Positions 1 through 64,000 of a stretch of DNA of 64,000 bases are shown one piece after another. Origin of the DNA: Bacillota bacterium (GTDB taxonomy: Bacteria > Bacillota_I > Bacilli_A > Izemoplasmatales > Hujiaoplasmataceae); contig JAHIVB010000002.1 of NCBI GenBank assembly GCA_018816905.1, forward strand, positions 62,001 through 126,000, given 5' to 3'. The notes under the pieces were generated by a model. It ran no database searches and was not told where the DNA came from. It worked only from the letters and a program-made list of their open reading frames with translations. How positions within the stretch are numbered: position 1 is the stretch's first letter; each line of letters starts with the position of its first letter. The translations under genes and the position numbers were made by a program.

Positions 1-294
1 ACAAATGACGCCATCTTTCTTTAAAAACGGAACCAAACTTTTGACAATCGAAGCGTTGTCCAATTGTTTTGTCATCAAGAAAATGATGTCATACTGTTTT
101 TTCATCTCCTGTGGAAGGAGGGCATGTACTTTTTGAGTAAACTGGGTTTGTCCTACGATTTGAGCCCCATGTTCTTTTAACCCTTTGATGTGCCCAACAT
201 TTCTGTTGATTAAATCGACTTGTTCTCCTGCTCTTGATAAATAAGCTCCAAGAACCGTTCCCATTGCGCCTGCGCCATAAATTGCCGATATCAT
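1..294 (-). CDS. panE: Ketopantoate reductase family protein (ApbA/PanE), C-terminus outside window
   Basis: This is the first 98 codons of a gene that runs off the left edge. The translation begins with MISAIYGAGAMG, a Rossmann GxGxMG dinucleotide-binding motif, followed by a second strand ending in a polar residue (QVDLINR). It continues through a helix-strand pattern (YDIIFLMTKQLDN) typical of the ApbA/PanE NADP domain. The family reduces 2-dehydropantoate to pantoate for CoA synthesis, but paralogs with other substrates exist, so the pantothenate role is an inference. The start at 294 is chosen because GGAG lies 9 nt upstream. Nothing can be said of the C-terminal dimer/substrate domain. 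Confidence 0.75.
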   Translation of the reverse strand, partial: MISAIYGAGAMGTVLGAYLSRAGEQVDLINRNVGHIKGLKEHGAQIVGQTQFTQKVHALLPQEMKKQYDIIFLMTKQLDNASIVKSLVPFLKKDGVIC

Positions 295-514
295 ATGTAT
301 ATTCTCCAATCGTCATTGAAATAAATTGTTGTCTCTATTCTATCAACTATAAGGAGGAATGTAAATATATTACAAGGAAAGAAAAGGATTGTGCGTATGG
401 TTGTGTTCCTCAAGTATATTTTTTATAAATTTAATACAAATATAAAATATAATCCATTCAAAAATGATATAATAATTTTATAACATTCAACACAAACTAC
501 TTAAGGAGGAAACG

Positions 515-1861
515 ATGATTACTAAGAAAATTTTTAATGATTTAGCGATATTCATGATTGGATTTGGTGTCGTCATTGGCCTTATCTTCCCGTTTTTTGT
601 TTTGGTTACCGGCGCACCGCAATCAACCATTCTCACTCCTCTCTTTTTTGGAATGAGCATATTTGCAGGAATTCTTGTAGGGCTTTTCAACATTTTTCTT
701 TCAAGAAGAATCGTTGGCTCTAAAATTAAACAACTTTCAAAGCATATGCAAAGAGTTCAAACACGGATTTCTTCTCAAAAATCCTCAGGTGAAACCGATT
801 ATTGTATTGATGAGGATTGTATCATCACCATCAATTCTGAAGATGAGATTGGCGAAAGTGCGGAATCGTTTAACACTTTGGTAAAGACTTTATCAAAAGA
901 ATTTCAATCTGCAGACCGTGTCAGAAAATTCAGTGAAATGCTATCAAGTTTTCTTGAACTTGAAAAACTAGGTGAAGAATCCTTGGTTCATTTGATGGAA
1001 GCATTGCACTCAAATGGTGGCGCTTTACTTTTGGAAAAAGAGGGAGACCTTGTCGTTTTATATTCTTCAGGAATTAAAAATGCAGAAAAACTTCTTGATA
1101 ATCCATTGATTTGGAATGTATTGAAACATTCTAAGCAACAGGTCATTGAAGTTCCTGAAGACGTCATGCTCGATGGATTGTTAGTCGATTTCAGGCCTAA
1201 AACCTTGATTCTTGAACCCATAGTCTATAAAGATGTGACGCTGGGTTTGATTGTATTAGCATCGATTTCTACTTATTCTCAGGATGATTATAAATTGCTT
1301 AATCTCTTTTCTCACAATATGTCATTGGCTTTTAAAAACTCCATTACTTACAATCAACTTCAAAAACTAGCTGCGAATGATCCACTTACCGGCATATTGA
1401 ACCGTCGATTCGGAACTCAGAGATTTAAAGAAGAATTCGTCCGCTCAATTCGATACGACATGCCATTAGGGGTCATCATGTTTGATATTGACCATTTCAA
1501 GGTGATTAATGATACTTATGGCCACATCGTTGGCGATAAAGTACTTCATGAGTTGGCACGTACAGTCAAACTTGCCTTAAGAGAGGGAGACGTATTTTTC
1601 AGATACGGTGGAGAAGAGTTCATTGTAATACTTTCAGGAGCCAATCTAGAAGACGTCAAGAAAACTGCAGAACAAATCAGACACATGGCGGAAGATATGG
1701 AAATCAAACATCATCTACAATCGATAAAATTGACCATCAGTCTTGGCGGTACTTCTTATCCGGAACGTGATGTCAAGGACATTGAATCCTTGGTCGCATT
1801 CGTAGACGCAAGAATGTATGATGCAAAATCGGCTGGTAGAAATCAATCCATCGTCGAGTAA
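515..1861 (+). CDS. Membrane-anchored GGDEF diguanylate cyclase
   Basis: This 448-residue protein very likely makes cyclic di-GMP. Two hydrophobic segments (about 8-32 and 42-64) anchor it. A charged linker resembling HAMP (about 65-130) and a GAF-like sensory stretch (about 150-280) follow, and the C-terminal 155 residues form a GGDEF domain. The active-site motif is GGEEF at 365-369, an accepted active variant. An RxxD inhibitory I-site sits upstream at R356-D359, so product feedback is expected. AAGGAGG precedes the ATG at ideal spacing. It is monocistronic and ends at a clear terminator. What the sensor region detects is not visible. No EAL or HD-GYP phosphodiesterase lies in the window. 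Confidence 0.93.
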   Translation: MITKKIFNDLAIFMIGFGVVIGLIFPFFVLVTGAPQSTILTPLFFGMSIFAGILVGLFNIFLSRRIVGSKIKQLSKHMQRVQTRISSQKSSGETDYCIDEDCIITINSEDEIGESAESFNTLVKTLSKEFQSADRVRKFSEMLSSFLELEKLGEESLVHLMEALHSNGGALLLEKEGDLVVLYSSGIKNAEKLLDNPLIWNVLKHSKQQVIEVPEDVMLDGLLVDFRPKTLILEPIVYKDVTLGLIVLASISTYSQDDYKLLNLFSHNMSLAFKNSITYNQLQKLAANDPLTGILNRRFGTQRFKEEFVRSIRYDMPLGVIMFDIDHFKVINDTYGHIVGDKVLHELARTVKLALREGDVFFRYGGEEFIVILSGANLEDVKKTAEQIRHMAEDMEIKHHLQSIKLTISLGGTSYPERDVKDIESLVAFVDARMYDAKSAGRNQSIVE

Positions 1862-1883
1862 TTCAAACAACATTTTCAATACA

Positions 1884-1917
1884 ATTAAAAAAGTGATGAC
1901 TTCATCACTTTTTTTTG
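1884..1917 (+). terminator. Rho-independent terminator after diguanylate cyclase
   Basis: AAGTGATGA and TCATCACTT form a stem with a tiny loop, followed by a run of T. It lies 25-55 nt after the cyclase stop. Confidence 0.85.
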
Positions 1918-1944
1918 ATGTTCCTGTTTAAAACTTAAAACCAA

Positions 1945-2880
1945 TTAATTCTTTTTCTCTTTACTCCGTTTGTCATTAATCTGATCTAATTCAGCTAAAC
2001 CAATTTCCTTGACTCCAAGTTCTCTAGCCCACTTGGCACAGCCTTCCAAAGCTACTTTCAAAAAGACTCTTGGAACTCTCGAAAGTTTTTCGCAAGCTTC
2101 ATCGGTAAAGTGAATGTCGGGATCGGTTCGATCTGCGGCATACCTCACAGTGGACAAGTCCATTCCTTTTTTGACTGGAATCGGTTCAGACAAGAATTTA
2201 TTTGTTTTTGTATACCAAAAATGAGTGTTGTCTCTATATCCATAATCCACAGGAACCTGCGGAAAATCTTTCTTTTTCACGCCATTGATTATTGCCTGAT
2301 GATACTTCTCCTTCATCATGATTTTATCTATTTTCAATATGAAATGAGCGCCGAATTTACTTGTGATTCCATTAAAATCCTTATAGGGAGGCTCATACCC
2401 TTCTAAGCACCCCGCTGAACATTCAAACCCCTTTTCAAGTTCACTCAACCAAGTACATTCAAACACTTGAAATGCGTCTTTACAGACAAACGGTCTTTGA
2501 ATTTCATCAGTTGTTTGTGCTAACCCTTCCTCTAATTCCAAGAAGGTTTTCTCCATTTTTTCTTTCGATGTTTCACCAGGGAAACCCAACCTAACGGTTT
2601 CTTTAAAGTATTTTTTCGAATCGGGAAGAAAATTTAAAGCGGCTTTGCCTCTTTTGAGAATGTTTTGTGCGGTATTGGAACTGTTTCTACATTCTAATAA
2701 CATTGCATAATATTCTTTTCCGGCCACATAATAAGGAAAACATAAGCTGTAAGCGCCGAGCGTTGTTTTTCCTTCGTCATCGATTGTCGATATCAAAATC
2801 GTAGGCATTGGAAAGTAACTTGACGTTTGATAAAAATTATCGACAATCCTCAATTCTTTAAAACTTGACACATTCATCAC
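1945..2880 (-). CDS. Flavin reductase-like protein with C-terminal PCP_red-like domain
   Basis: The first ~190 residues look like an FMN-binding split-barrel (flavin reductase-like) protein: an early MPTILIST strand, a GAYSLCFPYY segment and a later conserved CTW/CxxGxxEG area. Such domains bind FMN and often act as oxidoreductases or flavin carriers. The last ~60 residues (FTDEACEKLSRVPRVFLK then CAKWARELGVKEI) match the pattern of the PCP_red domain found at the end of protochlorophyllide reductase-related proteins and some Fe-S/flavin proteins. That fusion is unusual. The start is uncertain: a GTG at 2880 and an ATG at 2877 crowd the GAGGAG site, and a GTG at 2871 has the best spacing. Neighbours do not explain its role. 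Confidence 0.7.
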   Translation of the reverse strand: MMNVSSFKELRIVDNFYQTSSYFPMPTILISTIDDEGKTTLGAYSLCFPYYVAGKEYYAMLLECRNSSNTAQNILKRGKAALNFLPDSKKYFKETVRLGFPGETSKEKMEKTFLELEEGLAQTTDEIQRPFVCKDAFQVFECTWLSELEKGFECSAGCLEGYEPPYKDFNGITSKFGAHFILKIDKIMMKEKYHQAIINGVKKKDFPQVPVDYGYRDNTHFWYTKTNKFLSEPIPVKKGMDLSTVRYAADRTDPDIHFTDEACEKLSRVPRVFLKVALEGCAKWARELGVKEIGLAELDQINDKRSKEKKN

Positions 2881-2970
2881 TCCTCATAATAGTTGATACT
2901 ACAACATTCATATCTATTATACTCAAATCTTGACTTTGAAAAAGACTTCATTTATAAATTCTTTCTGATT

Positions 2971-2998
2971 TCAAAAAAAAAGCGATTATTCATCGCTT
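2971..2998 (-). terminator. Terminator of the GPH symporter gene
   Basis: Read on the minus strand, AGCGAT and ATCGCT pair across a 5-nt loop and are followed by nine T. The hairpin overlaps the last codons of the symporter gene. Confidence 0.8.
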
Positions 2999-4359
2999 GA
3001 TTCTATCATTTTATTATAATATTCCTTGTTTAAGGGATAATACTTAAATGCAATAATCGACGCTACATGCCCAAGTGCCGGTATGATGATGACCATCGCG
3101 AAAAAGGCCCAAAAGGCAGAACTTGTCGGGGGCATATCAGGAACATAAGCAATGGCCCATAAGACAAAAGCCAAAATGACTCCAGACAAAGAAGACATCA
3201 GTTTGTCGATTAAAGAAAAGGTTGTTCCTACAATTGATGGAATGTATTGCTTATTCACATGAAACTCGTAATCTGCCACATCGGCAATCAAAGGCAATAC
3301 ATTCGCAGAAGCCAGTGCGGTAGAGAAAATGATAGCCACTAGACATCCGATTAATAGCCATTGTAATTGAAGGGTGAAGGGATGGGTGACGATGATGATG
3401 ATTGGGAAGAAAAGACCAAGATAGGTCCCTAACATAAAAGATTTCTTTCTTCCGAACACTTGAGCTACAACCATTCCGATCAGTACTCCTAAGATCCCAA
3501 AGCCGAGTCCCCATGCGGCCACAACCGGTTGTAAGTCAATATTGCCAACAGTATAAGTAAAGAAATACGCCATCGAGGTTGCCGTTATCAATTGAGCGAG
3601 TTTATTCGTACCTGCCGCAACCATTAACGCTCTCAATGGTGTATTGTGTTTGATCAATACAAGCATTGATTTCCAAGTGACTTTTTCAGGTTTGGATAGT
3701 TTTAAATATTTCTCTCTCTTGTCGTCATCCTTTAAACCAATCACCGCTAAGACCGTTAAAACGAGGTTGACACTGATCACGATGAAAGCGAGGTTTCGAT
3801 ACCCGATTGGATTAGAAAACCCACCATCAAACGATTTTACGTACACTACGGAGGTTATGAGGAACACGCCGTAAAAGATATATGAAAATGATGCGAGTAA
3901 AGCTCCTAACAAAGGACGTTGAAATTTATCGTTTGTCAGAATCGTTTGTGCTGATCTGGTACAAGCGGATTGGAAGGTATATCCTATGATATAGAACACG
4001 TACCAAAAGACAATCCACACATACATCCATGTATCATTAGCAAAACGAACGAATCCACCAAACAACATCAAAATACCTGTGTTTAAAATGAGAGAACCTA
4101 AAACGATATAAGGACGATATCTGCCAAATCTGGAAATGGTCTTGTCAATCAATGTTCCAATCAAAGGATCGGTAAAAGCATCCAACACTCTTGAAACGGC
4201 AAAGATGACACCGGCGATGACTCCGCTTAAAATCAAGCTATCCGTCATCATCAGCATGAAAAAAACCGCAATCAGGTTAAAACTCGCCGTGGTTGCCGTT
4301 TCGTTTCCGCTAAAAAGGAAGAGATTCAAATATTTGGTCTTTACAATGTTTTTTTCCAT
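2986..4359 (-). CDS. GPH-family sugar:cation symporter (MelB-like MFS)
   Basis: This is a 457-residue protein with about 12 membrane spans. The first loop carries DAFTDPLIGTLIDKT followed by FGRYRPY, the signature of glycoside-pentoside-hexuronide:cation symporters related to melibiose carrier MelB. The Asp residues there form the cation site in MelB. Length is normal for the family. It would import a glycoside or sugar with Na+ or H+; the substrate cannot be read from sequence. A GAGGAA site precedes the ATG. It stands alone, with no glycosidase next to it, and is followed by its own terminator. Confidence 0.88.
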   Translation of the reverse strand: MEKNIVKTKYLNLFLFSGNETATTASFNLIAVFFMLMMTDSLILSGVIAGVIFAVSRVLDAFTDPLIGTLIDKTISRFGRYRPYIVLGSLILNTGILMLFGGFVRFANDTWMYVWIVFWYVFYIIGYTFQSACTRSAQTILTNDKFQRPLLGALLASFSYIFYGVFLITSVVYVKSFDGGFSNPIGYRNLAFIVISVNLVLTVLAVIGLKDDDKREKYLKLSKPEKVTWKSMLVLIKHNTPLRALMVAAGTNKLAQLITATSMAYFFTYTVGNIDLQPVVAAWGLGFGILGVLIGMVVAQVFGRKKSFMLGTYLGLFFPIIIIVTHPFTLQLQWLLIGCLVAIIFSTALASANVLPLIADVADYEFHVNKQYIPSIVGTTFSLIDKLMSSLSGVILAFVLWAIAYVPDMPPTSSAFWAFFAMVIIIPALGHVASIIAFKYYPLNKEYYNKMIESSDE

Positions 4360-4434
4360 GATGGTTCCTCAATAAAACTGTAATTTTATTATATCATACT
4401 CTAGAGATTATTTCGAATTTCAAACCTTTTTTTC

Positions 4435-4470
4435 GCAAAAAAACAGTAGCGAATGTTGATTCGCTACTGT
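4435..4470 (-). terminator. Strong terminator after Fn3-like lipoprotein
   Basis: On the minus strand a 10-bp perfect stem (CAGTAGCGAA with TTCGCTACTG) is followed by seven T. It lies directly after the lipoprotein stop codon. Confidence 0.92.
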
Positions 4471-4476
4471 GATTCA

Positions 4477-5397
4477 TTAAGGTGCCGGGAAAGTAAATAC
4501 AATCGTATTATTTAACTGAATGAACAAGTATCCAACAACGATATCGGGACCAACTTGAATCGTATACCCTAAGATCAGATTTTCTCTCAAAGGGTCTTCT
4601 TCAAATATGGCTTCGATGTAATCAGAATATATCGTTAACACGCCATCTTCAAAGGAATAATCAGAGGATGTAATCTTGTTTCCGGATAGACCAATGAATA
4701 CACCATCGTAAAGATTGAACTCAAATACTGCACTTTCTTCAAAATTAACGGCCTGTACACTCGAAGAAATGAGTTCGGGTTCTCTTGAATCGACAATCGT
4801 TAGATTGACGAGTACATAAGCATTTTCAAACACAAAATAAAAATAATGGAATCCATAACTGACTTCAGTCAAGTAATTTTCTGTAAAATAATATCCCGAT
4901 TCTTCTTCTACGATGATTTCTTCATGACTAGAGTCCAAAACGTATAATAATTCTCCAACGCCTGTAGTAACATCAATTTCCAAATCTCCCGGTGAAAACT
5001 TATCATATTCCAAATCAACCGTCTGTGAAATAGTAACGTTTTTCACATAAAAGATTTTTGGACTGAAATACAAGGGAACACCGTTATCGGTCGCTTCCAC
5101 TTTCAGTTCGTAAATATGCCCGGTTTCTAACCCGGAAAGATCATAGCTGTGATTTGTTATAGAAACGCTGACCCCATTGATCCAGAGAAGGTAGCTATCG
5201 ATTTCAGTAATGCTGTTCCATGTCAACAAGTCTTCATTTAGTTCCAAATTCCAGAATGGATCCGCTGGATTGTTAGTAGTTGAAATCATCGATGTAGTTG
5301 TGGGTATTCCATCTCTTCCACAACCCGAAAGAGAAAAAACGGAGACTACCATCAAAGAAAAAACGAGGGTGAGATAAATCAAATTCTTTTTCATCAT
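4477..5397 (-). CDS. Lipoprotein with Fn3-like domain, unknown function
   Basis: The N-terminus has a lysine-rich start, a hydrophobic core and a lipobox LSGC, so the mature protein should be lipid-anchored on the outer face of the membrane. After a short Ser/Thr linker (TTTSMISTTNN), residues ~45-115 have the spacing of a fibronectin type III-like beta sandwich (WNSITEIDSYLLWING, then GLETGHIYELKVEATDNG). The remaining ~190 residues are predicted mostly beta and acidic, with no enzymatic motif seen. Start could be either of two adjacent ATGs; AAAGGA is upstream. Possible roles are adhesion or carbohydrate binding, but nothing in the context decides this. Confidence 0.8.
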   Translation of the reverse strand: MMKKNLIYLTLVFSLMVVSVFSLSGCGRDGIPTTTSMISTTNNPADPFWNLELNEDLLTWNSITEIDSYLLWINGVSVSITNHSYDLSGLETGHIYELKVEATDNGVPLYFSPKIFYVKNVTISQTVDLEYDKFSPGDLEIDVTTGVGELLYVLDSSHEEIIVEEESGYYFTENYLTEVSYGFHYFYFVFENAYVLVNLTIVDSREPELISSSVQAVNFEESAVFEFNLYDGVFIGLSGNKITSSDYSFEDGVLTIYSDYIEAIFEEDPLRENLILGYTIQVGPDIVVGYLFIQLNNTIVFTFPAP

Positions 5398-5430
5398 ATG
5401 ACACTATCCTTTCAATGCTATTTATGGACA

Positions 5431-5660
5431 CTAATCCTGGATATCAGGATCTCCACTTTCAAATAACAATTCCGCAAATCCTTGTGAATAGAAATCGACA
5501 AACGGATTAAGGTTTCCTTGTTCGCCAAAAATTGTTTGACATTTTGCTATTTCATAATCACTCACAGGGTCTTCTAAATTCCATTGCATCAAAATATTTA
5601 GATAACCATAATAAATGGTGCATTCCTTTTCTTTCGAAAGGAAAGAAGATGCAATAGGGA
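5431..5660 (-). pseudogene. Relic of an endonuclease I (EndA/BsnA-like) C-terminus
   Basis: One frame reads without a stop from about 5660 to a TAG at 5431, but has no usable start codon. Its translation contains WNLEDPVSDYE, then QTIFGEQGNLNPFVDF. In the endonuclease I family the equivalent block reads W..EDPV...E..RN, then QGNRNPFID. The catalytic-region Asn-Arg and RN residues are altered here (QGNLNPF, AKC for RRN). The upstream catalytic His/Asn half of the family is absent, because the YhfC gene ends immediately upstream. I read this as the decayed 3' end of a secreted nuclease gene left by deletion. A protein search of the frame would settle it. Confidence 0.72.
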
Positions 5661-5662
5661 TT

Positions 5663-6499
5663 TTATTGTTCTTCTTTTAAAACAAAAGGTTGAATTGGTA
5701 TTTCTTCTTCACTTTTCCTTTTTTCCACCATGTTTTTATACACTTTATAAGCTAAAAACGCTGTTCCAAGAGTGATGATCAACACGACGGCTTCACTCAC
5801 AAAAACATTACTGAAACCCATGAGAACAACTGCTGAAAAATCGACCAAAAAATGAAGTAAAACAGCAATGCCAATCAGATAAGCTTTGCCCTTGATTCTA
5901 ACCCCTGCAAAAACAAGAACAGAAAAAGAAATGTGAAGTGTCAACGCAAACATTCTTTCAATTCCAGCAATCAACAATTGAATGGATGGCGTTACTGAAA
6001 TCTCATCGAGGATAGTAACGATATCCGGCGTTAGCATTGACTGAGACGGATTGGAGTTGAACTGTAAAGCATAATAAGCAATCATTCCCAGTTGCAATCC
6101 TACTAAAATCATGGCTTCAATTCCACCGTGTCCTACCCCAGCCATCAGGGAAGTATCGGGGTTGTTCTCTTTTTTCAATGCATATTTGAATGCTACAAAC
6201 CGACCTGTCTCTTCAAAAATACCTGCCGCTAGCCCTGCATAAAGAGCGTAAAGCCAAGTATTTTGAATGATGGTTAACCCAAAAGGTCCAGAAGACGAAA
6301 GCATCCAGTTATTTAAATAGGCTTCCAAAAACAAAGCAAAGACGATGAAAGTCAATGCACCAATCAAAAAAGTGCTCATTTTCTGTTTTTTCTTTTTAAA
6401 CAATACAAGTGCAAGCACAATCGGAACGACAATTGAAATAAATGAAGAGATAATCATGAAGATAATATGAATTGATGATACAACAAGAAAGATGGACAT
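5663..6499 (-). CDS. YhfC-family intramembrane metalloprotease-like protein
   Basis: A protein of about 278 residues with seven or so hydrophobic segments. It has EETGRF near residue 118 and GHGGIEA near residue 143, the two conserved blocks of the YhfC family of predicted membrane metalloproteases (related to CAAX/PrsW-type enzymes), where Glu and His residues are thought to hold zinc. The substrate is unknown. GGGAGG with 5-nt spacing lies before the ATG at 6499, so the longer in-frame extension to 6565 is unlikely to be translated. The C-terminus is Glu/Lys-rich and cytosolic. It sits between lipoprotein genes, which fits a role in envelope protein turnover, but that is only inference. Confidence 0.8.
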   Translation of the reverse strand: MSIFLVVSSIHIIFMIISSFISIVVPIVLALVLFKKKKQKMSTFLIGALTFIVFALFLEAYLNNWMLSSSGPFGLTIIQNTWLYALYAGLAAGIFEETGRFVAFKYALKKENNPDTSLMAGVGHGGIEAMILVGLQLGMIAYYALQFNSNPSQSMLTPDIVTILDEISVTPSIQLLIAGIERMFALTLHISFSVLVFAGVRIKGKAYLIGIAVLLHFLVDFSAVVLMGFSNVFVSEAVVLIITLGTAFLAYKVYKNMVEKRKSEEEIPIQPFVLKEEQ

Positions 6500-6576
6500 A
6501 GAATCCTCCCAAAATACGAATGATTTGATTTGAGCTAATGTTATCATATTTTCTGATCTTTTCAAATAAGAAACAT

Positions 6577-6607
6577 TAAAAAAACACGATTCGCATCGTG
6601 TTTTTTA
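6577..6607 (-). terminator. Terminator after the large threonine-linker lipoprotein
   Basis: On the minus strand AAACACGAT and ATCGTGTTT pair around a GCGA loop, followed by seven T. It is just downstream of the stop at 6629. Confidence 0.88.
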
Positions 6608-6628
6608 TGAAAGTTAAAAACTTACTAC

Positions 6629-8599
6629 CTATACAGGAATCTCGTTTGAACTTGAATCAAACAAACTCATCAAATCTTGAACACTCATCATGAAGTTTTG
6701 AAGAGCAGTCATTTGTTCTGTCGTTAAGTTGGTTGCATCATACATTCCAACAACGGCAGCTTGAGTTAAGATTGAAGTGATGGCATCTGAGACAGCTACT
6801 TTTAAAGCGTCTCTTTCTGTTGTATCAGGTTCGAACATCGAATTCACATCATAAACGCCATCGATTACATAACCTGAAAGCAACACTAGATCAATCGAGT
6901 CATCTCCTAAAACTACGGTAATGACATGAGCAATTGCAACGGCTTGTTCGTACTCTGTTGCAGTACCTGAATCCATTAGGTCAACCACATCCATGATCGC
7001 TGATATTTTAGCTACTGAAATCGAATCCATGAAAGACATCAATTCGTCCAATACATTTGTCATTCTTTCGAAGTAAAGGTCAATCTCGGTATTGATTAAA
7101 GTGATTAAAGCTGCTTCTTCCGCTGTTTCAAGTTCTAAAGTAGATACATACATTTCTGCAACGTCTTTAGAGAATTGAATTAAGTTATCGATATCTGCTT
7201 CGCTGAAGGAATCATTCACTAGTGTCAATAAATCATTGACTTGGTTGATCAGTCCGACAATTTCCAAAGGAGATAGGGTTTCTGGGTCAATCATCTCTTC
7301 TCCCGAAGCGAGTCCCATCACGAAATCAAATGTGGTTTGACTGACGTTGGTCGCAATGTAATCCAGTGTTCCATACATCATCGAAATCATTCCTTGTGTT
7401 GTCGCTAGTCCTTCTGTCGTGTCAAGGTAGTCCTGGAACAAGCCTAACATCTCAAGGGCCATCATTTGTGAATAATAATTGTCGATTTCTTCTTGATAAT
7501 ATTCAATGTCCCATTGAACATATTCAACTTCCCAAATGGCATCGTTGTAATCATAGAAGAAACTGTATACTTCACTGGATGCTAAATAGAAATTACTGTC
7601 AAGTACAGTACTGAGGCCTTGAATTAATGGAACAGTATACATATAATAGCCTTCTTCGTAAGCTTGATAAGCATTGATGACTGGCATCAATACATCATAG
7701 TTCTCTTGGCTAAGTCCAGCAACGATACTGTTGAATTCATTCATATAAATCTGTGGATCGTCAGTTCCTGTTTCAACATAAGTGTAATAAATGTAATTAT
7801 ATATCGCGGTTTCCATGCTCGAATATAAGTAAAAGACGTCGTTTTCCAAATAATAGGTCACTTCAACCATCTCAAAATAATAATTTTGAGCAAGCCAATC
7901 CGTAATCAGACTGTCATATAGACCAACAACCTGAGTATTATAAGGTTCGCTGAATTGTGCTGCATAAGTCACAACTTCTGCACGAATGGCATCCGCTGCA
8001 GCTTGAAGATCGTCAATTTCAGATAGACTTTGTTGAATCTGTGCTTCAGCTTCTGCAATCGCACCCAAGATGTCGTCTACAGATTGTCCGCTTCCCATTT
8101 CAAGAGCGAATGTTAATGCATTCATCATTGTGGATGTCAGCATTGATTCATCAAATCCTAGAGCTTTCGCGCCTGCATACCATGTTTGGAAGGAGGATAA
8201 TGAATCTACTTCCATCATTCCTACCATCAACATCTGTGCGTCCATCAACATCAAGTATAGATCCGCTTCTGAGGTATATCCCAACAAATCCATCATCATC
8301 TCGATTTGATATTCGATTTCTTCAGTTGAAGGCTCTGAATCGCTCATCGATTCAAGTAAACCAACAAGGTCAGAATGTTCGAATTCAATTTCGGTTTCAG
8401 TTGTTGTTGTCGTTGTTGTATTTGTAGTAGTCGTCGTCGTCGTTGTTTGACCACTGGAAGTTGTCGTTGTGGCAGTTGTAGCGGTTGTTTGTGATGAGGC
8501 AGTGGTCGTCGTTGTTGTTGTCGCTCCGCCAAAATCACAACCAACAAGTAAAAATGCAAATAAACTCATAAATGTGATTAATAAAAGTTTTTTCTTCAT
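6629..8599 (-). CDS. Large helical lipoprotein with threonine-rich linker, unknown function
   Basis: A lipoprotein of about 656 residues. The signal peptide MKKKLLLITFMS ends in a lipobox LVGC, followed directly by a linker of about 45 residues made almost only of Thr, Ser, Ala and Gln, then an acidic, Met/Leu-rich helical body. No enzyme motif is visible. The pattern of repeated hydrophobic helices (AADAIRAEVVTYAAQF and similar) suggests a helical-bundle surface protein. The ATG at 8599 is preceded by AAAGGAG at proper spacing; an in-frame extension to 8707 lacks a site and would hide the signal peptide. Thr-tract DNA (cgt/tgt repeats) may be prone to length change. Function unknown. Confidence 0.85.
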   Translation of the reverse strand: MKKKLLLITFMSLFAFLLVGCDFGGATTTTTTTASSQTTATTATTTTSSGQTTTTTTTTNTTTTTTTETEIEFEHSDLVGLLESMSDSEPSTEEIEYQIEMMMDLLGYTSEADLYLMLMDAQMLMVGMMEVDSLSSFQTWYAGAKALGFDESMLTSTMMNALTFALEMGSGQSVDDILGAIAEAEAQIQQSLSEIDDLQAAADAIRAEVVTYAAQFSEPYNTQVVGLYDSLITDWLAQNYYFEMVEVTYYLENDVFYLYSSMETAIYNYIYYTYVETGTDDPQIYMNEFNSIVAGLSQENYDVLMPVINAYQAYEEGYYMYTVPLIQGLSTVLDSNFYLASSEVYSFFYDYNDAIWEVEYVQWDIEYYQEEIDNYYSQMMALEMLGLFQDYLDTTEGLATTQGMISMMYGTLDYIATNVSQTTFDFVMGLASGEEMIDPETLSPLEIVGLINQVNDLLTLVNDSFSEADIDNLIQFSKDVAEMYVSTLELETAEEAALITLINTEIDLYFERMTNVLDELMSFMDSISVAKISAIMDVVDLMDSGTATEYEQAVAIAHVITVVLGDDSIDLVLLSGYVIDGVYDVNSMFEPDTTERDALKVAVSDAITSILTQAAVVGMYDATNLTTEQMTALQNFMMSVQDLMSLFDSSSNEIPV

Positions 8600-8770
8600 A
8601 TCGGATTCTCCTTTAAATTTAGTTTGTATATGCATTAAATATATCACAAACAGATAGTAAATTGCTAGTGATTGGATAAAGAATCGTATTTTATGTCTTG
8701 AACACATAGAATAGACATGACAGAGGGTTTTCTGGTATGTCTTTTTTTATTGTTGATTTGGATGATTCCT

Positions 8771-9271
8771 TTATAAAACTGAAAGTGCCCATTGTATAAA
8801 CAAATAAGCTACAATCCATGCAGTTGCAGTTACAGCAGTACATAACAAGACTTTGACCATGGTGTTGAATTTCTGAATAATCGAAATCTTGACACAAATC
8901 GTAATTCCGCCAAACCCTAACAATGCAGGAACGGCTCCGCCCAGAGTGTACACCGGAATACCGATGCAAGCGACTACAAACAGCCAAACCCATTTAGGAA
9001 CGCCTTGTAACGGAACATATTCCTTTTTGCTGTCAAGGAAGAATCCGTCGAATGCCAAATCAGGCTTTCCATTAATTAAGACAAAATGTGCCTTCTTTTC
9101 TCCAAGTTCGATTTCTTGATCCAATCCGGCAAATCCTGTCATGAAAGTGATTTTCAACGGTACCGGGTTACCATTGACAATGACTTTGGTTCGTGTAGAC
9201 ATTTTCGGATTGTACTCAATGTTGAAATTCTTTTCTTCTACTACTAAATTCCAAGTTCTAGCATTTTACAT
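8771..9271 (-). pseudogene. FAIM-like beta domain plus membrane segments; codon 2 is a stop
   Basis: From 9202 to 8771 there is an open frame of 143 codons: an N-terminal beta-rich region (TKVIVNGNPVPLK, IELGEKKAHFVLINGK, FDGFFLD) and three hydrophobic segments. The ATG at 9202 has no ribosome binding site. The same frame continues upstream as NARTWNLVVEEKNFNIEY to an ATG at 9271 with GGGAG at a perfect 7-nt spacing, but its second codon is TAA where AAA would restore MKNARTW. The extended N-terminus gives the W.L... strand expected at the start of a FAIM-like sandwich. Either the gene is inactivated by one base change, uses a weak internal start, or the base is a sequencing error. Function unknown. 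Confidence 0.6.
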
Positions 9272-9283
9272 TTTACTTCTCCC

Positions 9284-9550
9284 TTTATACATAAAAGTAA
9301 TTTCATTCCTTGTTTCGACTGATATCAATAAAGAATCAAATAATGAATCCGTCGTTATTAAAATAATATCACTTTTAAATCATAAATGAAATCAATAATT
9401 ACAAAATATCAGATGAAACTTTCATTGCCTATTTGCGAAGACTGATATCCTCATTTTAATGTTCATCCAATGTTCTAATGAATTTCACAATATAAACATA
9501 GTTTCTATGTATAATAAATGATTGAAGAGTCAATCTGAAGGGATATTTCT
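9284..9550. other. Divergent intergenic stretch, no gene seen
   Basis: AT-rich DNA between the minus-strand FAIM-like gene and the plus-strand operon starting at 9609. I see no ORF with a ribosome binding site and no strong hairpin here. It presumably carries the promoter of the minus-strand gene, but no consensus -35/-10 pair is evident. Confidence 0.5.
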
Positions 9551-9578
9551 TTCGATTGGTTAAAAAAAATGTTATAAT
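9551..9578 (+). promoter_or_regulatory. Putative promoter of the 46-aa ORF / NAGPA operon
   Basis: A perfect TATAAT at 9573-9578 lies 30 nt before the ORF at 9609. The best -35 candidate is a weak TTCGAT at 9551-9556 with 16-nt spacing, so confidence rests on the -10 box. Confidence 0.5.
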
Positions 9579-9608
9579 GTTGTGAACGAGAGTCAAGGGA
9601 GTTGGCAT

Positions 9609-9749
9609 ATGTTAATCCAGAAAAAGCAAAAAACAATACAATTGATGAAAGTCATCATCTACTCAAGGAAGAATGAAATCATTGATTTCTTTATTTCAGA
9701 TGCATTTATCAATAATCCATCGATTGATTTAAGGAGACTAGTCCGATGA
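9609..9749 (+). CDS. 46-residue small protein translationally coupled to NAGPA gene
   Basis: A short ORF starting MLIQKKQKTIQLM and ending LRRLVR. It is supported by AAGGGAG 7-8 nt before its ATG and by the way it ends: its TGA overlaps the next gene's ATG (ATGA), the classic coupling arrangement. It is rich in Lys, Ile and Arg, lacks a signal peptide and has one moderately hydrophobic stretch (EIIDFFISDAFI). It could be a leader peptide tuning expression of the glycosidase gene or a small regulator. I do not recognise it. Confidence 0.55.
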   Translation: MLIQKKQKTIQLMKVIIYSRKNEIIDFFISDAFINNPSIDLRRLVR

Positions 9750-10735
9750 ATTTCAGTCCAAAAAAATCATTCCCTTGGGTTTTTGGTTTTTATTTGATTC
9801 TCTTTATGTTTACGACGTTCGTTCTTCTTTTCCAATTCGTGATTCCTCATGGCGGGTTCTACGTGGAACCTCCCATCATTACGACTTCCACAATAACGAC
9901 GACCCTGACCACTTCTTCTACAACGGGAACACAGACCGGGATAACGACTTCCTCAACCACGACAACAACGAATGGATTAACTTATCCAGGAGCCATCCCC
10001 TTGGTTTTAGAGACAGGGACCCTCATCGGATCTTATGAAACCAGCGACAAATTGATTACCGTTTATCACATTCGGGCATCGAATTCGGATGTGTATGTTG
10101 CGGATGTCGTTGTCAAAGATGCTTACAATATTCTTGCCGGACTTGCTTTTAATACCTTTGGCGGGACCAATGTGGTTCAAGCCGTTTCAACGATGGCCGA
10201 AGAACATAATGCGATTTTCGCTATCAATTCTGATTATGCAAGTCATTACAGTTATGGATATGTAATCCGAAACGGAATGGTCTTACGTTCTTCCGCAAGT
10301 TATAGAGATGCGATTACGCTTTTCGAAAACGGTACGGTCGTTTCATTTGCCGAAGAAGAAACCTCTTTACAAGATGTGGTAGACGATGGAGCTTGGCAGT
10401 TATGGTCATTTGGCCCTGTGATTATCAAAGATGGTGTGTCCGTTGCTTCCGTGAATGACGGACTCGAACGAAGTGCCGTAGATAATCCAAGATCTGCTTT
10501 TGGTTATATTGGTCCCAATCATTTCATGTTTGTGACCGTAGACGGTAGAAGCGATGTCTCCATCGGTGTCGACATTGAAGAACTTGCTGACATTATGTCC
10601 TCTCTCGGATGCACGCAAGCCTATAATTTTGATGGTGGCGGTTCCGCTACCATGTGGTTTGACGGCGAAGTCATCAATCATCCGAGCGAAGGCGACGAAA
10701 GGAAGGTAGGAGACTGTGTCTATATTCAAAGGTAA
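9746..10735 (+). CDS. Membrane-anchored phosphodiester glycosidase domain (NAGPA) protein
   Basis: A 329-residue protein with an N-terminal membrane anchor (residues ~10-34), a Thr/Ser linker (~40-75) and a NAGPA domain. Family hallmarks are visible: AIFAINSDYA, the NPRSAFGY block, MFVTVDGR and YNFDGGGSATM, which carry the conserved Asp, Arg and Gly residues of the fold. Relatives remove GlcNAc from phosphodiester-linked sugars or process wall glycans outside the cell. It is coupled to the ORF at 9609 and overlaps the next gene by 20 nt. With the downstream GT2-GtrA gene it suggests a small surface-glycan operon. The natural substrate is unknown. Confidence 0.88.
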   Translation: MNFSPKKSFPWVFGFYLILFMFTTFVLLFQFVIPHGGFYVEPPIITTSTITTTLTTSSTTGTQTGITTSSTTTTTNGLTYPGAIPLVLETGTLIGSYETSDKLITVYHIRASNSDVYVADVVVKDAYNILAGLAFNTFGGTNVVQAVSTMAEEHNAIFAINSDYASHYSYGYVIRNGMVLRSSASYRDAITLFENGTVVSFAEEETSLQDVVDDGAWQLWSFGPVIIKDGVSVASVNDGLERSAVDNPRSAFGYIGPNHFMFVTVDGRSDVSIGVDIEELADIMSSLGCTQAYNFDGGGSATMWFDGEVINHPSEGDERKVGDCVYIQR

Positions 10736-11114
10736 TAATCCCTATTTGAAGATTGCATTTCGATATCTTGCGTTCAGTGCATTCTTGGTCCTATTCAATT
10801 TCATCTATTCTCTATTTGCCCATGGCGTATCTTCTTTTTACATGACCTATGCCTTTCTAATTCCTCTAATCGGTGGCACTTTGGTTTCATTCCTTTTATA
10901 TATATTTCCGAGTCCAGACTACACCTCCAAAAATCTATGGAGAATGGGGTTAATCACTCTGGTCATTGGATTTCTGTTACATGGCGTATTTGATATCTAT
11001 GGAACGGAAGAGGCTCTTGTGAGTGTATTTTTCACGGTTGGAATTTGTTTGCTTGCCGGTAGTGTGTTTCTATACATCCTGCTTAGTGTAAAAAGAAAGA
11101 AAAATCAGAATTAA
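10716..11114 (+). CDS. Four-span membrane protein, unknown function
   Basis: A 132-residue, very hydrophobic protein with four predicted spans (about 13-33, 40-62, 76-92, 100-122) and a basic C-terminal tail (VKRKKNQN). The GTG start at 10716 has GGAG just upstream and lies inside the end of the NAGPA gene, implying co-translation. Its position between a NAGPA protein and a glycosyltransferase with a GtrA domain hints at glycan or lipid-linked sugar handling. No known family is recognised. Confidence 0.7.
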   Translation: MSIFKGNNPYLKIAFRYLAFSAFLVLFNFIYSLFAHGVSSFYMTYAFLIPLIGGTLVSFLLYIFPSPDYTSKNLWRMGLITLVIGFLLHGVFDIYGTEEALVSVFFTVGICLLAGSVFLYILLSVKRKKNQN

Positions 11115-11126
11115 CAGAGGTTACTT

Positions 11127-12173
11127 ATGAATGTCATCATCATTCCTGCTTACGCTCCAGATCAAAAACTAAATCAATTGGTTGATGATTTGAAAAATTT
11201 AAATTTTCAATCTTTTGTGATTGTCGATGATGGTAGTTCTGCTTCTTCTAAAACCGTATTCAGTGAGCTTGAGAAAAAGGGATATAAGGTACTGCACCAC
11301 CCAGCCAATCAAGGCAAAGGTGCTGCGATAAAGACAGGAATCAAATATGCATCCGAGCATTATCAATTTATCACTGGATATGTCACTTGCGACGCTGACG
11401 GTCAGCACAAAGCGGAAGATATTCTTAAGGTATCCGTTGCCCTTGATTCCAATCCCGAATCCTTGGTTTTAGGTTCAAGGGATTTAAGGAATAAAACAGT
11501 TCCCTTTAAAAGTCGGTTTGGAAATGCTTTTTCATCATTTTACTTCAAGTCTTCTACCGGAAAAACCTGCAATGACACTCAAACCGGATTAAGAGGAATT
11601 CCTTTTACTTTAACAAAGGAAGCTCTAAGCATTCCTGAAAACAGATATGACTATGAAATGAATTTTTTATTAAGCGTTGCGAGAGAAGGAACCGAGTTAT
11701 TGAATGTTCCTATTTCGACGGTATACATCAATAACAACTCTTCCTCTCATTTCAAACCCTTTCTCGATTCCATCAGGATTTATAAAGAACCAATCAAATT
11801 CAGTTTGACTTCACTCATGAGTGCTGCAGTTGATTTAACTCTTTTTACAATTCTGACGATGATTTTGAATCAAAATATTTTCATTTTGGTTTTGATTGCG
11901 ACTGTCGTCTCAAGAGTTGTTTCCGGTATTTTTAATTTTCTTGTCAACCGAATCTGGAGTTTTAGAAACTATAGTTCAATCAAAAGACAATTTAGAAGAT
12001 ATGCGATGTTATATATGGCTCAGTTAGGGCTAAGTATCACATTTGTGTATTTGCTTTCCTTCATCCCAATTCATTTGACTTGGATCAAGATATTTGTGGA
12101 TAGTCTATTATTCATAGGAAGTTATTTCATTCAAAAACATTGGGTTTTTAGAAGACATAAGAAACATCATTGA
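11127..12173 (+). CDS. GT2 glycosyltransferase fused to GtrA-like membrane domain
   Basis: Residues 1-215 form a family 2 glycosyltransferase: a start strand MNVIIIPAY, VIVDDGSS, NQGKGAA, the metal-binding CDADGQH, and NDTQTGLRG. This is the DPM1-like type that moves sugar from a nucleotide sugar to polyprenyl phosphate. Residues ~225-345 hold four membrane spans with the GtrA pattern (FNFLVNRIWSFRN, then IQKHWVFR). GtrA proteins flip or position undecaprenyl-phosphate sugars, so the fusion likely makes and presents a lipid-linked hexose. AGAGG lies before the ATG. It follows the NAGPA gene closely and ends at a terminator. Confidence 0.92.
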   Translation: MNVIIIPAYAPDQKLNQLVDDLKNLNFQSFVIVDDGSSASSKTVFSELEKKGYKVLHHPANQGKGAAIKTGIKYASEHYQFITGYVTCDADGQHKAEDILKVSVALDSNPESLVLGSRDLRNKTVPFKSRFGNAFSSFYFKSSTGKTCNDTQTGLRGIPFTLTKEALSIPENRYDYEMNFLLSVAREGTELLNVPISTVYINNNSSSHFKPFLDSIRIYKEPIKFSLTSLMSAAVDLTLFTILTMILNQNIFILVLIATVVSRVVSGIFNFLVNRIWSFRNYSSIKRQFRRYAMLYMAQLGLSITFVYLLSFIPIHLTWIKIFVDSLLFIGSYFIQKHWVFRRHKKHH

Positions 12174-12180
12174 TAGATCA

Positions 12181-12215
12181 TAAAAAATCATTTTTTTAAT
12201 AAGTGATTTTTTTTT
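12181..12215 (+). terminator. Terminator of the glycosyltransferase operon
   Basis: AAAATCA and TGATTTT pair over a loop of about 12 nt and are followed by a long T run, just after the stop at 12173. Confidence 0.75.
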
Positions 12216-12326
12216 GCTTACTCTATGCAACGATTCATTTATTTAGTATAATAGAACAAACAATAATATGTGTTGTTTATCGCCTCATCTAAAACCTTAC
12301 AAACTTTTTAGAATTGGAGACAACAA

Positions 12327-13646
12327 ATGGACACTATTAAAAGAAAAAAATTCTATACGACTTTCTTTATTTCTTTTTATGTTTTTCTTTTCGGATTGCT
12401 ATTCTTTTTGGAACCGATAGACGAGATTTTAGCTGGATATAAAAACATATTTACTTCATCTTCGATATTACTGACGGATTATCTATTGATTGGAGGCATT
12501 TCAGCTACCATTTTCAATCTTCTTACGACAACAGGATTAAATATTCTGATTCTCAAGTGGATGAAGGTCGAATTTAGTGGTGGAATCTTCGCTTGTTTAC
12601 TGACAATTGCAGGATTCTCATTGTTTGGAAAAAATTTATATAACGCCTTGCCGATTTATCTTGGCGTATTTTTATATGCAAAAGCATCCAAAACGAGTTT
12701 AAAAAGTCACGTTTTGGTTTTTCTTTTATCTTCAGGTATTTCACCGATTACGAGTTATCTAATCTTTGGGGCAGGATTCAGTTTAGGTGTTGGAATCTTA
12801 CTCGGAATACTCATTGGCGTGTTCATTGGTTTCGTTTTACCGGCTTTCAATGCATTTTCGATGAAATTCCATCAAGGTTATAATCTGTATAACACCGGTT
12901 TTTCGATGGGCGTTCTATCGATGATGGTCACTGGGGTTCTTGCGTCCTTTGGACGCGATGTGATTCGAAACGATTTATTAAGCACAAGATACCATGATGT
13001 ATTATTGATCGCTACTTTGGTGATTTCTCTTCTCTTCATTTTGTTGGCTTTGATTGAAAACCGAAGTGTTTTCAATCATTACAGTATAATCTTTAAAAAA
13101 TCAGGTCGTTTACTTACAGATTTCTTTTCTGAAGTCGGGATTGACGTAACCCTGCTTAATATTGGAATCATGGGTTTACTTTCCATTGTAGTCGTGTTAA
13201 TTTTGGGGATCAATATCAATGGTCCCGTGATGGGCGCCATCTTAACAATCCTAGGTTTCTCCGCATTTGGAAAACATCCTCTCAATTCATTCCCTGTGAT
13301 TCTCGGAGCGATTTTGGCAATCGAGTTTACATCCATCGAATGGACGGCCGGATCTGTTCTTGCCGTGTTGTTTGTGACTGGAATTGCGCCGATTGCAGGA
13401 CAATATGGTTTCTTTGTCGGTATCGTCGTTGGTTTTGTACACGTAATGATTACGCCACTTGCACTCTCGTTCCAAGGTGGGTTTGATTTGTACAATAATG
13501 GATTCGCAGCAGGATTCGTGGCTGCCGTATTTGCGCCAGTATTGGCAAGATTTTTAAAGCCTAGAGATGAATCTGAAAAGTGGAACTATTTTCTCCCTTT
13601 CCTTAGGAATGAAAAAACAAAAGAAAATGGTTCTGGTCAAGTATAA
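12327..13646 (+). CDS. DUF1576 family membrane protein
   Basis: A 439-residue polytopic protein matching the DUF1576 family of Bacillota membrane proteins of unknown function. It has an internal duplication: GFSLFGKN...LPIYLGV (about residue 94) recurs as GFSAFGKH...FPVILGA (about 312), and SGISPI...YNLYNTGF (about 132) recurs as TGIAPI...FDLYNNGF (about 352). Two related halves of 5-6 spans each suggest an inverted-repeat or pseudo-dimeric transporter. TTGGAG lies before the ATG and a TATAAT at 12247 is a likely -10. It is alone in its transcript. Substrate unknown. Confidence 0.85.
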   Translation: MDTIKRKKFYTTFFISFYVFLFGLLFFLEPIDEILAGYKNIFTSSSILLTDYLLIGGISATIFNLLTTTGLNILILKWMKVEFSGGIFACLLTIAGFSLFGKNLYNALPIYLGVFLYAKASKTSLKSHVLVFLLSSGISPITSYLIFGAGFSLGVGILLGILIGVFIGFVLPAFNAFSMKFHQGYNLYNTGFSMGVLSMMVTGVLASFGRDVIRNDLLSTRYHDVLLIATLVISLLFILLALIENRSVFNHYSIIFKKSGRLLTDFFSEVGIDVTLLNIGIMGLLSIVVVLILGININGPVMGAILTILGFSAFGKHPLNSFPVILGAILAIEFTSIEWTAGSVLAVLFVTGIAPIAGQYGFFVGIVVGFVHVMITPLALSFQGGFDLYNNGFAAGFVAAVFAPVLARFLKPRDESEKWNYFLPFLRNEKTKENGSGQV

Positions 13647-13681
13647 TTCCAACAATCTTCAAAATAGTATTCTAAATGAAA

Positions 13682-13724
13682 GAAAAGCGCCATCAAGTCT
13701 GTTGACTTTGAATGGCGCTTTTTA
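13682..13724. terminator. Bidirectional terminator between DUF1576 gene and lipoprotein
   Basis: An 11-bp stem (AAAAGCGCCAT with ATGGCGCTTTT) has A-rich DNA on one side and T-rich on the other, so it can end transcripts from both converging genes. Confidence 0.88.
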
Positions 13725-13751
13725 ATTGTGATAGACAGTTTAAATTCAATC

Positions 13752-14240
13752 CTATTCTACTGTGATCGTATCTGCCCAGCTGATATATTGTTCTTTATTG
13801 TCTTCGAGTTCTTTGTACAAACAACCAAAGTTCATCAAATAATAATGACTGGTTCCTTCCATGCATACAATCATATAGCCGTATTCGATTTCATCGACCG
13901 TGGCCGAATAATACGCATAAAAATATTCCCCACTTTCAGATTCATATACCGTCACACTGGAATGCCCACTATTATCGAGCACAGCTTCGATATACTCACT
14001 TAGAGAATCTATCCCAACAGAAAGTGCATCTGACTTCGTTTCTCTTAATCCCATAAAAATATGTTTTAGTGAAGTAATAAACAAAGGTGCTACGACAGAG
14101 TCCGATACTAAAAAGGTATCGTCAAGTACGATGGTCATCCCCGTTCCAGAAAATGTCTCCTCTTCAGGACCAAAAAGCGCGCAACCAGATAATGCGAACA
14201 CAGATAATGCCAATACCAATGCAAGTGCTAATTTTTTCAT
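13752..14240 (-). CDS. Small lipoprotein, unknown function
   Basis: A 162-residue lipoprotein: MKKLALALVLALSVF then the lipobox LSGC, an acidic linker (GPEEE) and a mixed alpha/beta domain. The start at 14240 is supported by GGGGAGG 6 nt upstream; an in-frame extension to 14276 is not. The fold pattern (GTGMTIVLDDTF at the beginning, GYMIVCMEG strand near the end) resembles small exported domains seen after lipoboxes in related genomes, but I recognise no family. Monocistronic, ending at the shared terminator. Confidence 0.8.
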   Translation of the reverse strand: MKKLALALVLALSVFALSGCALFGPEEETFSGTGMTIVLDDTFLVSDSVVAPLFITSLKHIFMGLRETKSDALSVGIDSLSEYIEAVLDNSGHSSVTVYESESGEYFYAYYSATVDEIEYGYMIVCMEGTSHYYLMNFGCLYKELEDNKEQYISWADTITVE

Positions 14241-14418
14241 TTGTTCCTCCCCTATGAGAAATGTATTTTTCGACAAAGTCTTTAGTATTTTAAGGACTTT
14301 ATTCGTTTCCTAATCAATCATATCATATATTTATGAAAAAGGAAACGGTCGAATAAAAAAAGATGATTTCTCATCTTCATTTCATATCATGGAATATGTG
14401 AACTTTTTTTGATACAAA
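14241..14418. other. Upstream region of lipoprotein gene, outside the repeat array
   Basis: AT-rich spacer with the lipoprotein's ribosome binding site at its left end and a weak AAGATGA...TCATCTT hairpin near 14360-14380. No gene is seen. If the neighbouring array is a transposon end, the insertion boundary should lie around 14400-14418. Confidence 0.4.
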
Positions 14419-14528
14419 TGCGCACCTTTTGTTGCTTTTACGTACCCTTTGTTGATTTTATGCACCCTTGATGAAATTTGTGCACCCTTGTTCCAAAAGT
14501 TACGCACTGTTTAGTTTTCTATGCATTT
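14419..14528. repeat. Left degenerate tandem array, period 20 nt
   Basis: Five to six units share a G(C/T)AC core followed by C-rich then T-rich sequence. Cores fall at 14423, 14443, 14463, 14483, 14505 and about 14524, that is spacings of 20, 20, 20, 22 and 19. On the minus strand the unit reads roughly GTGCGTAAAA plus a CAACAAAGG tail. The units differ too much for a recent slippage repeat, and the steady period suggests an array of binding sites for one protein. It lies next to the end of the radical SAM cassette. Confidence 0.7.
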
Positions 14529-14736
14529 GGTCTCACAAACCACTCTTCAAAAACCATTCCAGTACAACACCAAATCCTCTTCGAAACATCATGAGGTCCT
14601 ATATCTAGCATCAAAATCAAATTATCATCCTTAATGGGATCCAGCACACGATTAAAAATCATGGCCGTCCAATAAAAAGATGATATAAATACGAAATTGA
14701 ATTTTAAATCATCTTTTTTCGTATTTCTGTTTGAAT

Positions 14737-14871
14737 TTATAGTGTAAGCGTGTAAGAGATACAATAAAATAAATAAGAACAGGAAAAAGACCAGAATATC
14801 GTATATTTCGCCAAATCATAGAAATGCCAGAGGTTATTGATATGTGTTTCGTTAATATTGATTGGAATCAT
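14737..14871 (-). CDS. 44-residue ORF coupled to the polytopic membrane protein
   Basis: Its ATG overlaps the stop of the upstream membrane protein gene (TGATG), so it can be read by re-initiating ribosomes. The product begins MIPININETHINNLW and continues into one aromatic hydrophobic segment (TIFWSFSCSYLFYCISY). In the +1 frame the same DNA encodes another hydrophobic segment ending in a strongly basic tail (LHYKFKQKYEKR), so a frameshift or decay of a longer gene is possible. No family is recognised. It may be a genuine small membrane peptide or a remnant. Confidence 0.4.
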   Translation of the reverse strand: MIPININETHINNLWHFYDLAKYTIFWSFSCSYLFYCISYTLTL

Positions 14872-15959
14872 CAATTCTTGTCTACAAAAGCGTCATGATA
14901 TCCGACAATATTATAATTTTGGTTTGTCAATAGAATATTGAACACGAGTGTATTTAGCACAATATATCCACATAGATAGATTGCATATGCGCTGAACAGG
15001 TTAATGTAAGTATTGTAATTCAGCAAAAAATACCACGAGTTTCCGTCATTTAGTGTGCCATTAATGAAAATTGGCCTAAAAAATAGGATATTGATGAAAA
15101 CAGCGAACAAATAAGATATAAGTGCCATCATTATTGCTTTTAATGAGTTCATAGTTACTGCTATAGAAAATTGATGACGAAGAAACACACCGATCAGCAC
15201 AACAAAAAGTACTAATAGCCAAAACAATGACTCGTTAATGAAATATCCGACGACAAAAATCACAAGTGTTAAAATAATGGATATATCCAATATCCGAAAT
15301 AACTTGCCTTTCAAAACTGGCTGCAAAATGACACTCATCTGAAAAAACCAAAACAGCATTATTACTGAATATAGAAGGTAGAAGGGAATTTCACTCTTAA
15401 AGAGTGAGATATCAATAATGCTTATTAAAATGACGAACATGAACATATGAATTAAAGCTTGCAACTTAGGCATATATAATCTGTTTTCTTCAAACTGCAA
15501 ACTTTTTTCATCCGAATGTTTGTCATTTTTATACAAGAAATATTTAATTAAAATATAGACAATCATTAAACTACTAAGCAATGGTCCACTGTAACTCAAA
15601 ATCTCACTACTGTTAACCAAGTCATTCAAAAACCGATATCCAATTGAGATGGCAAAGCAAAGGATAAATAGTGCCTCTGCTTCAATAATTACTTTTCTTG
15701 AATTGATGTTTTGATTGATTAGTTTACGATTAACTCTATGAAGAACAAAGATGACAACTCCGAGAAATAATGAAATGATGATATCCAATAACCATATAAA
15801 ATCTGTTATTGTGCTCCTGCCAAGATTATCTGGAAAAACAGGATTCCCGCTTAACGCAACAGATAAAGCTGCTATATTTAATACGATATTTGTTATGACT
15901 CCGAGAATCAGAATGCATTTTAAAGCTAAAATTTGCCTGTTCATTTTTATAGTATTCAT
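14871..15959 (-). CDS. Polytopic membrane protein of the radical SAM cassette
   Basis: A 362-residue protein with about 10 predicted membrane spans, separated by short loops. A longer polar loop near residues 155-175 (KNDKHSDEKSLQFEENR) is probably cytosolic. No ABC, permease or protease motif is seen. The ATG at 15959 overlaps the stop of the exported protein gene (TAATG), which is better supported than the TTG two codons earlier. Tight coupling to the exported protein and the radical SAM gene suggests the three act together, for example as exporter, receptor or immunity protein. This is inference; the family is not recognised. Confidence 0.75.
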   Translation of the reverse strand: MNTIKMNRQILALKCILILGVITNIVLNIAALSVALSGNPVFPDNLGRSTITDFIWLLDIIISLFLGVVIFVLHRVNRKLINQNINSRKVIIEAEALFILCFAISIGYRFLNDLVNSSEILSYSGPLLSSLMIVYILIKYFLYKNDKHSDEKSLQFEENRLYMPKLQALIHMFMFVILISIIDISLFKSEIPFYLLYSVIMLFWFFQMSVILQPVLKGKLFRILDISIILTLVIFVVGYFINESLFWLLVLFVVLIGVFLRHQFSIAVTMNSLKAIMMALISYLFAVFINILFFRPIFINGTLNDGNSWYFLLNYNTYINLFSAYAIYLCGYIVLNTLVFNILLTNQNYNIVGYHDAFVDKN

Positions 15960-17161
15960 TAGCAAGATGGTGTTATATTGAAAAACACTTGAATGAATGT
16001 CCTTCTGTGGAAATCATAATCATAGTTAACTTCGATTGTCGGCGAAATCGTGATTCCTGCCGAAGGCCCTGAAATAGATAGCCCTGCGCTTGCACTTAAG
16101 CCCAAATCCAAAATCAAGTGTTCTTCATAGTGAAGATAGTCACCTGCAAATTGACCATTTGTCAATCCTGAAGTATTTATTGTATATCCATGATCGAGAA
16201 TCAAATCCGCATACAAAGAAATAACGATTTCGTTTACGTATCTCGCTGTTCCCGAGACAAATGGATATGGGTATGGATCATCCCAATTCGTGGGATCAAC
16301 GCCAAGATAGCCTTCTACATCCCAAGGAATATCATCCATTAATGGTGCCTCGAAAACAACTCCATCCTCTGTTATGTTAAACAAGTCGTGGTAATCACTG
16401 CAATAAAAGGTCTGATATTCAGTCCCAGGAGTAATAGTATAATCTTGTTGATAGTACTCTAGATCATAACCAATCAAAAATATATACAAAAAATATTTCG
16501 GCACTTCGACAGTAATGTCATTTTCAACTTTAGCATACAAAGACGAGGTGATAATCGAGAAATCATCAGAATCCCATGAGATTGATATAAAATCATTATG
16601 TCTCTGAGTCGGAGGAACATCCCATACCATTTTTGATTGTATATATCCCGATGATGTTGGTGATAAAGGATTATTGTCATAATCAATTCTTGTGTCTCTT
16701 TTCGGAAAAAGTTTAACCGTGGTAAAAAAGGTTGAATAAGACACATCGTCATATATTGCAACCCCACCGCAAATATATTCTGCTGTGGTACACAGATCGT
16801 CAATAATCGGATCATGTAATTCTCCAAATTCGTCAACCAATAGGGTTCTCAGAACGAGATCATCATCACTGGCAGTGCCATCAATTACCGATTGCTTTTT
16901 TTCAGTTTTTACTTTTTCCTTGTATGACTTCTCATTCTTTACAGCTTTGATGTAATCATCTTCTTCAAAATTTTGCTGGTATACAAGTTCTCCTTTCAAG
17001 TAATATTCACCTCTATATTCGGCGACTTCCATCGTGATTTGCCCATTTTCTTCTGTAATTTTAACATCATTATTGGAATCCGCGAAAACTGTTGTTTTGT
17101 TGAATAGCCCAATACTACAAATCGGTAATGCAAGTAACACCAATAACACTACTTTCTTCAT
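15959..17161 (-). CDS. Exported 400-residue protein of the radical SAM cassette
   Basis: A signal peptide (MKKVVLLVLLALPICSIG...) probably cleaved after VFA (about residue 27) starts this protein; AAAGGAG precedes the ATG at 17161. The mature part is acidic and rich in Asp, Tyr and Ser, with a charged helix (about 65-95) and then a beta-rich body. Cys residues occur at CTTAEYICGG (near 122-129), in the middle (FYCSDYHD) and as the last residue (TPSC). A Gly/Ser stretch, LSASAGLSISGPSAG, lies near residue 360. It could be the substrate of the upstream radical SAM protein or a surface effector. I recognise no family. It overlaps the next gene by one base. Confidence 0.75.
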   Translation of the reverse strand: MKKVVLLVLLALPICSIGLFNKTTVFADSNNDVKITEENGQITMEVAEYRGEYYLKGELVYQQNFEEDDYIKAVKNEKSYKEKVKTEKKQSVIDGTASDDDLVLRTLLVDEFGELHDPIIDDLCTTAEYICGGVAIYDDVSYSTFFTTVKLFPKRDTRIDYDNNPLSPTSSGYIQSKMVWDVPPTQRHNDFISISWDSDDFSIITSSLYAKVENDITVEVPKYFLYIFLIGYDLEYYQQDYTITPGTEYQTFYCSDYHDLFNITEDGVVFEAPLMDDIPWDVEGYLGVDPTNWDDPYPYPFVSGTARYVNEIVISLYADLILDHGYTINTSGLTNGQFAGDYLHYEEHLILDLGLSASAGLSISGPSAGITISPTIEVNYDYDFHRRTFIQVFFNITPSC

Positions 17162-17231
17162 TATCTGTTCTCCTTTTACATCAATTTTAATCCTATCTAT
17201 ATTCATTCATACAACTCCATAATAAAAGATA

Positions 17232-18671
17232 CTACATGAATTTCTTTATTTTTTCATACTCTTCCTGAAAATTATCCTTTATCCTTTTCAATTCCAAAAA
17301 ATTATATTTCCCATGCATTTTTTTGAGAGTCAATGATAAATCCTTGTCCTCTTGTAATCTTTTGGCCTTATCTAAACAACCTACATACACAGCATTGAAT
17401 AGTTGTTCGTCATGCAAAATTAATTCGAATTTGAATTTTATGGCCAATTCAAATAGATGTCTCTTAAGTTTGCACATGACTTCATCAACAGAGTCAAGCA
17501 GTTTATCCTTATAGTATGAGACAACCATGCATTCTCCGCCGCATACATATCTTGCTTCACAATCTTGGCATTGCTTTCTTTCTGATTGGATTTTCCAGAA
17601 ACGATTCACCTTTTCTTGGTCAATACCAGAATTCGATGATCCCAATTCCATCTCTTCAATACCAATACTTCCAGGGCATGCGATAATCTTCTTTTCAGGC
17701 GTCAACGAGAATCTTCCCATACCTGCATCACATCTTGAGTTTACTTTTTGATTCAGACAAACTCTCAAAATATACTTACCGAAATAGTCGTCTCCATTAA
17801 GTAAAATGCCTAGATAATCGAGTTTTCCTTTTAGAGTCTTCTGGAGAATGAATCTATATAGTCTCGTGAACTGGTTCTTAATAACTTCGATGTTACTATC
17901 ATTGATGCCATCAACATCGCTGTCGAAGCTTCGAACCGGCTTGACGCTGATAGTGGGGAAGAATTTACTTAGTGTTTTGAATGTCTTTGTCAAAGACATA
18001 TTCTCATTTGTCAATGTGACTGCTGCGCCGAGATAATCTCTATGTTTGATATTCTTTACATTCTTGATTACTTGTTTGTATGTTCCTTCTTGTTTAGCAT
18101 TCAACCTATTTGTGTCATGTGTTTTTTTGTATCCATCAACACTAACACCAAATATGTATCCGGCAGATTGTAACTTATCCACAGTATCTTTAGTAAGTAA
18201 AGTACCATTGGTGACTAACATCGGAAGTACTTCTTTAGATATTACATCACTCTTTTTATGACAGTATTCAGCCAATTCAAGGATAAAATCTAATCTCAAT
18301 AAGGGTTCTCCTGATCCAGTTGGATCTACGATAAACTTCTCCGCTTTAGGAAACTCAGAAATAATAAAATCGATGAAACGTTTTGCTTCATCGATAGTAA
18401 TATTCACATCAGGTCTATATTGCATGAAACAGTATTTACATTTCATGTTACAATTACTTGATGCATGTAGGCTTATATATATTGTTTTGAATAGTTCTTT
18501 CTTATATGTTACTTGAGAAGGTATTTCATCACCCATATGATTTTTTAGGAAAATTCGTTTCAAGTCTTTGCTTGTCAGGTTTGGATTATTGGGTAAGAAA
18601 AATTGATTCCCATTGATTCGACTAACATAGATTGTATGGTAATTCAATTCATATGTTAAATAATTGTTCAT
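17232..18671 (-). CDS. Radical SAM/SPASM protein, predicted peptide or protein-modifying enzyme
   Basis: A 479-residue protein. CxxxCxxC at residues 74-81 (CNMKCKYC) binds the SAM-cleaving [4Fe-4S] cluster, and GSGEP near 128 matches the SAM-contacting GGEP-type motif. The C-terminal half has SPASM-type cysteines (CLNQ...RCDAG, IACPG, CQDCEARYVCGGEC, VMCK), which hold auxiliary clusters in anSME, RiPP maturases and QhpD. A basic/acidic helical tail of ~90 residues follows. GGAG 6 nt before the ATG at 18671 favours MNNYLTYE as the start over the ATG at 18683. It is first in a four-gene unit, so it likely modifies one of the partners. The exact reaction is unknown. Confidence 0.88.
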   Translation of the reverse strand: MNNYLTYELNYHTIYVSRINGNQFFLPNNPNLTSKDLKRIFLKNHMGDEIPSQVTYKKELFKTIYISLHASSNCNMKCKYCFMQYRPDVNITIDEAKRFIDFIISEFPKAEKFIVDPTGSGEPLLRLDFILELAEYCHKKSDVISKEVLPMLVTNGTLLTKDTVDKLQSAGYIFGVSVDGYKKTHDTNRLNAKQEGTYKQVIKNVKNIKHRDYLGAAVTLTNENMSLTKTFKTLSKFFPTISVKPVRSFDSDVDGINDSNIEVIKNQFTRLYRFILQKTLKGKLDYLGILLNGDDYFGKYILRVCLNQKVNSRCDAGMGRFSLTPEKKIIACPGSIGIEEMELGSSNSGIDQEKVNRFWKIQSERKQCQDCEARYVCGGECMVVSYYKDKLLDSVDEVMCKLKRHLFELAIKFKFELILHDEQLFNAVYVGCLDKAKRLQEDKDLSLTLKKMHGKYNFLELKRIKDNFQEEYEKIKKFM

Positions 18672-18712
18672 CAAACGCTCCATAAATCACTTTATGATAT
18701 TTCTATAAATGA

Positions 18713-18741
18713 ATATTATCATACAAAAAATCAAATGTCAA
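18713..18741 (-). promoter_or_regulatory. Consensus sigma-A promoter of the radical SAM cassette
   Basis: On the minus strand TTGACA (18741-18736) and TAATAT (18718-18713) are separated by exactly 17 nt. The start point would be about 35 nt before the radical SAM start codon. Confidence 0.88.
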
Positions 18742-18760
18742 TATCAAATCCTGATTTTTT

Positions 18761-18868
18761 TTTTTTGGAGAAATATGAAACTTTTATCTGTTCCGCTATG
18801 TATTGGCTGATTAATTCAGCAAGTAAAATTATTGAAGACTCTTTGTATCGATCTTGTTATTTGCCGAA
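18761..18868. other. Gene-free stretch with decayed coding look
   Basis: No credible gene. The minus strand has a short open stretch (…ILLAELISQYIAEQI…) with a stop just upstream and no start codon. The plus strand has a 10-codon ORF behind GGAG. Both look like remnants or chance. Confidence 0.3.
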
Positions 18869-18960
18869 ATCGTTAAATTGTTAAGTAATCGTTAAAAGGT
18901 TGGGTAGTCGTGTAAAATACCTTGCAAATCGTGTAATTGAAGATGTAATCGTGTAGAATC
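18869..18960. repeat. Right degenerate tandem array, period about 20 nt
   Basis: Five units on the plus strand share the core (A/G)TCGT followed by (G)TAAA or TTAAA. Cores start at 18871, 18890, 18909, 18930 and 18950 (spacings 19, 19, 21, 20). The core resembles the minus-strand reading of the left array (GTACGTAAAAGC against ATCGTTAAAAGG), so the two arrays are related in inverted orientation on either side of the four-gene cassette. Confidence 0.65.
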
Positions 18961-19049
18961 TCATTCAATCAACTGAATTCACCTCTTTTTTCGATACTTT
19001 TTTACAACTAATTATATATTCAAAAGTCCAGAAAGGCCCTATATAGCGC

Positions 19050-19079
19050 AAAAAAAGCCTGATACCTAATTGTATCAGA
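19050..19079 (-). terminator. Terminator of tRNA-Val
   Basis: On the minus strand CTGATAC and GTATCAG pair over a 6-nt loop and are followed by GC and seven T, directly after the tRNA. Confidence 0.88.
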
Positions 19080-19094
19080 CTAATGCTTTCGATA

Positions 19095-19169
19095 TGGTGG
19101 AGCCAGAGGGGTTTGAACCCCCGACCCCCTGCACGTCAAGCAGGTGCTCTCCCACTGAGCTATGACTCC
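19095..19169 (-). tRNA. tRNA-Val(GAC)
   Basis: A 75-nt cloverleaf on the minus strand with encoded CCA. The acceptor GGAGTCA pairs with TGGCTCC (one G-T), the D arm is GCTC...GAGC, the anticodon stem CCTGC/GCAGG encloses TTGACGT with anticodon GAC, and the T loop is TTCAAAC. The discriminator base is A. It has its own terminator. The cassette ends about 135 nt downstream of it. Confidence 0.95.
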
Positions 19170-19211
19170 ATTCGTGAGATAATTATATCACAAGTTACGA
19201 ATTATGAAAAG

Positions 19212-19241
19212 AAAAAAATGCCAAATTTCTTTGGCATTTTT
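19212..19241 (-). terminator. Terminator of mscS-like gene
   Basis: On the minus strand AATGCCAAA and TTTGGCATT pair over a short loop, followed by a T run, next to the stop at 19249. Confidence 0.85.
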
Positions 19242-19248
19242 GATTTGA

Positions 19249-20202
19249 TTACTCTGCTTTGTTTTCTTGATGAATGACAAGTTGTGGAAATGGAATTTCG
19301 ATATTGTATTTATCAAATAGAAGCTTCATTTCACGGTTCAAATCTCTGACGGTTTGATATTTCTTGATTTCATTGACTCTTGCCTGAACTCGAATGACGA
19401 CGGAAGAATCTCCAAGCGATTCAACCCCTTTGTAGAAAGGTCCTTCGACGATGTCAGGAATGGCTTGTTTGATGTTTTCAAGATTCTTCATGATAATCTC
19501 TTCTACTTTGACGATATCTTCTTTATAACTGATGGATACTTTACAGATGGCGACGGAAAGTTGACTTGAAGTGTTGATAGCGCCCCTAATGTCAGAGTTG
19601 TTAATAATCTTGATGTCTCCATTTAGGTCTTCAAATTTCGTGACTCTAATTCCGATTTCACGTACCACACCTCTGAATTCACCGATTTGAATGACTTCAC
19701 CCACGGAGAATTGTTTTTCAAAAATGATAAACAAACCACTGATGACATCTTCGATTAAACTTTGAGCACCAAAGCTTAAAGCGAGTCCTAAAATTCCAGC
19801 TCCAGCTAATAAGGTCGGAGTTTGTACACCCCATGCACTTAAAATCAAGAACACAGCAATCAGAACAGATAAGTATTTGACCACGCTTTTCATTAGATTT
19901 CCAATGGTTTCGCTTCTTGAGCCTTTTCTGGTGAATAGGCCAACCAGCAGCAACATCAGTTTGTTTAAGATCCATACGAAAATCAAAATCGTTAGACATT
20001 CTAATAAAACGACATAATTGTTTGTAAAGAAGTCAATTAGATTAAAGAATTTTCCAACGGAATTGGAAATGATGTTGGAAAACAACGTTCCCGGAAAAAT
20101 GACAGGAACGAGCATCCCTAGTAATAGGAATACCGTGATGACCGATGTCACTGTAATGATTTGTACTTTTTCATGCTTTTGATAATTTTTCCACTTTTTC
20201 AT
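19249..20202 (-). CDS. mscS: MscS-family mechanosensitive channel
   Basis: A 317-residue small-conductance mechanosensitive channel, a safety valve that opens on hypo-osmotic shock. Three hydrophobic segments (about 14-37, 62-88, 108-160) are followed by the pore helix GILGLALSFGAQSLIEDVISG, with the Gly/Ala packing pattern of TM3. The MscS beta domain (VGEVIQIGEFRGVVREIG, then FEDLNGDIKIINNSDI) comes next, and a C-terminal alpha/beta domain ends in FPQLVIH. Length is normal. AGGAGG lies upstream of the ATG. It follows the large anchored protein gene by 9 nt, so the two are probably one transcript. Confidence 0.92.
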   Translation of the reverse strand: MKKWKNYQKHEKVQIITVTSVITVFLLLGMLVPVIFPGTLFSNIISNSVGKFFNLIDFFTNNYVVLLECLTILIFVWILNKLMLLLVGLFTRKGSRSETIGNLMKSVVKYLSVLIAVFLILSAWGVQTPTLLAGAGILGLALSFGAQSLIEDVISGLFIIFEKQFSVGEVIQIGEFRGVVREIGIRVTKFEDLNGDIKIINNSDIRGAINTSSQLSVAICKVSISYKEDIVKVEEIIMKNLENIKQAIPDIVEGPFYKGVESLGDSSVVIRVQARVNEIKKYQTVRDLNREMKLLFDKYNIEIPFPQLVIHQENKAE

Positions 20203-20211
20203 AAGTTCCTC

Positions 20212-21579
20212 CTAATGAATGGTGATCGTATCGTGATTTAATAAATGTTCGATTGTTGCTAAGTCGATGTACACTTCGTATATTTCTGAATCATTGACTG
20301 AAACGAAGATTTGATAATACCCGAAGACTGGTTTATCAACAGTTTCAAATCTGAATGTCTGGTCCCCATCATAAAGCAAATCAACACTATAGGAATCATA
20401 ATAATAGAAATAGATTTCCCCATCCATCTCATATCCTTGATAAATGGTATAAGTAACCTGATTGAAGACTCCATCGGGGTCTTGTCCTTCGACTAAGACT
20501 TCAAATCCGTATTCGGTTTCCGTCACCGAGGCCGTATACTCATAAATCATCGTTGTTTCAAAACTGAGGGATGACAATATTGTTTCCGTTGGAATGAAAG
20601 TATTGTAATCCACATAAGTCGCAACGAACTCGATATCGTATAGCGTGTTTCTCAATAAACCAGTAAACTGATATCCATGAGAACTTTCTTGTCCCATATG
20701 ATCTTCATAATTGAATGGTGTGACAGTCAAAGTATCCATCAACTTCCCTTTTCTGAACAATCTGATTTCATACAAGACGTCCAGTCCGGGGATATTTTCA
20801 ACATAAGCGCCAAAAGAAGCAGAATCGTAGGTAACTTGGTTTAAGTAAAACGATGCCCAAAGTACAACCGGTGTATGGAAAATAACTTCATCGAACAATT
20901 GTTCTCCTGCTTCAGTCACACCGATAACTTCATATTTAAGCGTTGTATTACTTGCGTAGATGTTCGTCAGTTCAACAGATGAAATGCCTTCATTGATAAG
21001 ATATCTCCCAAGAAAATAAGGTTCTGTTTCAAATTCGCTTTCACTGATGGTATAAACATCAAGATAGAAAGCTTGAACTTGATCGTATGGATCACTTGCG
21101 AAGGTTTCAATCAGATAACTCAACGTCTGAGATTCAGGAGGGCTCGTTAACGAATTAGATATGACACCGGCACCCAAGGAGTCTTTTGTGATAATTTCGG
21201 TTTTCGAAAGGACTTCTAACCCAAATCCTTTATCACCGAGAATTTTAAGTGTATACTTCGTCGCTTCGGTCAGGTGACTGAAAACGCCTGAAGTCATTCC
21301 TCTTTCCAAGGGTTGTTGATAATGTTCAAATTGGTTTTCAAGGGAGATCACCAAGGTATCGTCAATAATTGCCATGTCTTCATCGATGACGTTGACGCGG
21401 TAAATGACGTCTTCTGAAAACTCTTGAATGAAATCAATTGAAACTTGGGGGCTTTTAGGAACAAAGGCGACGACGACAATGACGACTCCGACTGTCATAA
21501 AAAAAGAAGAGAACCAGTTTTTCATAATGTTGCTTCTTTTTTGATTCTCTTTCAATTTTTTAAGCTTCACTTTTTCCAT
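20212..21579 (-). CDS. Membrane-anchored protein with Fn3-like repeats, unknown function
   Basis: A 455-residue protein. A short basic N-terminus (MEKVKLKKLKENQKR) and a single membrane segment (about 22-42) leave the rest outside the cell. The outer part has four to five beta-sandwich-like units with the pattern of bacterial fibronectin type III or adhesin modules (EATKYTLKILGDKGFGLEV; LLRNTLYDIEFVATY; and others). No catalytic motif is seen. AAGGGGGTG precedes the ATG. It lies 9 nt upstream of the MscS gene and the two are likely co-transcribed, which is an odd pairing. Confidence 0.75.
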   Translation of the reverse strand: MEKVKLKKLKENQKRSNIMKNWFSSFFMTVGVVIVVVAFVPKSPQVSIDFIQEFSEDVIYRVNVIDEDMAIIDDTLVISLENQFEHYQQPLERGMTSGVFSHLTEATKYTLKILGDKGFGLEVLSKTEIITKDSLGAGVISNSLTSPPESQTLSYLIETFASDPYDQVQAFYLDVYTISESEFETEPYFLGRYLINEGISSVELTNIYASNTTLKYEVIGVTEAGEQLFDEVIFHTPVVLWASFYLNQVTYDSASFGAYVENIPGLDVLYEIRLFRKGKLMDTLTVTPFNYEDHMGQESSHGYQFTGLLRNTLYDIEFVATYVDYNTFIPTETILSSLSFETTMIYEYTASVTETEYGFEVLVEGQDPDGVFNQVTYTIYQGYEMDGEIYFYYYDSYSVDLLYDGDQTFRFETVDKPVFGYYQIFVSVNDSEIYEVYIDLATIEHLLNHDTITIH

Positions 21580-21642
21580 TTAACCACCCCCTTCTAAGGA
21601 TTCATTTTACATCATTTATTGATTTCTTACAATACGTTAATT

Positions 21643-21675
21643 CAAAAAAACGACAACTAATTCAGTCGTCGTTTC
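21643..21675 (-). terminator. Terminator of the amidase gene
   Basis: On the minus strand AAACGAC...GTCGTTT forms a stem followed by a T run, starting 5 nt after the amidase stop. Confidence 0.8.
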
Positions 21676-21680
21676 ATTCT

Positions 21681-23087
21681 TTACAAATTCGGTCTTATTC
21701 TCTTCATGGTAGCTATTTCATATGCATGGGCAATGCTGACTAACAGACAGTCATCATATCGTTTGCCAACAAAAACAAGCGCTCTTGGAACCAAATCTCT
21801 TAAAGGTTTTGCAGGCACTGAAATTGAAGGGTTCCCTCCTATCGGTGCGTAAGAGCTTCTTCTTGTCGATACCAAGCAGTCCAAACCTTTCTCTTCCATT
21901 AAGGTTTGAATCCGAGAAGCTTCTTTCACAACCTTTTTTCTTAGTTCGATGTATGCCGGTTCTGTTAGTAAACCTGAAGTTGCCTCGCTCGCTTCAAGGA
22001 TAGACTGACCATACTTCATTCGTCTGTCTGGATTTTGTTTGTTAAATTCAATGATGTCTTTTAAGGAAGTCATTTTTGTGCTTCCTTTCACCGTTAATAG
22101 ATACTTGTTGATTGCAGCTTTGAATTCATACAATAACGTTTTATCGTTTTCCATTTCTTCAGGTTTGAAGGAAATATCGACAATCTTGCAATCAAGATTC
22201 TTAAACACTGACTTTGCTTCTTTTAGGAGGTTTTCCTCTTCCTCGGAGATAGGATGTTTTTCAAAATGAAGAAATCCTATTTTTTTATGCTCCAGTGGTA
22301 TTTCATGGGCGTGAAGGAAGTCATATTCTTTCTTTTGGATGGTTAAGGTCAAAGAATCGTTCGCATCTTCAAATACCATGTAGTGAAGTAATACCGCACA
22401 ATCTCGAACGCTTCTCGCCATCGGTCCTGCAGTATCTTGAAAGGGAGAAATCGGGATAATTCCATGTCTTGAAACCAAGCCTAGGGTGGGTTTGATTGCG
22501 GTAATCGAATTAGCAAGTGCAGGAGCCATCAAAGAACCATTGGTTTCTGTACCAATGGATACAGGGGCCATATTCGCTGCGACAGCAACGGCAGATCCTG
22601 TAGAGGAACCTAACGGATCAATCGATTTATCGTAGGGATTCACCACTTGTCCTTTGTAGGATCCATATCCACTTGGCATATTATCATAACTCATGAAATA
22701 GGCAAATTCAGATAAATTCGCTTTTCCGAGAATGATTGCGCCTGCTTCTCTCAACTTCGTAATAATCGATGCGTCATAAGGTGCGTAAAGATCGGATAAA
22801 GCAAGAGAGGATGCCGTTGTTTTCATCTTGTCAAATGTATTGATGTTGTCTTTAACGAGAATCGGAATTCCATGAAGAAGGCTTCTGGGACCCATAATTC
22901 TTCGTTCCCTGTCTAAAGAATCCGCTATACTTAGCGCATCCGGATTGATACAAGCGACAGCATTCAATGCTTTCCCTTGATGATTGTATGCTTCTATTTG
23001 ATCGATGTACCACTGAGTGATTTCACGTGAAGTCCAATTGAACTGATTCAATCCTTCAATCAGTTCAAGCAAGCTGAATTCTTTCAT
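21681..23087 (-). CDS. Amidase signature family hydrolase
   Basis: A 468-residue amidase signature protein. The Lys of the Ser-cis-Ser-Lys triad lies in GIPILVKDNI (about residue 77). The serine region appears as DPLGSSTGSAVA (about 152) and the nucleophile loop as GTETNGSLMAPA (about 178), a slightly unusual form of the usual GTDTGGSIRxPA. Full family length. Such enzymes hydrolyse carboxamides; the substrate is not predictable, and without GatB/GatC partners nearby a GatA role is unlikely. AGGAGGG precedes the ATG. The gene sits alone between a terminator and tRNA-Pro. Confidence 0.88.
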   Translation of the reverse strand: MKEFSLLELIEGLNQFNWTSREITQWYIDQIEAYNHQGKALNAVACINPDALSIADSLDRERRIMGPRSLLHGIPILVKDNINTFDKMKTTASSLALSDLYAPYDASIITKLREAGAIILGKANLSEFAYFMSYDNMPSGYGSYKGQVVNPYDKSIDPLGSSTGSAVAVAANMAPVSIGTETNGSLMAPALANSITAIKPTLGLVSRHGIIPISPFQDTAGPMARSVRDCAVLLHYMVFEDANDSLTLTIQKKEYDFLHAHEIPLEHKKIGFLHFEKHPISEEEENLLKEAKSVFKNLDCKIVDISFKPEEMENDKTLLYEFKAAINKYLLTVKGSTKMTSLKDIIEFNKQNPDRRMKYGQSILEASEATSGLLTEPAYIELRKKVVKEASRIQTLMEEKGLDCLVSTRRSSYAPIGGNPSISVPAKPLRDLVPRALVFVGKRYDDCLLVSIAHAYEIATMKRIRPNL

Positions 23088-23110
23088 CTAGCCCTCCTGA
23101 ACTCTTAAAT

Positions 23111-23134
23111 AGAAAAAGCCGGTAACGGCCTTAA
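23111..23134 (-). terminator. Terminator of tRNA-Pro
   Basis: On the minus strand GCCG and CGGC pair over TTAC, with flanking AAG/CTT pairs and a TTTTT tail, directly downstream of the tRNA. Confidence 0.75.
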
Positions 23135-23142
23135 ATGTCTTC

Positions 23143-23219
23143 TGGTCGGAAAGACAGGATTCGAACCTGCGACCCCTTGGACCCCATCCAAGTGCTCTAC
23201 CAAGCTGAGCTACTTCCCG
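23143..23219 (-). tRNA. tRNA-Pro(GGG)
   Basis: A 77-nt cloverleaf on the minus strand with encoded CCA. The acceptor CGGGAAG pairs with CTTTCCG (one G-T), the D arm is GCTC...GAGC, the anticodon stem CTTGG/CCAAG encloses ATGGGGT with anticodon GGG, and the T arm GCAGG/CCTGT encloses TTCGAAT. The C1-G72 pair and discriminator A are typical for bacterial tRNA-Pro. Confidence 0.95.
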
Positions 23220-23243
23220 ATATATCTATTTTACCAAAATAAT

Positions 23244-23270
23244 GAAAAAAAGGAAACATTTATTGTTTCC
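23244..23270 (-). terminator. Terminator of the MFS gene at 23272
   Basis: On the minus strand GGAAACA and TGTTTCC pair over a short loop, followed by seven T, at the very end of the MFS gene. Confidence 0.8.
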
Positions 23271-23271
23271 A

Positions 23272-24483
23272 TTATTCCAAAGATGATCTTTTTATTTTGA
23301 AAACAAAAGCAAGTGCAATCGCCGCAAGAAGTCCCACCAATCCACCGAAATAAAAAGTGGATTCAGGGGATACCTTGACCCAGAGCCAGCCTCCCAAAAA
23401 GGATGCCAAGAACAATCCAAGTCCTTGAGCGGTCCCATACAGTCCAAGCACCGTTCCCTTTAAGTCTTTTGGACTGATTTCAGTGATGTAGGCTTTCTCA
23501 CTTCCTGCAATAATGGCCTGGAAAATACCATAGATTCCAAATAGTACATAAAGCCATATTTTCGATTGTGTCAATGCAATCCCGAAATAGACGAAAGCAT
23601 AGAGAATATAACCTGGAATAACCAGTTTTCTTCTAGGAATCAAATCCGACAATTTACCAAGCGGATAGCTTACAATGCTTGAGACGACATTATAGATGAG
23701 ATACATCCAAAGAACATCAAGCGTAGAAAATCCGATTTCCTTCACTCTTAAAACCAAAAAAGCATTACTGGAATTTCCAATTGAAAAGATAAAGATGACA
23801 AGTAAGTAAAATATCAATCCCTTTTCAAGATGAATTCCTTTTAAAGAGAACTTCTTCAGTTCGTTTTTACGATGCTTTGTCTCTTTCACAAAAATCAATG
23901 CGAATAACCCGGCAAGGGCAGGAATGATTGAAAGCAAAAAGATTGTCTTGAAGTCCGCAGTCGAGAGCAAAGTAACATTACTTCCCAGGAGTAAATAGAT
24001 AATCACGATTGAAAAGAGAATTCCAAAAGCCGAACCCAACATGTCCATCATCTTGTGAAATCCAAATGCTTTTCCAAATTGACCGTTTGAACTTTCCGCA
24101 AGCAATGCATCTCTTGGCGCGGTTCGAATTCCTTTTCCGATTCGATCAATTAATTTGGCAAATAACACTCCGACCCATCCAAAGGAAAAGAAAAGCATGA
24201 TTTTATAAACGACGGTCGAGCTATATCCAAAAATAGCTAGTATTTTTTTATTTGAGAATTTGTCTCCAATATAACCGGAATAACTCTTCAAGATTGCAGT
24301 GATGCTTTCTGTAATTCCTTCAATGATTCCAATAATCGCAACCGTCGCAAATGTCGAAAGATAGATCGTGACAAGAGGCGCAACCATCTCTGTGGACAAG
24401 TCTGTAAAAAAGCTGACAAGCCCGAGTAAAAATATGTTTCTAAATCCTTTGACCGCTAAAGTTTTGTTATTAATTTCATCCAT
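23272..24483 (-). CDS. MFS transporter
   Basis: A protein of about 403 residues with 12 predicted spans. The loop motif after TM2 (GYIGDKFSNKK) and a second one after TM8 (YPLGKLSDLIPRRK) are the two conserved major-facilitator loops. FAKLIDRIGKGIRTAPRDALLAE, a block typical of a drug-efflux-like MFS subgroup, follows TM4. Substrate unknown. The start is taken at 24483 because GGTGA lies 5 nt upstream; upstream in-frame ATGs at 24501 and 24528 lack a site. Single gene with its own terminator. Confidence 0.85.
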   Translation of the reverse strand: MDEINNKTLAVKGFRNIFLLGLVSFFTDLSTEMVAPLVTIYLSTFATVAIIGIIEGITESITAILKSYSGYIGDKFSNKKILAIFGYSSTVVYKIMLFFSFGWVGVLFAKLIDRIGKGIRTAPRDALLAESSNGQFGKAFGFHKMMDMLGSAFGILFSIVIIYLLLGSNVTLLSTADFKTIFLLSIIPALAGLFALIFVKETKHRKNELKKFSLKGIHLEKGLIFYLLVIFIFSIGNSSNAFLVLRVKEIGFSTLDVLWMYLIYNVVSSIVSYPLGKLSDLIPRRKLVIPGYILYAFVYFGIALTQSKIWLYVLFGIYGIFQAIIAGSEKAYITEISPKDLKGTVLGLYGTAQGLGLFLASFLGGWLWVKVSPESTFYFGGLVGLLAAIALAFVFKIKRSSLE

Positions 24484-24514
24484 TCGAATCACCGATTTCA
24501 TTATACGCTTAGCC

Positions 24515-24546
24515 AAACAAAAAGACAAGCGCGTTTGCGCTTGTCG
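24515..24546 (-). terminator. Terminator hairpin upstream of the MFS gene
   Basis: A 9-10 bp G/C-rich stem (GACAAGCGC...GCGCTTGTC) with a TTTTT tail on the minus strand. It would end transcripts arriving from the toroid-protein operon and insulate the MFS gene. Confidence 0.85.
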
Positions 24547-24559
24547 GATGAATTGGTCT

Positions 24560-24621
24560 GGTTCCTAAACTCATCAATGGGGGAATTTTTGAGATTCATT
24601 TTGGGGGAAATGAACGGTTCC
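24560..24621. repeat. Short GGGGGA/GGTTCC repeat block, possible IS relic
   Basis: GGTTCC at 24560 and 24616 bracket two GGGGGA motifs at 24579 and 24603, the latter each followed by an AT tract. Repeated G5A tracts of this spacing remind me of ends of some IS21-type elements, but no transposase is present, so the origin is uncertain. Confidence 0.3.
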
Positions 24622-24758
24622 ATAACCTTGTCTCAGTCAAATATATAAACATAGATTAGGAGAGGAGAATGAAATGTTAATTTTCTGCTTCTGAGATATC
24701 TAAAGTATACTCCTCGATTGTGAAGAAACCGTGTCATTTCAAAGATGATTCTGTGAAA

Positions 24759-25658
24759 TTATCGAAATTGATAAATAATTTTTAAAGTACCGACCGCAAT
24801 CAGTCCTTGCCAAGCGATTTTAGCTTTCTGGAAATCTTCAGGATATTGATTCCAGTCCCAAGTAATTCCCCAGACGCCTCCTGAGCCTCTTTGGCTTTCA
24901 AACATCGAAGCTTCTTTATGAACCCATTCTTTGAGTTCTGCATAACCTAACATATCTTTTTTGTATATGTACTGTGAGGGCCTGACACAATAACTGCTAA
25001 ACCATTTAGAATCGTCTTTTTCAATGGTCTCCATCATGATTTCAAGGAGTTTTGTCTGAAATTCTTTCACACCCTTGAAATCATTGGATCCTTTGATTGA
25101 TTCGTTCATTTCAATGAAACTTCGGACTTCATGCATTTCATCGATTCGATCCGAAAGAAAATCATCAATTGCTTTCTGGATGATTTTCTTCGCAAAAAGA
25201 ACATCCTGTTTTTTCACTGCGTATTTGTAGATGAACCCTGCAATCGCAGCCGTGGGATTATAACCCCAGATTCTGGTCTCTTTCGAATATCCCCACCAGG
25301 GAGCATGGGGATAATCTTCATTTGTTGGAATCGTCGCAAACCAAAATCCGTTTTCGAAACAAGAGGTGTTAACGAGATAATCGACGGTATCTTGAATCAA
25401 AGAATCCGTTTTTGTTAAATTTAATTCTTCTATATATTCAAAAGCCATCCAAGTTTGAATCGGTGATGAATTTGGATTCATGGAATCCGGTTCCAACCCA
25501 TAGCCAAAACCACCATCACCATTTTGGAATTTTCTCAATTCCATATAGTAATTCTCTTTCGTTCCACCTTCAAATAAATATTGAAAACGTGCAAGTTCGA
25601 GTGGCCTTGCGAATTGATAAATCCAATTCACTACTTCTTTATACGCTTGTTCTTTCAT
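24759..25658 (-). CDS. Alpha/alpha-toroid (prenyltransferase/squalene cyclase-like) protein
   Basis: A protein of about 299 residues with repeat motifs of the terpenoid cyclase/prenyltransferase toroid fold: FQNGDGGFGYGLEPD (about 47) matches the QW-like repeat, and later GYNPTAAIAGFIYK and GGVWGITWDWNQYPED resemble further units. It lacks a DxDD motif and a signal peptide, so enzymatic cyclase activity is unlikely. Relatives are often annotated only as hypothetical. AGGAGG lies before the ATG at 25658, so the longer extension to 25736 is rejected. It is 19 nt after the HD gene and probably shares its transcript. Confidence 0.75.
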   Translation of the reverse strand: MKEQAYKEVVNWIYQFARPLELARFQYLFEGGTKENYYMELRKFQNGDGGFGYGLEPDSMNPNSSPIQTWMAFEYIEELNLTKTDSLIQDTVDYLVNTSCFENGFWFATIPTNEDYPHAPWWGYSKETRIWGYNPTAAIAGFIYKYAVKKQDVLFAKKIIQKAIDDFLSDRIDEMHEVRSFIEMNESIKGSNDFKGVKEFQTKLLEIMMETIEKDDSKWFSSYCVRPSQYIYKKDMLGYAELKEWVHKEASMFESQRGSGGVWGITWDWNQYPEDFQKAKIAWQGLIAVGTLKIIYQFR

Positions 25659-25677
25659 GACTTTCCTCCTGAAGATT

Positions 25678-26289
25678 CTATTTGATTTCTTCAAAAAAAG
25701 TACGTAAGTAAAGTTCCATGAAGTCTGTTCTTTCAATCGCTATTCGTTTGGATTCTTCTAGATTCATCAAATCTTTCAATTTTAATAATTTCTGGTAAAA
25801 GTGGGCAAGTGATGATTCATCATCAACGCTTCCTGAATAAATGGGCCTTGAATGAGCTCCACCATACGCAAAGCAACGGGCAATGCCGACCGCACCAATG
25901 GCATCAAGCCTGTCAGCGTCTTGGACGATTTTACCTTCGATGGAATCCACTTTTATTCCCTTTTTAGATTTCGTGTAGGATAAATTATGTGTAATCTCAA
26001 GAATGTGTTTCTTTCGGTCATCTGATAGTTCAGTTTGATTTAAAAAAGTTTTTACTTTTTCACTTGGGAGTACATTTAGTTTAGGGTCGTCAATGTCATG
26101 AAGGATTGCGGCCAAAAGAACGACAAAAGTATCACAAGGATAATGCTTGGCGAGTTTTAGAGCTTGGTTCGTAACCCGTTGGATATGTTCATAGTCATGA
26201 CCGGATGAATCCGAAGACATGAGTTCTTTCACATAATTTTCGGCTTGTAGTATCATGGCGTTTTCGCCAGTGGAAAAGTTATTCTTCAT
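25678..26289 (-). CDS. HD-domain phosphohydrolase
   Basis: A 203-residue HD hydrolase. The first metal His is in SSGHDYEHIQRV, the HD pair in AAILHDIDD, and the final Asp in IVQDADRLDAIG, as in YedJ/YpgQ-type HD proteins that act on phosphorylated nucleotides or similar substrates. The start is uncertain: the ATG at 26289 overlaps the end of the carbonic anhydrase gene, while the ATG at 26256 fits the usual family N-terminus (MILQAENYVKEL). Part of an overlapping gene string with gamma-carbonic anhydrase and NnrD. Confidence 0.85.
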   Translation of the reverse strand: MKNNFSTGENAMILQAENYVKELMSSDSSGHDYEHIQRVTNQALKLAKHYPCDTFVVLLAAILHDIDDPKLNVLPSEKVKTFLNQTELSDDRKKHILEITHNLSYTKSKKGIKVDSIEGKIVQDADRLDAIGAVGIARCFAYGGAHSRPIYSGSVDDESSLAHFYQKLLKLKDLMNLEESKRIAIERTDFMELYLRTFFEEIK

Positions 26290-26776
26290 ACTCGCTCATT
26301 AAACGCAAATATTCATCTGCATTATGGATGTTGGATTTGATTTCATCTTCTCTTAATTCTCTGACTATTCTCATTGGATTTCCAACAACCAGGGTTCTTT
26401 CAGGGACGATTTTTCCCGGAGGAACCAAACATCCTGCGGCTACCATCGCGGATTCATTGACGATGCATCCATCCAAGAGAATCGCTCCCATTCCAATTAG
26501 AGCGTTGTTTTTAACGGTTGCGGCATGGATGATTGCGCTATGTCCAACCGTCACGAAATCACCGATGAATGTAGGTAAGCCAGTATTTGTATGAACGACG
26601 GCGTTGTCTTGAATGTTCGTATTTTTCCCAATCGTGACTTTTGCCATGTCTCCTCTAATCGTTGCGTTAAACCATACGCTTGAAAATTCTCCGATGGTCA
26701 CGTCTCCAACGACGACCGCTGAATCAAACACCTTAGCGGTTGGATGTATTTTTGGAATCTCTTGCAGGTGTTTCAT
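26279..26776 (-). CDS. Gamma-carbonic anhydrase family protein (YrdA-like)
   Basis: A 165-residue left-handed beta-helix protein built from hexapeptide repeats (VVVGDVTIGEFSSVWF, VTIGKNTNIQDNAVVH and others). Three candidate zinc His residues are visible: one in DNAVVHTN and two in TVGHSAIIHAA. Members hydrate CO2 or have lost that activity; YrdA-like proteins are often of uncertain function. GAGGAC precedes the ATG. It overlaps the end of the nnrD gene by 44 nt and is followed by the HD gene with an 11-nt overlap, so the three are translated together. Confidence 0.9.
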   Translation of the reverse strand: MKHLQEIPKIHPTAKVFDSAVVVGDVTIGEFSSVWFNATIRGDMAKVTIGKNTNIQDNAVVHTNTGLPTFIGDFVTVGHSAIIHAATVKNNALIGMGAILLDGCIVNESAMVAAGCLVPPGKIVPERTLVVGNPMRIVRELREDEIKSNIHNADEYLRLMSEYEE

Positions 26777-28235
26777 GTTTTTGTCCTCTTTTCAAAATGA
26801 TCGGTATTTGTTGGAAAAGGTCACTTGCGATCAGGCTATCTTCTCCTTTTTCTTCTCTTGCGAGATTTCCACTCATGGAGTGGAGCAAAACAGCTTGCTT
26901 AACCGCAACGAATGGTGGTATTTTCTTCTGAAGAAAGGCTAGAATCATTCCAGCGAGTACATCTCCCATTCCTGCTGTCGCCATTCCGGGATTACCGGAA
27001 CGAATCAATATGGTTTCTTCCATTCCTGATACAATCGTGATTGGACCTTTTAGTACGATGATAAATCCTAATTTAGAGTACTCTCTCACATGCTTGATGG
27101 GATCTTCCAAAATATCGGTTCTAGACAAATGACTCATTCGTGCAAGTTCTCCCACATGAGGCGTTAACACGATGGTTTGATGGAGTGGGAAGTGAATTAC
27201 CGAAAGCAAATCAAGCCCGGAAGCATCAATCACAAGCGGTTTTTTAGTCTCTATGACTTTTTCAAGATATAAAGAAGAGTTCTTTGTCAACTTCAATCCC
27301 GGTCCAAAAAGAAATCCTGTGTAATTTCTGATGATTTCTTCAAACCCAAAAATGGTTTCAAAGTTCTTGGTTATGATTTCGGGATAGACAAGGGTAAATG
27401 TTGCCCTTTCCTTTTTAGGAAATGCAACCGTCGACAATCCTGCGCCACATCTCAAAGCAGCCATTGCGGCAAGTTGAATACTGCCATTCATTCCGGGGCT
27501 ACCCCCGATGGATAACACATTTCCGTAGTTGTATTTATATGAGTTTTGAGGTCTTGGTATACTCGGGATAATCTCTTCTTCTAAATAAGTCAGTCCATGA
27601 ATGTGTTCAGGGATTAGCATCTCCATTTCAATGACTTTGAATACTTTTGAAGAATCAAGAGCATCACCAAGCAAATTGCCTGTCTTTAAGAAGCCAATCA
27701 CCCCGCAGCAATCCGCGTGGATTGATATTCCTCTTTCGAGTCCGTTTTCTCCATCGATTCCAGAAGGAATGTCGATAGAATAAATCCGTTTTCCGGAATC
27801 GTTCATTAACTGGATGATTTCTTTGTAAATTCCACTGACGTCTCTTGAAAGACCTGTGCCAAATAAACCATCAACGAAGATGCTGGTTTGATCGATGACC
27901 AATTTAAACGGTTCTAATTGTTCAGGTCCGCTTACTCGTAAAAACTCTTCAATGATTTCAAAAGATTCAATTTCTTCATGACTGACCAAAACCAAGAAAG
28001 GTGCATATCCTTTCTTCTTTAGTTCCAGTGCCATTTCAATGGCGTCAATTCCATTGTTCCCGGGTCCTGAAAGAATCGTGATTCGCTCCGCAATCTTTGG
28101 TTTCATCTCAGCCAAAAAGAATTCGGCGCTCCGGATTCCTGCTTCCTTGATTAATTCTACTTCCGTCATGTTTCTTTGAATGCGAGTGAAAGATTCAATT
28201 TCTTTCATCTGTCCAGGAGTAAAAACAGTTTTCAT
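26733..28235 (-). CDS. nnrD: Bifunctional NAD(P)H-hydrate epimerase/dehydratase
   Basis: A 500-residue repair enzyme that restores damaged NADHX/NADPHX. The N-terminal YjeF domain (1-210) epimerises the hydrate (ILSGPGNNGIDA, FVDGLFGTGLSR, SIDIPSGIDG). The C-terminal kinase-like domain (220-500) is the ADP-dependent dehydratase (LSIGGSPGMNGS, LTPHVGELARM, GNPGMATAGMGDVL). Both active-site sets are complete. GGAGG is best spaced for the second of two adjacent ATGs (28235). First gene of a run with the carbonic anhydrase and HD genes. Housekeeping role. Confidence 0.93.
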   Translation of the reverse strand: MKTVFTPGQMKEIESFTRIQRNMTEVELIKEAGIRSAEFFLAEMKPKIAERITILSGPGNNGIDAIEMALELKKKGYAPFLVLVSHEEIESFEIIEEFLRVSGPEQLEPFKLVIDQTSIFVDGLFGTGLSRDVSGIYKEIIQLMNDSGKRIYSIDIPSGIDGENGLERGISIHADCCGVIGFLKTGNLLGDALDSSKVFKVIEMEMLIPEHIHGLTYLEEEIIPSIPRPQNSYKYNYGNVLSIGGSPGMNGSIQLAAMAALRCGAGLSTVAFPKKERATFTLVYPEIITKNFETIFGFEEIIRNYTGFLFGPGLKLTKNSSLYLEKVIETKKPLVIDASGLDLLSVIHFPLHQTIVLTPHVGELARMSHLSRTDILEDPIKHVREYSKLGFIIVLKGPITIVSGMEETILIRSGNPGMATAGMGDVLAGMILAFLQKKIPPFVAVKQAVLLHSMSGNLAREEKGEDSLIASDLFQQIPIILKRGQKHETPARDSKNTSNR

Positions 28236-28248
28236 CATTTCCTCCTTG

Positions 28249-28947
28249 TTAAATCAATAATGATATTCCAAATATCACCGCTAAATGGACGGGATAATAT
28301 ATATAGAAGAAATATTTGTTCATTTTGCCAAGCTTGCCGTTATAGAAATAGATTGGGATCAAAGAAAGCATTGCCAACCATTGGATTGATTCCACGGGTA
28401 GATTATATCTGGTGACAAACTCAGGAATTAAAAATGCGATTGGATAAGCAATGTACGCAAGATGAACAATGAAGGCATATAGTACTTTTTTATAGAAAGG
28501 CTCAACGAAAGTAAAAATCAAAATGAATGCAACACCATAGCCTCCATAGGGGAATCCAATCAAATCAGCAATGATAATCAGTGAAAACCCGAGTATTGTA
28601 AACGCTGTTTTTCTCTCTTTAATCAAAATCGAAGCTAAAAGCCCAAAAACAAGCGGCCAGAATACGTTTCCTACAATCATGTAATTCACTCCGCTCGCAA
28701 AGTAAAAGACGGTGAGCGCGATTTGAATGAGGATGGCATACCCTAGAAGCCTGAAGAAATATTTCTTTAATTCACGGGTATGTTTGAACCCTTCGGAAAC
28801 GAAAAAGGCAAAGAATGGAAATGCAAGTCTTCCGAGACCTCTGAGGATGATAAGTAGAGTAATGTCTTCAGGTGTGACGAGATATAATCCTATGTGATCG
28901 ATGGTCATCATAATGATCGCAATCCATTTAAGTGTTTTTGAGGTCAT
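28249..28947 (-). CDS. TraX family membrane protein
   Basis: A 232-residue polytopic protein with eight or so spans. The start LKWIAIIMMTIDHIG and the end YNGKLGKMNKYFFYIYYPVHL are the conserved TraX blocks. F-plasmid TraX acetylates pilin; chromosomal relatives in Bacillota are probably acyltransferases acting on surface polymers, but this is not proven. AAGGAG precedes the ATG. It ends 10 nt before nnrD starts, so the four genes from 28947 to 25678 may be one operon. Confidence 0.85.
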   Translation of the reverse strand: MTSKTLKWIAIIMMTIDHIGLYLVTPEDITLLIILRGLGRLAFPFFAFFVSEGFKHTRELKKYFFRLLGYAILIQIALTVFYFASGVNYMIVGNVFWPLVFGLLASILIKERKTAFTILGFSLIIIADLIGFPYGGYGVAFILIFTFVEPFYKKVLYAFIVHLAYIAYPIAFLIPEFVTRYNLPVESIQWLAMLSLIPIYFYNGKLGKMNKYFFYIYYPVHLAVIFGISLLI

Positions 28948-28984
28948 GTTCTTCTCCTTTGATACTTCAAGTATAACATTAAGA

Positions 28985-29014
28985 AAAGAAAAAGTTAAGA
29001 GACTCCCTTAACTT
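28985..29014 (-). terminator. Terminator of the arsenic operon
   Basis: On the minus strand GTTAAG and CTTAAC pair over a 7-nt loop and are followed by TTTTTC. The stem overlaps the arsC stop codon. Confidence 0.8.
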
Positions 29015-29433
29015 CTTTTTGGTATTGTGATTTCTCCGGATTCAATTCTGAACCGAAGACCTTTGATTTTTGATTCAATCAAGTCGATTGTGTGATGAAA
29101 TGCTTTATCAGGAAGACCGGTAGGATCCTCAAGACCCCAGTCTTCTCTAAAACTACATGGCAGGAAAGGACAATTCACATTACAACCCATCGTGATGACG
29201 ACATCCACGACTGGCAAGTAATCAACCAATTTAGAAGATTGACTCGTTTCCATGTCGATTGAAAAGCGTTCTTTCATGATTCGAACGGCGTCCTGATTAA
29301 TTTTGTCTTTTGTTTCAGTCCCTCCGCTGTAAGCTTCAAAAAAGTCAGAGTGAAAATTTGAGGCCAATGCTTCAGCAATTTGACTTCGACAAGAATTATG
29401 TGTACAGACGAATGCTACTTTGATTTTTTCCAT
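29008..29433 (-). CDS. arsC: Arsenate reductase, thioredoxin-coupled (ArsC)
   Basis: A 141-residue protein of the low-molecular-weight phosphatase fold. The P-loop C10-THNS-C15-R carries the nucleophile. The resolving cysteines lie in GCNVNCPFLPC (C84, C88, C93), corresponding to the C82/C89 relay of the S. aureus enzyme, although the spacing with three cysteines is slightly unusual. EDPTG matches the general-acid loop. It reduces arsenate to arsenite for efflux by the ACR3 pump encoded just upstream. AGGAG precedes the ATG. Last gene of the arsenic operon. Confidence 0.93.
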   Translation of the reverse strand: MEKIKVAFVCTHNSCRSQIAEALASNFHSDFFEAYSGGTETKDKINQDAVRIMKERFSIDMETSQSSKLVDYLPVVDVVITMGCNVNCPFLPCSFREDWGLEDPTGLPDKAFHHTIDLIESKIKGLRFRIESGEITIPKRS

Positions 29434-29441
29434 GATTTCTC

Positions 29442-30476
29442 CTATTTAAAATAATGTTTTGTTCGGTTCGATATTTTGACTAGCAATAACATAACGGGCA
29501 CTTCGACGAGTACACCGACAATCGTTGCAAGAGATACGGCTGGACTTAAAGGAAACACGCTAATGGCGACCGCTACAGACAATTCAAAAAAATTGGATGC
29601 GCCTATCATGGCGGATGGAGAAGCAATATCATGTGTCAGCTTCATTTTATACGATAAATAATATCCTAAAAAGAAGATTAAAAATGTTTGCAAAATCAAC
29701 GGGACAGCGATTAATAGGATGTGTAGAGGGAACGATAAAATCAAATCACTTTGCAAGGAGAAAATCAAAATCAGTGTCAACAACAGACCAATGATTGTCA
29801 ATTCCTTGAATTTAGGAATGAATTTTTGATTCAAATACTCTATCCCTTTTCGCTTGATTAGAATGGTCCTTGTGAAATAAGACAGCAAAAGCGGAATGAC
29901 CACAAACAATACAATCGATAAGAACAAAGTTCCATAAGGGATCGTAATTCCACTGATACCTAATAGCAAGCCAACAATCGGGACATAAAGCAACAGCACG
30001 ATTAAATCATTTGTCGCCACTTGAATCAATGTGTAGGCTGGATTTCCTTTTGTCAAATGACTCCAAACAAAGACCATCGCGGTACAAGGTGCTGCACCGA
30101 GCAGAATTGCTCCTGCCAGATAATCATTTTGAAGGTCGACTGGAATCCAGTTTGAAAATACAACTTTAAAGAAAAATAATGCGATAAGATACATCGTGAA
30201 AGGTTTTATAACCCAATTGATGATCCAAGTAAGGTATAAACCCTTAGGATTGTCTTTCACATGTAGGATGGATTTGAAATCAATTTTTAGCATCATCGGA
30301 TAGATCATAAGCCAAATCAGAACTGCGATAATCATATTGACGGATTCTATTTCAAATTTTTTAATAAACAAAACGACGCTTGGAAACCAAGTACCAACCA
30401 TTACTCCGAGAATCATACAGATAAGTACAAAAACAGTCAAGTACTTCTCGAAAACACTTATTCCACGCGGATTCAT
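29442..30476 (-). CDS. acr3: ACR3-family arsenite efflux permease
   Basis: A 344-residue, ten-span permease of the ACR3 (BART) type. The diagnostic GAAPCTAMVFVWSHL block contains the conserved Cys in TM4, and GASNFFELSVAVAI with the conserved Glu lies in TM9. It exports arsenite driven by the proton motive force. It starts 3 nt after the stop of the small thioredoxin-like gene and precedes arsC, giving a complete reduce-and-export pair. Its ribosome binding site is weak, so coupling to the upstream gene is likely. Confidence 0.93.
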   Translation of the reverse strand: MNPRGISVFEKYLTVFVLICMILGVMVGTWFPSVVLFIKKFEIESVNMIIAVLIWLMIYPMMLKIDFKSILHVKDNPKGLYLTWIINWVIKPFTMYLIALFFFKVVFSNWIPVDLQNDYLAGAILLGAAPCTAMVFVWSHLTKGNPAYTLIQVATNDLIVLLLYVPIVGLLLGISGITIPYGTLFLSIVLFVVIPLLLSYFTRTILIKRKGIEYLNQKFIPKFKELTIIGLLLTLILIFSLQSDLILSFPLHILLIAVPLILQTFLIFFLGYYLSYKMKLTHDIASPSAMIGASNFFELSVAVAISVFPLSPAVSLATIVGVLVEVPVMLLLVKISNRTKHYFK

Positions 30477-30479
30477 GTA

Positions 30480-30719
30480 TTATTCAGCCTTTATTAATAA
30501 TTCTTTAATTTCTTCAAGCCGTGGAACACGACCAGTGGAAACAATTTTCCCATTGACGATTAAACCTGGTGTATTCATGATTCCACTTAAAGAGATTGAA
30601 ATCATATCCGTTACATAAATGACCTTCGCATCAAGATTCAATTCTTTGACGGAGTATTCAACCATTTGCAATAGGTGCTTGCATTTTGCGCACCCTGATC
30701 CTAATACTTTAATTTCCAT
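30480..30719 (-). CDS. Small thioredoxin-fold protein (redox-active disulfide family)
   Basis: A 79-residue protein with C10-A-K-C13 at the N-terminus of the first helix and a cis-Pro region NTPGLIVNGK, the plan of the MtTRX-like redox-active disulfide proteins. Such small proteins often sit next to the membrane permease encoded directly upstream and in arsenic operons. It may reduce ArsC or the permease, which is inference. AAGGAG lies before the ATG. Confidence 0.9.
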   Translation of the reverse strand: MEIKVLGSGCAKCKHLLQMVEYSVKELNLDAKVIYVTDMISISLSGIMNTPGLIVNGKIVSTGRVPRLEEIKELLIKAE

Positions 30720-30728
30720 ATTTTCTCC

Positions 30729-31742
30729 TTAGATTCCCATGAGTGGGGTAATAAAGTTGAATAAATAACCAATGATGATGATACCGACCGTTACAATCGA
30801 GACAAACACCACGAGCAATTTGGTCTTGACTACTTTTTTTAGTAAAATCAACGACGGTAAAGAAAGTGCAGTCACTGCCATCATGAAAGAAAGAACCGTG
30901 CCTAATCCCACGCCTTTCAAAACCAAAGCTTCCGCAATCGGAAGTGTTCCGAAAATATCTGCATACATCGGAACGCCGACAATGGTCGCTATGATGACGG
31001 AGAATGGGTTGTTTTCGCCTAGAACGGTTTCAATGAAGCTTGCGGGAATATATCCGTGAATCAAAGCTCCGATTCCCACACCGATCAACACATATTTCCA
31101 GACCCTTTTCAAGATGTCTGAAAGTTGTTCAAGCGCATATCTTCTTCTATCTTTTTTTGTTAAAAATCCATTTTCTTCAACGCTACCGTTGATTTGTTGG
31201 TAAACAAAAGACTCCACGTATTTTTCCATTTTGAAAAGTGTAATCAATGATCCTCCTATCACAGCGAGGATGATGCCTACTAAAACATATAACAATGCAA
31301 TTTTCCAACCAAAGATACTTGCGAGCAAGACGACACTTGCCAAATCGACGAGAGGCGAAGAAATCAAGAACGAAAATGTGACTCCAATGGGAAGCCCTGC
31401 TTTTGTAAAACCAATAAAAATCGGAATCGACGAGCAAGAACAAAAAGGTGTAATCGTACCTAGAAGACTGCCAACGATATTAGCTGGAATCCCTTTGACT
31501 TTCGATAAAATACTTCTTGTTTTTTCCACTGTGAAGTAAGATTGAATATAACTGGAGATGTAAATCAATACCGAAAGCAAGATAAAAATCTTGATGACGT
31601 CGTAAAAGAAAAAGGTGAGCGAGGAATAAAGAAGCGTATCGGAATGAATTCCAATGACGTCGCTAAAAAACCACTTCACCAAATTGTCCAGCCAAACCAT
31701 TCTTAATAATTGATCGTTCAGCCAGGAAAAAAATGTTGCCAT
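30729..31742 (-). CDS. ArsP/DUF318-type permease
   Basis: A 337-residue permease with eight or so spans. GTITPFCSCSSIPIF holds the conserved CSC(S) motif and TFSFLISSPLVD the second block of the permease family that includes the organoarsenical exporter ArsP. The start at 31742 is chosen for GGTGA 5 nt upstream; the extension to 31802 would cross the promoter. First gene of the operon. Substrate may be a trivalent organoarsenical or another metalloid. Confidence 0.88.
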   Translation of the reverse strand: MATFFSWLNDQLLRMVWLDNLVKWFFSDVIGIHSDTLLYSSLTFFFYDVIKIFILLSVLIYISSYIQSYFTVEKTRSILSKVKGIPANIVGSLLGTITPFCSCSSIPIFIGFTKAGLPIGVTFSFLISSPLVDLASVVLLASIFGWKIALLYVLVGIILAVIGGSLITLFKMEKYVESFVYQQINGSVEENGFLTKKDRRRYALEQLSDILKRVWKYVLIGVGIGALIHGYIPASFIETVLGENNPFSVIIATIVGVPMYADIFGTLPIAEALVLKGVGLGTVLSFMMAVTALSLPSLILLKKVVKTKLLVVFVSIVTVGIIIIGYLFNFITPLMGI

Positions 31743-31751
31743 ATTGTTCAC

Positions 31752-31789
31752 CGCCAATGTAGTGTTCACTCTTATTGTATGGATTGGCG
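31752..31789 (-). promoter_or_regulatory. Inverted repeat spanning the arsenic operon start point
   Basis: CGCCAAT and ATTGGCG (31752-31758 and 31783-31789) form a perfect 7-bp inverted repeat with 24 nt between. One arm is in the promoter spacer and the other in the 5' leader. This could be a split operator for an unlinked regulator. No arsR gene is in the window. Confidence 0.45.
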
Positions 31790-31802
31790 ATATTATTGTC
31801 AA
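31774..31802 (-). promoter_or_regulatory. Consensus sigma-A promoter of the arsenic operon
   Basis: On the minus strand TTGACA (31802-31797) and TACAAT (31779-31774) are separated by exactly 17 nt, 30 nt before the permease start codon. Confidence 0.9.
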
Positions 31803-31828
31803 ACGATATTACGTAAAACTTTTGTAAA

Positions 31829-32581
31829 TTAAATGTTAATTTCCAGAACAACAGGACAATGATCGGATCCCATGACATCATTACGAATCGAGACTTCTTG
31901 AATCAAGTTCGCAATCCGTTCAGAAAGGATAAAATAATCAATTCTCCATCCATTGTTGTTTTCTCGTGAATTGAACATATAACTCCACCAAGTATATTCA
32001 ACCTTTTCAGGATACAATGTTCTATAAGCATCAATGAAACCGGCATGGAGTAATTCTGTCATTTTGTTTCTTTCTTCGATCGTAAAACCGGCATTTCTTT
32101 CATTTTGCTTGGGATATCTCAAATCGATTTCCTGATGGGCTACATTCAAATCTCCGGTATAGATGACCGGTTTTTCTTGATTCAAGAAAAGCAGGTGTTT
32201 TCTCATTTCGTCTTCAAAAGATTCTCTGTAAGGAATTCTTGACAAATCTCTTTTTGAATTTGGAACATAAGCGTTCACAAAATAGTACTTTTCAAATTCT
32301 AAAGTGATGACTCTTCCTTCATCATTGTAAAGTCCACCATTGATTCCATAGATGACATTCATCGGTTTGTGTTTTGAATAGATTAAAGTACCGGAGTATC
32401 CTGCTTTATCCGCTTCATTCCAAAATTCATAATATCCTTCAAAATCAAACTCTTTTTGGTGTTCTTTCATCTTGGTCTCTTGAATGGCAAACAAATCCGC
32501 ATTCATCTCTAAAAAAAACTCATGAAATCCCTTCTTAATGACGGCCCTCATTCCATTGACGTTCCACGTGACTAATTTCAT
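31829..32581 (-). CDS. xthA: Exodeoxyribonuclease III
   Basis: A 250-residue endonuclease/exonuclease/phosphatase-fold enzyme for repair of abasic sites. Family signatures are complete: KLVTWNVNGMRA, FAIQETKM with the metal Glu, YTGDLNVAH, YTWWSY and the final GSDHCPVVLEI. Length is normal. AGGAGG precedes the ATG. Monocistronic; its stop lies 27 nt before the arsenic operon promoter. Confidence 0.95.
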   Translation of the reverse strand: MKLVTWNVNGMRAVIKKGFHEFFLEMNADLFAIQETKMKEHQKEFDFEGYYEFWNEADKAGYSGTLIYSKHKPMNVIYGINGGLYNDEGRVITLEFEKYYFVNAYVPNSKRDLSRIPYRESFEDEMRKHLLFLNQEKPVIYTGDLNVAHQEIDLRYPKQNERNAGFTIEERNKMTELLHAGFIDAYRTLYPEKVEYTWWSYMFNSRENNNGWRIDYFILSERIANLIQEVSIRNDVMGSDHCPVVLEINI

Positions 32582-32704
32582 CTTTTCCTCCTGATTGAAG
32601 AACTCTTCTATTCTATTCTAACATATGGAGCATTCTTATTGAAAAACGGATGCTTTTTTATCTTCAAAAATTTCTGAAATCACTTGTTTTTTTTGATAAA
32701 CGAA

Positions 32705-32733
32705 TTTACAAGCGCTTTCAAAGAAGGTATAAT
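32705..32733 (+). promoter_or_regulatory. Promoter of guanine deaminase with embedded cre-like site
   Basis: TTTACA (32705-32710) and TATAAT (32728-32733) are 17 nt apart. Between them TACAAGCGCTTTCA (32707-32720) matches the palindromic cre TGAAAGCGCTTTCA at 12 of 14 positions. A bound CcpA-type repressor here would block RNA polymerase, tying purine deamination to carbon supply. Confidence 0.75.
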
Positions 32734-32773
32734 AGGAATACTCTTGAAAACTCATTTTGAAAGGACCCATTCT

Positions 32774-33259
32774 ATGACCCACAAACACACGACTTCTGAA
32801 CTTATGAACCTTGCGATCGACAAAGCGAGAGAGACGATGAATGAAAATATCGGAGGCCCATTCGGCGCCGTCATCGTTGATAATAATGGAACATGCATCG
32901 CAGTCGCTTCGAATTCTGTTCTGAAAGATCACGACCCTACCGCACATGCGGAAATCAATGCCATTCGCCTTGCCAGCAAGAATCTTGGAACGCATGATTT
33001 AACTGGTTGCACACTATATACCACCAGTTATCCTTGCCCGATGTGCTTAGGCGCTATCATCTGGGCGAATATTAAAAACGTCGTTTACGGATGCACAGCC
33101 GAAGATGCGGACAACATTGGCTTTAGAGATGACTTCATTTACCAGTTCATCGAAGGCGGCCACAAAGACATCAAGATTCTGGACTTAAAAGAAAAACACA
33201 GAGATTCTTGTTTGACTCTTTTTAAAGAATACCAGGATAAAGAAAAAACGTTGTATTAG
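32774..33259 (+). CDS. guaD: Guanine deaminase (cytidine-deaminase fold)
   Basis: A 161-residue zinc deaminase. H58-A-E60 and P87-C88-P-M-C91 form the zinc site and proton shuttle, and the length and the C-terminal segment after it (AEDADNIGFRDDFIY) fit the GuaD subgroup, which turns guanine into xanthine. GAAAGGA lies 8 nt before the ATG at 32774; the in-frame extension to 32684 would overlap the promoter. The purine operon starting at 54.6 kb would use the xanthine. A tRNA adenosine deaminase is the main alternative, but the C-terminal sequence argues against it. Confidence 0.85.
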   Translation: MTHKHTTSELMNLAIDKARETMNENIGGPFGAVIVDNNGTCIAVASNSVLKDHDPTAHAEINAIRLASKNLGTHDLTGCTLYTTSYPCPMCLGAIIWANIKNVVYGCTAEDADNIGFRDDFIYQFIEGGHKDIKILDLKEKHRDSCLTLFKEYQDKEKTLY

Positions 33260-33355
33260 GATAACCACTTGTCCAAGGATGGAGCCATATCGATACTCTA
33301 TCTGATAACAAAGGACGACTATTTCTTCTTTATTCAATGAAACCAAATCTAAAAA

Positions 33356-33391
33356 TAAAAAGACCTTGACTGCCGTCAAAGTCTTTTTTTA
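33356..33391. terminator. Bidirectional terminator
   Basis: AAAAGACCTTGAC and GTCAAAGTCTTT form a stem with one mismatch, A-rich on the left and T-rich on the right. It serves both guaD and the convergent lipoprotein gene. Confidence 0.85.
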
Positions 33392-33401
33392 ATTTAGAAT
33401 G

Positions 33402-34157
33402 TTAATCGAACAAATCAATGGTATCTTGGGAATAAGTAGCCAAAACAACATTCCCGTCGCGATAAACGAGTCTGCCTTCCGTCGCTTCAATACCAAGTTC
33501 TACAACATAAGACTCTGCTTCGGCAACCGTTGAGAATTCTACGACTTCAACCCATCTTTCAACCTGATTGACATATCCTAACCAGCAGCTTACAACCGTT
33601 GTATTCAAGTCATATTTGTTATTGACCATATTGAGTTGGAAATAAGCAATCGATTCCGCATCTCTGGATTCCATCACATAACTTCCGGCTTCCAAAGTAG
33701 AAATGACTGTAGTGATGGTCGTATCGACTTCATCACTTGGCGCTTCTACTGTGAAAGTAACACTCAGCTGAAGTTCATCGTCAATATAAAGAACTGCTTC
33801 ATACTCTCCGACAGGCCATCCATTAGTTGGCTTTGTAAGACTGAATGCAAAATCTGTATTGGTATCTTCAATCACCAAATCGACAGAGTCAATCAACGTC
33901 TCAGGGTCGGTCTCAAGATAAATCCATTCAATGCTTACAGTGGTACCGTCAGGAACGTTTTGAGCAGAACCCGTCACGTAAATGACGGATGAATCCACTT
34001 CAAATACATCCGTAACGTCCAGCGGCAAATTGCTTTTGTCGACTCCAGCAGAGACAACGACATCTTCTAATTTCGCCGATGTAAAATCACAAGCAGTTAA
34101 AAAAACTAGAAAAACCGAAAATAAAATGACTGTTAAAACTTCTATTGTTTTCTTCAC
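33402..34157 (-). CDS. Lipoprotein, unknown function
   Basis: A 251-residue lipoprotein with a GTG start behind AGAGGGGGT, a signal peptide (MKKTIEVLTVILFSVFLVF) and a lipobox LTAC. Residues ~60-140 form an Ig/Fn3-like beta domain (VIYVTGSAQNVPDGTTVSIEW, then WPVGEYEAVLYIDDE). Residues ~165-250 form a second alpha/beta unit (YVMESRDAESIAYF, FSTVAEAESYVVELG). No enzyme motif. Similar in style to the other lipoproteins of the window. Confidence 0.8.
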   Translation of the reverse strand: MKKTIEVLTVILFSVFLVFLTACDFTSAKLEDVVVSAGVDKSNLPLDVTDVFEVDSSVIYVTGSAQNVPDGTTVSIEWIYLETDPETLIDSVDLVIEDTNTDFAFSLTKPTNGWPVGEYEAVLYIDDELQLSVTFTVEAPSDEVDTTITTVISTLEAGSYVMESRDAESIAYFQLNMVNNKYDLNTTVVSCWLGYVNQVERWVEVVEFSTVAEAESYVVELGIEATEGRLVYRDGNVVLATYSQDTIDLFD

Positions 34158-34296
34158 TAAAATACCCCCTCTAAAGAATTTATTGAAAACAAGATTACAA
34201 AAAAAACAAGATCTGAATCCCTGTTCTTCACAGTAATATTATCATGAAACAACCCCTTCATCAATAAATCTTTCAAAAATAGATAATAAAAATCTT

Positions 34297-34330
34297 AAAA
34301 AAAGCGATGCCACTTTCGTAAGGCATCGCA
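34297..34330 (-). terminator. Terminator of thpR
   Basis: On the minus strand an 8-bp perfect stem (GCGATGCC with GGCATCGC) is followed by seven T, 11 nt after the thpR stop. Confidence 0.9.
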
Positions 34331-34341
34331 ATTCATTCGGT

Positions 34342-34875
34342 CTATTTGAAATTGACGTGATCAATTTCTCGATAAAGTAGTTCGCCATCAAGATTGATGC
34401 TTTCCATCAAAGACAATTTAGAAAAGGTGAGCATCATCGTCGGAAATTCAAAAGTTTTGAGTAAAAAATCCTCTTTGAACTGTACTTTTCTGGCTAATGT
34501 GATGTGCGGAACGAACGGTTTATCTTGAAGGACAAAGGATTGCTCTGTGAGTTTCTCTTTAAGGTAGAGATGAAGTTCTTGAAGCGCCTGCGTTGTCTTG
34601 ATTCCAAGGTACAGGATGGCTTTGCTTGCCTTGTTGTAAAAACCACCAAGCCCGGTTGTTTGTACTTCAAAGCCATCAAAAGAAATGGAATGAAGAACTT
34701 TTTGAAGTTCAATCAATTCCAATTCGTTTGTTTCTCCGATGAATTCAACCGTTACATGAAGATTATTTTTCGTGGTGAATCGTCCATCGATGCATTTTTT
34801 TTGAATCAAGCCCATTTCTTTAAACACGAAATTTTTTGCGTGATTTTCTAGAAGCAGGGCAAAAAACATTCTCAT
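34342..34875 (-). CDS. thpR: RNA 2',3'-cyclic phosphodiesterase (2H family)
   Basis: A 177-residue 2H phosphoesterase with the two HxT motifs, H40-V-T in NLHVTVEF and PHITLAR about 85 residues later. The spacing and N-terminus (MRMFFALLL) match ThpR/LigT proteins, which open 2',3'-cyclic phosphates at RNA ends. GGAGGGG precedes the ATG. It starts 33 nt after ygeW, so it may be read through from the purine operon, though a functional link is not obvious. Confidence 0.9.
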   Translation of the reverse strand: MRMFFALLLENHAKNFVFKEMGLIQKKCIDGRFTTKNNLHVTVEFIGETNELELIELQKVLHSISFDGFEVQTTGLGGFYNKASKAILYLGIKTTQALQELHLYLKEKLTEQSFVLQDKPFVPHITLARKVQFKEDFLLKTFEFPTMMLTFSKLSLMESINLDGELLYREIDHVNFK

Positions 34876-34908
34876 CCTGACCCCTCCAAATATGGTAGAG
34901 AGTTTAAT

Positions 34909-35892
34909 TTATTTATTTCCCATCGTCATTACCATAACCGCTTTTGAAGTATGGAGACGATTTTCAGCTTCTTGGTAAACGATGGAATGGACTCCATCAA
35001 TGACTGAGTCTACGACTTCGTTACCTCTGTCAGCTGGTAAAGCATGCATGTATTTAACATTTGGACTAGCAAGTGCAATCATTTCTTCGGTACACTTCCA
35101 TCCTTTATAACTTTCAAGTAAATCGTCGACCACGGCTGTGGATTGATTTTTCACCCAACTGCCCCAGTTTTTCGGAATAACGATATCGGCTCCTGTAAAA
35201 GCTTCTTCCATGTTATGTGTGATGTGGAATTTTCCACCGTTTTCGATGGCGTTTTTCTTTGCTTTTTCAATCGCCCAATCAGGAAGATCATAGCCTTCTG
35301 GATAAGCCAAAGTCACATCCATTCCATATCTCGGGAACAACAATATTTGAGTCAAAGGAACACTGATTGGTTTTTTATGAGTCGTCGCGTAAGCCCAAAT
35401 AATCGAGACTTTAAGATTCTTTGTCGTCTTCGATACTTCTTGAATCGTCATTAAATCCGCTAGACCTTGCATCGGATGATATAGGTCATCCTGTAGATTC
35501 ATAATTGGTACGCTTGAATTCGCTGCCATTTCGCGGAGATATTTGTTTCCAACTTCCCAGAAGCAATTTCTGCAGGCAATTCCATGTCCATAGGACGATA
35601 AAATCACTGCCGTGTCTTTGGCGGATTCTCCATGGGAGATTTGCATTTTGGATGTATCAAGAAAAACACCGTGTCCGCCAAGATGTGCAATTCCGGCTTC
35701 CATTGAGTTTCTTGTTCTCGTCGATTGCTCAAAGAACATCAAAAATGCGGTTTTGTTTGTTAAATACGGGGTTGGTACATTGTTTAAAAAATCGTGTTTC
35801 AGTTGGAAAGAGACTTCCAGAAGTTTATCGATTTCCGGTTTCGTCCATTCTTCCAATGTGATGAAGTGTTTGCCTTTGAATAGTGGTTCCAT
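34909..35892 (-). CDS. ygeW: Knotted carbamoyltransferase YgeW
   Basis: A 327-residue aspartate/ornithine carbamoyltransferase-fold protein. The carbamoyl phosphate loop appears as FFEQSTRTRNSME, followed by HLGGHGVFLD and later HALPADRGNEV, as in YgeW and related knotted carbamoyltransferases with non-ornithine substrates. In known anaerobic purine clusters YgeW is thought to handle a carbamoylated ring-opening product, releasing carbamoyl phosphate for ATP synthesis. Last gene of the 20-kb operon, 10 nt after ygeY. AAGGAG precedes the ATG. Confidence 0.9.
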   Translation of the reverse strand: MEPLFKGKHFITLEEWTKPEIDKLLEVSFQLKHDFLNNVPTPYLTNKTAFLMFFEQSTRTRNSMEAGIAHLGGHGVFLDTSKMQISHGESAKDTAVILSSYGHGIACRNCFWEVGNKYLREMAANSSVPIMNLQDDLYHPMQGLADLMTIQEVSKTTKNLKVSIIWAYATTHKKPISVPLTQILLFPRYGMDVTLAYPEGYDLPDWAIEKAKKNAIENGGKFHITHNMEEAFTGADIVIPKNWGSWVKNQSTAVVDDLLESYKGWKCTEEMIALASPNVKYMHALPADRGNEVVDSVIDGVHSIVYQEAENRLHTSKAVMVMTMGNK

Positions 35893-35902
35893 GGTTTCTC
35901 CT

Positions 35903-37114
35903 TTATTTATTTTCTATTTGCAATAGATAGTTTTGTGGGATTGCCGCATACATTGCGCATGCTCTGACAAGTTCAGATTTAAATGTTTTTTCATTCGGGG
36001 CATGTGCCTCTTCTTCGTGTCCCGGACCAAAGCCAATACAAGGAATATGATACCTTCCCATAATCGATACCGCATTGGTGGAAAACGTCCATTTGTCGAC
36101 CTTTGGCGCTTTTTTAAATAATCCTTCATAACTCCGGATTAAGGACTTGGTTACCTCATGTTCCGCTGGTAAAACCCAGGTAGGAAAATAGGCTTTTGTC
36201 GGATATACCAGCCCTGTATAAGAAGGTCTGTCGTAGTCATACATTTCAACGACAGCGCCTACTTTTTGGACGGAAGGCAGATTCTTGATTTCTTCAATTG
36301 CGGACAAATACGTTTCTCCGTCCGTCAATCGACGGTCGATTGAAATGAAACATCCATCCGATACTGCGCATCGGCTCGGGGAGGAAGAAAAGATTTCACT
36401 AACGGTAAGCGATCCCTTTCCTAAAAAATCATTATGAAGCAAATGTTTGTGAAGTTCTTGAAGTTCGAGTAAGATTGGAGCCATTTTGAAAATGGCATTG
36501 TCTCCTCGTTCCGGAGCACTTCCGTGACAGGAGATTCCGGATACTGAAACCTTGATTTCCATTCTGCCTCGGTGCCCTCTGTAGATATTACAACTGGTCG
36601 GCTCAGTAATCACGACGAATTCAGGTTTGATTTTGTCTTCTTCAATGATATATTGCCAGCAAAGACCATCACAGTCTTCTTCTTGAACAGTACCGGTCAC
36701 CAATAAAGTGTAATCCCCTTCGAGCTTCAAATCCTTGATAATTTTCCCGGCATAGACCATCGATGCCATTCCGCCTTCTTGATCGGAGCCGCCTCTTCCA
36801 AGAATGACTTCTTCGTCTTCTGCGCCTTGATAAGGATCGACTTTCCAGTTCTTGATTTCGCCGATTCCGACGGTATCGATATGAGCGTCCATTGCAATGA
36901 CATGCTTGCCATTACCGATTCGACCGATGATGTTGCCCATCGGGTCAATCGTGATGCCGTCGAATCCTACCGATTCCATCTCTTGTTTGATTCGTTGAAT
37001 GACTAATTCTTCATCGCAAGATTCTGAAGGTATCCTAATCATGTCACGAAGAAATTTTGTCATCTCTACCTTATAGCTTTCTGCTTTTTCTAATATTTTA
37101 TCAAACGGAATCAT
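35903..37114 (-). CDS. ygeY: YgeY-family M20 hydrolase (selenium/purine-linked)
   Basis: A 403-residue M20 metallohydrolase. Zinc ligands and catalytic residues are visible in [27 protein letters not shown] with the catalytic Glu, and the C-terminal [15 protein letters not shown]. This matches the YgeY group that always travels with ygeW and molybdenum hydroxylases. Probable role is hydrolysis of an amide or ureido intermediate of purine ring breakdown. AAGGAAGG precedes the ATG; the gap to the upstream PLP gene is 2 nt. Confidence 0.92.
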
Positions 37115-37116
37115 GG

Positions 37117-38484
37117 TTATTCCTTCCTTAACTTTTGAATCAGTTGATCGTAATGGTGGATCTTATCATACTCGTTATCCCAGAAATCAGGAGATTTCAT
37201 CGCATCGAGATAGTCTTGTGAATATCCAAATTTAATCCAGTCGTGTTCTTTTTGTTTGAACAGTTTTTCTTTTTGTTCTTTGGTTCTATAATCGAAAATA
37301 TCTTCAATTCCATTTCTTCTAAAGACATCGACAAACCATCTTTTCAAAACGAAATCTTCAGTTTCAAGGTATCTTCTTTCTAAGTCTTCAAGGACAGATT
37401 CATAGCGATCAAAGCCATCCGTTGCGATAGTGACGACATTGTCATCAGGTCCTAAACGAAGATATTTAGCCATTTTGATTGCGCCAATGATGTTACAGAT
37501 ACCAGAAACACCAAACAGTTCTTTCATTGAAGAAGCGACTTCTGGATCAACACCGTTTTCCACTAGTACTTTTTCACCGTCATGAATGACTTTGAGTCCT
37601 CTGACGGAATCATCGTCTTTAATTAAAGCGATGAAGTCCGTATTCAAGACATTGTGAATCAAAGTACACATCTTGTCTCCGATTCCTTCGATTCGATGTT
37701 GGCCTTTTCCGCCGGATGACAGGGTAGAACATTCATATGGTTCTAGGGCAACGACTTTGGCTTCAGGAAATACGGACTTGATATGATCTCCTGCCGCAAG
37801 CGTTCCGGCTGATCCCGGTGCACTACAGTAGCAAGCGATTCTTGAGTTTCCTACGCCTTTCACCGCTTCCACAGCGGAGCCACCGGTCACATGGCGATGG
37901 AATCTATAGTTTGGCATTAATTCAAATTGAGCTAATGAACGATTCTTGGGATCCTTTTTTAGTTCGAAAGTTCTTTCGAGCGTCAAGATAACGTCAGATT
38001 CCGTACCAGGAGTCAAATCTAATTTTGCGCCATATCTACGGATTCTGTCATAACGTTCTTTACTCATGTTATCAGGCATGATGACGATGGAATCGTATTT
38101 CATTAAATTACAGATGTAAGAAACCCCAATCCCGAAGTTACCGGTGGAAGGGCCTAAAATGGTATGAACTCCAGGGAGAATCTCGCCATCAACACATCCT
38201 TCGATGAGGGTAGAATATGCCGGTCCCACTTTATGGGATCCGGAAGGAAAGTATTTTCCGAGCAAAACGACGATATTCGCTTCGACTCCGGTCAATTCTT
38301 TAGGGAGAACGATTTTATGTACTTGGTTCGATTCGTCTTTCCAATTGATATTGAAAAGATTGAGCGGATTCAATTCGTCTTGTTTCGCATCAAGAGCTTT
38401 TTTTCTTGTCGACGAATCGATCCTTGAGGGGTAAAGCATTTCTTCATAAGTAGGGCCAAATGGTATTTTAGTCAAGTTATTCAC
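37117..38484 (-). CDS. Fold-type II PLP enzyme, TrpB/cysteine synthase-like
   Basis: A 455-residue PLP enzyme. The Schiff-base Lys is in [12 protein letters not shown] (about residue 85), the phosphate loop is [10 protein letters not shown], and [13 protein letters not shown] and [11 protein letters not shown] complete the fold II core. The C-terminal ~60 residues are an unusual charged extension. In E. coli-type clusters the comparable place holds YgeX (diaminopropionate ammonia-lyase), to which this protein is not an obvious match. It may cleave an amino-acid-like intermediate. The start is a GTG at 38484 overlapping the threonine synthase-like gene by 8 nt, or a TTG 9 nt inside. Confidence 0.85.
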
Positions 38485-39733
38485 CTATCATTTCTTTCAT
38501 GTATTTTTTTAAATCTTCAAGCGTTGCTTTCACGTATCTTGTATCTTTAAATGCTGATAAAGCGGTTGTTGTATCCTTCAGTCCGTTTCCGGTGATAATC
38601 ACGCAGGTCACGTCTTGCTTTGTAATGACGCCATTGTCAAAGGCCTTGAAATACCCGGCAAGCGATGCCGCTGCGGCAGGTTCAGCAAATAGACCTTCTT
38701 TGCTTCCAAGAATCTTCATTGCTGATAGAATATCTTCGTCTTTCACAGACAAGAAACACCCAAGCGTATTGGTAACGGCATCCATCGCTTTTACAGGGTT
38801 TCTTGGAATTCCGACGGAAATGGAATCGGCAATCGTATTTTCTTCCTGCTCATGAATGGGTTCATGGTATTCAAACGACTTCACAAAAGGGTTGCATCCA
38901 ACTGATTGAACTCCGAGCAAACGAGGAATCTTTTTGATGAGGCCAAGCATAAACAAATCATAAAACCCCTTGTAAACACCGGCAATCGTACAACCGTCAC
39001 CGACACTACTCACAACCCAATCAGGAACTTCAAAATCCAGTTGTTCGGCAATTTCAAGTGCAACGGTTTTTTTGCCCTCTACCATCAAAGGATTGATGGC
39101 TGCATTCCGATTGTACCATCCGAACTCTTCGATTGCAAGTTTGGATAAAAGGAAGGTGTCTTTATAGTTACCGTCCACGACAATCAGATTTGCTCCATAA
39201 GCTTTGAGTTGAGCGAGTTTCCCCGCAGGTGCCCTTTTTGGTACGAAGATGACCGTATTTAATCCTAACCTCGCTGCATTTCCTGCTAGTGAAGAAGCAG
39301 CGTTTCCGGTCGATGAACAGGCAATGGTCGTAAACCCTTCTTCCATTGCTTTGCATACCGCTAATACAGAAGCTCGATCTTTTAAAGAAGAGGTCGGGTT
39401 CGCTCCGTCATCTTTGAAATAGAGAGGACCAGCTCCTCGTTCTTCTTCGATTTTGTTAGAACGATAGAGGGGAGTCCATCCGACTTTCAATGTTTTATCG
39501 ATGTACTTTCCTTCAATCGGAAGAAAAGGAAGATATCTAAATATATCTCGTCTTTGGTTATGAATGAAATATTCTTTGTTGACTTCTTTTTTCATTTCTT
39601 CATAATCGAATTCAATATCTAGAATTCCTAATTCTCCACAGTCTGGACAAGTAAGGTGTTTGGATTCTTTTGGAAACGTTTTATGACAAACTGTGCAACA
39701 GTACTGTTTTACATATTTCACTTTATTCACCAT
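38477..39733 (-). CDS. Threonine synthase-like PLP enzyme with N-terminal zinc ribbon
   Basis: A 418-residue PLP enzyme. Two CxxC pairs (CCTVCHK, CPDCGE) form a rubredoxin-like ribbon at the N-terminus. The PLP Lys is in NPTSSLKDRAS (about residue 108), followed by CSSTGNAASSLAG, SVGDGCTIAG and the end motif ITGNGLKD, all typical of ThrC. No other threonine biosynthesis gene is near, and it overlaps genes of the purine operon on both sides (11 and 8 nt). That argues for a catabolic lyase role with the next PLP enzyme rather than threonine synthesis. Confidence 0.85.
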   Translation of the reverse strand: MVNKVKYVKQYCCTVCHKTFPKESKHLTCPDCGELGILDIEFDYEEMKKEVNKEYFIHNQRRDIFRYLPFLPIEGKYIDKTLKVGWTPLYRSNKIEEERGAGPLYFKDDGANPTSSLKDRASVLAVCKAMEEGFTTIACSSTGNAASSLAGNAARLGLNTVIFVPKRAPAGKLAQLKAYGANLIVVDGNYKDTFLLSKLAIEEFGWYNRNAAINPLMVEGKKTVALEIAEQLDFEVPDWVVSSVGDGCTIAGVYKGFYDLFMLGLIKKIPRLLGVQSVGCNPFVKSFEYHEPIHEQEENTIADSISVGIPRNPVKAMDAVTNTLGCFLSVKDEDILSAMKILGSKEGLFAEPAAAASLAGYFKAFDNGVITKQDVTCVIITGNGLKDTTTALSAFKDTRYVKATLEDLKKYMKEMIGE

Positions 39734-41438
39734 CTTCCATCGGAATCAGTTTAAATGTTTCGACGTCAAACAATCCTTTATCCGTCAGCTTGAGTGAAGG
39801 AATAACGGGAAGAGAAAGAAACGCAAGATTAAGGAACGGATCTGCAATGTCATCTTTCACACCCATTTCTCTGATTTTATTTTCCATGCTGGATAGAATC
39901 GAATCAACGTGTTCTGCACGGTTTGAAGTCATCACACCTCCAACTTCCAATTGAAGCGAATTCACGATTTTATGATTCTTCACAAGACAGATTCCACCTT
40001 GCAAGCGAATCAATTCATCAATGGCGATGAGCATATCCGTGTCTGAGTCGCCTATGCAGATGAGATTATGTGAATCATGAGCAATCGTCAAAGCGATTGC
40101 GCCACCTTTCAAACCATATCCTTCGATGAGTCCTATCGCTTTGTTTTCCGTAGAGAAGTGTCGTTCAATCACAGCGATTTTCAATAAGTCTTTGTCCGCT
40201 TCTTGAACATACAGTCCATTTTTAACCAACACCTGTCTAATCAAGTTTTTGGTTGTGACATTGTTGTGTTCAAAACCAATGACATGAACAAGATCCTTTT
40301 TGAGAGGAAGGTCAAGATTTAAATGTTCTCTGTTGATATGAACGGTATTTAACACTTCGAGGGCAATCAACTCTTCTTCTTCAAACAAAGGATGTCCATC
40401 ACGTGCAACCATGATTCCTTTTTTGAAGACTTGCCTCGGTTCGATTTTATTTAAGTGATCAAAAACAATCAAATCCGCATAGTATCCCGGTGCGATTGCG
40501 CCTATCCTCTTGATTCCATACGCAGAAGACGCATTGATGGTAGCCATTTGAATGGCGATAAGCGGGTCCACTCCGCAAGAAATAGAAAGGTTCACATTAT
40601 GATTAATATGCCCGTCTTTCAAGATGTCGGAAGGGTGAAGGTCATCTGTACAGAAGAGCAATCTTCTCGAAAATGATTCTTCGATATAAGGCGCAAGCGC
40701 CGCAACGTTTCTCGTTGCTGATCCTTCTCTCAATAGGACATATAATCCTTTTTTGACTTTTTCAATCATTTCTTCTTTGGTGGAAGACTCGTGATCGGTT
40801 TCGATTCCTGACAAGAGATAACTATTCAATTCGTCTCCGGTCACAAATGGAGCGTGTCCATCTTTGACGAATTTTTCAAACAAATGTAGTTTATCATATA
40901 CAGATTGTTCTCCGTTGATGACCCCTGGATAGTCCATCATTTCACCGAGTCCGAATACCGAACCGTTTTTGAGATAAGGTATCATGTCTGAAGAATTGAT
41001 TCTTGCTCCACTGGTTTCATACGCAGTAGCGGGAACACACGAAGGCATCATCATATAGACGTCTAGCGGAGATCTTTTACTGGATTCAATCATGAAATCG
41101 AGTCCTTTGAGTCCACAAATATTGGTTATTTCATGAGGGTCGGCAATGACTGAAGTGGTTCCTTTTGGAAGAACCAACCTGGCAAACTGATGAGGGACTA
41201 GCATCGAGGATTCAATATGAACATGACTGTCAATGAATCCTGGTGCTACATAGGATCCGGAAAGGTCGATTTCTTCTACTCCTTGATAATGTCCAATTCC
41301 CAGAATCATGCCATCGTGAATGGCAATGTCGCCTTTCTCGATGGTGTTATCAAACACATTGATTACTTGGGCATTTTTTAGAACCAAAGACGCCTTCTTT
41401 TTTTTCAGAGTCATTTCCGATATGTTCAAATGGTTCAT
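39723..41438 (-). CDS. ade: Adenine deaminase
   Basis: A 571-residue amidohydrolase. PGFIDSHVHIESSM gives the first metal His pair, TTSVIADPHEITN the next block, CTDDLHPSD the catalytic Asp, and the C-terminal domain has the family's THDSHNL-like AHDSHNLICIGD. Full length for AdeC, which turns adenine into hypoxanthine plus ammonia. AAGGAGG precedes the ATG. It supplies the molybdenum hydroxylases encoded directly upstream. Confidence 0.95.
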   Translation of the reverse strand: MNHLNISEMTLKKKKASLVLKNAQVINVFDNTIEKGDIAIHDGMILGIGHYQGVEEIDLSGSYVAPGFIDSHVHIESSMLVPHQFARLVLPKGTTSVIADPHEITNICGLKGLDFMIESSKRSPLDVYMMMPSCVPATAYETSGARINSSDMIPYLKNGSVFGLGEMMDYPGVINGEQSVYDKLHLFEKFVKDGHAPFVTGDELNSYLLSGIETDHESSTKEEMIEKVKKGLYVLLREGSATRNVAALAPYIEESFSRRLLFCTDDLHPSDILKDGHINHNVNLSISCGVDPLIAIQMATINASSAYGIKRIGAIAPGYYADLIVFDHLNKIEPRQVFKKGIMVARDGHPLFEEEELIALEVLNTVHINREHLNLDLPLKKDLVHVIGFEHNNVTTKNLIRQVLVKNGLYVQEADKDLLKIAVIERHFSTENKAIGLIEGYGLKGGAIALTIAHDSHNLICIGDSDTDMLIAIDELIRLQGGICLVKNHKIVNSLQLEVGGVMTSNRAEHVDSILSSMENKIREMGVKDDIADPFLNLAFLSLPVIPSLKLTDKGLFDVETFKLIPMEDGE

Positions 41439-41459
41439 AAAAATCCTCCTTAATTGTTT

Positions 41460-42302
41460 TTAGTCGAGAGTATCCATAAAAGCAGAAATAAGATTTTTAG
41501 TGACTTGTGTCCGATATTCGATGTTCGAACGTTGATCATTGATGGGCTTGATGGATGAAAGGTAAAGTGAAATGATTTGATTTTTCATCTTCTGTGCTTG
41601 CTCAATCGTTTTCCCAATCAATTTGGCTTCAATGTCAAATCTTCTGACGACAGTTACATTGACGGCACCGATTGAGATTCGAAAATCACAGATTTTATCG
41701 TGTACGATGGAGTATGCTCCTGCAAATGAGACTTTGGATAATGCATCCGCTTTCCTCGTACCTACTTTTCGATACATTGTACTTTTGAATCTGTTTTTTG
41801 GAATAATGATTTCGGTGATCATTTCAGAATCCGTCAAAGCGGTTTTCTTCAAACCAACAAAAAAGTCCTGGATTGGAATCAATCTTGAAGCTTTCACACT
41901 TTGGCATTTGATTAAAGCATTGAGTGTATATAACGGAACTAGCGAGTCTCCTGCAGGAGACGCATTTCCTAAATTTCCCGCAAGTGTCGCGATATTTCTG
42001 ATTGCGGGAGATGCCATTTGTTCAATCGCTTCTTTCAATAGTTTAGGTACGCTCTCATAGGTTAACAATTCAGATAGTGTCGTCATTGCGCCTATATATA
42101 GATAGTCATCGCCTTCTTTGACATATTTGAGTTCCTTCAGGTTCGCACAATAAAGAACCGGATTTTTAAAAGGAATCGGTGCTTCGCTAACAGTTCGGTT
42201 CTGAACAATCAGGTCGGTTCCGCCAGCGTAAATGATATACTTTCGTTCTGATAATCTTGATAATGCTTCCTCAACCGATTTGACGATGATTTGCTCTACC
42301 AT
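41460..42302 (-). CDS. xdhB: Xanthine dehydrogenase-type FAD subunit, set 1 (XdhB)
   Basis: A 280-residue FAD-binding subunit of a molybdenum hydroxylase: YIIYAGGTDL is the first FAD loop and IATLAGNLGNASPAGD the second, followed by RKADALSKVSFAGAY in the C-terminal domain. It passes electrons from the Fe-S subunit to NAD or another acceptor. It overlaps the 2Fe-2S subunit gene by 7 nt and is followed by ade. Completes trimer 1 with the genes at 42296 and 42762. Confidence 0.93.
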   Translation of the reverse strand: MVEQIIVKSVEEALSRLSERKYIIYAGGTDLIVQNRTVSEAPIPFKNPVLYCANLKELKYVKEGDDYLYIGAMTTLSELLTYESVPKLLKEAIEQMASPAIRNIATLAGNLGNASPAGDSLVPLYTLNALIKCQSVKASRLIPIQDFFVGLKKTALTDSEMITEIIIPKNRFKSTMYRKVGTRKADALSKVSFAGAYSIVHDKICDFRISIGAVNVTVVRRFDIEAKLIGKTIEQAQKMKNQIISLYLSSIKPINDQRSNIEYRTQVTKNLISAFMDTLD

Positions 42303-42769
42303 AATCCGTCACCGTCCTCAGATGCCTTTTTGACGGCTTCGATGATGGACTGGTACCCCGTACAACGACACAGGTTTCCTGACATTCCTATTTTAATGTC
42401 TTCTTCGGTCGGCGTCGGATTGTCATAAAGTAAAGATTCGGTCGCAATAACCATTCCCGGAGTACAAAAACCGCACTGTACAGCACCGGCATGGCCAAAA
42501 CTATCTCGAATGACCTGATATCTGGAAGTTTCTTTTAATCCTTCGATGGTCGTAATTTCATGACCATCGACATTGGCCAAAACAACGGAACAAGAATTCA
42601 CAATTTTGTGGTCAAGCAGTACGGCGCACGCACCGCACTCCCCTTCACCGCAACCTTCTTTGATTCCAGTTAGTTTAAATTCATTTCGAAGGACGTCGAG
42701 GAGACGTACTCCTGGATTTCCTTCAACGCTGACTGTTTTTCCATTTAAGATGAATGTTATTTTACTCAT
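42296..42769 (-). CDS. xdhC: Xanthine dehydrogenase-type 2Fe-2S subunit, set 1 (XdhC)
   Basis: A 157-residue protein with two [2Fe-2S] sites: the plant-ferredoxin type (GCGEGECGACAV plus NSC) and the alpha-helical type (QCGFCTPGM, then LCRCTGYQ). Carries electrons from the molybdenum centre to the FAD subunit. Its ATG overlaps the end of the molybdenum subunit gene (8 nt), and GGAG sits upstream within that gene. Confidence 0.95.
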   Translation of the reverse strand: MSKITFILNGKTVSVEGNPGVRLLDVLRNEFKLTGIKEGCGEGECGACAVLLDHKIVNSCSVVLANVDGHEITTIEGLKETSRYQVIRDSFGHAGAVQCGFCTPGMVIATESLLYDNPTPTEEDIKIGMSGNLCRCTGYQSIIEAVKKASEDGDGLW

Positions 42770-44849
42770 GTTTCATCAACTCCATTATCTTTTCAGGTGT
42801 CACTGGGATTGAAAACACTTTTTTGCCAATGGCCATTTCTATGGCTTTGGCAACCGCTGGGGCACCTCCAACCAAAGTCAATTCTCCGACACCTTTTGCG
42901 CCATATGGCCCAAGAGGGTAAGGATTGTCCATGATGACAGTCGTCATTTTAGGCGCATCCATTGAAGTTGGAATGATATAGTCTGTAAAATTCTTTTGCA
43001 GTAATTTACCATTGGAGTGATTCATGACTTCCAAATAACCATAGGCAACGCCTTGAACGATTCCGCCATCGGCTTGGCCGATGACGATTCTCTCGTCAAT
43101 CGCTTTTCCTAAATCATAAACACTCCATATTTCGTTGACACTGACTTCATAAGTCGTTTTGTCGACACTGACTTCCACGACATTGACTCCCCAAGAATAA
43201 GCAGGGTAGGCGTCTCCGGTCATGGTGGCTTCATCCCATTTGATATAACTGGGTTGAAGGTATCTTTCTTCTAGCAACATTTCTCCTGGAATCCAGGAAT
43301 CTTTCATTTTCTTTGCGCATCTAGCAACGAGACCACCGACGATCATCATGGTTCTTGAAGCGACAGTCGGTCCTGAATCCGGTACTTTATCCGTATCAGG
43401 TAAGTCATATATAACCTTTTCAATTGGAATTTCAAGTAAGGAAGCCACCAGTTTACGCATCGTGGTTCTGACACCTTGTCCCATGTCTACTGCCGCAATC
43501 AGGATTTCAACATTCTCTTCTTTCGTCTTGTGAAGTTTCACTAAGGCATTGATGTGAGTCGACTCTCCGCTTCCGGTAAATCCGCATCCATGAAGAAACC
43601 AGCTCATGCCGATACCTTTCGAGACGTTAGGTCTTGAAAAGATTTTTGCTTTTTCTTTGAATTTTGATATTTCAAGTGCTTTTTTTATCATTTCAGGCAT
43701 AATGATCGGATCTCTGAATAAGCCATTTGTAGAAGTAGGGTCGCCTTGTTTTGCAAGGTATTTTAACCTGTATTCCAGAGGGTCGATTCCTAGGTCTTTT
43801 GCGATGTGTTCGATGAACAAATCAATCGCAAACAACATTTGAGGTGCACCAAATCCTCTAAAAGCTCCATTTGGAACGGTATTTGTCAAAAATACATCTC
43901 CAGAACTATCGATGTTTTCAATTGTATACGCTCCGGTGGTTGCGATCATGGCCCGAGATAGGACGACTCCGCTTAAACCAATGTTCGCTCCTCCGTCAAT
44001 ACCGATGTTTGATTTGATCGCGAGAATTTCACCGTTTTCGCCGATGGCTGCGGACATTTTAGATTTCGAAGGATGACGTTTGGTTGTCGAAATCATGTCT
44101 TCTTCCCGTTCGTAAATCATTTTAATCGGTTTTTTGATTTTTTTGAGAGCGACAGCAAGTTGACAAGCCATCAAAGACGGAAACTCTTCTTTTCCACCAA
44201 ATGCTCCACCAACGGTCGCTTGAATAACCCGGACCTCGTCTCCCTTAGAATCAAGAGCCTGCAATAACGCATTCTTGACGTAGTAAGGGCATTGGATACT
44301 ACCAATCAGCGTCACTTTTCCTTCTTCATAAGTCCCTATGAAACCTTGTGGTTCAATATAGGCTTGTTCCTGATAAGAAGTGTCATAAACATATTCGATA
44401 ATCTTGGTTGCTTTTTGAAATGCTTCTTCAGGTTTTCCTTTTTGAAAGTGATAATGAACTGCACTACTCACCCAGTCAAATATCGGAGTCATGAGTTCAT
44501 AATCCACGATGGTGTTATGAATGATTTCTTCTAACAGTTCTTTGTTTTTTCCGACAACCAAAAGAATCGGTTGTCCGATGTAAGTTACGACCTCTGTCGG
44601 AAAAATTTCCTGGTCGTCAAAAATGATTTTAACGACGTTTTTTCCTGGAATGTCTTTATAATCAACGATATGAACATCTTCAGGGAGGTTTGGAAATCTG
44701 ATTCCCTTGATTTTTGCTTTGGCAACGGTGGATCTTAAAGTCCGAGCATATAGCATATCGTCATACGAAAAATCACTGACGTATTTTGCTTCTCCACTCG
44801 TTTTTTCATAAAGATCGACCTTTTCGATGGATTTGGATATATCCGCCAT
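42762..44849 (-). CDS. xdhA: Molybdenum hydroxylase large subunit, set 1 (XdhA)
   Basis: A 695-residue molybdopterin subunit, somewhat shorter than the usual ~750. GGAFGGKEE holds the Moco Gln-loop equivalent, GAFRGFGAPQ the substrate-facing Arg, AVDMGQGVRT the cofactor loop, and GPYGAKGVGE the catalytic Glu near the C-terminus. It should hydroxylate a purine such as hypoxanthine or xanthine; exact substrate is not readable. AAAGGAG precedes the ATG at 44849, and the extension to 44921 would overlap the PreA-like gene. Trimer 1 with XdhC and XdhB. Confidence 0.95.
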   Translation of the reverse strand: MADISKSIEKVDLYEKTSGEAKYVSDFSYDDMLYARTLRSTVAKAKIKGIRFPNLPEDVHIVDYKDIPGKNVVKIIFDDQEIFPTEVVTYIGQPILLVVGKNKELLEEIIHNTIVDYELMTPIFDWVSSAVHYHFQKGKPEEAFQKATKIIEYVYDTSYQEQAYIEPQGFIGTYEEGKVTLIGSIQCPYYVKNALLQALDSKGDEVRVIQATVGGAFGGKEEFPSLMACQLAVALKKIKKPIKMIYEREEDMISTTKRHPSKSKMSAAIGENGEILAIKSNIGIDGGANIGLSGVVLSRAMIATTGAYTIENIDSSGDVFLTNTVPNGAFRGFGAPQMLFAIDLFIEHIAKDLGIDPLEYRLKYLAKQGDPTSTNGLFRDPIIMPEMIKKALEISKFKEKAKIFSRPNVSKGIGMSWFLHGCGFTGSGESTHINALVKLHKTKEENVEILIAAVDMGQGVRTTMRKLVASLLEIPIEKVIYDLPDTDKVPDSGPTVASRTMMIVGGLVARCAKKMKDSWIPGEMLLEERYLQPSYIKWDEATMTGDAYPAYSWGVNVVEVSVDKTTYEVSVNEIWSVYDLGKAIDERIVIGQADGGIVQGVAYGYLEVMNHSNGKLLQKNFTDYIIPTSMDAPKMTTVIMDNPYPLGPYGAKGVGELTLVGGAPAVAKAIEMAIGKKVFSIPVTPEKIMELMKHE

Positions 44850-44863
44850 ATCTTCAACTCCTT

Positions 44864-45937
44864 TTAAACTGTAATTGCCTTCACCGGACATTTGGAGACA
44901 CATAGTCCGCATCGGAAACACAAAGTCTCGTCAAATGTGATCTTGTCCTTGAAATCAATAGCGAAATAAGGACAGATGTTTTTACATAGCATGCACTTCG
45001 TACATTTCTCTTCTATTAGTTTTGGTACTTTTCCGATGTATTCCACTGGATTGGAAAGAGTTGTTGCTTTCACTTCTTCGATGCTTGAAAAACCATATTT
45101 GGCCAAAGCTCCAGGAAGGTCGGCAATAATTCTTTTGTACAGATCCTTCCCTTTTAAAAGCGCAGCGGAAAGCATTTGTACTGCTTCAGCTCCCGCAAGC
45201 AAAAACTCGATGACGTCATCAGCGTTTTTGATTCCGCCAACACCAATGATTGGCATATCGGGGAGTGCTTGTTTGATTTTATAGATTGTCGCTAGGGCAA
45301 CAGGCTTAATCGAAGGTCCGCTTGTCCAAACAAATCCTTCACTGTTTCCATAGACGATTTGTCTTTTTTCGATATCAATTTTCATCGTCGGTCCGAGACT
45401 GTTTACAGCTACTAGTCCGGTTGCGCCAGCTTTTAATACTGCTTTCGCAAATTCCACAGGAGATGGAATGTGAGGACTGATTTTCATGAAAAGTGGTTTT
45501 GCGGTATGTTTCCTGATTTCTAAAACAATGTCTTTGATGACTTGAATGTCTTTGCCAACATAATGAGTGGATACTTCAAACATATCCGCAAATGGTTCGA
45601 GCAACGGAATCAACACCGCCATGTCTTCTTTGGAATAACCGACGCTGATGATCAGAGGTCGATCTTTGTTTTTATGATATTCAGGTAAAAATTCGTTCAT
45701 CCATCTTTCTTTGGAGTGCTCACTCCAGAGTTCTGAATTCATCACATATTCTTTGTCTCCATAGATACAAGGCTTCGGAATATGAGGCTCTTTGGTGGAA
45801 ATTGTCTTGGTCACAACTGCTCCACAACCACTTACTCTCATAAATTCAAGTTTATCAAAATCTCCTACAAGCGGTCCGCTTGCAGGCATTAATGGGTTGT
45901 CCAGGGTAAACCCTGCCAGTTTTGTTTTTAGACTCAT
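44864..45937 (-). CDS. PreA-like dihydroorotate/dihydropyrimidine dehydrogenase with 2x[4Fe-4S]
   Basis: A 357-residue flavoprotein. Residues 1-295 are a DHOD-like FMN barrel (NPLMPASGPLV, KISPHIPSP, GVGGIKNADD). The C-terminus adds two ferredoxin clusters (CTKCMLCKNICPY and CFRCGLCVSKCPV). This is the architecture of PreA, the FMN half of dihydropyrimidine dehydrogenase, and resembles part of YgfK of known uric acid clusters. It probably reduces a ring double bond before HyuA opens the ring. No PreT-like partner is found here, so the electron donor is unclear. AAGGAGG precedes the ATG. Confidence 0.9.
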   Translation of the reverse strand: MSLKTKLAGFTLDNPLMPASGPLVGDFDKLEFMRVSGCGAVVTKTISTKEPHIPKPCIYGDKEYVMNSELWSEHSKERWMNEFLPEYHKNKDRPLIISVGYSKEDMAVLIPLLEPFADMFEVSTHYVGKDIQVIKDIVLEIRKHTAKPLFMKISPHIPSPVEFAKAVLKAGATGLVAVNSLGPTMKIDIEKRQIVYGNSEGFVWTSGPSIKPVALATIYKIKQALPDMPIIGVGGIKNADDVIEFLLAGAEAVQMLSAALLKGKDLYKRIIADLPGALAKYGFSSIEEVKATTLSNPVEYIGKVPKLIEEKCTKCMLCKNICPYFAIDFKDKITFDETLCFRCGLCVSKCPVKAITV

Positions 45938-47232
45938 GAACGATCCTCCTTTTGAATTGCTTGATGAATTTTCTTCGAAACTTCTTTTGAAAGTTCTAGA
46001 TTTTCAGTTATAGCTATTGGATGTTTGTAGTTTTCAAGAACTCTTCTTCCAGCGATGAAAACATTGCTAGGTTTAAATGCATGAAACAAGCCAAAAAACA
46101 GATGTCCAAAAGCATTTGATTCGTTCAAAGAGGTCATTTCGTTGTAAGGAATCATAAGCAAATCACTAGCATATCCAGTATCAATTCGGCCTATATTAAT
46201 CTTTAGTCTTCTAGAAACATACTCATAGTTATTTAAAATGATTTGTTTGAGATCCTCAAGTGTAAAAGCAGTGGGACTCAAATATTTCAGATGCATCGAA
46301 TAATATAAGGCAAGATACTCGCTCGTCATGGAAGGAGACAACCCGTCGTTTCCAATCAAAACAGGAATATGACGGTTCATAAATTTCTTGACGTCAGGAA
46401 GACCGACCCCATTATTCATGTTGGAAGATACATTGACGACGATAGAAACCTCTTTTGAATCTAATAAATCAAGTTCGTCGTCATTCACGTGGGTTGCGTG
46501 TACCAAAAGACTGTCTTTTCTTAACAAATTAAATTCTTGAAATCTTTCAACGACTCTCTTTTGATATTTTGTGATTGAGATATCTTCGTCCATTTGACTT
46601 TCAGCCACATGGACGTGAATCGGAGCCGTGGTTTCATTTTGAATTCTCTTCAAGGTTCTGTTTGAAAGAGACATTGAAGCGTGCATGCCAAACAATCCGC
46701 TGGATTGGTTGGTTTGATGAAGATCGATGAAATCATTGTTTTCTTTCAAGCACTCCGAAGTACTAAACCGATCGCTAGTTTCAAAACAAAAGATTCCTCT
46801 CATCCCCAAGTCTTTTGTGATTGCCTTGTCGACTTGATCAAGAGAACCTCTAATCTGTCCACTCGCATGGTGATCTATCACGGTGGTAATTCCATTTTGA
46901 ATCATTTCTGAACCAAATGAAAGAGCACTATGATATACACCTTCGAGGGTTAAATGAGAATCGAGTTTCCACCAAAGTTGGTCTAAAATGTCCTGAAAAT
47001 TCTTTGGATTGAACGGAACGCTCAATCCTCTTGCGAATGCTGAATAAAAATGGGTATGTGCACAGACGAGACCTGGAAGAACTAGTTGTCCTAATCCATC
47101 GATGATTTCATAATCGCCCTTAGGTAAATCACTCATATTTCCAGTTTCTTGGATTTGTTTATCAAAAAGAACATAAGAGTTTTTCCTAAAAGAATTGAAG
47201 TCATAGATGGTTACGTTTGTAAGTAACTTCAT
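45934..47232 (-). CDS. ssnA: SsnA-type aminohydrolase
   Basis: A 432-residue amidohydrolase. PGLVCAHTHFYSAFARGL gives the metal HxH, TTVIDHHAS a second block, IHVHVAES the metal His, and LIGNDGLSPSM the catalytic Asp with an Asn-Asp-Gly form typical for SsnA. SsnA travels with YgfK, HyuA and molybdenum hydroxylases; it is thought to deaminate or open a purine-derived ring. It starts directly after the hyuA stop and overlaps the PreA-like gene by 4 nt. Confidence 0.9.
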   Translation of the reverse strand: MKLLTNVTIYDFNSFRKNSYVLFDKQIQETGNMSDLPKGDYEIIDGLGQLVLPGLVCAHTHFYSAFARGLSVPFNPKNFQDILDQLWWKLDSHLTLEGVYHSALSFGSEMIQNGITTVIDHHASGQIRGSLDQVDKAITKDLGMRGIFCFETSDRFSTSECLKENNDFIDLHQTNQSSGLFGMHASMSLSNRTLKRIQNETTAPIHVHVAESQMDEDISITKYQKRVVERFQEFNLLRKDSLLVHATHVNDDELDLLDSKEVSIVVNVSSNMNNGVGLPDVKKFMNRHIPVLIGNDGLSPSMTSEYLALYYSMHLKYLSPTAFTLEDLKQIILNNYEYVSRRLKINIGRIDTGYASDLLMIPYNEMTSLNESNAFGHLFFGLFHAFKPSNVFIAGRRVLENYKHPIAITENLELSKEVSKKIHQAIQKEDRS

Positions 47233-48531
47233 CTAAAAGTCTCCCTTCAGTAGTTTTCCACGACTGATAATATATTCTCCACCCTGAAGAACTTGTTTTC
47301 CTCTAAGAAATACATCCGTGATAAATAGGTCTTTTTTCATTCCCTTATAAGGTGTGTAATCGCATTTTGAATGGATATAATCGATGAATCCCGGTTGAAG
47401 TCGATAAATGACAAGATCAGCATCTGACCCTTCGCAAATCAACCCTTTCCTTGACAAATGATGTAACTTTGAAACGTTTTTCGTCATTTTATCAATCGCT
47501 TTTTCCTTGAAAAGATGATACATCAAAGCATAGCTCGTCTCTACTCCACCAATTCCAAGTGGGATGTCTTTTAAAAGAAGATGGTTCTTCTCTTCCATTT
47601 TAAAAGGACAATGGTCGGTACCAATGGTGTAGACATGATCAAACAAGCTCACAAGTAGATTTTGTTCTTCTTTCGATCTAATCGGTGGTGCAAGTGTATA
47701 AAGATAACCGTCTTTTTGACGGAACAAATCATTATTCAATGTAAAATATTGAGGACAGCTTTCAACGAAAAATCGTTGATTTAAAATGTCTGAATATTCG
47801 CTATGAAGTCTTCTTAAGGTAATTCCGCTCGAAAGATGAACCATATAGAGGTGTCCTCCATAGGTTCGGACGTATTCAGCGAGTTTCAAGGCTTCGTTGG
47901 TTTCTGAAAAAGTTGGCCTTGAAACAGACAACTCTCTATAAGTATATTTCGGATTCAAGTCAATTTGTTCATCATTTTCAATGTGAGCCAAGAGTAGAAA
48001 TCCATATTTTTCAGACAATTTGAGGAGTTTGATGATGTCTGAATCATAGGTTCTTCTTCCGGAATTAGAATAGGTCGTGAACAGTTTGAGTGAATGGATA
48101 CCCAGTTCCATCATTTTTTGAACGTATTCTTCCAAATCACCGTCCGGATTTTTGATTGTCGCATGGAAAAGATAGTCACACTTTGAATATTTGGCTTGTT
48201 CAACACGTTTTGTGAAGGCTTTTTCCAAATCGATTGCATTCGAGGTGGGATCCAAGAAATCAATAATCGTCGTAACACCGCCATAAAGCGCAGACAAAGA
48301 CCCCGATCTAAAATCGTCCGCAGAGGTTGTAAACCCCAAATCCAAATCAAAATGAGTATGGGGATCAATCAATCCGGGTATGACGTATTTCAACGTAGCG
48401 TCAATGGTGACGTCCGCTGGCAATTCGTCAGTCGTGATTTTTGCGATTCTTTCATCGGTGATATAAAGGTTCGTTTTTTTAAACTGTGAGTCGATATACA
48501 CAAACGCATGCAATATTCGTTTGTCAAACAT
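47233..48531 (-). CDS. hyuA: Dihydropyrimidinase-family cyclic amidohydrolase (HyuA)
   Basis: A 432-residue cyclic amidohydrolase. PGLIDPHTHFDL gives the HxH metal pair, SLKLFTTYS the bridging Lys that becomes carbamylated, LLAHIEND and MVHLSSG the metal His residues, and GTDHCPF the catalytic Asp. Opens a cyclic ureide such as a dihydropyrimidine or hydantoin ring. GAGATGATAGG precedes the ATG. Follows the P-loop NTPase gene by 11 nt. Confidence 0.92.
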   Translation of the reverse strand: MFDKRILHAFVYIDSQFKKTNLYITDERIAKITTDELPADVTIDATLKYVIPGLIDPHTHFDLDLGFTTSADDFRSGSLSALYGGVTTIIDFLDPTSNAIDLEKAFTKRVEQAKYSKCDYLFHATIKNPDGDLEEYVQKMMELGIHSLKLFTTYSNSGRRTYDSDIIKLLKLSEKYGFLLLAHIENDEQIDLNPKYTYRELSVSRPTFSETNEALKLAEYVRTYGGHLYMVHLSSGITLRRLHSEYSDILNQRFFVESCPQYFTLNNDLFRQKDGYLYTLAPPIRSKEEQNLLVSLFDHVYTIGTDHCPFKMEEKNHLLLKDIPLGIGGVETSYALMYHLFKEKAIDKMTKNVSKLHHLSRKGLICEGSDADLVIYRLQPGFIDYIHSKCDYTPYKGMKKDLFITDVFLRGKQVLQGGEYIISRGKLLKGDF

Positions 48532-48542
48532 CCTATCATCTC

Positions 48543-49016
48543 CTATAATTCAGTTACGATTTCCATTTCTTCAATATTGAATTTTCTAATGACTTCTTCG
48601 AGCAAATCTTCTCTAGTCGATAGTACCAAATCGAGTTTTGAAGCCACAAGCTTTTTAAGAATCTGATAAAATCCTTGTTCTTTCAATTCCAATACTCCGA
48701 TTTCATCCAAATAAATCGGTTCTACTTGATGATGTATCATTTTCTCAATTTCATTCTCAATGAACTTCAGTCCCTTTTCTAAAAAGCAGTAAGGGCCTAT
48801 CTTGCAAGCAACGACTTCATCTTTCAAATCTAGTTCATGTATGGCCAGTAAGGTTTCCTGATTCGATGAAAGATGGAGTGCATCATAACGATGAACTCTT
48901 CCATTCTTCATGGTTTTCAAACTGATAACCCCGTCACCTATCGGCTGATTTAAGTATTTTGCGAGCAGGAAGGTCGTTTTACCGGAGTTAATCTTCCCAG
49001 TAACGAAACTTACCAT
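48543..49016 (-). CDS. P-loop NTPase (THEP1/DUF2478-like) in molybdenum hydroxylase cluster
   Basis: A 157-residue P-loop protein. Walker A is VTGKINSGKTT at the N-terminus and Walker B is PIYLDEIGVLEL near residue 98, as in THEP1-type NTPases. It overlaps the xdhC-type maturation gene by 29 nt, so the two are co-translated, and it may give energy or specificity to cofactor insertion. That role is inference; related small NTPases are found in some molybdopterin gene neighbourhoods. GAGGGAG precedes the ATG. Confidence 0.85.
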   Translation of the reverse strand: MVSFVTGKINSGKTTFLLAKYLNQPIGDGVISLKTMKNGRVHRYDALHLSSNQETLLAIHELDLKDEVVACKIGPYCFLEKGLKFIENEIEKMIHHQVEPIYLDEIGVLELKEQGFYQILKKLVASKLDLVLSTREDLLEEVIRKFNIEEMEIVTEL

Positions 49017-49830
49017 GGTTTTTCTCCCTCATGTGCGAATGATCTTGTTTCCCGTAATAGATTGAAAGAATCTCTGAAGAAATCGATATAGCGATTTCTT
49101 CCACCGTTCCTCCCCCGGTATCGAGACCGATAGGAGCATAAAAGTTCTTCAGATTAACATCTTTTCCGAAAGTTTCATAGGTTTTCTCTAGATAATCATC
49201 CAGTTTGGATGGAGAACAAAGCATCCCGATATATTTTGGTTTCGCTTTAATGAAAAGAATTTTATTGATGACATGATAATCATAAAGATGTGATGGCGTG
49301 CATACGACAATGTAAGAAGACTCTAAAATACCATATTTGTCGATGTAATCAAGGAAAGGCATGTGATGAACCTGGTCTGCATTTTTGACAACATCACAAA
49401 TGGCTTTTCTTTCGTCGATGACTTCAACGTGAAAGTCCATTGTCTTGAGTACATTGATGAGAGCTTGTCCTACATGTCCCCCGCCAAAAATGTAAATATC
49501 CGCTTTCGCTCCTAAATATTCATAGAACAATGTGACAATACCACCGCAAACCATCGGTAGAGTTAAAACACCTGGAATGATTTTGTCTTCATTTAAGCCA
49601 TATTTCTCTAATAGTGGTTTTCTGTCTTTAAACAACTGTTTTACTTTGTTGATCGCATAATGTTCTAAAGACCCTCCACCAACCGTGCCAAAAGACTCAC
49701 CATTTTCGGTGACAATCATTTTCTTTCCAACTTCGACGGGTCCCATTCCTTCTTTTTCGACAGCAGTGACTAAGTAGATTGGAACGCCTCTTTTTTTATA
49801 ATCTAAAATCTTCTCGTAAATCAGATCCAT
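48988..49830 (-). CDS. XdhC/CoxI-family molybdenum hydroxylase maturation factor
   Basis: A 280-residue protein with an N-terminal CoxI domain (VTAVEKEGMGPVEVGKKM, then GTVGGGSLEH) and a C-terminal Rossmann domain (YIFGGGHVGQAL, VIDERKA). In characterised systems XdhC binds sulfurated Moco and inserts it into xanthine dehydrogenase. PIGLDTGGGTVEEIA is the conserved C-terminal block. Serves one or both hydroxylases of this operon; in selenium-dependent enzymes related factors load selenium. TAGGAG precedes the ATG. The symbol xdhC is not used here because it also names the Fe-S subunit. Confidence 0.92.
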   Translation of the reverse strand: MDLIYEKILDYKKRGVPIYLVTAVEKEGMGPVEVGKKMIVTENGESFGTVGGGSLEHYAINKVKQLFKDRKPLLEKYGLNEDKIIPGVLTLPMVCGGIVTLFYEYLGAKADIYIFGGGHVGQALINVLKTMDFHVEVIDERKAICDVVKNADQVHHMPFLDYIDKYGILESSYIVVCTPSHLYDYHVINKILFIKAKPKYIGMLCSPSKLDDYLEKTYETFGKDVNLKNFYAPIGLDTGGGTVEEIAISISSEILSIYYGKQDHSHMREKNHGKFRYWED

Positions 49831-49842
49831 TGAATAGGACTC

Positions 49843-50478
49843 CTATATGAAATTAACTGCTATTGTTGTTGCTACAGCGAGAACAAAAGTAGATATTGCC
49901 GCATATCTGTTTGTCGCAAAGAATACTTTTGTTTTTTGAATCCATAAGGTATGTGCGAAATAGATTAGTGTCGCAATGGCCCCGCTGAGTAACCCGCTTA
50001 CAATCGCAAAATCAACGATGGATGAAGTGCTTGCGATTAGAGGAGAAGCCACCGCCATTGCGCCTGTGGTGTATTGAATCGCAAGTGCACCTAGGAATAT
50101 GGCTCTCCAAGTAATGCTAACCAAAGGAAGTGCGATTATTTTAGGCAATACTTTGTTCGATGAAAGAACACCTAGAACTGCGACGACCAGCAATGCCTCA
50201 ACCAAGATTGAAATCATTGGATTGATTACTTTCCAAACAGAAAGATTTGGCATCAATAAATTTACACTTTTGATAAGAGACGCAGTGACCGCTACTCCAA
50301 ATACACTTTTCTTTGAATTCGTCACTTGATAGGTTCTAAGCATCACAAGTGTCGCGATGGGGAATAGGATTGAACCTGAAATCAGTGCAGGTAAAAAGTG
50401 AAGCACATATCCTAGAGTAGCTTCAAGAAGCCCCCAGATAGCACCTAAAAATAATATGGTAGTCAAATGTTTTTTCAT
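49843..50478 (-). CDS. Six-span membrane protein in the purine operon, possible transporter component
   Basis: A 211-residue, strongly hydrophobic protein with five to six spans and the N-terminal pattern FLGAIWGLLEATLGYVLH. Size and topology resemble ECF S-components, which bind a vitamin or metal ligand in the membrane, but no family signature is certain. The operon has no xanthine/uracil permease, so this is a candidate for uptake of purine or molybdate-related ligand. AAAGGAG precedes the ATG; it overlaps the hydroxylase gene upstream by 4 nt. Confidence 0.7.
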   Translation of the reverse strand: MKKHLTTILFLGAIWGLLEATLGYVLHFLPALISGSILFPIATLVMLRTYQVTNSKKSVFGVAVTASLIKSVNLLMPNLSVWKVINPMISILVEALLVVAVLGVLSSNKVLPKIIALPLVSITWRAIFLGALAIQYTTGAMAVASPLIASTSSIVDFAIVSGLLSGAIATLIYFAHTLWIQKTKVFFATNRYAAISTFVLAVATTIAVNFI

Positions 50479-52793
50479 TGTCTTTTCTCCTTTGCTTTCA
50501 AAGCTCTGATAATTTTTTCTGGTGTCATTGGAAGTTCGGTCATCCGAACGCCCAATGCGTTTTCAATGGCATTAGCGAGCGCAGCTGGTGGTGTATCGAT
50601 ACCGATTTCTCCAACGCTCTTCGCTCCGAATGGTCCAGAAGATTCATAGGATTCTGCAAACTCAGTTACAAGTTTCTTGATTTCCATTCGGGTAGGTACT
50701 TTGTAATTCAAAAAGTCGGAAGTAATGTTTTTACCTTTGCTCGAAATAATGACATTTTCGTATAATGCCATGCCAAGACCTTGAACAATCCCGCCTTCTA
50801 CTTGCCCTTGAGCGAGTTTTGGATTGAGTGGTGTTCCGCAATCAACGACAGAGACATAGTTTTCTATTTCAATTTCGCCGGTTTCTCGATCTATCAAGAT
50901 TTCTATGAATCCTGCCATAAAGGGAGGTGGCGACTTATGACCGACGTAACTAGAATCCGCAACCAATTGTTTCTGGTCTTCATTATAAGTCAAGCGATTG
51001 CTTAAATCTCGTAAATTGATGATTTCGTCATTCACGGTGTTTTTAAAGGTGAATCCGTCGAAATCAGTTTCTGTAACATTACATTTCAATACTTTCGACG
51101 CTTCTTCTATCAGCAAACCTTTCATCTTCTTTGCAGCTTTTAATACTGCGTTCCCGGAGATGAAAGTGGTGCTGGAAGCATAAGCTCCCGTATCAAATGG
51201 AGTTAAATCCGTGTCGGATGAATAGACAATCACTTTATCAAGCGAAGTCATCAATTCTTCCGCTGCGATTTGAGCTAGGATGGTATCGGAACCTTGACCG
51301 ATGTCGGTCGCACCGATTAAGAGATTGTAGAATCCGTCGTCGTTTAGTTTGATGATGGCACTTCCCATATCGATGTAAGGAATTCCACTTCCTTGCATTG
51401 CAATCGCCATTCCAACGCTTCTGATTTTCTCTCTCGATACATTTTTATGTGGGTAAATGGAATCCCAATTGATGAGTTCCTTGCCACGTTTGACGCAATA
51501 ATCGAGTTTGCACGATTCCATATTCATTGCAGTTCCTTCAGTGCCTTCACCCATGATTGCGAAAATCGGTGATGTCTCATTTTCTTTCATCATGTTCTTT
51601 TGTCTAAACTCAATCGGATCCATATGAAGTTTTCGACAAAGCATGTCTACAGCGGATTCTAAAGCATAGTTCCCCTGGATAGCTCCATAACCTCTAAAAG
51701 CACCTGCTGGGGTATGGTTCGTATAAACGACATGACCATGAAATCTTACAGAGTCCACTTTGTTGTATAAAGGCAACACTTTGGAACCTGCGACCATGAA
51801 GACGGTGAGTGCATGTTCTCCATACGCTCCGGTATCGGACAGAACATAACAATCAATGGCTTTCAGGGTTCCGTCTTTGTCTGCGCCAAGTTTGATGTCA
51901 AGACGCATCGGATGACGAGTATAGGATGATTCAAATACTTCTTTTCTTGTGAAAACGATTTTTGAAGGTTTTTTCGTTTTATAGGTGATGTAACTTACAA
52001 ACATTTCTCCGTGCAATGCTTGTTTTCCACCAAAACCACCACCAACTCTGGGTTTGATGACACGAATTTTGCTTAATGGAATCCCTAATGTTTGTGATAG
52101 TATTCTTCTGACATGGAAAGGTGTTTGAGTCGAAGAATAAAGAACAAGCCGGTCTTGGTAATCCATTTGAGCATTGACGGTATGAGGTTCTAATGCGGTA
52201 TGTTGTTGAGCTTGTGTATAGAAAGACTGCTGTATTACGACATCAGATTCTTTCAGAGATAATTCAACGTCTCCGATGTGCATGTGATAACTTGCGGCAA
52301 TATTTCTTAATGGTTCAAAACCAATAGGAAACATTTCATGAATTTCCGGTTCTGGATGCAAAATATGACTGGAATCGATGGCTTCTTCAAAGTTAAGAAC
52401 AGGATCCATCACTTCATATTCGACATCAATCAAAGATAAAGCTTCTTCGCAAATATCGTTGCTGGTAGCCGCAACTACGGCGACTTCATCGCCGATGTAT
52501 CTCACAAATTCATCCAAAATGAACTTATCATGAGGTGAGGGCTCTGGATATCCCTGACCCGCCCTTGTGAAAGGTATTCTTGGAAAGTCTTTGTGCGTCA
52601 ATACGCATTCAACTCCAGCAAGAGCCAAAGCTTTGGATGCATCAATGTTTTTAATTTTTGCATAGGGATGCGGACTTCTAAGTATTTTTACAATCAAGGA
52701 ATTTTGGAGAGCATAGTCGTCTGTAAATGCGACTCTTCCCATCATGATTCCTTTTCCGTCGACAGATGGAAATGATTTATTGACTGTTTTCAT
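50475..52793 (-). CDS. Molybdenum hydroxylase large subunit, set 2 (XdhD-like)
   Basis: A 772-residue molybdopterin subunit of normal length. RVGGGFGGKQA, GAFRGYGAIQ, GATDIGQGSDT and FGAKSVGEIGI are the cofactor loops and the catalytic Glu. It differs clearly from the set 1 subunit, so the two trimers likely act on different purines or ring positions (for example hypoxanthine and xanthine, or uric acid). GGGGGAT precedes the ATG. Overlaps both its 2Fe-2S gene and the membrane gene by 4 nt. Confidence 0.93.
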   Translation of the reverse strand: MKTVNKSFPSVDGKGIMMGRVAFTDDYALQNSLIVKILRSPHPYAKIKNIDASKALALAGVECVLTHKDFPRIPFTRAGQGYPEPSPHDKFILDEFVRYIGDEVAVVAATSNDICEEALSLIDVEYEVMDPVLNFEEAIDSSHILHPEPEIHEMFPIGFEPLRNIAASYHMHIGDVELSLKESDVVIQQSFYTQAQQHTALEPHTVNAQMDYQDRLVLYSSTQTPFHVRRILSQTLGIPLSKIRVIKPRVGGGFGGKQALHGEMFVSYITYKTKKPSKIVFTRKEVFESSYTRHPMRLDIKLGADKDGTLKAIDCYVLSDTGAYGEHALTVFMVAGSKVLPLYNKVDSVRFHGHVVYTNHTPAGAFRGYGAIQGNYALESAVDMLCRKLHMDPIEFRQKNMMKENETSPIFAIMGEGTEGTAMNMESCKLDYCVKRGKELINWDSIYPHKNVSREKIRSVGMAIAMQGSGIPYIDMGSAIIKLNDDGFYNLLIGATDIGQGSDTILAQIAAEELMTSLDKVIVYSSDTDLTPFDTGAYASSTTFISGNAVLKAAKKMKGLLIEEASKVLKCNVTETDFDGFTFKNTVNDEIINLRDLSNRLTYNEDQKQLVADSSYVGHKSPPPFMAGFIEILIDRETGEIEIENYVSVVDCGTPLNPKLAQGQVEGGIVQGLGMALYENVIISSKGKNITSDFLNYKVPTRMEIKKLVTEFAESYESSGPFGAKSVGEIGIDTPPAALANAIENALGVRMTELPMTPEKIIRALKAKEKRQ

Positions 52794-53242
52794 GATTGAT
52801 CCCCCAAGTAGTTCTTAATCGCCTTTTTTTGTGAGATGTATCCTGTACATCTGCATAAATTGGACACAAGATATTGGTCAACTTGTTCGTCAGTAGGATG
52901 GATGAGCTCTTTTTTAAGTGCATAAACCGTCAGTGCTAGAGAAGGGTTACAAAAACCGCATTGCTCTGCACCTTCGTCTCCAAAATAGGCAGAAATCTTT
53001 TCCGCTTCATCACTGATGCCTTCAACGGTTGTGACTGATTTTCCATCTGCTCGAACAGACAAATAAGAACAGGATGGCACTGGTTTTCCTTCAATCAATA
53101 CTGTACAAACGCCACAGCTGGTATTGTCACAACCCCTTCGAACACTTAATATATTTATTTTTCTCAAGGTGTCAAGTAAATATTCTCCTGGTTCAACTTC
53201 GACAAATCGCAATTGACCGTTGATTATCAAACTGATTTTCAT
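52790..53242 (-). CDS. 2Fe-2S subunit, molybdenum hydroxylase set 2
   Basis: A 150-residue protein with the plant-type site (GCDNTSCGVCTV, PSC) and the helical site (QCGFCNPSL, LCRCTGY). The CNPS form, in place of CTPG in set 1, is common in the XdhD/selenium-linked group. GGAGG precedes the ATG. Electron carrier between set 2 molybdenum and FAD subunits. Confidence 0.93.
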   Translation of the reverse strand: MKISLIINGQLRFVEVEPGEYLLDTLRKINILSVRRGCDNTSCGVCTVLIEGKPVPSCSYLSVRADGKSVTTVEGISDEAEKISAYFGDEGAEQCGFCNPSLALTVYALKKELIHPTDEQVDQYLVSNLCRCTGYISQKKAIKNYLGDQS

Positions 53243-54036
53243 ATTGAGAGCACCTCCTTGAGTCCTCGACGGACATAAACTTCCGCAAGCTGTTCACGGT
53301 ATTCTTTTTGAGCTCTTTGGTTTGATGAAAAGTGGATTTCTTTGACAACCATCGAAGCTGCTTGATTGATTTCATTCTCTGAAACTGTATTTAATTGATT
53401 CAAGTAATTCATCGATTGAACTGCAAGTTCGGCAAGCCCAGGTCTTGAACCAAGCGCAATCTTGAATCCTTCTTCTGTCTTTGAAACACAAATGTTCAAA
53501 ATAGCAAAGTCCAGTGCGGTCGTCTTTACTTTTTTAAAGAAGACCGGCGAATTGCATTTTTTTATCAGGACTTCAGTCAGAATATCTCTTCCGACGATTT
53601 TAGATTCGAGAAAGCTTTTTAACGAAATCTCTCCATGTTTATGAAACACAAGTCTTGTATTCAGTACCAATAACACTGGAATGAGATCTGAAAATCCAAA
53701 TTTGGATACGATTGAACCACCGATGGTTGCGATGTTTCTGATTGTCACACCCATGATTTGATTGATACAACTCGACAAAACCCCTTTTCCAATCGATTGA
53801 ATCAAAGGAGATGTTTCAATCTCTCGTAACGTTGTCATCGATTTGATGGATATCCACCCGTCGATTTCTTTGATTCCATTCAAGCCAAGATTGTCTAAAG
53901 AAATCAGTGTATTTACTTTTTTCGTTGAAAGCTTCATCCAGGCTCCTCCACCAAGAATGGCATTCTCCGTGGTTTCTTGCAAAGTAAGGTACGCTTCTTC
54001 TAAACTAGTTGCTAACATGTAAGTATTTACTTTCAT
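53239..54036 (-). CDS. FAD subunit, molybdenum hydroxylase set 2
   Basis: A 265-residue FAD subunit. NAILGGGAWMK is the first FAD loop (with Ala-Trp-Met instead of the usual Thr-Asp-Leu) and RNIATIGGSIVSKFGFSDL the second. The C-terminal domain is shorter than in set 1. The ATG at 54036 has AAAGGA upstream; a TTG at 54057 seven codons earlier is less likely. It begins 4 nt after the mocA stop and overlaps the 2Fe-2S gene by 4 nt. Confidence 0.88.
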   Translation of the reverse strand: MKVNTYMLATSLEEAYLTLQETTENAILGGGAWMKLSTKKVNTLISLDNLGLNGIKEIDGWISIKSMTTLREIETSPLIQSIGKGVLSSCINQIMGVTIRNIATIGGSIVSKFGFSDLIPVLLVLNTRLVFHKHGEISLKSFLESKIVGRDILTEVLIKKCNSPVFFKKVKTTALDFAILNICVSKTEEGFKIALGSRPGLAELAVQSMNYLNQLNTVSENEINQAASMVVKEIHFSSNQRAQKEYREQLAEVYVRRGLKEVLSI

Positions 54037-54040
54037 ATCC

Positions 54041-54601
54041 TCATTCCTTTCCTTCAATTAAATCTTCATAATCTGCAATGGTATCAATGTCTTTCAGAAT
54101 TCCCGGATCATTAACTTGTATATATTCAGGCGTATATCGATCTCGAAAAACTTTCAAATTTGAATTAGGTTCTTCTTCTAACAAAGGTTGTTTCAATTCT
54201 TTTCGAAACAAGATCGGATGTCCTTTTCTTCCTTCGAAAACAGGGACGACGATTGGGCCTTTTGCTTCAAGCATTTTTTGTATGGTTTCTGTTTTGATCA
54301 GAGGATAGTCCCCCGGAGTAACAAAAAAATCTTCGGAAGTTTCCTGAACGCCTCTTTGAACTGATGAAAACATCCCATTCGGATAGTCGAAATTCTGAAC
54401 AATTTGGACGGTTCCATATTTTCTCAAAATACTCTTCAATTCTTCATGATAATGTCCGGAAACAACAATGATATTTTCAGTTACAGGAAGGAACGCTTCA
54501 ATCACATGATGAATTAAGGGAATCCCTTGATAAATGAGACTCATTTTGTTGATACCGGTACGTTTTGAATATCCTCCAGCAAGGATGACGGCTTGTGTCA
54601 T
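54041..54601 (-). CDS. mocA: MocA-like molybdenum cofactor cytidylyltransferase
   Basis: A 186-residue NTP-transferase. AVILAGGYSKRTGINK is the nucleotide loop, DFFVTPGDYPLI the metal-binding strand, and GHPILF the later conserved block, as in MocA, which makes the molybdopterin-cytosine dinucleotide used by hydroxylases of this family. First gene of the purine operon, preceded by AAGGAGG and the regulatory leader. Its presence explains how both hydroxylase trimers receive their cofactor. Confidence 0.9.
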   Translation of the reverse strand: MTQAVILAGGYSKRTGINKMSLIYQGIPLIHHVIEAFLPVTENIIVVSGHYHEELKSILRKYGTVQIVQNFDYPNGMFSSVQRGVQETSEDFFVTPGDYPLIKTETIQKMLEAKGPIVVPVFEGRKGHPILFRKELKQPLLEEEPNSNLKVFRDRYTPEYIQVNDPGILKDIDTIADYEDLIEGKE

Positions 54602-54611
54602 AATTCCTCCT

Positions 54612-54625
54612 TAAAAACGCTTACA
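54612..54625 (-). promoter_or_regulatory. cre-like sequence before mocA
   Basis: On the minus strand TGTAAGCGTTTTTA matches the cre consensus TGWAANCGNTNWCA except near its end. It overlaps the AAGGAGG leader zone, a position where CcpA can act as a roadblock. Confidence 0.5.
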
Positions 54626-54666
54626 TCGGCTATATAAAAAAATAATCATTTATAGCGTTTTGAACG
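54612..54666 (-). promoter_or_regulatory. Leader with two mutually exclusive hairpins before mocA
   Basis: On the minus strand AAAACGCT can pair with AGCGTTTT to enclose the leader, while GCTATA can pair with TATAGC inside it. Both use the same GCT, so only one can form. The outer stem ends directly before the ribosome binding site. It matches no riboswitch class I know. Confidence 0.4.
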
Positions 54667-54696
54667 GTTTTTTACTACAACCGGAGCTGCTTGGAA

Positions 54697-54718
54697 ATAA
54701 ATGGTAACATTTATTATA
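54697..54718 (-). promoter_or_regulatory. -10 box and overlapping operator palindrome of the purine operon
   Basis: TATAAT (minus strand, 54718-54713) is the best -10. Directly downstream lies a perfect 7-bp palindrome, ATAAATG-GTAA-CATTTAT on the plus strand (54697-54714), covering the expected start point. The -35 is weak, which suggests regulated expression, by activation or by a repressor bound to the palindrome. Confidence 0.6.
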
Positions 54719-54763
54719 ACATTTCTAAAACTTTTTTTCTATGGTTTTCTTTGATTTCAGGGG

Positions 54764-54793
54764 ATAAAAAAGGGGAAATATCCCTTCCCCTAG
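54764..54793 (-). terminator. Terminator of the 5'-nucleotidase gene
   Basis: On the minus strand AGGGGAA and TTCCCCT pair over a 6-nt loop and are followed by six T, at the end of the nucleotidase gene. Confidence 0.88.
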
Positions 54794-56349
54794 GTAATGA
54801 TTTTAATATTTTTAATATTAGGTATCACAATCGTCTTTTTTTCTCTAATATAATTGGTCATCAGTTCAGCAACATCAAGTTGAAATTCTTTAACGATTTC
54901 AAGTCCTTGATACATCTCGAATTCTCCACCGCCACTAGCTCGGTAGTTGTTGAGAACAAGGGTGAATTCATCTGTATCAGAGACATTTTTTCCTCCATAT
55001 TTAAGAGAAACGATTCGTGACTGATAAGGTTTTGTAATATCGATGGTATAGGAAATTCCATCGAACATGTCGTAATTGTAATGTTCTATTTTTGGATAAG
55101 CATATTTAGGATTAAAAGTAATTTTACCGTCTTGTAAAACAAAATATTCCGCGTTTTTTTCAAGGGCTTGTCTCAGATGTAATCCATCGATTTTAAGCAC
55201 AGTCAGAGTATTCGGATAAACATAGGTACTCAAAACATTTCTAACGGAAATATGCTGCTGGAAGCCCGTGACTTCATTTCCAATTGATGCAGCTGAAATC
55301 ATTGCTTTTGTCGCAGAAAGTTGAACTTGGTTAATGAAAGTGACAATTTTGTGTTTTTTTAACCTCGCATCAAATGTGTCGGTAACTAGCAAATCGTTGT
55401 CAGGTACATATCCAATCGGCTCATCTAAAAACAGATTGGTCTTTTCTAAAAGTCCTTCTATCAGTTTTTCAACTCCAGGATCTGAAGGATAATCGTATGA
55501 GGACACGAGAGAATGATCTTTCTTCACTATTTCCCAATCCTTATTTTTTTCAAAATGCAGGTGGACTTCACCGAGTAATTTTCCGTTGACGGCGGGTTGG
55601 ATAATCACGGTATTTTTGTACATTCTGTTAATAGATCGATGTTGATGTCCAGTTAAGAAAACATCTATATCTTCAGAAAACTGTTCCAGAATTCTCGATC
55701 CTACATTTTCTAACGTATCTTGAACGTAGGGTTCAAAAGTATCAAGGTCTCTTTCAAATCCGCCATGATAAACCACGATGATGGCATGAACTTCTTCCTT
55801 TTTCAATTCTTGGATGTACTTTTTCAAAGATTCAATCGGAGAAAGAAAGGTTAATCCTTGGATATTCTCTTTTCTTTCCCAGTTTGGAATGTAGTCCGTT
55901 GTAATTCCGATGATACCAATCTTGATTCCGTTTTCATAGTTTACGATGTCGTAAGGAACACCAAAATAAGAGTTTTTATCACTATCGATGATATTGGCTG
56001 AAAGAGTTTTAGCTTTCAAGTTTCCGATGAAATTACACAAATAATCTTTTCCATAGTTCAAATCATGGTTCCCAGGAATAAAATAGTCTACTCCGATATG
56101 GTTATAGACTAAACCAACCGGATTAGGGGACTCGTTACGATGTAACTGATGGTAATACATCAAAGGACTTCCTTGAATCGTATCACCGCAGTCAATCAAT
56201 AGAGAAGACTCGGTTCTGTGCTTAGAGATATATGTGTAGAGTTTGGACACTCCATAGGGAGTTTTCGAGTTGTCGGCATAATTTTGGTTAATCAGTGCAC
56301 CATGGGTATCGCTCATTGCGAAAATCTTGACTTCAAAGGATTCCTTCAA
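54790..56349 (-). CDS. 5'-nucleotidase/2',3'-cyclic phosphodiesterase family protein, cytosolic
   Basis: A 519-residue metallophosphoesterase. SDTHGAL, DCGDTIQGS, GNHDLNYG, VYHGG and GHQHRS are the metal motifs of the calcineurin-like domain (1-290). The C-terminal 5'-nucleotidase domain (310-519) recognises the base and includes NNYRASGGGEF. No signal peptide is present, unlike the usual wall-anchored or periplasmic members, so it should act in the cytosol. It may free nucleosides for the purine operon next door. The start is a TTG with AGGAG 9 nt upstream. Confidence 0.9.
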   Translation of the reverse strand: MKESFEVKIFAMSDTHGALINQNYADNSKTPYGVSKLYTYISKHRTESSLLIDCGDTIQGSPLMYYHQLHRNESPNPVGLVYNHIGVDYFIPGNHDLNYGKDYLCNFIGNLKAKTLSANIIDSDKNSYFGVPYDIVNYENGIKIGIIGITTDYIPNWERKENIQGLTFLSPIESLKKYIQELKKEEVHAIIVVYHGGFERDLDTFEPYVQDTLENVGSRILEQFSEDIDVFLTGHQHRSINRMYKNTVIIQPAVNGKLLGEVHLHFEKNKDWEIVKKDHSLVSSYDYPSDPGVEKLIEGLLEKTNLFLDEPIGYVPDNDLLVTDTFDARLKKHKIVTFINQVQLSATKAMISAASIGNEVTGFQQHISVRNVLSTYVYPNTLTVLKIDGLHLRQALEKNAEYFVLQDGKITFNPKYAYPKIEHYNYDMFDGISYTIDITKPYQSRIVSLKYGGKNVSDTDEFTLVLNNYRASGGGEFEMYQGLEIVKEFQLDVAELMTNYIREKKTIVIPNIKNIKIIT

Positions 56350-56460
56350 CTAAGTTCATCTCCTTTTGCATTTTTAAAACCTGTTCTGTCATTTTATCAC
56401 AAAATCATATGATATCAATCTTGTTTTTCGATAGAAAAGCGGGTTTTTCGTTATTTTTGA

Positions 56461-57348
56461 CTAAAATAGTTCAATAAATCTATTTTCAAGCCACGAATCT
56501 GATAATTCAGAGAAAACAATGTCTCTAGATTCAACAGAACTTGCGGCAACAATCGATCCCATTCGAAGACACTTTTGAAGTGGGTATTCTTTCGAATAAG
56601 CATAAAGAAAACCAGCAAAAAAATTGTCTCCAGCACCATTTGTATCAACCATAACCGTATTCTCAACAATTCCTTCTCTTAAAAATCCAGTATGGACTCC
56701 TAGAAGAGAAGATCCCTTTTTCCCACTAGTAAGAATGACCAACTTTTTTCCAGACTCCATCTGATCCGTCATAAAGTCCATTGGTTGAGTCAAGTTTTCC
56801 GAACTCGCAAACAGGACATCCGCAATATCAATGAAGTCCTTATGATATGGATTGATCCCATCATAGTCGTGGATATCAACCCAAATTTCTTTCTTGGAAT
56901 ATTTCAAAAGAGGAATCAATGCTTTTGTATAGCTGATGATATTGAGGACGATGATATCCGCTTGATTTACCTCTTCTTCCAATCGTTTGAAGTTGAGATT
57001 CATTTGATTGGGTAAGGTATTCGTATAAATTGATATCCGTTCGCCTTTGGAATTCATCAGGTTCGTATGTTTTTCAGTTCCGTTAGGACTATAGTCAACT
57101 AAAAAACGGATCCCTTCACGTTCCATCAATTCAATGATTTTTAGGCCTTCATGGTCTTCCCCAATCACTGCATGAAAAACAACGTCAAAACCTAGTTTCT
57201 TCAATGCAAGAGCTTTGCCAATGCCAGTCGACCCAGCAGTTGAATAAGATTCTTTTGCGAATAGGGTTTGAGGAAGTCCTTTAGGGAATTCATCCATTTG
57301 GATGATGGTATCCCAGGAAGCTCCGCCGATAATTAAAACTCTTAACAC
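56461..57348 (-). CDS. PfkB-family carbohydrate/nucleoside kinase
   Basis: A protein of about 295 residues of the ribokinase fold. LIIGGASWDTII is the N-terminal signature, AGSTGIGKALALKKLG the substrate region, and VDTNGAGDNFFAGFLY the catalytic GAGD anion hole with the base Asp. Phosphorylates a sugar, nucleoside or aminoimidazole. The start is uncertain: GTG at 57348 has AAGGTG upstream at good spacing, while ATGs at 57369 and 57378 are poorer. Placed between the nucleotidase gene and a DUF819 gene, so a nucleoside substrate is plausible. Confidence 0.85.
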   Translation of the reverse strand: MLRVLIIGGASWDTIIQMDEFPKGLPQTLFAKESYSTAGSTGIGKALALKKLGFDVVFHAVIGEDHEGLKIIELMEREGIRFLVDYSPNGTEKHTNLMNSKGERISIYTNTLPNQMNLNFKRLEEEVNQADIIVLNIISYTKALIPLLKYSKKEIWVDIHDYDGINPYHKDFIDIADVLFASSENLTQPMDFMTDQMESGKKLVILTSGKKGSSLLGVHTGFLREGIVENTVMVDTNGAGDNFFAGFLYAYSKEYPLQKCLRMGSIVAASSVESRDIVFSELSDSWLENRFIELF

Positions 57349-57416
57349 AACATCACCTTCTTCTTTCATTATACACAATAAGACTGCGTTGAGATAGTCG
57401 AGTGCGAAATATCGAT

Positions 57417-57447
57417 GAAAAAAAGATGAAACCTTACGATTTCATCT
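57417..57447 (-). terminator. Terminator of the DUF819 gene
   Basis: On the minus strand GATGAAA and TTTCATC pair over an 8-nt loop, followed by seven T. Confidence 0.88.
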
Positions 57448-57451
57448 CATG

Positions 57452-58642
57452 CTATATGATAAACAATAATCCCAAAAGGATTCCCAAAAAAGTACCTATT
57501 GCGTATCCGACCGATCCGCAAATCAGTCCCGGTACCGTCAATTCATCGTTTTTAATCTGTTTTGTAATTGCTGGAACAAAGGCAGGTCCATAGATTCCTG
57601 CAGTTGCGGTCACCATCGTACAATCTGTGTCAATTTTGAGGATTTTCGCAAATACGACATGAAGTGCAAATGCGCCTACCGTAATGATTCCATAAAGTAA
57701 TATCACTTGTCCGAATGTGCTTGAAAGTCTTGTCAAATCAATGGAAGAAGCGATTGCAAAGGAGAATACTAAAATCATATATTGTCCAAGTAAATTGGTA
57801 CCTTTGATTTCACGAACTTTTTTAGAAAAGGATGCGATAATACCAAGTATTGTTACTGTAATCATTAATGCAGGTACTAAGACATCCGTCATTGTCCCCT
57901 GAACAGAACCATTCAGAACCCAAATGAGAATGCCAACTCCTGCCCCAATGACAACCATACCAAAAGCTAGAAGAAAAGCGACGAATAGTTTTTTCGTATG
58001 ACTGAGATCTCTTAAGTTCAATTCTTCAGTGTTTTTAATATCCGAAGAACTTTTCAAATAAGATTCTTTTTTACTTGTTTTTAAGAATTTGTCAAGCAGT
58101 GGCTTACAAAGCATTAATAAGAATACATAAAATGCAGCACCAATCATCATGTCTGAAAAATTAGCGATGCTGATTTCTTCTACCGTGAGGTGGAAGATGT
58201 TCGCAAGCGCATTTAAGTTGGGTGTTCCTCCGGTGTATAAACCAATAGCCATCGCAGATAATTCACCGCCATGAACAAGGGTTCGTGCGTAAACATAATA
58301 GGTGATGGTTGTGACTATAATGACAGACACAATCACGGATCCAAAAGAAATCAAAACGGTTTTCGAAAGTTTTCTAACTTCTCTTAAATTGGCGGAAAAC
58401 AGCAACAAAGGAATCGCAATTGAAATGGCTACATAACCACCGATTTGTCCTATGTCTTCATTTGGTACAATCGTTAAGCCTATGCTGTTAAATAAAAAGA
58501 CAAATAATGACCACAGGATACCAAGCAAGTAAGCCATTCCAATGGTTCCAATCAGTTTCGTTAGTTTGAACTGATGATACTTGATAATCAAAAGTGGAAT
58601 CGTAAATATCGCTACAATTTGTAAGATGTCATAGAAATTCAT
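57452..58642 (-). CDS. DUF819-family membrane transporter-like protein
   Basis: A 396-residue protein with ten or more spans. YTGGTPNLNALA (about 138) is the DUF819 (YjcL) signature, and the second half contains a related Gly-rich block (TATAGIYGPAFVPAI), pointing to an inverted internal repeat. Probably a transporter; substrate unknown. AAAGGAA precedes the ATG. It overlaps the GNAT-like gene by 4 nt (ATGA), so the two proteins are made together, and a terminator separates them from the kinase. Confidence 0.88.
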   Translation of the reverse strand: MNFYDILQIVAIFTIPLLIIKYHQFKLTKLIGTIGMAYLLGILWSLFVFLFNSIGLTIVPNEDIGQIGGYVAISIAIPLLLFSANLREVRKLSKTVLISFGSVIVSVIIVTTITYYVYARTLVHGGELSAMAIGLYTGGTPNLNALANIFHLTVEEISIANFSDMMIGAAFYVFLLMLCKPLLDKFLKTSKKESYLKSSSDIKNTEELNLRDLSHTKKLFVAFLLAFGMVVIGAGVGILIWVLNGSVQGTMTDVLVPALMITVTILGIIASFSKKVREIKGTNLLGQYMILVFSFAIASSIDLTRLSSTFGQVILLYGIITVGAFALHVVFAKILKIDTDCTMVTATAGIYGPAFVPAITKQIKNDELTVPGLICGSVGYAIGTFLGILLGLLFII

Positions 58643-59745
58643 TTCGTTAATTCCTTTCCATAAATGCGGTAGGTTTTAGTAATCCTCCCGCCGAATTTGT
58701 AAAAAGTCGACATCGATTTGATGTTATCTTCCAAGATGGTTCCAGCTTCAAATCTGGTAATTCCTATGGGTTTGAAATTGTCGTAAACCTTCTTGAACAT
58801 CACACCGATGAGACCTGTATTTTGATATTTGGGAATGACGTACTGCATCAATCCCCTCACTGTCGTAATTGTTTTTTTGGCCCTTAATAACTCAATGACG
58901 TTCATTCTGCCTTTTGTTTTTTTAAAGACTTGATTATAGTCAGGAAGACATAAGCAAAATCCGACAGGTTCGTTGGTTTCTTCGGTGCGAGCAATTTTGA
59001 TGATATCTGGATTGATGAACATTTTCATGCTTTTTGCTACATTTTCAATTAATTCAATGGAAGGGGCATCTTGATAATTGATTTCAGTCGATGCTTCTTT
59101 CAAAATAGTATGTACGTCTTGGATATCTGAATCTAGTCGTTTGTAATTAATAGAATCAATCCGAACATGGTGCCGTTTATCAAAATACGTTTCCAATGTT
59201 TTCATTCTTTTTTCTGTCGTGTCGCTGATCTCAGCTTCTAGACTAAAAGTGTCATATGCCTTTGTATATCCACACTTTTCAATTAAGTCCCCATAGTATG
59301 GAGCGTTATATGAAGTCATAATCGTGGGATCAATGTCGAATCCATCAATCAAAATGCCTCTTCTTGTATCAGGATCATAGGGTGAGAAAGTCCCTTCGAT
59401 ATAATGAATCCCTTTCGTAGAAAGATCATTCTCCATGGCGGAAAACAGTTGCTTGGCAACGTCTATATCATCATAACTATCAAAGAATGAAAAATATCCA
59501 ATTTGATTCTTGCGATTTTTTGAGACATCGATGGTGTATAATATTCGGCCTTTTACCTGGTCGTTTTCGATGGCTAATAGTGCTGTATATTTCTTCAATT
59601 CCAACACTTGTTCTTTCAATTCTTTTTTCAAGGCAAAAAAAATGGGATAAACAAACCTTGAATCATTCTGATATAACTTCTTAATAAAATAGATGAAAGT
59701 CTTTAAATCTTTAATATTTTCAACTTTTTTAACCAAATTGGTCAC
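58639..59745 (-). CDS. GNAT-like protein coupled to DUF819
   Basis: A 368-residue protein made of two GNAT-type acetyltransferase halves. The first (about 1-160) contains GYFSFFDSYDD then GIHYIEGTFSPYDP; the second (about 200-368) includes YVIPKYQNTGLIGVMFKKVYDNF, which resembles the CoA-binding helix of GNAT enzymes. The acceptor is unknown. Start uncertain: a GTG at 59745 or a TTG at 59736, the latter with AGGTGA at good spacing. Coupled to the DUF819 gene; the protein may modify an imported compound. Confidence 0.75.
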   Translation of the reverse strand: MTNLVKKVENIKDLKTFIYFIKKLYQNDSRFVYPIFFALKKELKEQVLELKKYTALLAIENDQVKGRILYTIDVSKNRKNQIGYFSFFDSYDDIDVAKQLFSAMENDLSTKGIHYIEGTFSPYDPDTRRGILIDGFDIDPTIMTSYNAPYYGDLIEKCGYTKAYDTFSLEAEISDTTEKRMKTLETYFDKRHHVRIDSINYKRLDSDIQDVHTILKEASTEINYQDAPSIELIENVAKSMKMFINPDIIKIARTEETNEPVGFCLCLPDYNQVFKKTKGRMNVIELLRAKKTITTVRGLMQYVIPKYQNTGLIGVMFKKVYDNFKPIGITRFEAGTILEDNIKSMSTFYKFGGRITKTYRIYGKELTK

Positions 59746-59943
59746 CTCGTCAGTTGCCTACAATGGCTATTTTACCAGATTTTCCACTAATAGAGCATTT
59801 CTTCATCGAATTTTACAAAGATTTCACATTTTGAAATCTATTTAATTCTATTCTTATCTACGTTGATTGTATAATAATCTTACAAAATAAATTCAGGTTG
59901 TATAATTTAATTCTATACGATAAAGGAGGCTTTTTCAAACAAA

Positions 59944-59970
59944 AAAAGAAACCATTAGGCTTCTTTGATC
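59944..59970 (-). terminator. Terminator of the MFS gene at 59955
   Basis: On the minus strand GAAGCC and GGTTTC pair over TAAT and are followed by TTTTTTT. The stem overlaps the last codons. Confidence 0.75.
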
Positions 59971-61163
59971 ATATGCTTTCTTTTAAACCTGTGAAACACA
60001 ACTACAAATAATACAAAAGCGATAAAAAACATGGCGGCAGAGGCATCAAATACAAGTAAGGGTTTTAAGTCATAAAGGAATCCACCAAGTACCATACCGA
60101 TAATCATTCCGACTGAAACAAAGGATTGACGAATGCCCATGATTGTGCCCATTGAACCTTCTTCAGCATATTCACTGATAAAGTTCTGTTCAAAAGGAAG
60201 GTAGATTGCTCGAATCAATACGTAGACATTATAAATGGTATACATGAATAATAGAAATCTTGCCTGACGGAAAACGAATAAAACAATGATCCCACTCAGT
60301 ATTTGGATGATAATCATCAGCTGAAGTTCTTTCTTAATCTTGATGAATAAGGGAACTAAGAAAAGACTCGACAATATAGATACAATTCCTGTTACCATCA
60401 CGAAATCTCCGAGTTGATTTGAGGTGTACCCTAGTTCAATAAAATAGACATCGATGTATTTAGAAAGGTTTATCGATCCCATCGAGATGAACATGACTGC
60501 TATCAGAAATAAAATAAAGGAAAAATCTACCTTTTTCATGTTTTTCAAGGACTTGAACAAGTTCAGTCTTTTGCTTGGAATGACTACTTTCTCCTCTTCT
60601 TTCAGTGTGAATAATATCAAGATTGCATATAATGTATTCAATACTGCTTGAATGATGAATAGATTTCCGGGGTTGTCTGTATGAAGAAGTTGGATAAATA
60701 GAGGACTGTTATTCAAAAAACCGCCGAGCTTGTATCCAACACTTGCAAACAACGTCAATGTCGCCGCAAAAATTGCCAAGTTTCTAGCTCGTTTTTCTTT
60801 ATCCGAGATCTCAATGACATAACTAACGAAAAGAGTCACAATCCCTGAAACCCCAAGGCCTGAAACCAATCGGAAGAATACCATCCAATACATATTTCCT
60901 GAGATGCCAAATCCAGCTTGACCGATGCTATAAAAAAGAAGCCCGATAAAGATCAAACGATTCTTTTTATGTTTATCCCCCCAAGACCCAAAAATGGGAC
61001 TGGCAATCATCATTCCAAGCGACATAGTCGCAAAAAAAACACCAAACATGTAGTCAGGAATCCCAAGCCCGACTACAAGGCTTGGAGTGACTGGGTGTCC
61101 GATATTATGAATAAGCCCTTGTAAGGCGGTAAAAACCAGTAAAAAAACGAATTTTTTCTTCAT
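59955..61163 (-). CDS. MFS transporter, efflux-like
   Basis: A protein of about 402 residues with 12 spans. The loop GSWGDKHKKNR after TM2 is the MFS motif A, and GLGVSGIVTLFVSYVIE in TM5 resembles the antiporter motif C of drug exporters. Substrate unknown. The ATG at 61163 has GAGGAA 6 nt upstream and starts MKKKFVFLL; the TTG at 61184 is not needed. Single gene with its own terminator. Confidence 0.88.
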   Translation of the reverse strand: MKKKFVFLLVFTALQGLIHNIGHPVTPSLVVGLGIPDYMFGVFFATMSLGMMIASPIFGSWGDKHKKNRLIFIGLLFYSIGQAGFGISGNMYWMVFFRLVSGLGVSGIVTLFVSYVIEISDKEKRARNLAIFAATLTLFASVGYKLGGFLNNSPLFIQLLHTDNPGNLFIIQAVLNTLYAILILFTLKEEEKVVIPSKRLNLFKSLKNMKKVDFSFILFLIAVMFISMGSINLSKYIDVYFIELGYTSNQLGDFVMVTGIVSILSSLFLVPLFIKIKKELQLMIIIQILSGIIVLFVFRQARFLLFMYTIYNVYVLIRAIYLPFEQNFISEYAEEGSMGTIMGIRQSFVSVGMIIGMVLGGFLYDLKPLLVFDASAAMFFIAFVLFVVVFHRFKRKHMIKEA

Positions 61164-61278
61164 AAACTTCCTCTTTGAAAACAATTGATTCTATTATACA
61201 CAATCTGCATCCATTCTAAAACATTTAAGCTCAATATTCTATCTTTTTAATTAAAAATACGTAGGTCTAAAAGTAATG

Positions 61279-61321
61279 AAAAAAATTGTCGATCCTCTTT
61301 CGCAGATGGATATCGACAATT
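61279..61321 (-). terminator. Terminator of the DUF998-like gene
   Basis: On the minus strand ATTGTCGAT and ATCGACAAT pair over a loop of about 15 nt and are followed by TTTTTT. Confidence 0.8.
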
Positions 61322-61330
61322 CGAAACTCT

Positions 61331-62059
61331 CTAATTTCTTTTGTTGATGAATAACTTCTCAATCGCAAGATTTAAATCAGGTTCATCTCTCATGTATGTA
61401 ACACTCATTTTTACAATCTTTTCTTCGAATAAAACAAGCAATAAATATAGCAAGAACAATATCATTCCAATAAAAAACCATAATTCAAAAATAGCGCTCT
61501 TCCCTAAAATAAGCATGGTAAGGACTCCGCCTCCCCAAATTACAATCAACCAAACATTGATGATTTGTTTTAATCGTGGGTTCTCATCCGAAGTTCTTTT
61601 CAAAAAAGGAGCGATTGCAAGTAATAAAAACAATGCGTGCAGTCCAGAAAAGACGGTATGGACAATTTGCCAAAAAGGATAGATATCTTTTAATGCCGGT
61701 ACAATAGCGGTCAGCACAAGCATGGCTGCCGAAATTCCAACATAAACATAAGATATTTTTTTATAATACTCTTCCAATCGGAATAATGCCAATACACTTA
61801 TTTGAATTGAGATACCGGTCACCATTGCCCATACAATGAAAAGCCACCGATAAGAAAAGAAATTTCCGATATTGCTTAACGTATATTCTAATGGATTTTC
61901 AAGTGTACCAAAAACGGACGTGGAAACAAGTGCTACCAACAAAACGCTCATAACAAGAATTCTAGTTCTACGTTGTTTCAGCAAATCAAGTCTCAAGTCT
62001 CTTAGGCTTTCCAATTCTTTGTCACTTTGTATTTGATTATTTGTTTGAGTTTGTTCCAT
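61331..62059 (-). CDS. DUF998-like six-span membrane protein
   Basis: A 242-residue protein with a charged N-terminal helix (about 1-32), six predicted spans and a charged C-terminal tail. GTLENPLEYTLSNIGNF matches the NPL..SxxG pattern of DUF998-type proteins. Function unknown. CGGAGGTG precedes the ATG. Single gene. Confidence 0.7.
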   Translation of the reverse strand: MEQTQTNNQIQSDKELESLRDLRLDLLKQRRTRILVMSVLLVALVSTSVFGTLENPLEYTLSNIGNFFSYRWLFIVWAMVTGISIQISVLALFRLEEYYKKISYVYVGISAAMLVLTAIVPALKDIYPFWQIVHTVFSGLHALFLLLAIAPFLKRTSDENPRLKQIINVWLIVIWGGGVLTMLILGKSAIFELWFFIGMILFLLYLLLVLFEEKIVKMSVTYMRDEPDLNLAIEKLFINKRN

Positions 62060-62185
62060 GATGACACCTCCGTTTATTGAATATTATATATAAAATATTA
62101 TTATACGTAAAGAAAGATTTCGTTTTTAAGAAATCTATTCAAAATCAATCTAATATAGTATAATAAAATCAAGGGAGGAGATACA

Positions 62186-62743
62186 ATGTCATTCGAAATA
62201 AAAGCACTTCATCCAAGTAATCAAGATGACTTCTTTCAATTATTTGAAAATGATAATTTTGACCATCAACGTGAATGGGGTAGTTGTTACTGTAGATTTT
62301 ACCATACAAACTGCACGATGGACGAATGGAAACGCAGAAACGCCATGTTTAACCGAGCAGACGCTGTAAGCGCGATTCTAGAAGGTTCCATGCATGGTTT
62401 TCTTGCCTACGAGAACGACGAGTGTGTTGGTTGGGTCAATGCTTCTTCGATTCTGAATTATCCACGAATCTTTGAAGATATCCCTAAACTCTACCGCGAT
62501 TCTCAAATCGCTCTCGTCATATGTTTTGTCATCGAAGAAAGACATCGGCAACAGCATGTTGCATCCAGACTTCTCGATCATGCCATTCATTACTTTTTTG
62601 AACAAGGGTATCATGCCATTATGGCATTGCCAAGAGAATCTTCCGTTCCTGAACATAACTACAGAGGATTTACTCAGATGTATCTTGATCGGGGATTCAA
62701 GGAAGTGGAAAAAGGAATTTATCTATTAAAAAAACCATTGTAA
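62186..62743 (+). CDS. GNAT-family acetyltransferase
   Basis: A 185-residue acetyltransferase. The conserved core AYENDECVGWVNASS, ALVICFVIEERHRQQHVASRLLDHAI (CoA-binding R/Q-x-x-G/A region here as RHRQQHVA) and NYRGFTQMYLDRGFKEV gives the GNAT order. The EWGSCYCRFYH block near residue 30 is seen in a subgroup often annotated as GNAT or mycothiol-synthase-like. Substrate unknown. AAGGGAGG precedes the ATG. Confidence 0.88.
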   Translation: MSFEIKALHPSNQDDFFQLFENDNFDHQREWGSCYCRFYHTNCTMDEWKRRNAMFNRADAVSAILEGSMHGFLAYENDECVGWVNASSILNYPRIFEDIPKLYRDSQIALVICFVIEERHRQQHVASRLLDHAIHYFFEQGYHAIMALPRESSVPEHNYRGFTQMYLDRGFKEVEKGIYLLKKPL

Positions 62744-62765
62744 TGAATTTCAATGGTTTTTTTTG
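62728..62765. terminator. Bidirectional terminator between the two GNAT genes
   Basis: AAAACCATTG and CAATGGTTTT form a 10-bp stem with A- and T-rich flanks, between convergent genes. Confidence 0.9.
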
Positions 62766-63283
62766 TACATGTTCATGTGAAATGTTCTTTTTTTATAGAA
62801 GCCTTCTTCTTCCATTGTCTTGACATATTCAAATCCCAAACTTAATAGAAGAAAATTGCTTTCAGAATTACCTTTCTCAGTATATGCAGAAACCTGTAAA
62901 AGTTTCATCTGATTGAACCCGTATGTCAGAACCGCTTGTAAAGCTTCTTTCGTATATCCTAGTCCTTGAAAGTCTGGATGTGTAACATATCCTAGTTCAC
63001 ATACAGTAAAATTATCCTCGAATTGCCATAAAGAAACCGTTCCGATCAATTGATGGGTCTTCATTTCTTCCACACCCCACAAGAGCCATTTGGAGTCTGA
63101 AATACCTGTATTGATTTTCTCGATGTATTTCACCGTTTGTTCTACTGTCTTTTCAATTTGAACGTCGATATGCCGATTCAAGAATTCGTTTCCACGAATT
63201 TGAAATAACTGTAAAGCATCTGATTCATTCAATCTTCGAAGCAGGAGCCTATTCGTCTTTAGAACTGGTAAATTCAGGTTCAT
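62750..63283 (-). CDS. RimJ/RimL-type GNAT acetyltransferase
   Basis: A 177-residue protein with the RimJ/RimL layout: LKTNRLLLRRLNESDALQLF at the start, LIGTVSLWQFE, ELGYVTHPDFQGLGYTKEAL (CoA-binding Q-G-L-G-Y-T-K) and NSESNFLLLSLGFEYV. Such enzymes acetylate protein N-termini, antibiotics or small amines. The ATG at 63283 has AAGGTGA upstream; the ATG at 63301 is weaker. Confidence 0.92.
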   Translation of the reverse strand: MNLNLPVLKTNRLLLRRLNESDALQLFQIRGNEFLNRHIDVQIEKTVEQTVKYIEKINTGISDSKWLLWGVEEMKTHQLIGTVSLWQFEDNFTVCELGYVTHPDFQGLGYTKEALQAVLTYGFNQMKLLQVSAYTEKGNSESNFLLLSLGFEYVKTMEEEGFYKKRTFHMNMYKKNH

Positions 63284-63361
63284 TGCATCACCTTCTGTCA
63301 CTGTTTCATTATAACATATAGAAGTAGAAAATAATTTTTTAAAAATTTTTTAAATTAGGTA

Positions 63362-63390
63362 TTGTGTTTTACACAGTATCATGTTATTCT
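63362..63390 (+). promoter_or_regulatory. Putative promoter of padR operon
   Basis: TTGTGT (63362-63367) and TATTCT (63385-63390) are spaced by 17 nt. The -35 overlaps the first TGTG-N5-CACA operator. Confidence 0.5.
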
Positions 63391-63408
63391 TTTAGTGTGC
63401 ATTGCACA
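63363..63408 (+). promoter_or_regulatory. Twin PadR-type operators
   Basis: TGTGTTTTACACA (63363-63375) and TGTGCATTGCACA (63396-63408) are 13-nt inverted repeats whose centres are 33 nt apart, about three helix turns. They flank the -10 box, so self-repression by the encoded PadR protein is likely. Confidence 0.7.
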
Positions 63409-63422
63409 GTAAGGAGGATATT

Positions 63423-63746
63423 ATGAATTCACAATTCAAAAAAGGAATCATTGAAATGTGTGTCATGGGTCTCATCTCTCAAAAGGATATGTACGGATTC
63501 GAAGTGATTGAAGCAATGGCAAAAGAATTCGATGTCAATGAAAATACAGTATATCCCATTCTCAGAAGGCTAACGGCACAAAATTATTTTGACACTTACC
63601 TTGAGACAACTGGAATTGCGGCTCCAAGGAAGTATTATACGATTACAAAAGAAGGGTCACAAAGGATGAATGAATACAGAGAAGAATGGACAACATTTCT
63701 CCAAGGGGTATTCAACATTATAGGAGGAAATCATAATGAAAGATAA
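63423..63746 (+). CDS. PadR-family transcriptional regulator
   Basis: A 107-residue winged-helix regulator. QFKKGIIEMCVMGLISQKDMYGFEVIEAM is the PadR start, NENTVYPILRRL the recognition helix, and PRKYYTITKEGSQRM the wing with the Tyr-Tyr pair. A short C-terminal helix should dimerise it. The ATG at 63423 has AAGGAGG; the extension to 63402 would run through the second operator. It overlaps the next gene by 11 nt. PadR/DUF1700 pairs usually answer to envelope stress. Confidence 0.93.
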   Translation: MNSQFKKGIIEMCVMGLISQKDMYGFEVIEAMAKEFDVNENTVYPILRRLTAQNYFDTYLETTGIAAPRKYYTITKEGSQRMNEYREEWTTFLQGVFNIIGGNHNER

Positions 63747-64000
63747 GTATTTAAACGAAATAAGAACAAGGTTGGAAATTTATAATATCTCTCCAAGTGA
63801 ATTGAATGAGATCATTGCAGATTTCGAGCAAATGTATAATGACGGAGTCGACAAAGGGTTAAATCATGACGCTATCGTCGATTATTTGGGTAGCCCAGAA
63901 AAATTGGTTCGTGAGTTAAGCGAAAACTATACATTGAAGACAGAAGTTCATTCAGGAAAAAGAAACCGGATTGTCGCATTGATGCCTTTCATCACTACTG
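63736..64000 (+). CDS. DUF1700/HAAS-domain membrane protein, partial
   Basis: The first 88 codons of a gene cut by the right edge. The start MKDKYLNEIRTRLE and the segment SELNEIIADFEQMYNDGVDKG, then YLGSPEKLVRELS, match the HAAS domain at the N-terminus of DUF1700 proteins, which partner PadR regulators. Membrane spans should follow outside the window. AGGAGG precedes the ATG and the gene overlaps padR. Confidence 0.88.
   Translation, partial: MKDKYLNEIRTRLEIYNISPSELNEIIADFEQMYNDGVDKGLNHDAIVDYLGSPEKLVRELSENYTLKTEVHSGKRNRIVALMPFITT

What the first reader, a model, noticed from the sequence alone, without database searches (positions are those of the whole stretch)
37117..39733. Two fold-type II PLP enzymes stand where YgeX is expected
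Between ade and ygeY lie a TrpB/cysteine-synthase-like enzyme (Lys in SGSHKVG) and a ThrC-like enzyme with a zinc ribbon. Known clusters have diaminopropionate ammonia-lyase YgeX here. The pair overlaps its neighbours and no threonine pathway is near, so it probably does the deamination or cleavage step in a different way, perhaps as a complex.
Basis: inference. Interest (0 to 1): 0.5.

Follow-up and report, generated by a model that had tools for sequence, protein, structure and literature searches.

The report
Serine-forming exit from urate breakdown?
In a family of wall-less, DNA-eating anaerobic bacteria, the last step of oxygen-free urate breakdown seems to be done not by the known enzyme but by a pair of other vitamin-B6 enzymes, one of which carries a hallmark residue of an enzyme that makes serine, so the pathway may end differently from the published route.

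Summary
Window 37117-39733 encodes two fold-type II PLP enzymes between adenine deaminase and YgeY, inside a reductive-urate operon; neither is YgeX. 'PLPB' (37117-38484) is a long cysteine-synthase relative, not TrpB. 'ThrCl' (38477-39733) is a zinc-ribbon sister of threonine synthase without three of its phosphate-site residues (roles recalled; residues seen). The same genome has a real thrC-thrB-hom operon elsewhere. In 392 genomes of the phylum PLPB is in 28, all with an SsnA match (mostly below the curated cut-off); 1 of the 28 has a YgeX-like match. In another sample of 299 genomes PLPB and YgeX coexist in 13, so 'replaces YgeX' is not the whole story. New: 132 of 132 PLPB proteins examined carry the Asp that is Asp232 of Fn1055, which forms L-serine from L-cysteine, and serine genes (glyA, sda) lie within the fetched loci of 15 of 131 PLPB. 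Best reading: PLPB turns 2,3-diaminopropionate into L-serine; ThrCl (or Sda) deaminates to pyruvate. Activity is untested.

The parts
37117..38484 (-). PLPB: 455-aa cysteine-synthase-like fold-type II PLP enzyme, predicted serine-forming beta-replacement enzyme
   Evidence: PF00291 75.9 bits; best family hit cysK 124.8 bits vs cut-off 350.95; AF2 pLDDT 83.1, nearest folds beta-cyanoalanine synthase/CysK/CBS/O-ureidoserine synthase
37675..37677 (-). codon of Asp270 in [10 protein letters not shown], equivalent to Asp232 of Fn1055 (CysK chains have Ala here)
   Evidence: alignment; D232N mutant sequence differs exactly there; Asp present in 132 of 132 PLPB proteins examined
38230..38232 (-). codon of Lys85, presumed PLP lysine (SGSHKVG)
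   Evidence: invariant in 35 of 35 rows of A1; (S/A)HKVG in 130 of 132 PLPB proteins, 2 unmatched by the scan; aligns with the Lys of CysK PGGSVKDR
38477..39733 (-). ThrCl: 418-aa threonine-synthase-like PLP enzyme with zinc ribbon, predicted serine/diaminopropionate ammonia-lyase
   Evidence: TIGR00260 193.8 bits vs cut-off 167.1, NF006050 277.9 vs 303; AF2 pLDDT 90.3, best folds ThrC
39638..39697 (-). zinc ribbon CxxC...CxxC (C13-C32) of ThrCl
   Evidence: four Cys invariant in A2; a pattern scan finds it in 99 of 106 ThrCl ORFs, some of the rest cut at contig ends
39074..39106 (-). NAAINPLMVEG of ThrCl, at the place of NS(V/L)NPYRIEG of real ThrC (phosphate site lost)
39380..39382 (-). codon of Lys118, presumed PLP lysine of ThrCl (SSLKDRAS)
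   Evidence: invariant in A2
35903..37114 (-). YgeY hydrolase
   Evidence: TIGR03526 682.8 bits vs 321.5
34909..35892 (-). ornithine-carbamoyltransferase-like enzyme in the YgeW position
   Evidence: TIGR00658 250.1 (cut-off 280.85), YgeW 170.6 (cut-off 500)
39723..41438 (-). adenine deaminase ade
   Evidence: TIGR01178 604.1 vs 472.5
41460..44921 (-). xanthine-dehydrogenase-like FAD, Fe-S and Mo subunits (set 1)
   Evidence: FAD and Mo ORFs scanned (below equivalog cut-offs); the Fe-S ORF 42296-42769 was not scanned and is named from its sequence and position
44864..45937 (-). UacX/PydA-like flavoprotein with ferredoxin tail
   Evidence: DHOD family 181.6 bits, PreA 125.1 bits, both below cut-off; UacX is described in PMC12507026
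45934..47232 (-). SsnA-like aminohydrolase
   Evidence: NF005540 344.7 (cut-off 444), TIGR03314 307.7 (455.5): below cut-off, assigned with the help of synteny
47233..48531 (-). HyuA-like hydantoinase
   Evidence: TIGR02033 236.7 (cut-off 393.25): below cut-off, assigned with the help of synteny
48988..54601 (-). XdhC-like factor, second xdh subunit set and MocA-like protein

Best explanation
The pair does the closing step of the reductive urate pathway in two stages instead of YgeX's one. PLPB forms a PLP-aminoacrylate from 2,3-diaminopropionate, releasing NH3, and Asp270 activates a water that adds to it, giving L-serine. ThrCl, a threonine-synthase relative that has lost the phosphate site, removes ammonia from L-serine (or directly from diaminopropionate) to give pyruvate. 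The net result equals YgeX: diaminopropionate + H2O to pyruvate + 2 NH3, but free serine can be drawn off to glycine and methylene-THF (GlyA) or deaminated by Fe-S serine dehydratase (Sda). Shown: gene order, conservation, family placement, the Asp, the lost phosphate-site residues, the glyA/sda neighbours in some loci. Inferred: substrate, product, order and division of labour.
For: Pathway: the operon has xdh, UacX-like, SsnA-like, HyuA-like, OTC and YgeY genes, the content of the pathway of PMC12507026. Of 392 phylum genomes, 28 have PLPB (1e-40) and all 28 have a TIGR03314 match (1e-60; 5 over the curated cut-off); a TIGR03528 match (1e-100) is in 1 of the 28. [quoted passage not shown] The PDB entry of its D232N mutant is titled as an alpha-aminoacrylate complex. 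Serine link: glyA in 11 and sda in 8 of 131 PLPB loci, together 15, from all three PLPB subfamilies and in several gene orders; 0 of 17 YgeX-only loci; 0.82 glyA expected by chance. ThrCl is not biosynthetic ThrC: T88/S155/R160 positions read A, A or G, L or M, while real ThrC sequences from PLPB genomes keep the ThrC motifs (9 of 10 for SFKDRGM and ASTGNT, 8 of 10 for NSxNPxRIEG); the own genome has thrC-thrB-hom; 23 of 28 PLPB genomes of the own phylum have no homoserine dehydrogenase at 1e-10. [quoted passage not shown]
Against: No activity is shown. PLPB and ThrCl coexist with YgeX in some clusters (L030, L033, L041, L267, L268, L269), where a second route would be redundant. The loop with Asp270 is below pLDDT 50 in the model (264-273), so its geometry was not tested. 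The serine-gene contrast with YgeX-only loci is not significant (Fisher p 0.22), and only 7 of those 17 control loci have SsnA in reach. The Poisson figures ignore kinship: the 15 loci fall in 11 of 95 clusters at 90% but only 4 of 38 at 80% identity. The serine genes are in a minority of loci and absent beside the window's own operon. glyA and sda could serve glycine from the classical purine route (PMC3519856 passages). If the diaminopropionate is the D-isomer (R configuration was proposed, PMC12990295), both enzymes lack the Asp of YgeX TDGNH. Of 20 PLPB genomes searched, 3 have no YgeY at 1e-100.
Confidence: 0.42

Rival explanations
1. ThrCl alone is the non-orthologous replacement of YgeX (diaminopropionate to pyruvate), and PLPB makes serine or another beta-substituted alanine only as a side branch for biosynthesis.
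For: Of 41 PLPB genomes searched, 36 have ThrCl (>=45% identity); the five without it include G213, G396 and G397, which have YgeX or a YgeX-like protein. In G213 the YgeX-like gene (499.3 bits, cut-off 532.25) directly follows PLPB', before YgeY.
Against: Six loci carry ThrCl, PLPB and YgeX together, so ThrCl and YgeX are not strictly alternatives; G400 and G408 have neither ThrCl (>=45% identity) nor YgeX, though both are draft genomes. PLPB is more tightly conserved (mean column identity 76%, 35 rows) than ThrCl (65%, 38 rows; partly other loci), odd for a side branch.
Confidence: 0.25
2. PLPB uses a sulfur nucleophile: it makes cysteine or S-sulfocysteine from the diaminopropionate-derived aminoacrylate, so purine breakdown feeds sulfur assimilation; or it runs a cysteine hydroxyl-lyase reaction like Fn1055.
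For: CysK kinship; the purine cluster of strain zrk13 rose with 100 mM thiosulfate (PMC8397711 passages).
Against: The Asp at the Ala position of CysK marks the serine-forming enzyme; none of the operon genes scanned is a sulfur gene; the same cluster also rose in situ in the deep sea.
Confidence: 0.1
3. PLPB and ThrCl form an obligate complex that does a single YgeX-like reaction.
For: Overlapping genes in the window; both present in 104 of 131 PLPB loci.
Against: G213, G396 and G397 have PLPB and no ThrCl at 1e-20; in some loci the two genes are apart (L060, L070). The two have different nearest relatives. No complex prediction was possible.
Confidence: 0.08
4. One of the two is a D/L racemase for diaminopropionate or albizziin, the other an L-specific lyase.
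For: R-configured intermediates have been proposed (PMC12990295); fold-type II racemases exist (serine and aspartate racemases among the ThrCl structure hits); both lack the YgeX Asp.
Against: PLPB's 50 listed structural matches are beta-replacement-type enzymes, no racemase among them (one list); PLPB also sits beside YgeX, reported active on both isomers in E. coli (PMC12507026).
Confidence: 0.07
5. They are ordinary threonine and cysteine biosynthesis genes that ended up in the operon.
For: ThrCl passes the TIGR00260 cut-off, which would lead annotation to call it threonine synthase.
Against: Real thrC-thrB-hom operon and a separate CysK-like gene in the same genome; ThrCl in genomes with no homoserine dehydrogenase match; phosphate-site residues lost; arrangement conserved in Izemoplasmatales, Erysipelotrichaceae and Clostridia.
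Confidence: 0.03

Closest known systems
Reductive urate degradation cluster of E. coli and C. difficile (PMC12507026)
   Same: xdh, SsnA-, HyuA- and YgeY-type genes and a UacX-type flavoprotein; presumed diaminopropionate intermediate
   Different: YgeX replaced or supplemented by PLPB + ThrCl; YgeW replaced by an OTC-like enzyme; SsnA and HyuA diverged (below cut-off)
YgeX, diaminopropionate ammonia-lyase (TIGR03528)
   Same: fold-type II PLP enzyme at the same place in the pathway
   Different: both window proteins are far below cut-off, in other clades, and lack the TDGNH Asp
Fn1055 of Fusobacterium nucleatum, serine-forming cysteine lyase (PDB 5b53)
   Same: CysK-like fold and HRIEGI(S/G)D motif with the same Asp; passages in PMC9600241 and PMC5348791 say it makes H2S and L-serine
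   Different: PLPB is about 115 aa longer than the 340-residue PDB chain, has GSHK instead of GSIK at the lysine, and lies in a purine operon; substrate unknown
Threonine synthase ThrC (TIGR00260)
   Same: ThrCl is its sister clade and keeps its fold and PLP lysine motif
   Different: phosphate-site residues lost, zinc ribbon, catabolic operon, coexists with real ThrC

Membership tests
YgeX / diaminopropionate ammonia-lyase | score over the curated cut-off of NF006058 or TIGR03528 | tested here: not met
   NF006058: PLPB 27.5, ThrCl 55.9 bits, cut-off 276; no TIGR03528 match in own genome at 1e-100
YgeX / diaminopropionate ammonia-lyase | Asp in T/SDGNH (Asp120, role recalled) | tested here: not met
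   27 of 27 YgeX have it; ThrCl reads STGNA, PLPB STGNF/Y
YgeX / diaminopropionate ammonia-lyase | places inside the YgeX clade | tested here: not met
   YgeX clade (SH-aLRT 100) excludes both
Threonine synthase ThrC | TIGR00260 cut-off | tested here: met
   ThrCl 193.8 vs 167.1
Threonine synthase ThrC | O-phosphohomoserine phosphate ligands (T88, S155, R160 in T. thermophilus, roles recalled) | tested here: not met
   A, A/G, L/M in the ThrCl proteins where the motif could be read; kept in 8 to 9 of 10 real ThrC-type sequences from PLPB genomes
Threonine synthase ThrC | threonine formation from O-phosphohomoserine | not testable with these tools
   no assay
Cysteine synthase CysK | TIGR01139 cut-off | tested here: not met
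   PLPB 124.8 vs 350.95
Serine-forming cysteine lyase (Fn1055-like) | Asp232 equivalent | tested here: met
   132 of 132 PLPB examined
Serine-forming cysteine lyase (Fn1055-like) | closest relationship to Fn1055 itself | not tested
   Fn1055 was not in the tree; its phmmer E-value is similar to that of CysK chains
Serine-forming cysteine lyase (Fn1055-like) | serine formation | not testable with these tools
   no assay
OrtB (2-amino-4-oxopentanoate thiolase) | match to NF040741 | tested here: not met
   not among the 10 families of PLPB at 1e-5, nor among the best 25 of 42 of ThrCl; the own genome's OrtB scores 798.8 bits
Reductive urate cluster | SsnA, YgeY, HyuA and xdh genes in one operon | tested here: met
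   YgeY over cut-off; SsnA, HyuA and xdh below their cut-offs but syntenic
Reductive urate cluster | YgeW (TIGR03316) | tested here: not met
   170.6 vs 500; C. difficile also lacks YgeW (PMC12507026)

The most novel reading that the evidence does not exclude
A widespread second ending of anaerobic urate degradation in which the C3 unit leaves as L-serine, not directly as pyruvate, through a new diaminopropionate hydroxyl-lyase (PLPB) with a water-activating Asp, followed by a threonine-synthase-derived serine ammonia-lyase (ThrCl); it may link purine breakdown to one-carbon metabolism through GlyA in acetogens and syntrophs.
Probability: 0.35. Interest if true: 0.7.

Novelty: new variant of a known kind. 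Interest (0 to 1): 0.52.

Why it matters
The reductive urate pathway was worked out only in 2025 and matters for gut urate, gout and for organisms that live on extracellular DNA. The published census used Pfam PF00291 as the marker for YgeX (figure legend in PMC12507026), a family that also covers PLPB and ThrCl, so these would have been counted as YgeX. If the pair has other chemistry, a large share of anaerobes end the pathway in another way. A defined pair of proteins, one substrate and one mutant (D270N) make it directly testable.

Tried and rejected
Simple YgeX replacement: weakened by coexistence. TrpB kinship: rejected (the TrpB branch is long and weakly placed). OrtB kinship: no match seen. 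ThrC as a housekeeping gene: rejected. ThrCl/Sda complementarity as proof of a shared serine step: the five genomes without ThrCl (>=45% identity; G213, G396, G397, G400, G408) all have a PF03313 match and the five without a PF03313 match (G117, G222, G279, G399, G407) all have ThrCl, but with these frequencies that would happen often by chance. PF03313 also catches proteins of about 425-455 aa that I take from memory to be cysteine desulfidase relatives; the own genome has only such a one (no NCBIfam match at 1e-10). The structure list shows no diaminopropionate ammonia-lyase among its 50 rows, which says nothing about membership. The AF2 model of PLPB is uncertain around residues 260-273, so no active-site geometry was argued. 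No literature for the Asp232 mechanism of Fn1055 or for the ThrC phosphate ligands was found in the library; both roles are recalled, and only the PDB titles, the mutant sequence and the motif positions come from calls. Paper searches for the pair in urate clusters (word search inside PMC12507026) found nothing; Wasmund 2021 (PMC8289736) and Zheng 2021 (PMC8397711) mention such loci; no passage shown there gives this reading (passages only).
Full report
What is there. On the - strand from 54.6 kb to 34.9 kb runs a compact operon: MocA-like protein, two sets of xanthine-dehydrogenase-type subunits, XdhC-like factor, HyuA-like, SsnA-like and UacX/PydA-like proteins, adenine deaminase, then ThrCl (38477-39733), PLPB (37117-38484), YgeY and an ornithine-carbamoyltransferase-like protein. 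YgeY and adenine deaminase pass their curated cut-offs; SsnA, HyuA, xdh and OTC hits are below theirs, so the pathway name rests on the set and its order. This is the gene content of the reductive urate pathway described for E. coli and C. difficile (PMC12507026, parts 1-3 of 7 read). In that pathway urate goes through yanthine, ureidomethyl-hydantoin, 2,3-diureidopropionate and albizziin to 2,3-diaminopropionate, and YgeX cleaves that to pyruvate and ammonia. Here no YgeX was found: no TIGR03528 match at 1e-100 and no NF006058 match over cut-off in the window's genome, which is 85.8% complete.

The two proteins. PLPB is a 455-aa PALP protein. Its best family is cysK (124.8 bits, cut-off 350.95), and its nearest solved structures are cysteine synthases, beta-cyanoalanine synthase, cystathionine beta-synthase and O-ureidoserine synthase. 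ThrCl is a 418-aa protein whose sisters are threonine synthases. In a tree of 58 chosen rows (quick method, SH-aLRT support) ThrCl is a clade (98) beside ThrC (100), PLPB is a clade (99) joined to CysK/CysM (96), and YgeX is a separate clade (100). Several long branches (TrpB, DsdA, OrtB) make deeper joins unsafe.

Conservation. A scan of genome contigs found 499 stretches encoding a relative of PLPB, of which the best 80 were kept; 60 of the 80 hold ThrCl, PLPB, YgeY and OTC together, many others being cut by contig ends. In 392 genomes of the own phylum PLPB is in 28 at 1e-40. TIGR03314 (SsnA) matches 32 at 1e-60, 5 of them over the curated cut-off: these 28, and four with lower scores (204-219 bits) and in-frame TGA. 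TIGR03528 (YgeX) matches 2 at 1e-100: G173, without SsnA or PLPB, and the PLPB genome G213, there below the cut-off (499.3 against 532.25 bits). So in this sample PLPB goes with the urate pathway and YgeX does not. In a sample of 299 genomes from the phylum of the Vallitaleaceae genome G404, PLPB in the broad sense (three tiers of about 60-78, 44-48 and 34-40% identity) is in 70, YgeX in 42 (33 over cut-off) and both in 13; independence would give 9.8. There the two are neither exclusive nor linked. Six loci hold ThrCl, PLPB and YgeX together. This goes against 'the pair simply replaces YgeX'.

Not biosynthetic genes. The window's genome has an operon with a 485-aa threonine synthase (228.5 bits, cut-off 167.1), homoserine kinase and homoserine dehydrogenase on another contig. 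It also has a CysK-like gene and an OrtB in an ornithine-fermentation cluster. Of 28 PLPB genomes of the own phylum, 23 have no homoserine dehydrogenase at 1e-10. Eleven weaker, separate matches to ThrCl were listed in clostridial PLPB genomes; I fetched ten. Nine show SFKDRGM and ASTGNT, eight show NS(V/L)NPxRIEG, and one (L333) shows SFKDRGA only. In 106 ThrCl proteins these places read SxKDR(A/P)S in 104, (S/A)STGNAA in 104, and N(A/C)(A/G)(I/V)NPx(L/M)xEG in 99; of the other 7, five read SCAINPYLVDG or NCAINAYLIEG and two are cut before the place. Position counting on 1uim puts the lost residues at T88, S155 and R160; that these bind the substrate phosphate is recalled, not read.

The aspartate. 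The alignment of PLPB with PDB 5b53 (Fn1055) shows [10 protein letters not shown] against HRIEGISDEF. The sequence of 5b55, the D232N mutant, differs from 5b53 exactly at that Asp in the stretch compared, and 5b55 is titled as a complex with the alpha-aminoacrylate intermediate. [quoted passage not shown] The CysK chains printed have Ala there. All 132 PLPB proteins examined (131 loci and the window, not every PLPB found; 2 of them identical in the core, L042 and L043) carry the Asp: 122 by the first scan, and the other 10, which failed the scan because they read HDIQGIGD, by printed sequence. The role of Asp232 in adding water to the aminoacrylate is recalled from the structural paper, which was not found in the library.

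Serine genes. In 131 PLPB loci (up to about 10 kb on each side, many cut by contig ends) glyA is found in 11 and sda in 8, together 15; in 17 YgeX-only loci, 7 of which have SsnA in reach, in none. One glyA per 2400 genes would give 0.82. The 15 loci fall into 11 of 95 clusters at 90% identity and 4 of 38 at 80%, and cover all three PLPB tiers and several gene orders, for example glyA-ThrCl-PLPB-YgeY-OTC, ThrCl-glyA-PLPB-sdaB-sdaA and PLPB-sdaB-sdaA. The contrast with YgeX-only loci is not significant (p 0.22). An alternative is the glycine-serine-pyruvate route of classical purine fermenters (PMC3519856 passages); it fits less well where the cluster is the reductive one, as in L042, L044, L071 and L074.

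Expression. [quoted passage not shown] The content matches this operon; I did not align that locus. The authors read the PLP genes as amino-acid metabolism.

Model. PLPB: diaminopropionate + H2O to L-serine + NH3. ThrCl: serine (or diaminopropionate) to pyruvate + NH3. This would explain the beta-replacement kinship, the Asp, the serine genes, the frequent company of ThrCl (104 of 131 loci), and why a genome without Sda still needs ThrCl. It does not explain why some clusters keep YgeX too. Substrate stereochemistry is open: the YgeX proteins keep the Asp (26 TDGNH, 1 SDGNH, of 27) and PLPB and ThrCl lack it.

Verdict. It is a new variant of a recently described pathway with a specific, cheap test. 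Nothing here is proof of activity.

Noticed in passing
window 34909-35892: The carbamoyltransferase is a conserved OTC-like subgroup (66-93% identity to the window protein in the loci) well below the YgeW cut-off; its acceptor (2- or 3-ureido group) is unknown.
   Followed up: partly
L127 (own genome C2:5500-12500): Ornithine-fermentation cluster with OrtB, 2,4-diaminopentanoate dehydrogenase, carbamate kinase and an OTC-like gene; I saw no carbamate kinase among the purine operon genes scanned, so this one may serve it.
   Followed up: partly
L296:6228-10472: PLPB' stands directly before a glycyl radical enzyme gene (indoleacetate-decarboxylase-like, 870.3 bits, cut-off 1100), with no urate genes recognised in the 20 kb.
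   Followed up: no
L063:930-12137: In Syntrophaceticus schinkii the pair lies near an SSS symporter, a nickel-pincer isomerase (group 22) and LdhH; the genome has no YgeY at 1e-100, so the pair may work on another substrate there.
   Followed up: partly
window 32684-33259: Divergent small deaminase gene; a clustered family of what looks like this kind occurs in 35 of 91 PLPB loci; likely guanine deaminase (inferred from the zrk13 paper), NCBIfam gives only TadA below cut-off.
   Followed up: partly
window 49843-50478: 211-aa protein between XdhC and the second Mo subunit with no NCBIfam match at 1e-5.
   Followed up: no
G488, G554, G631: These genomes carry two PLPB types (about 67-68 and 44-45% identity); the 45% copy in L293 and L295 sits next to YgeY and OTC without ThrCl in reach.
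   Followed up: no
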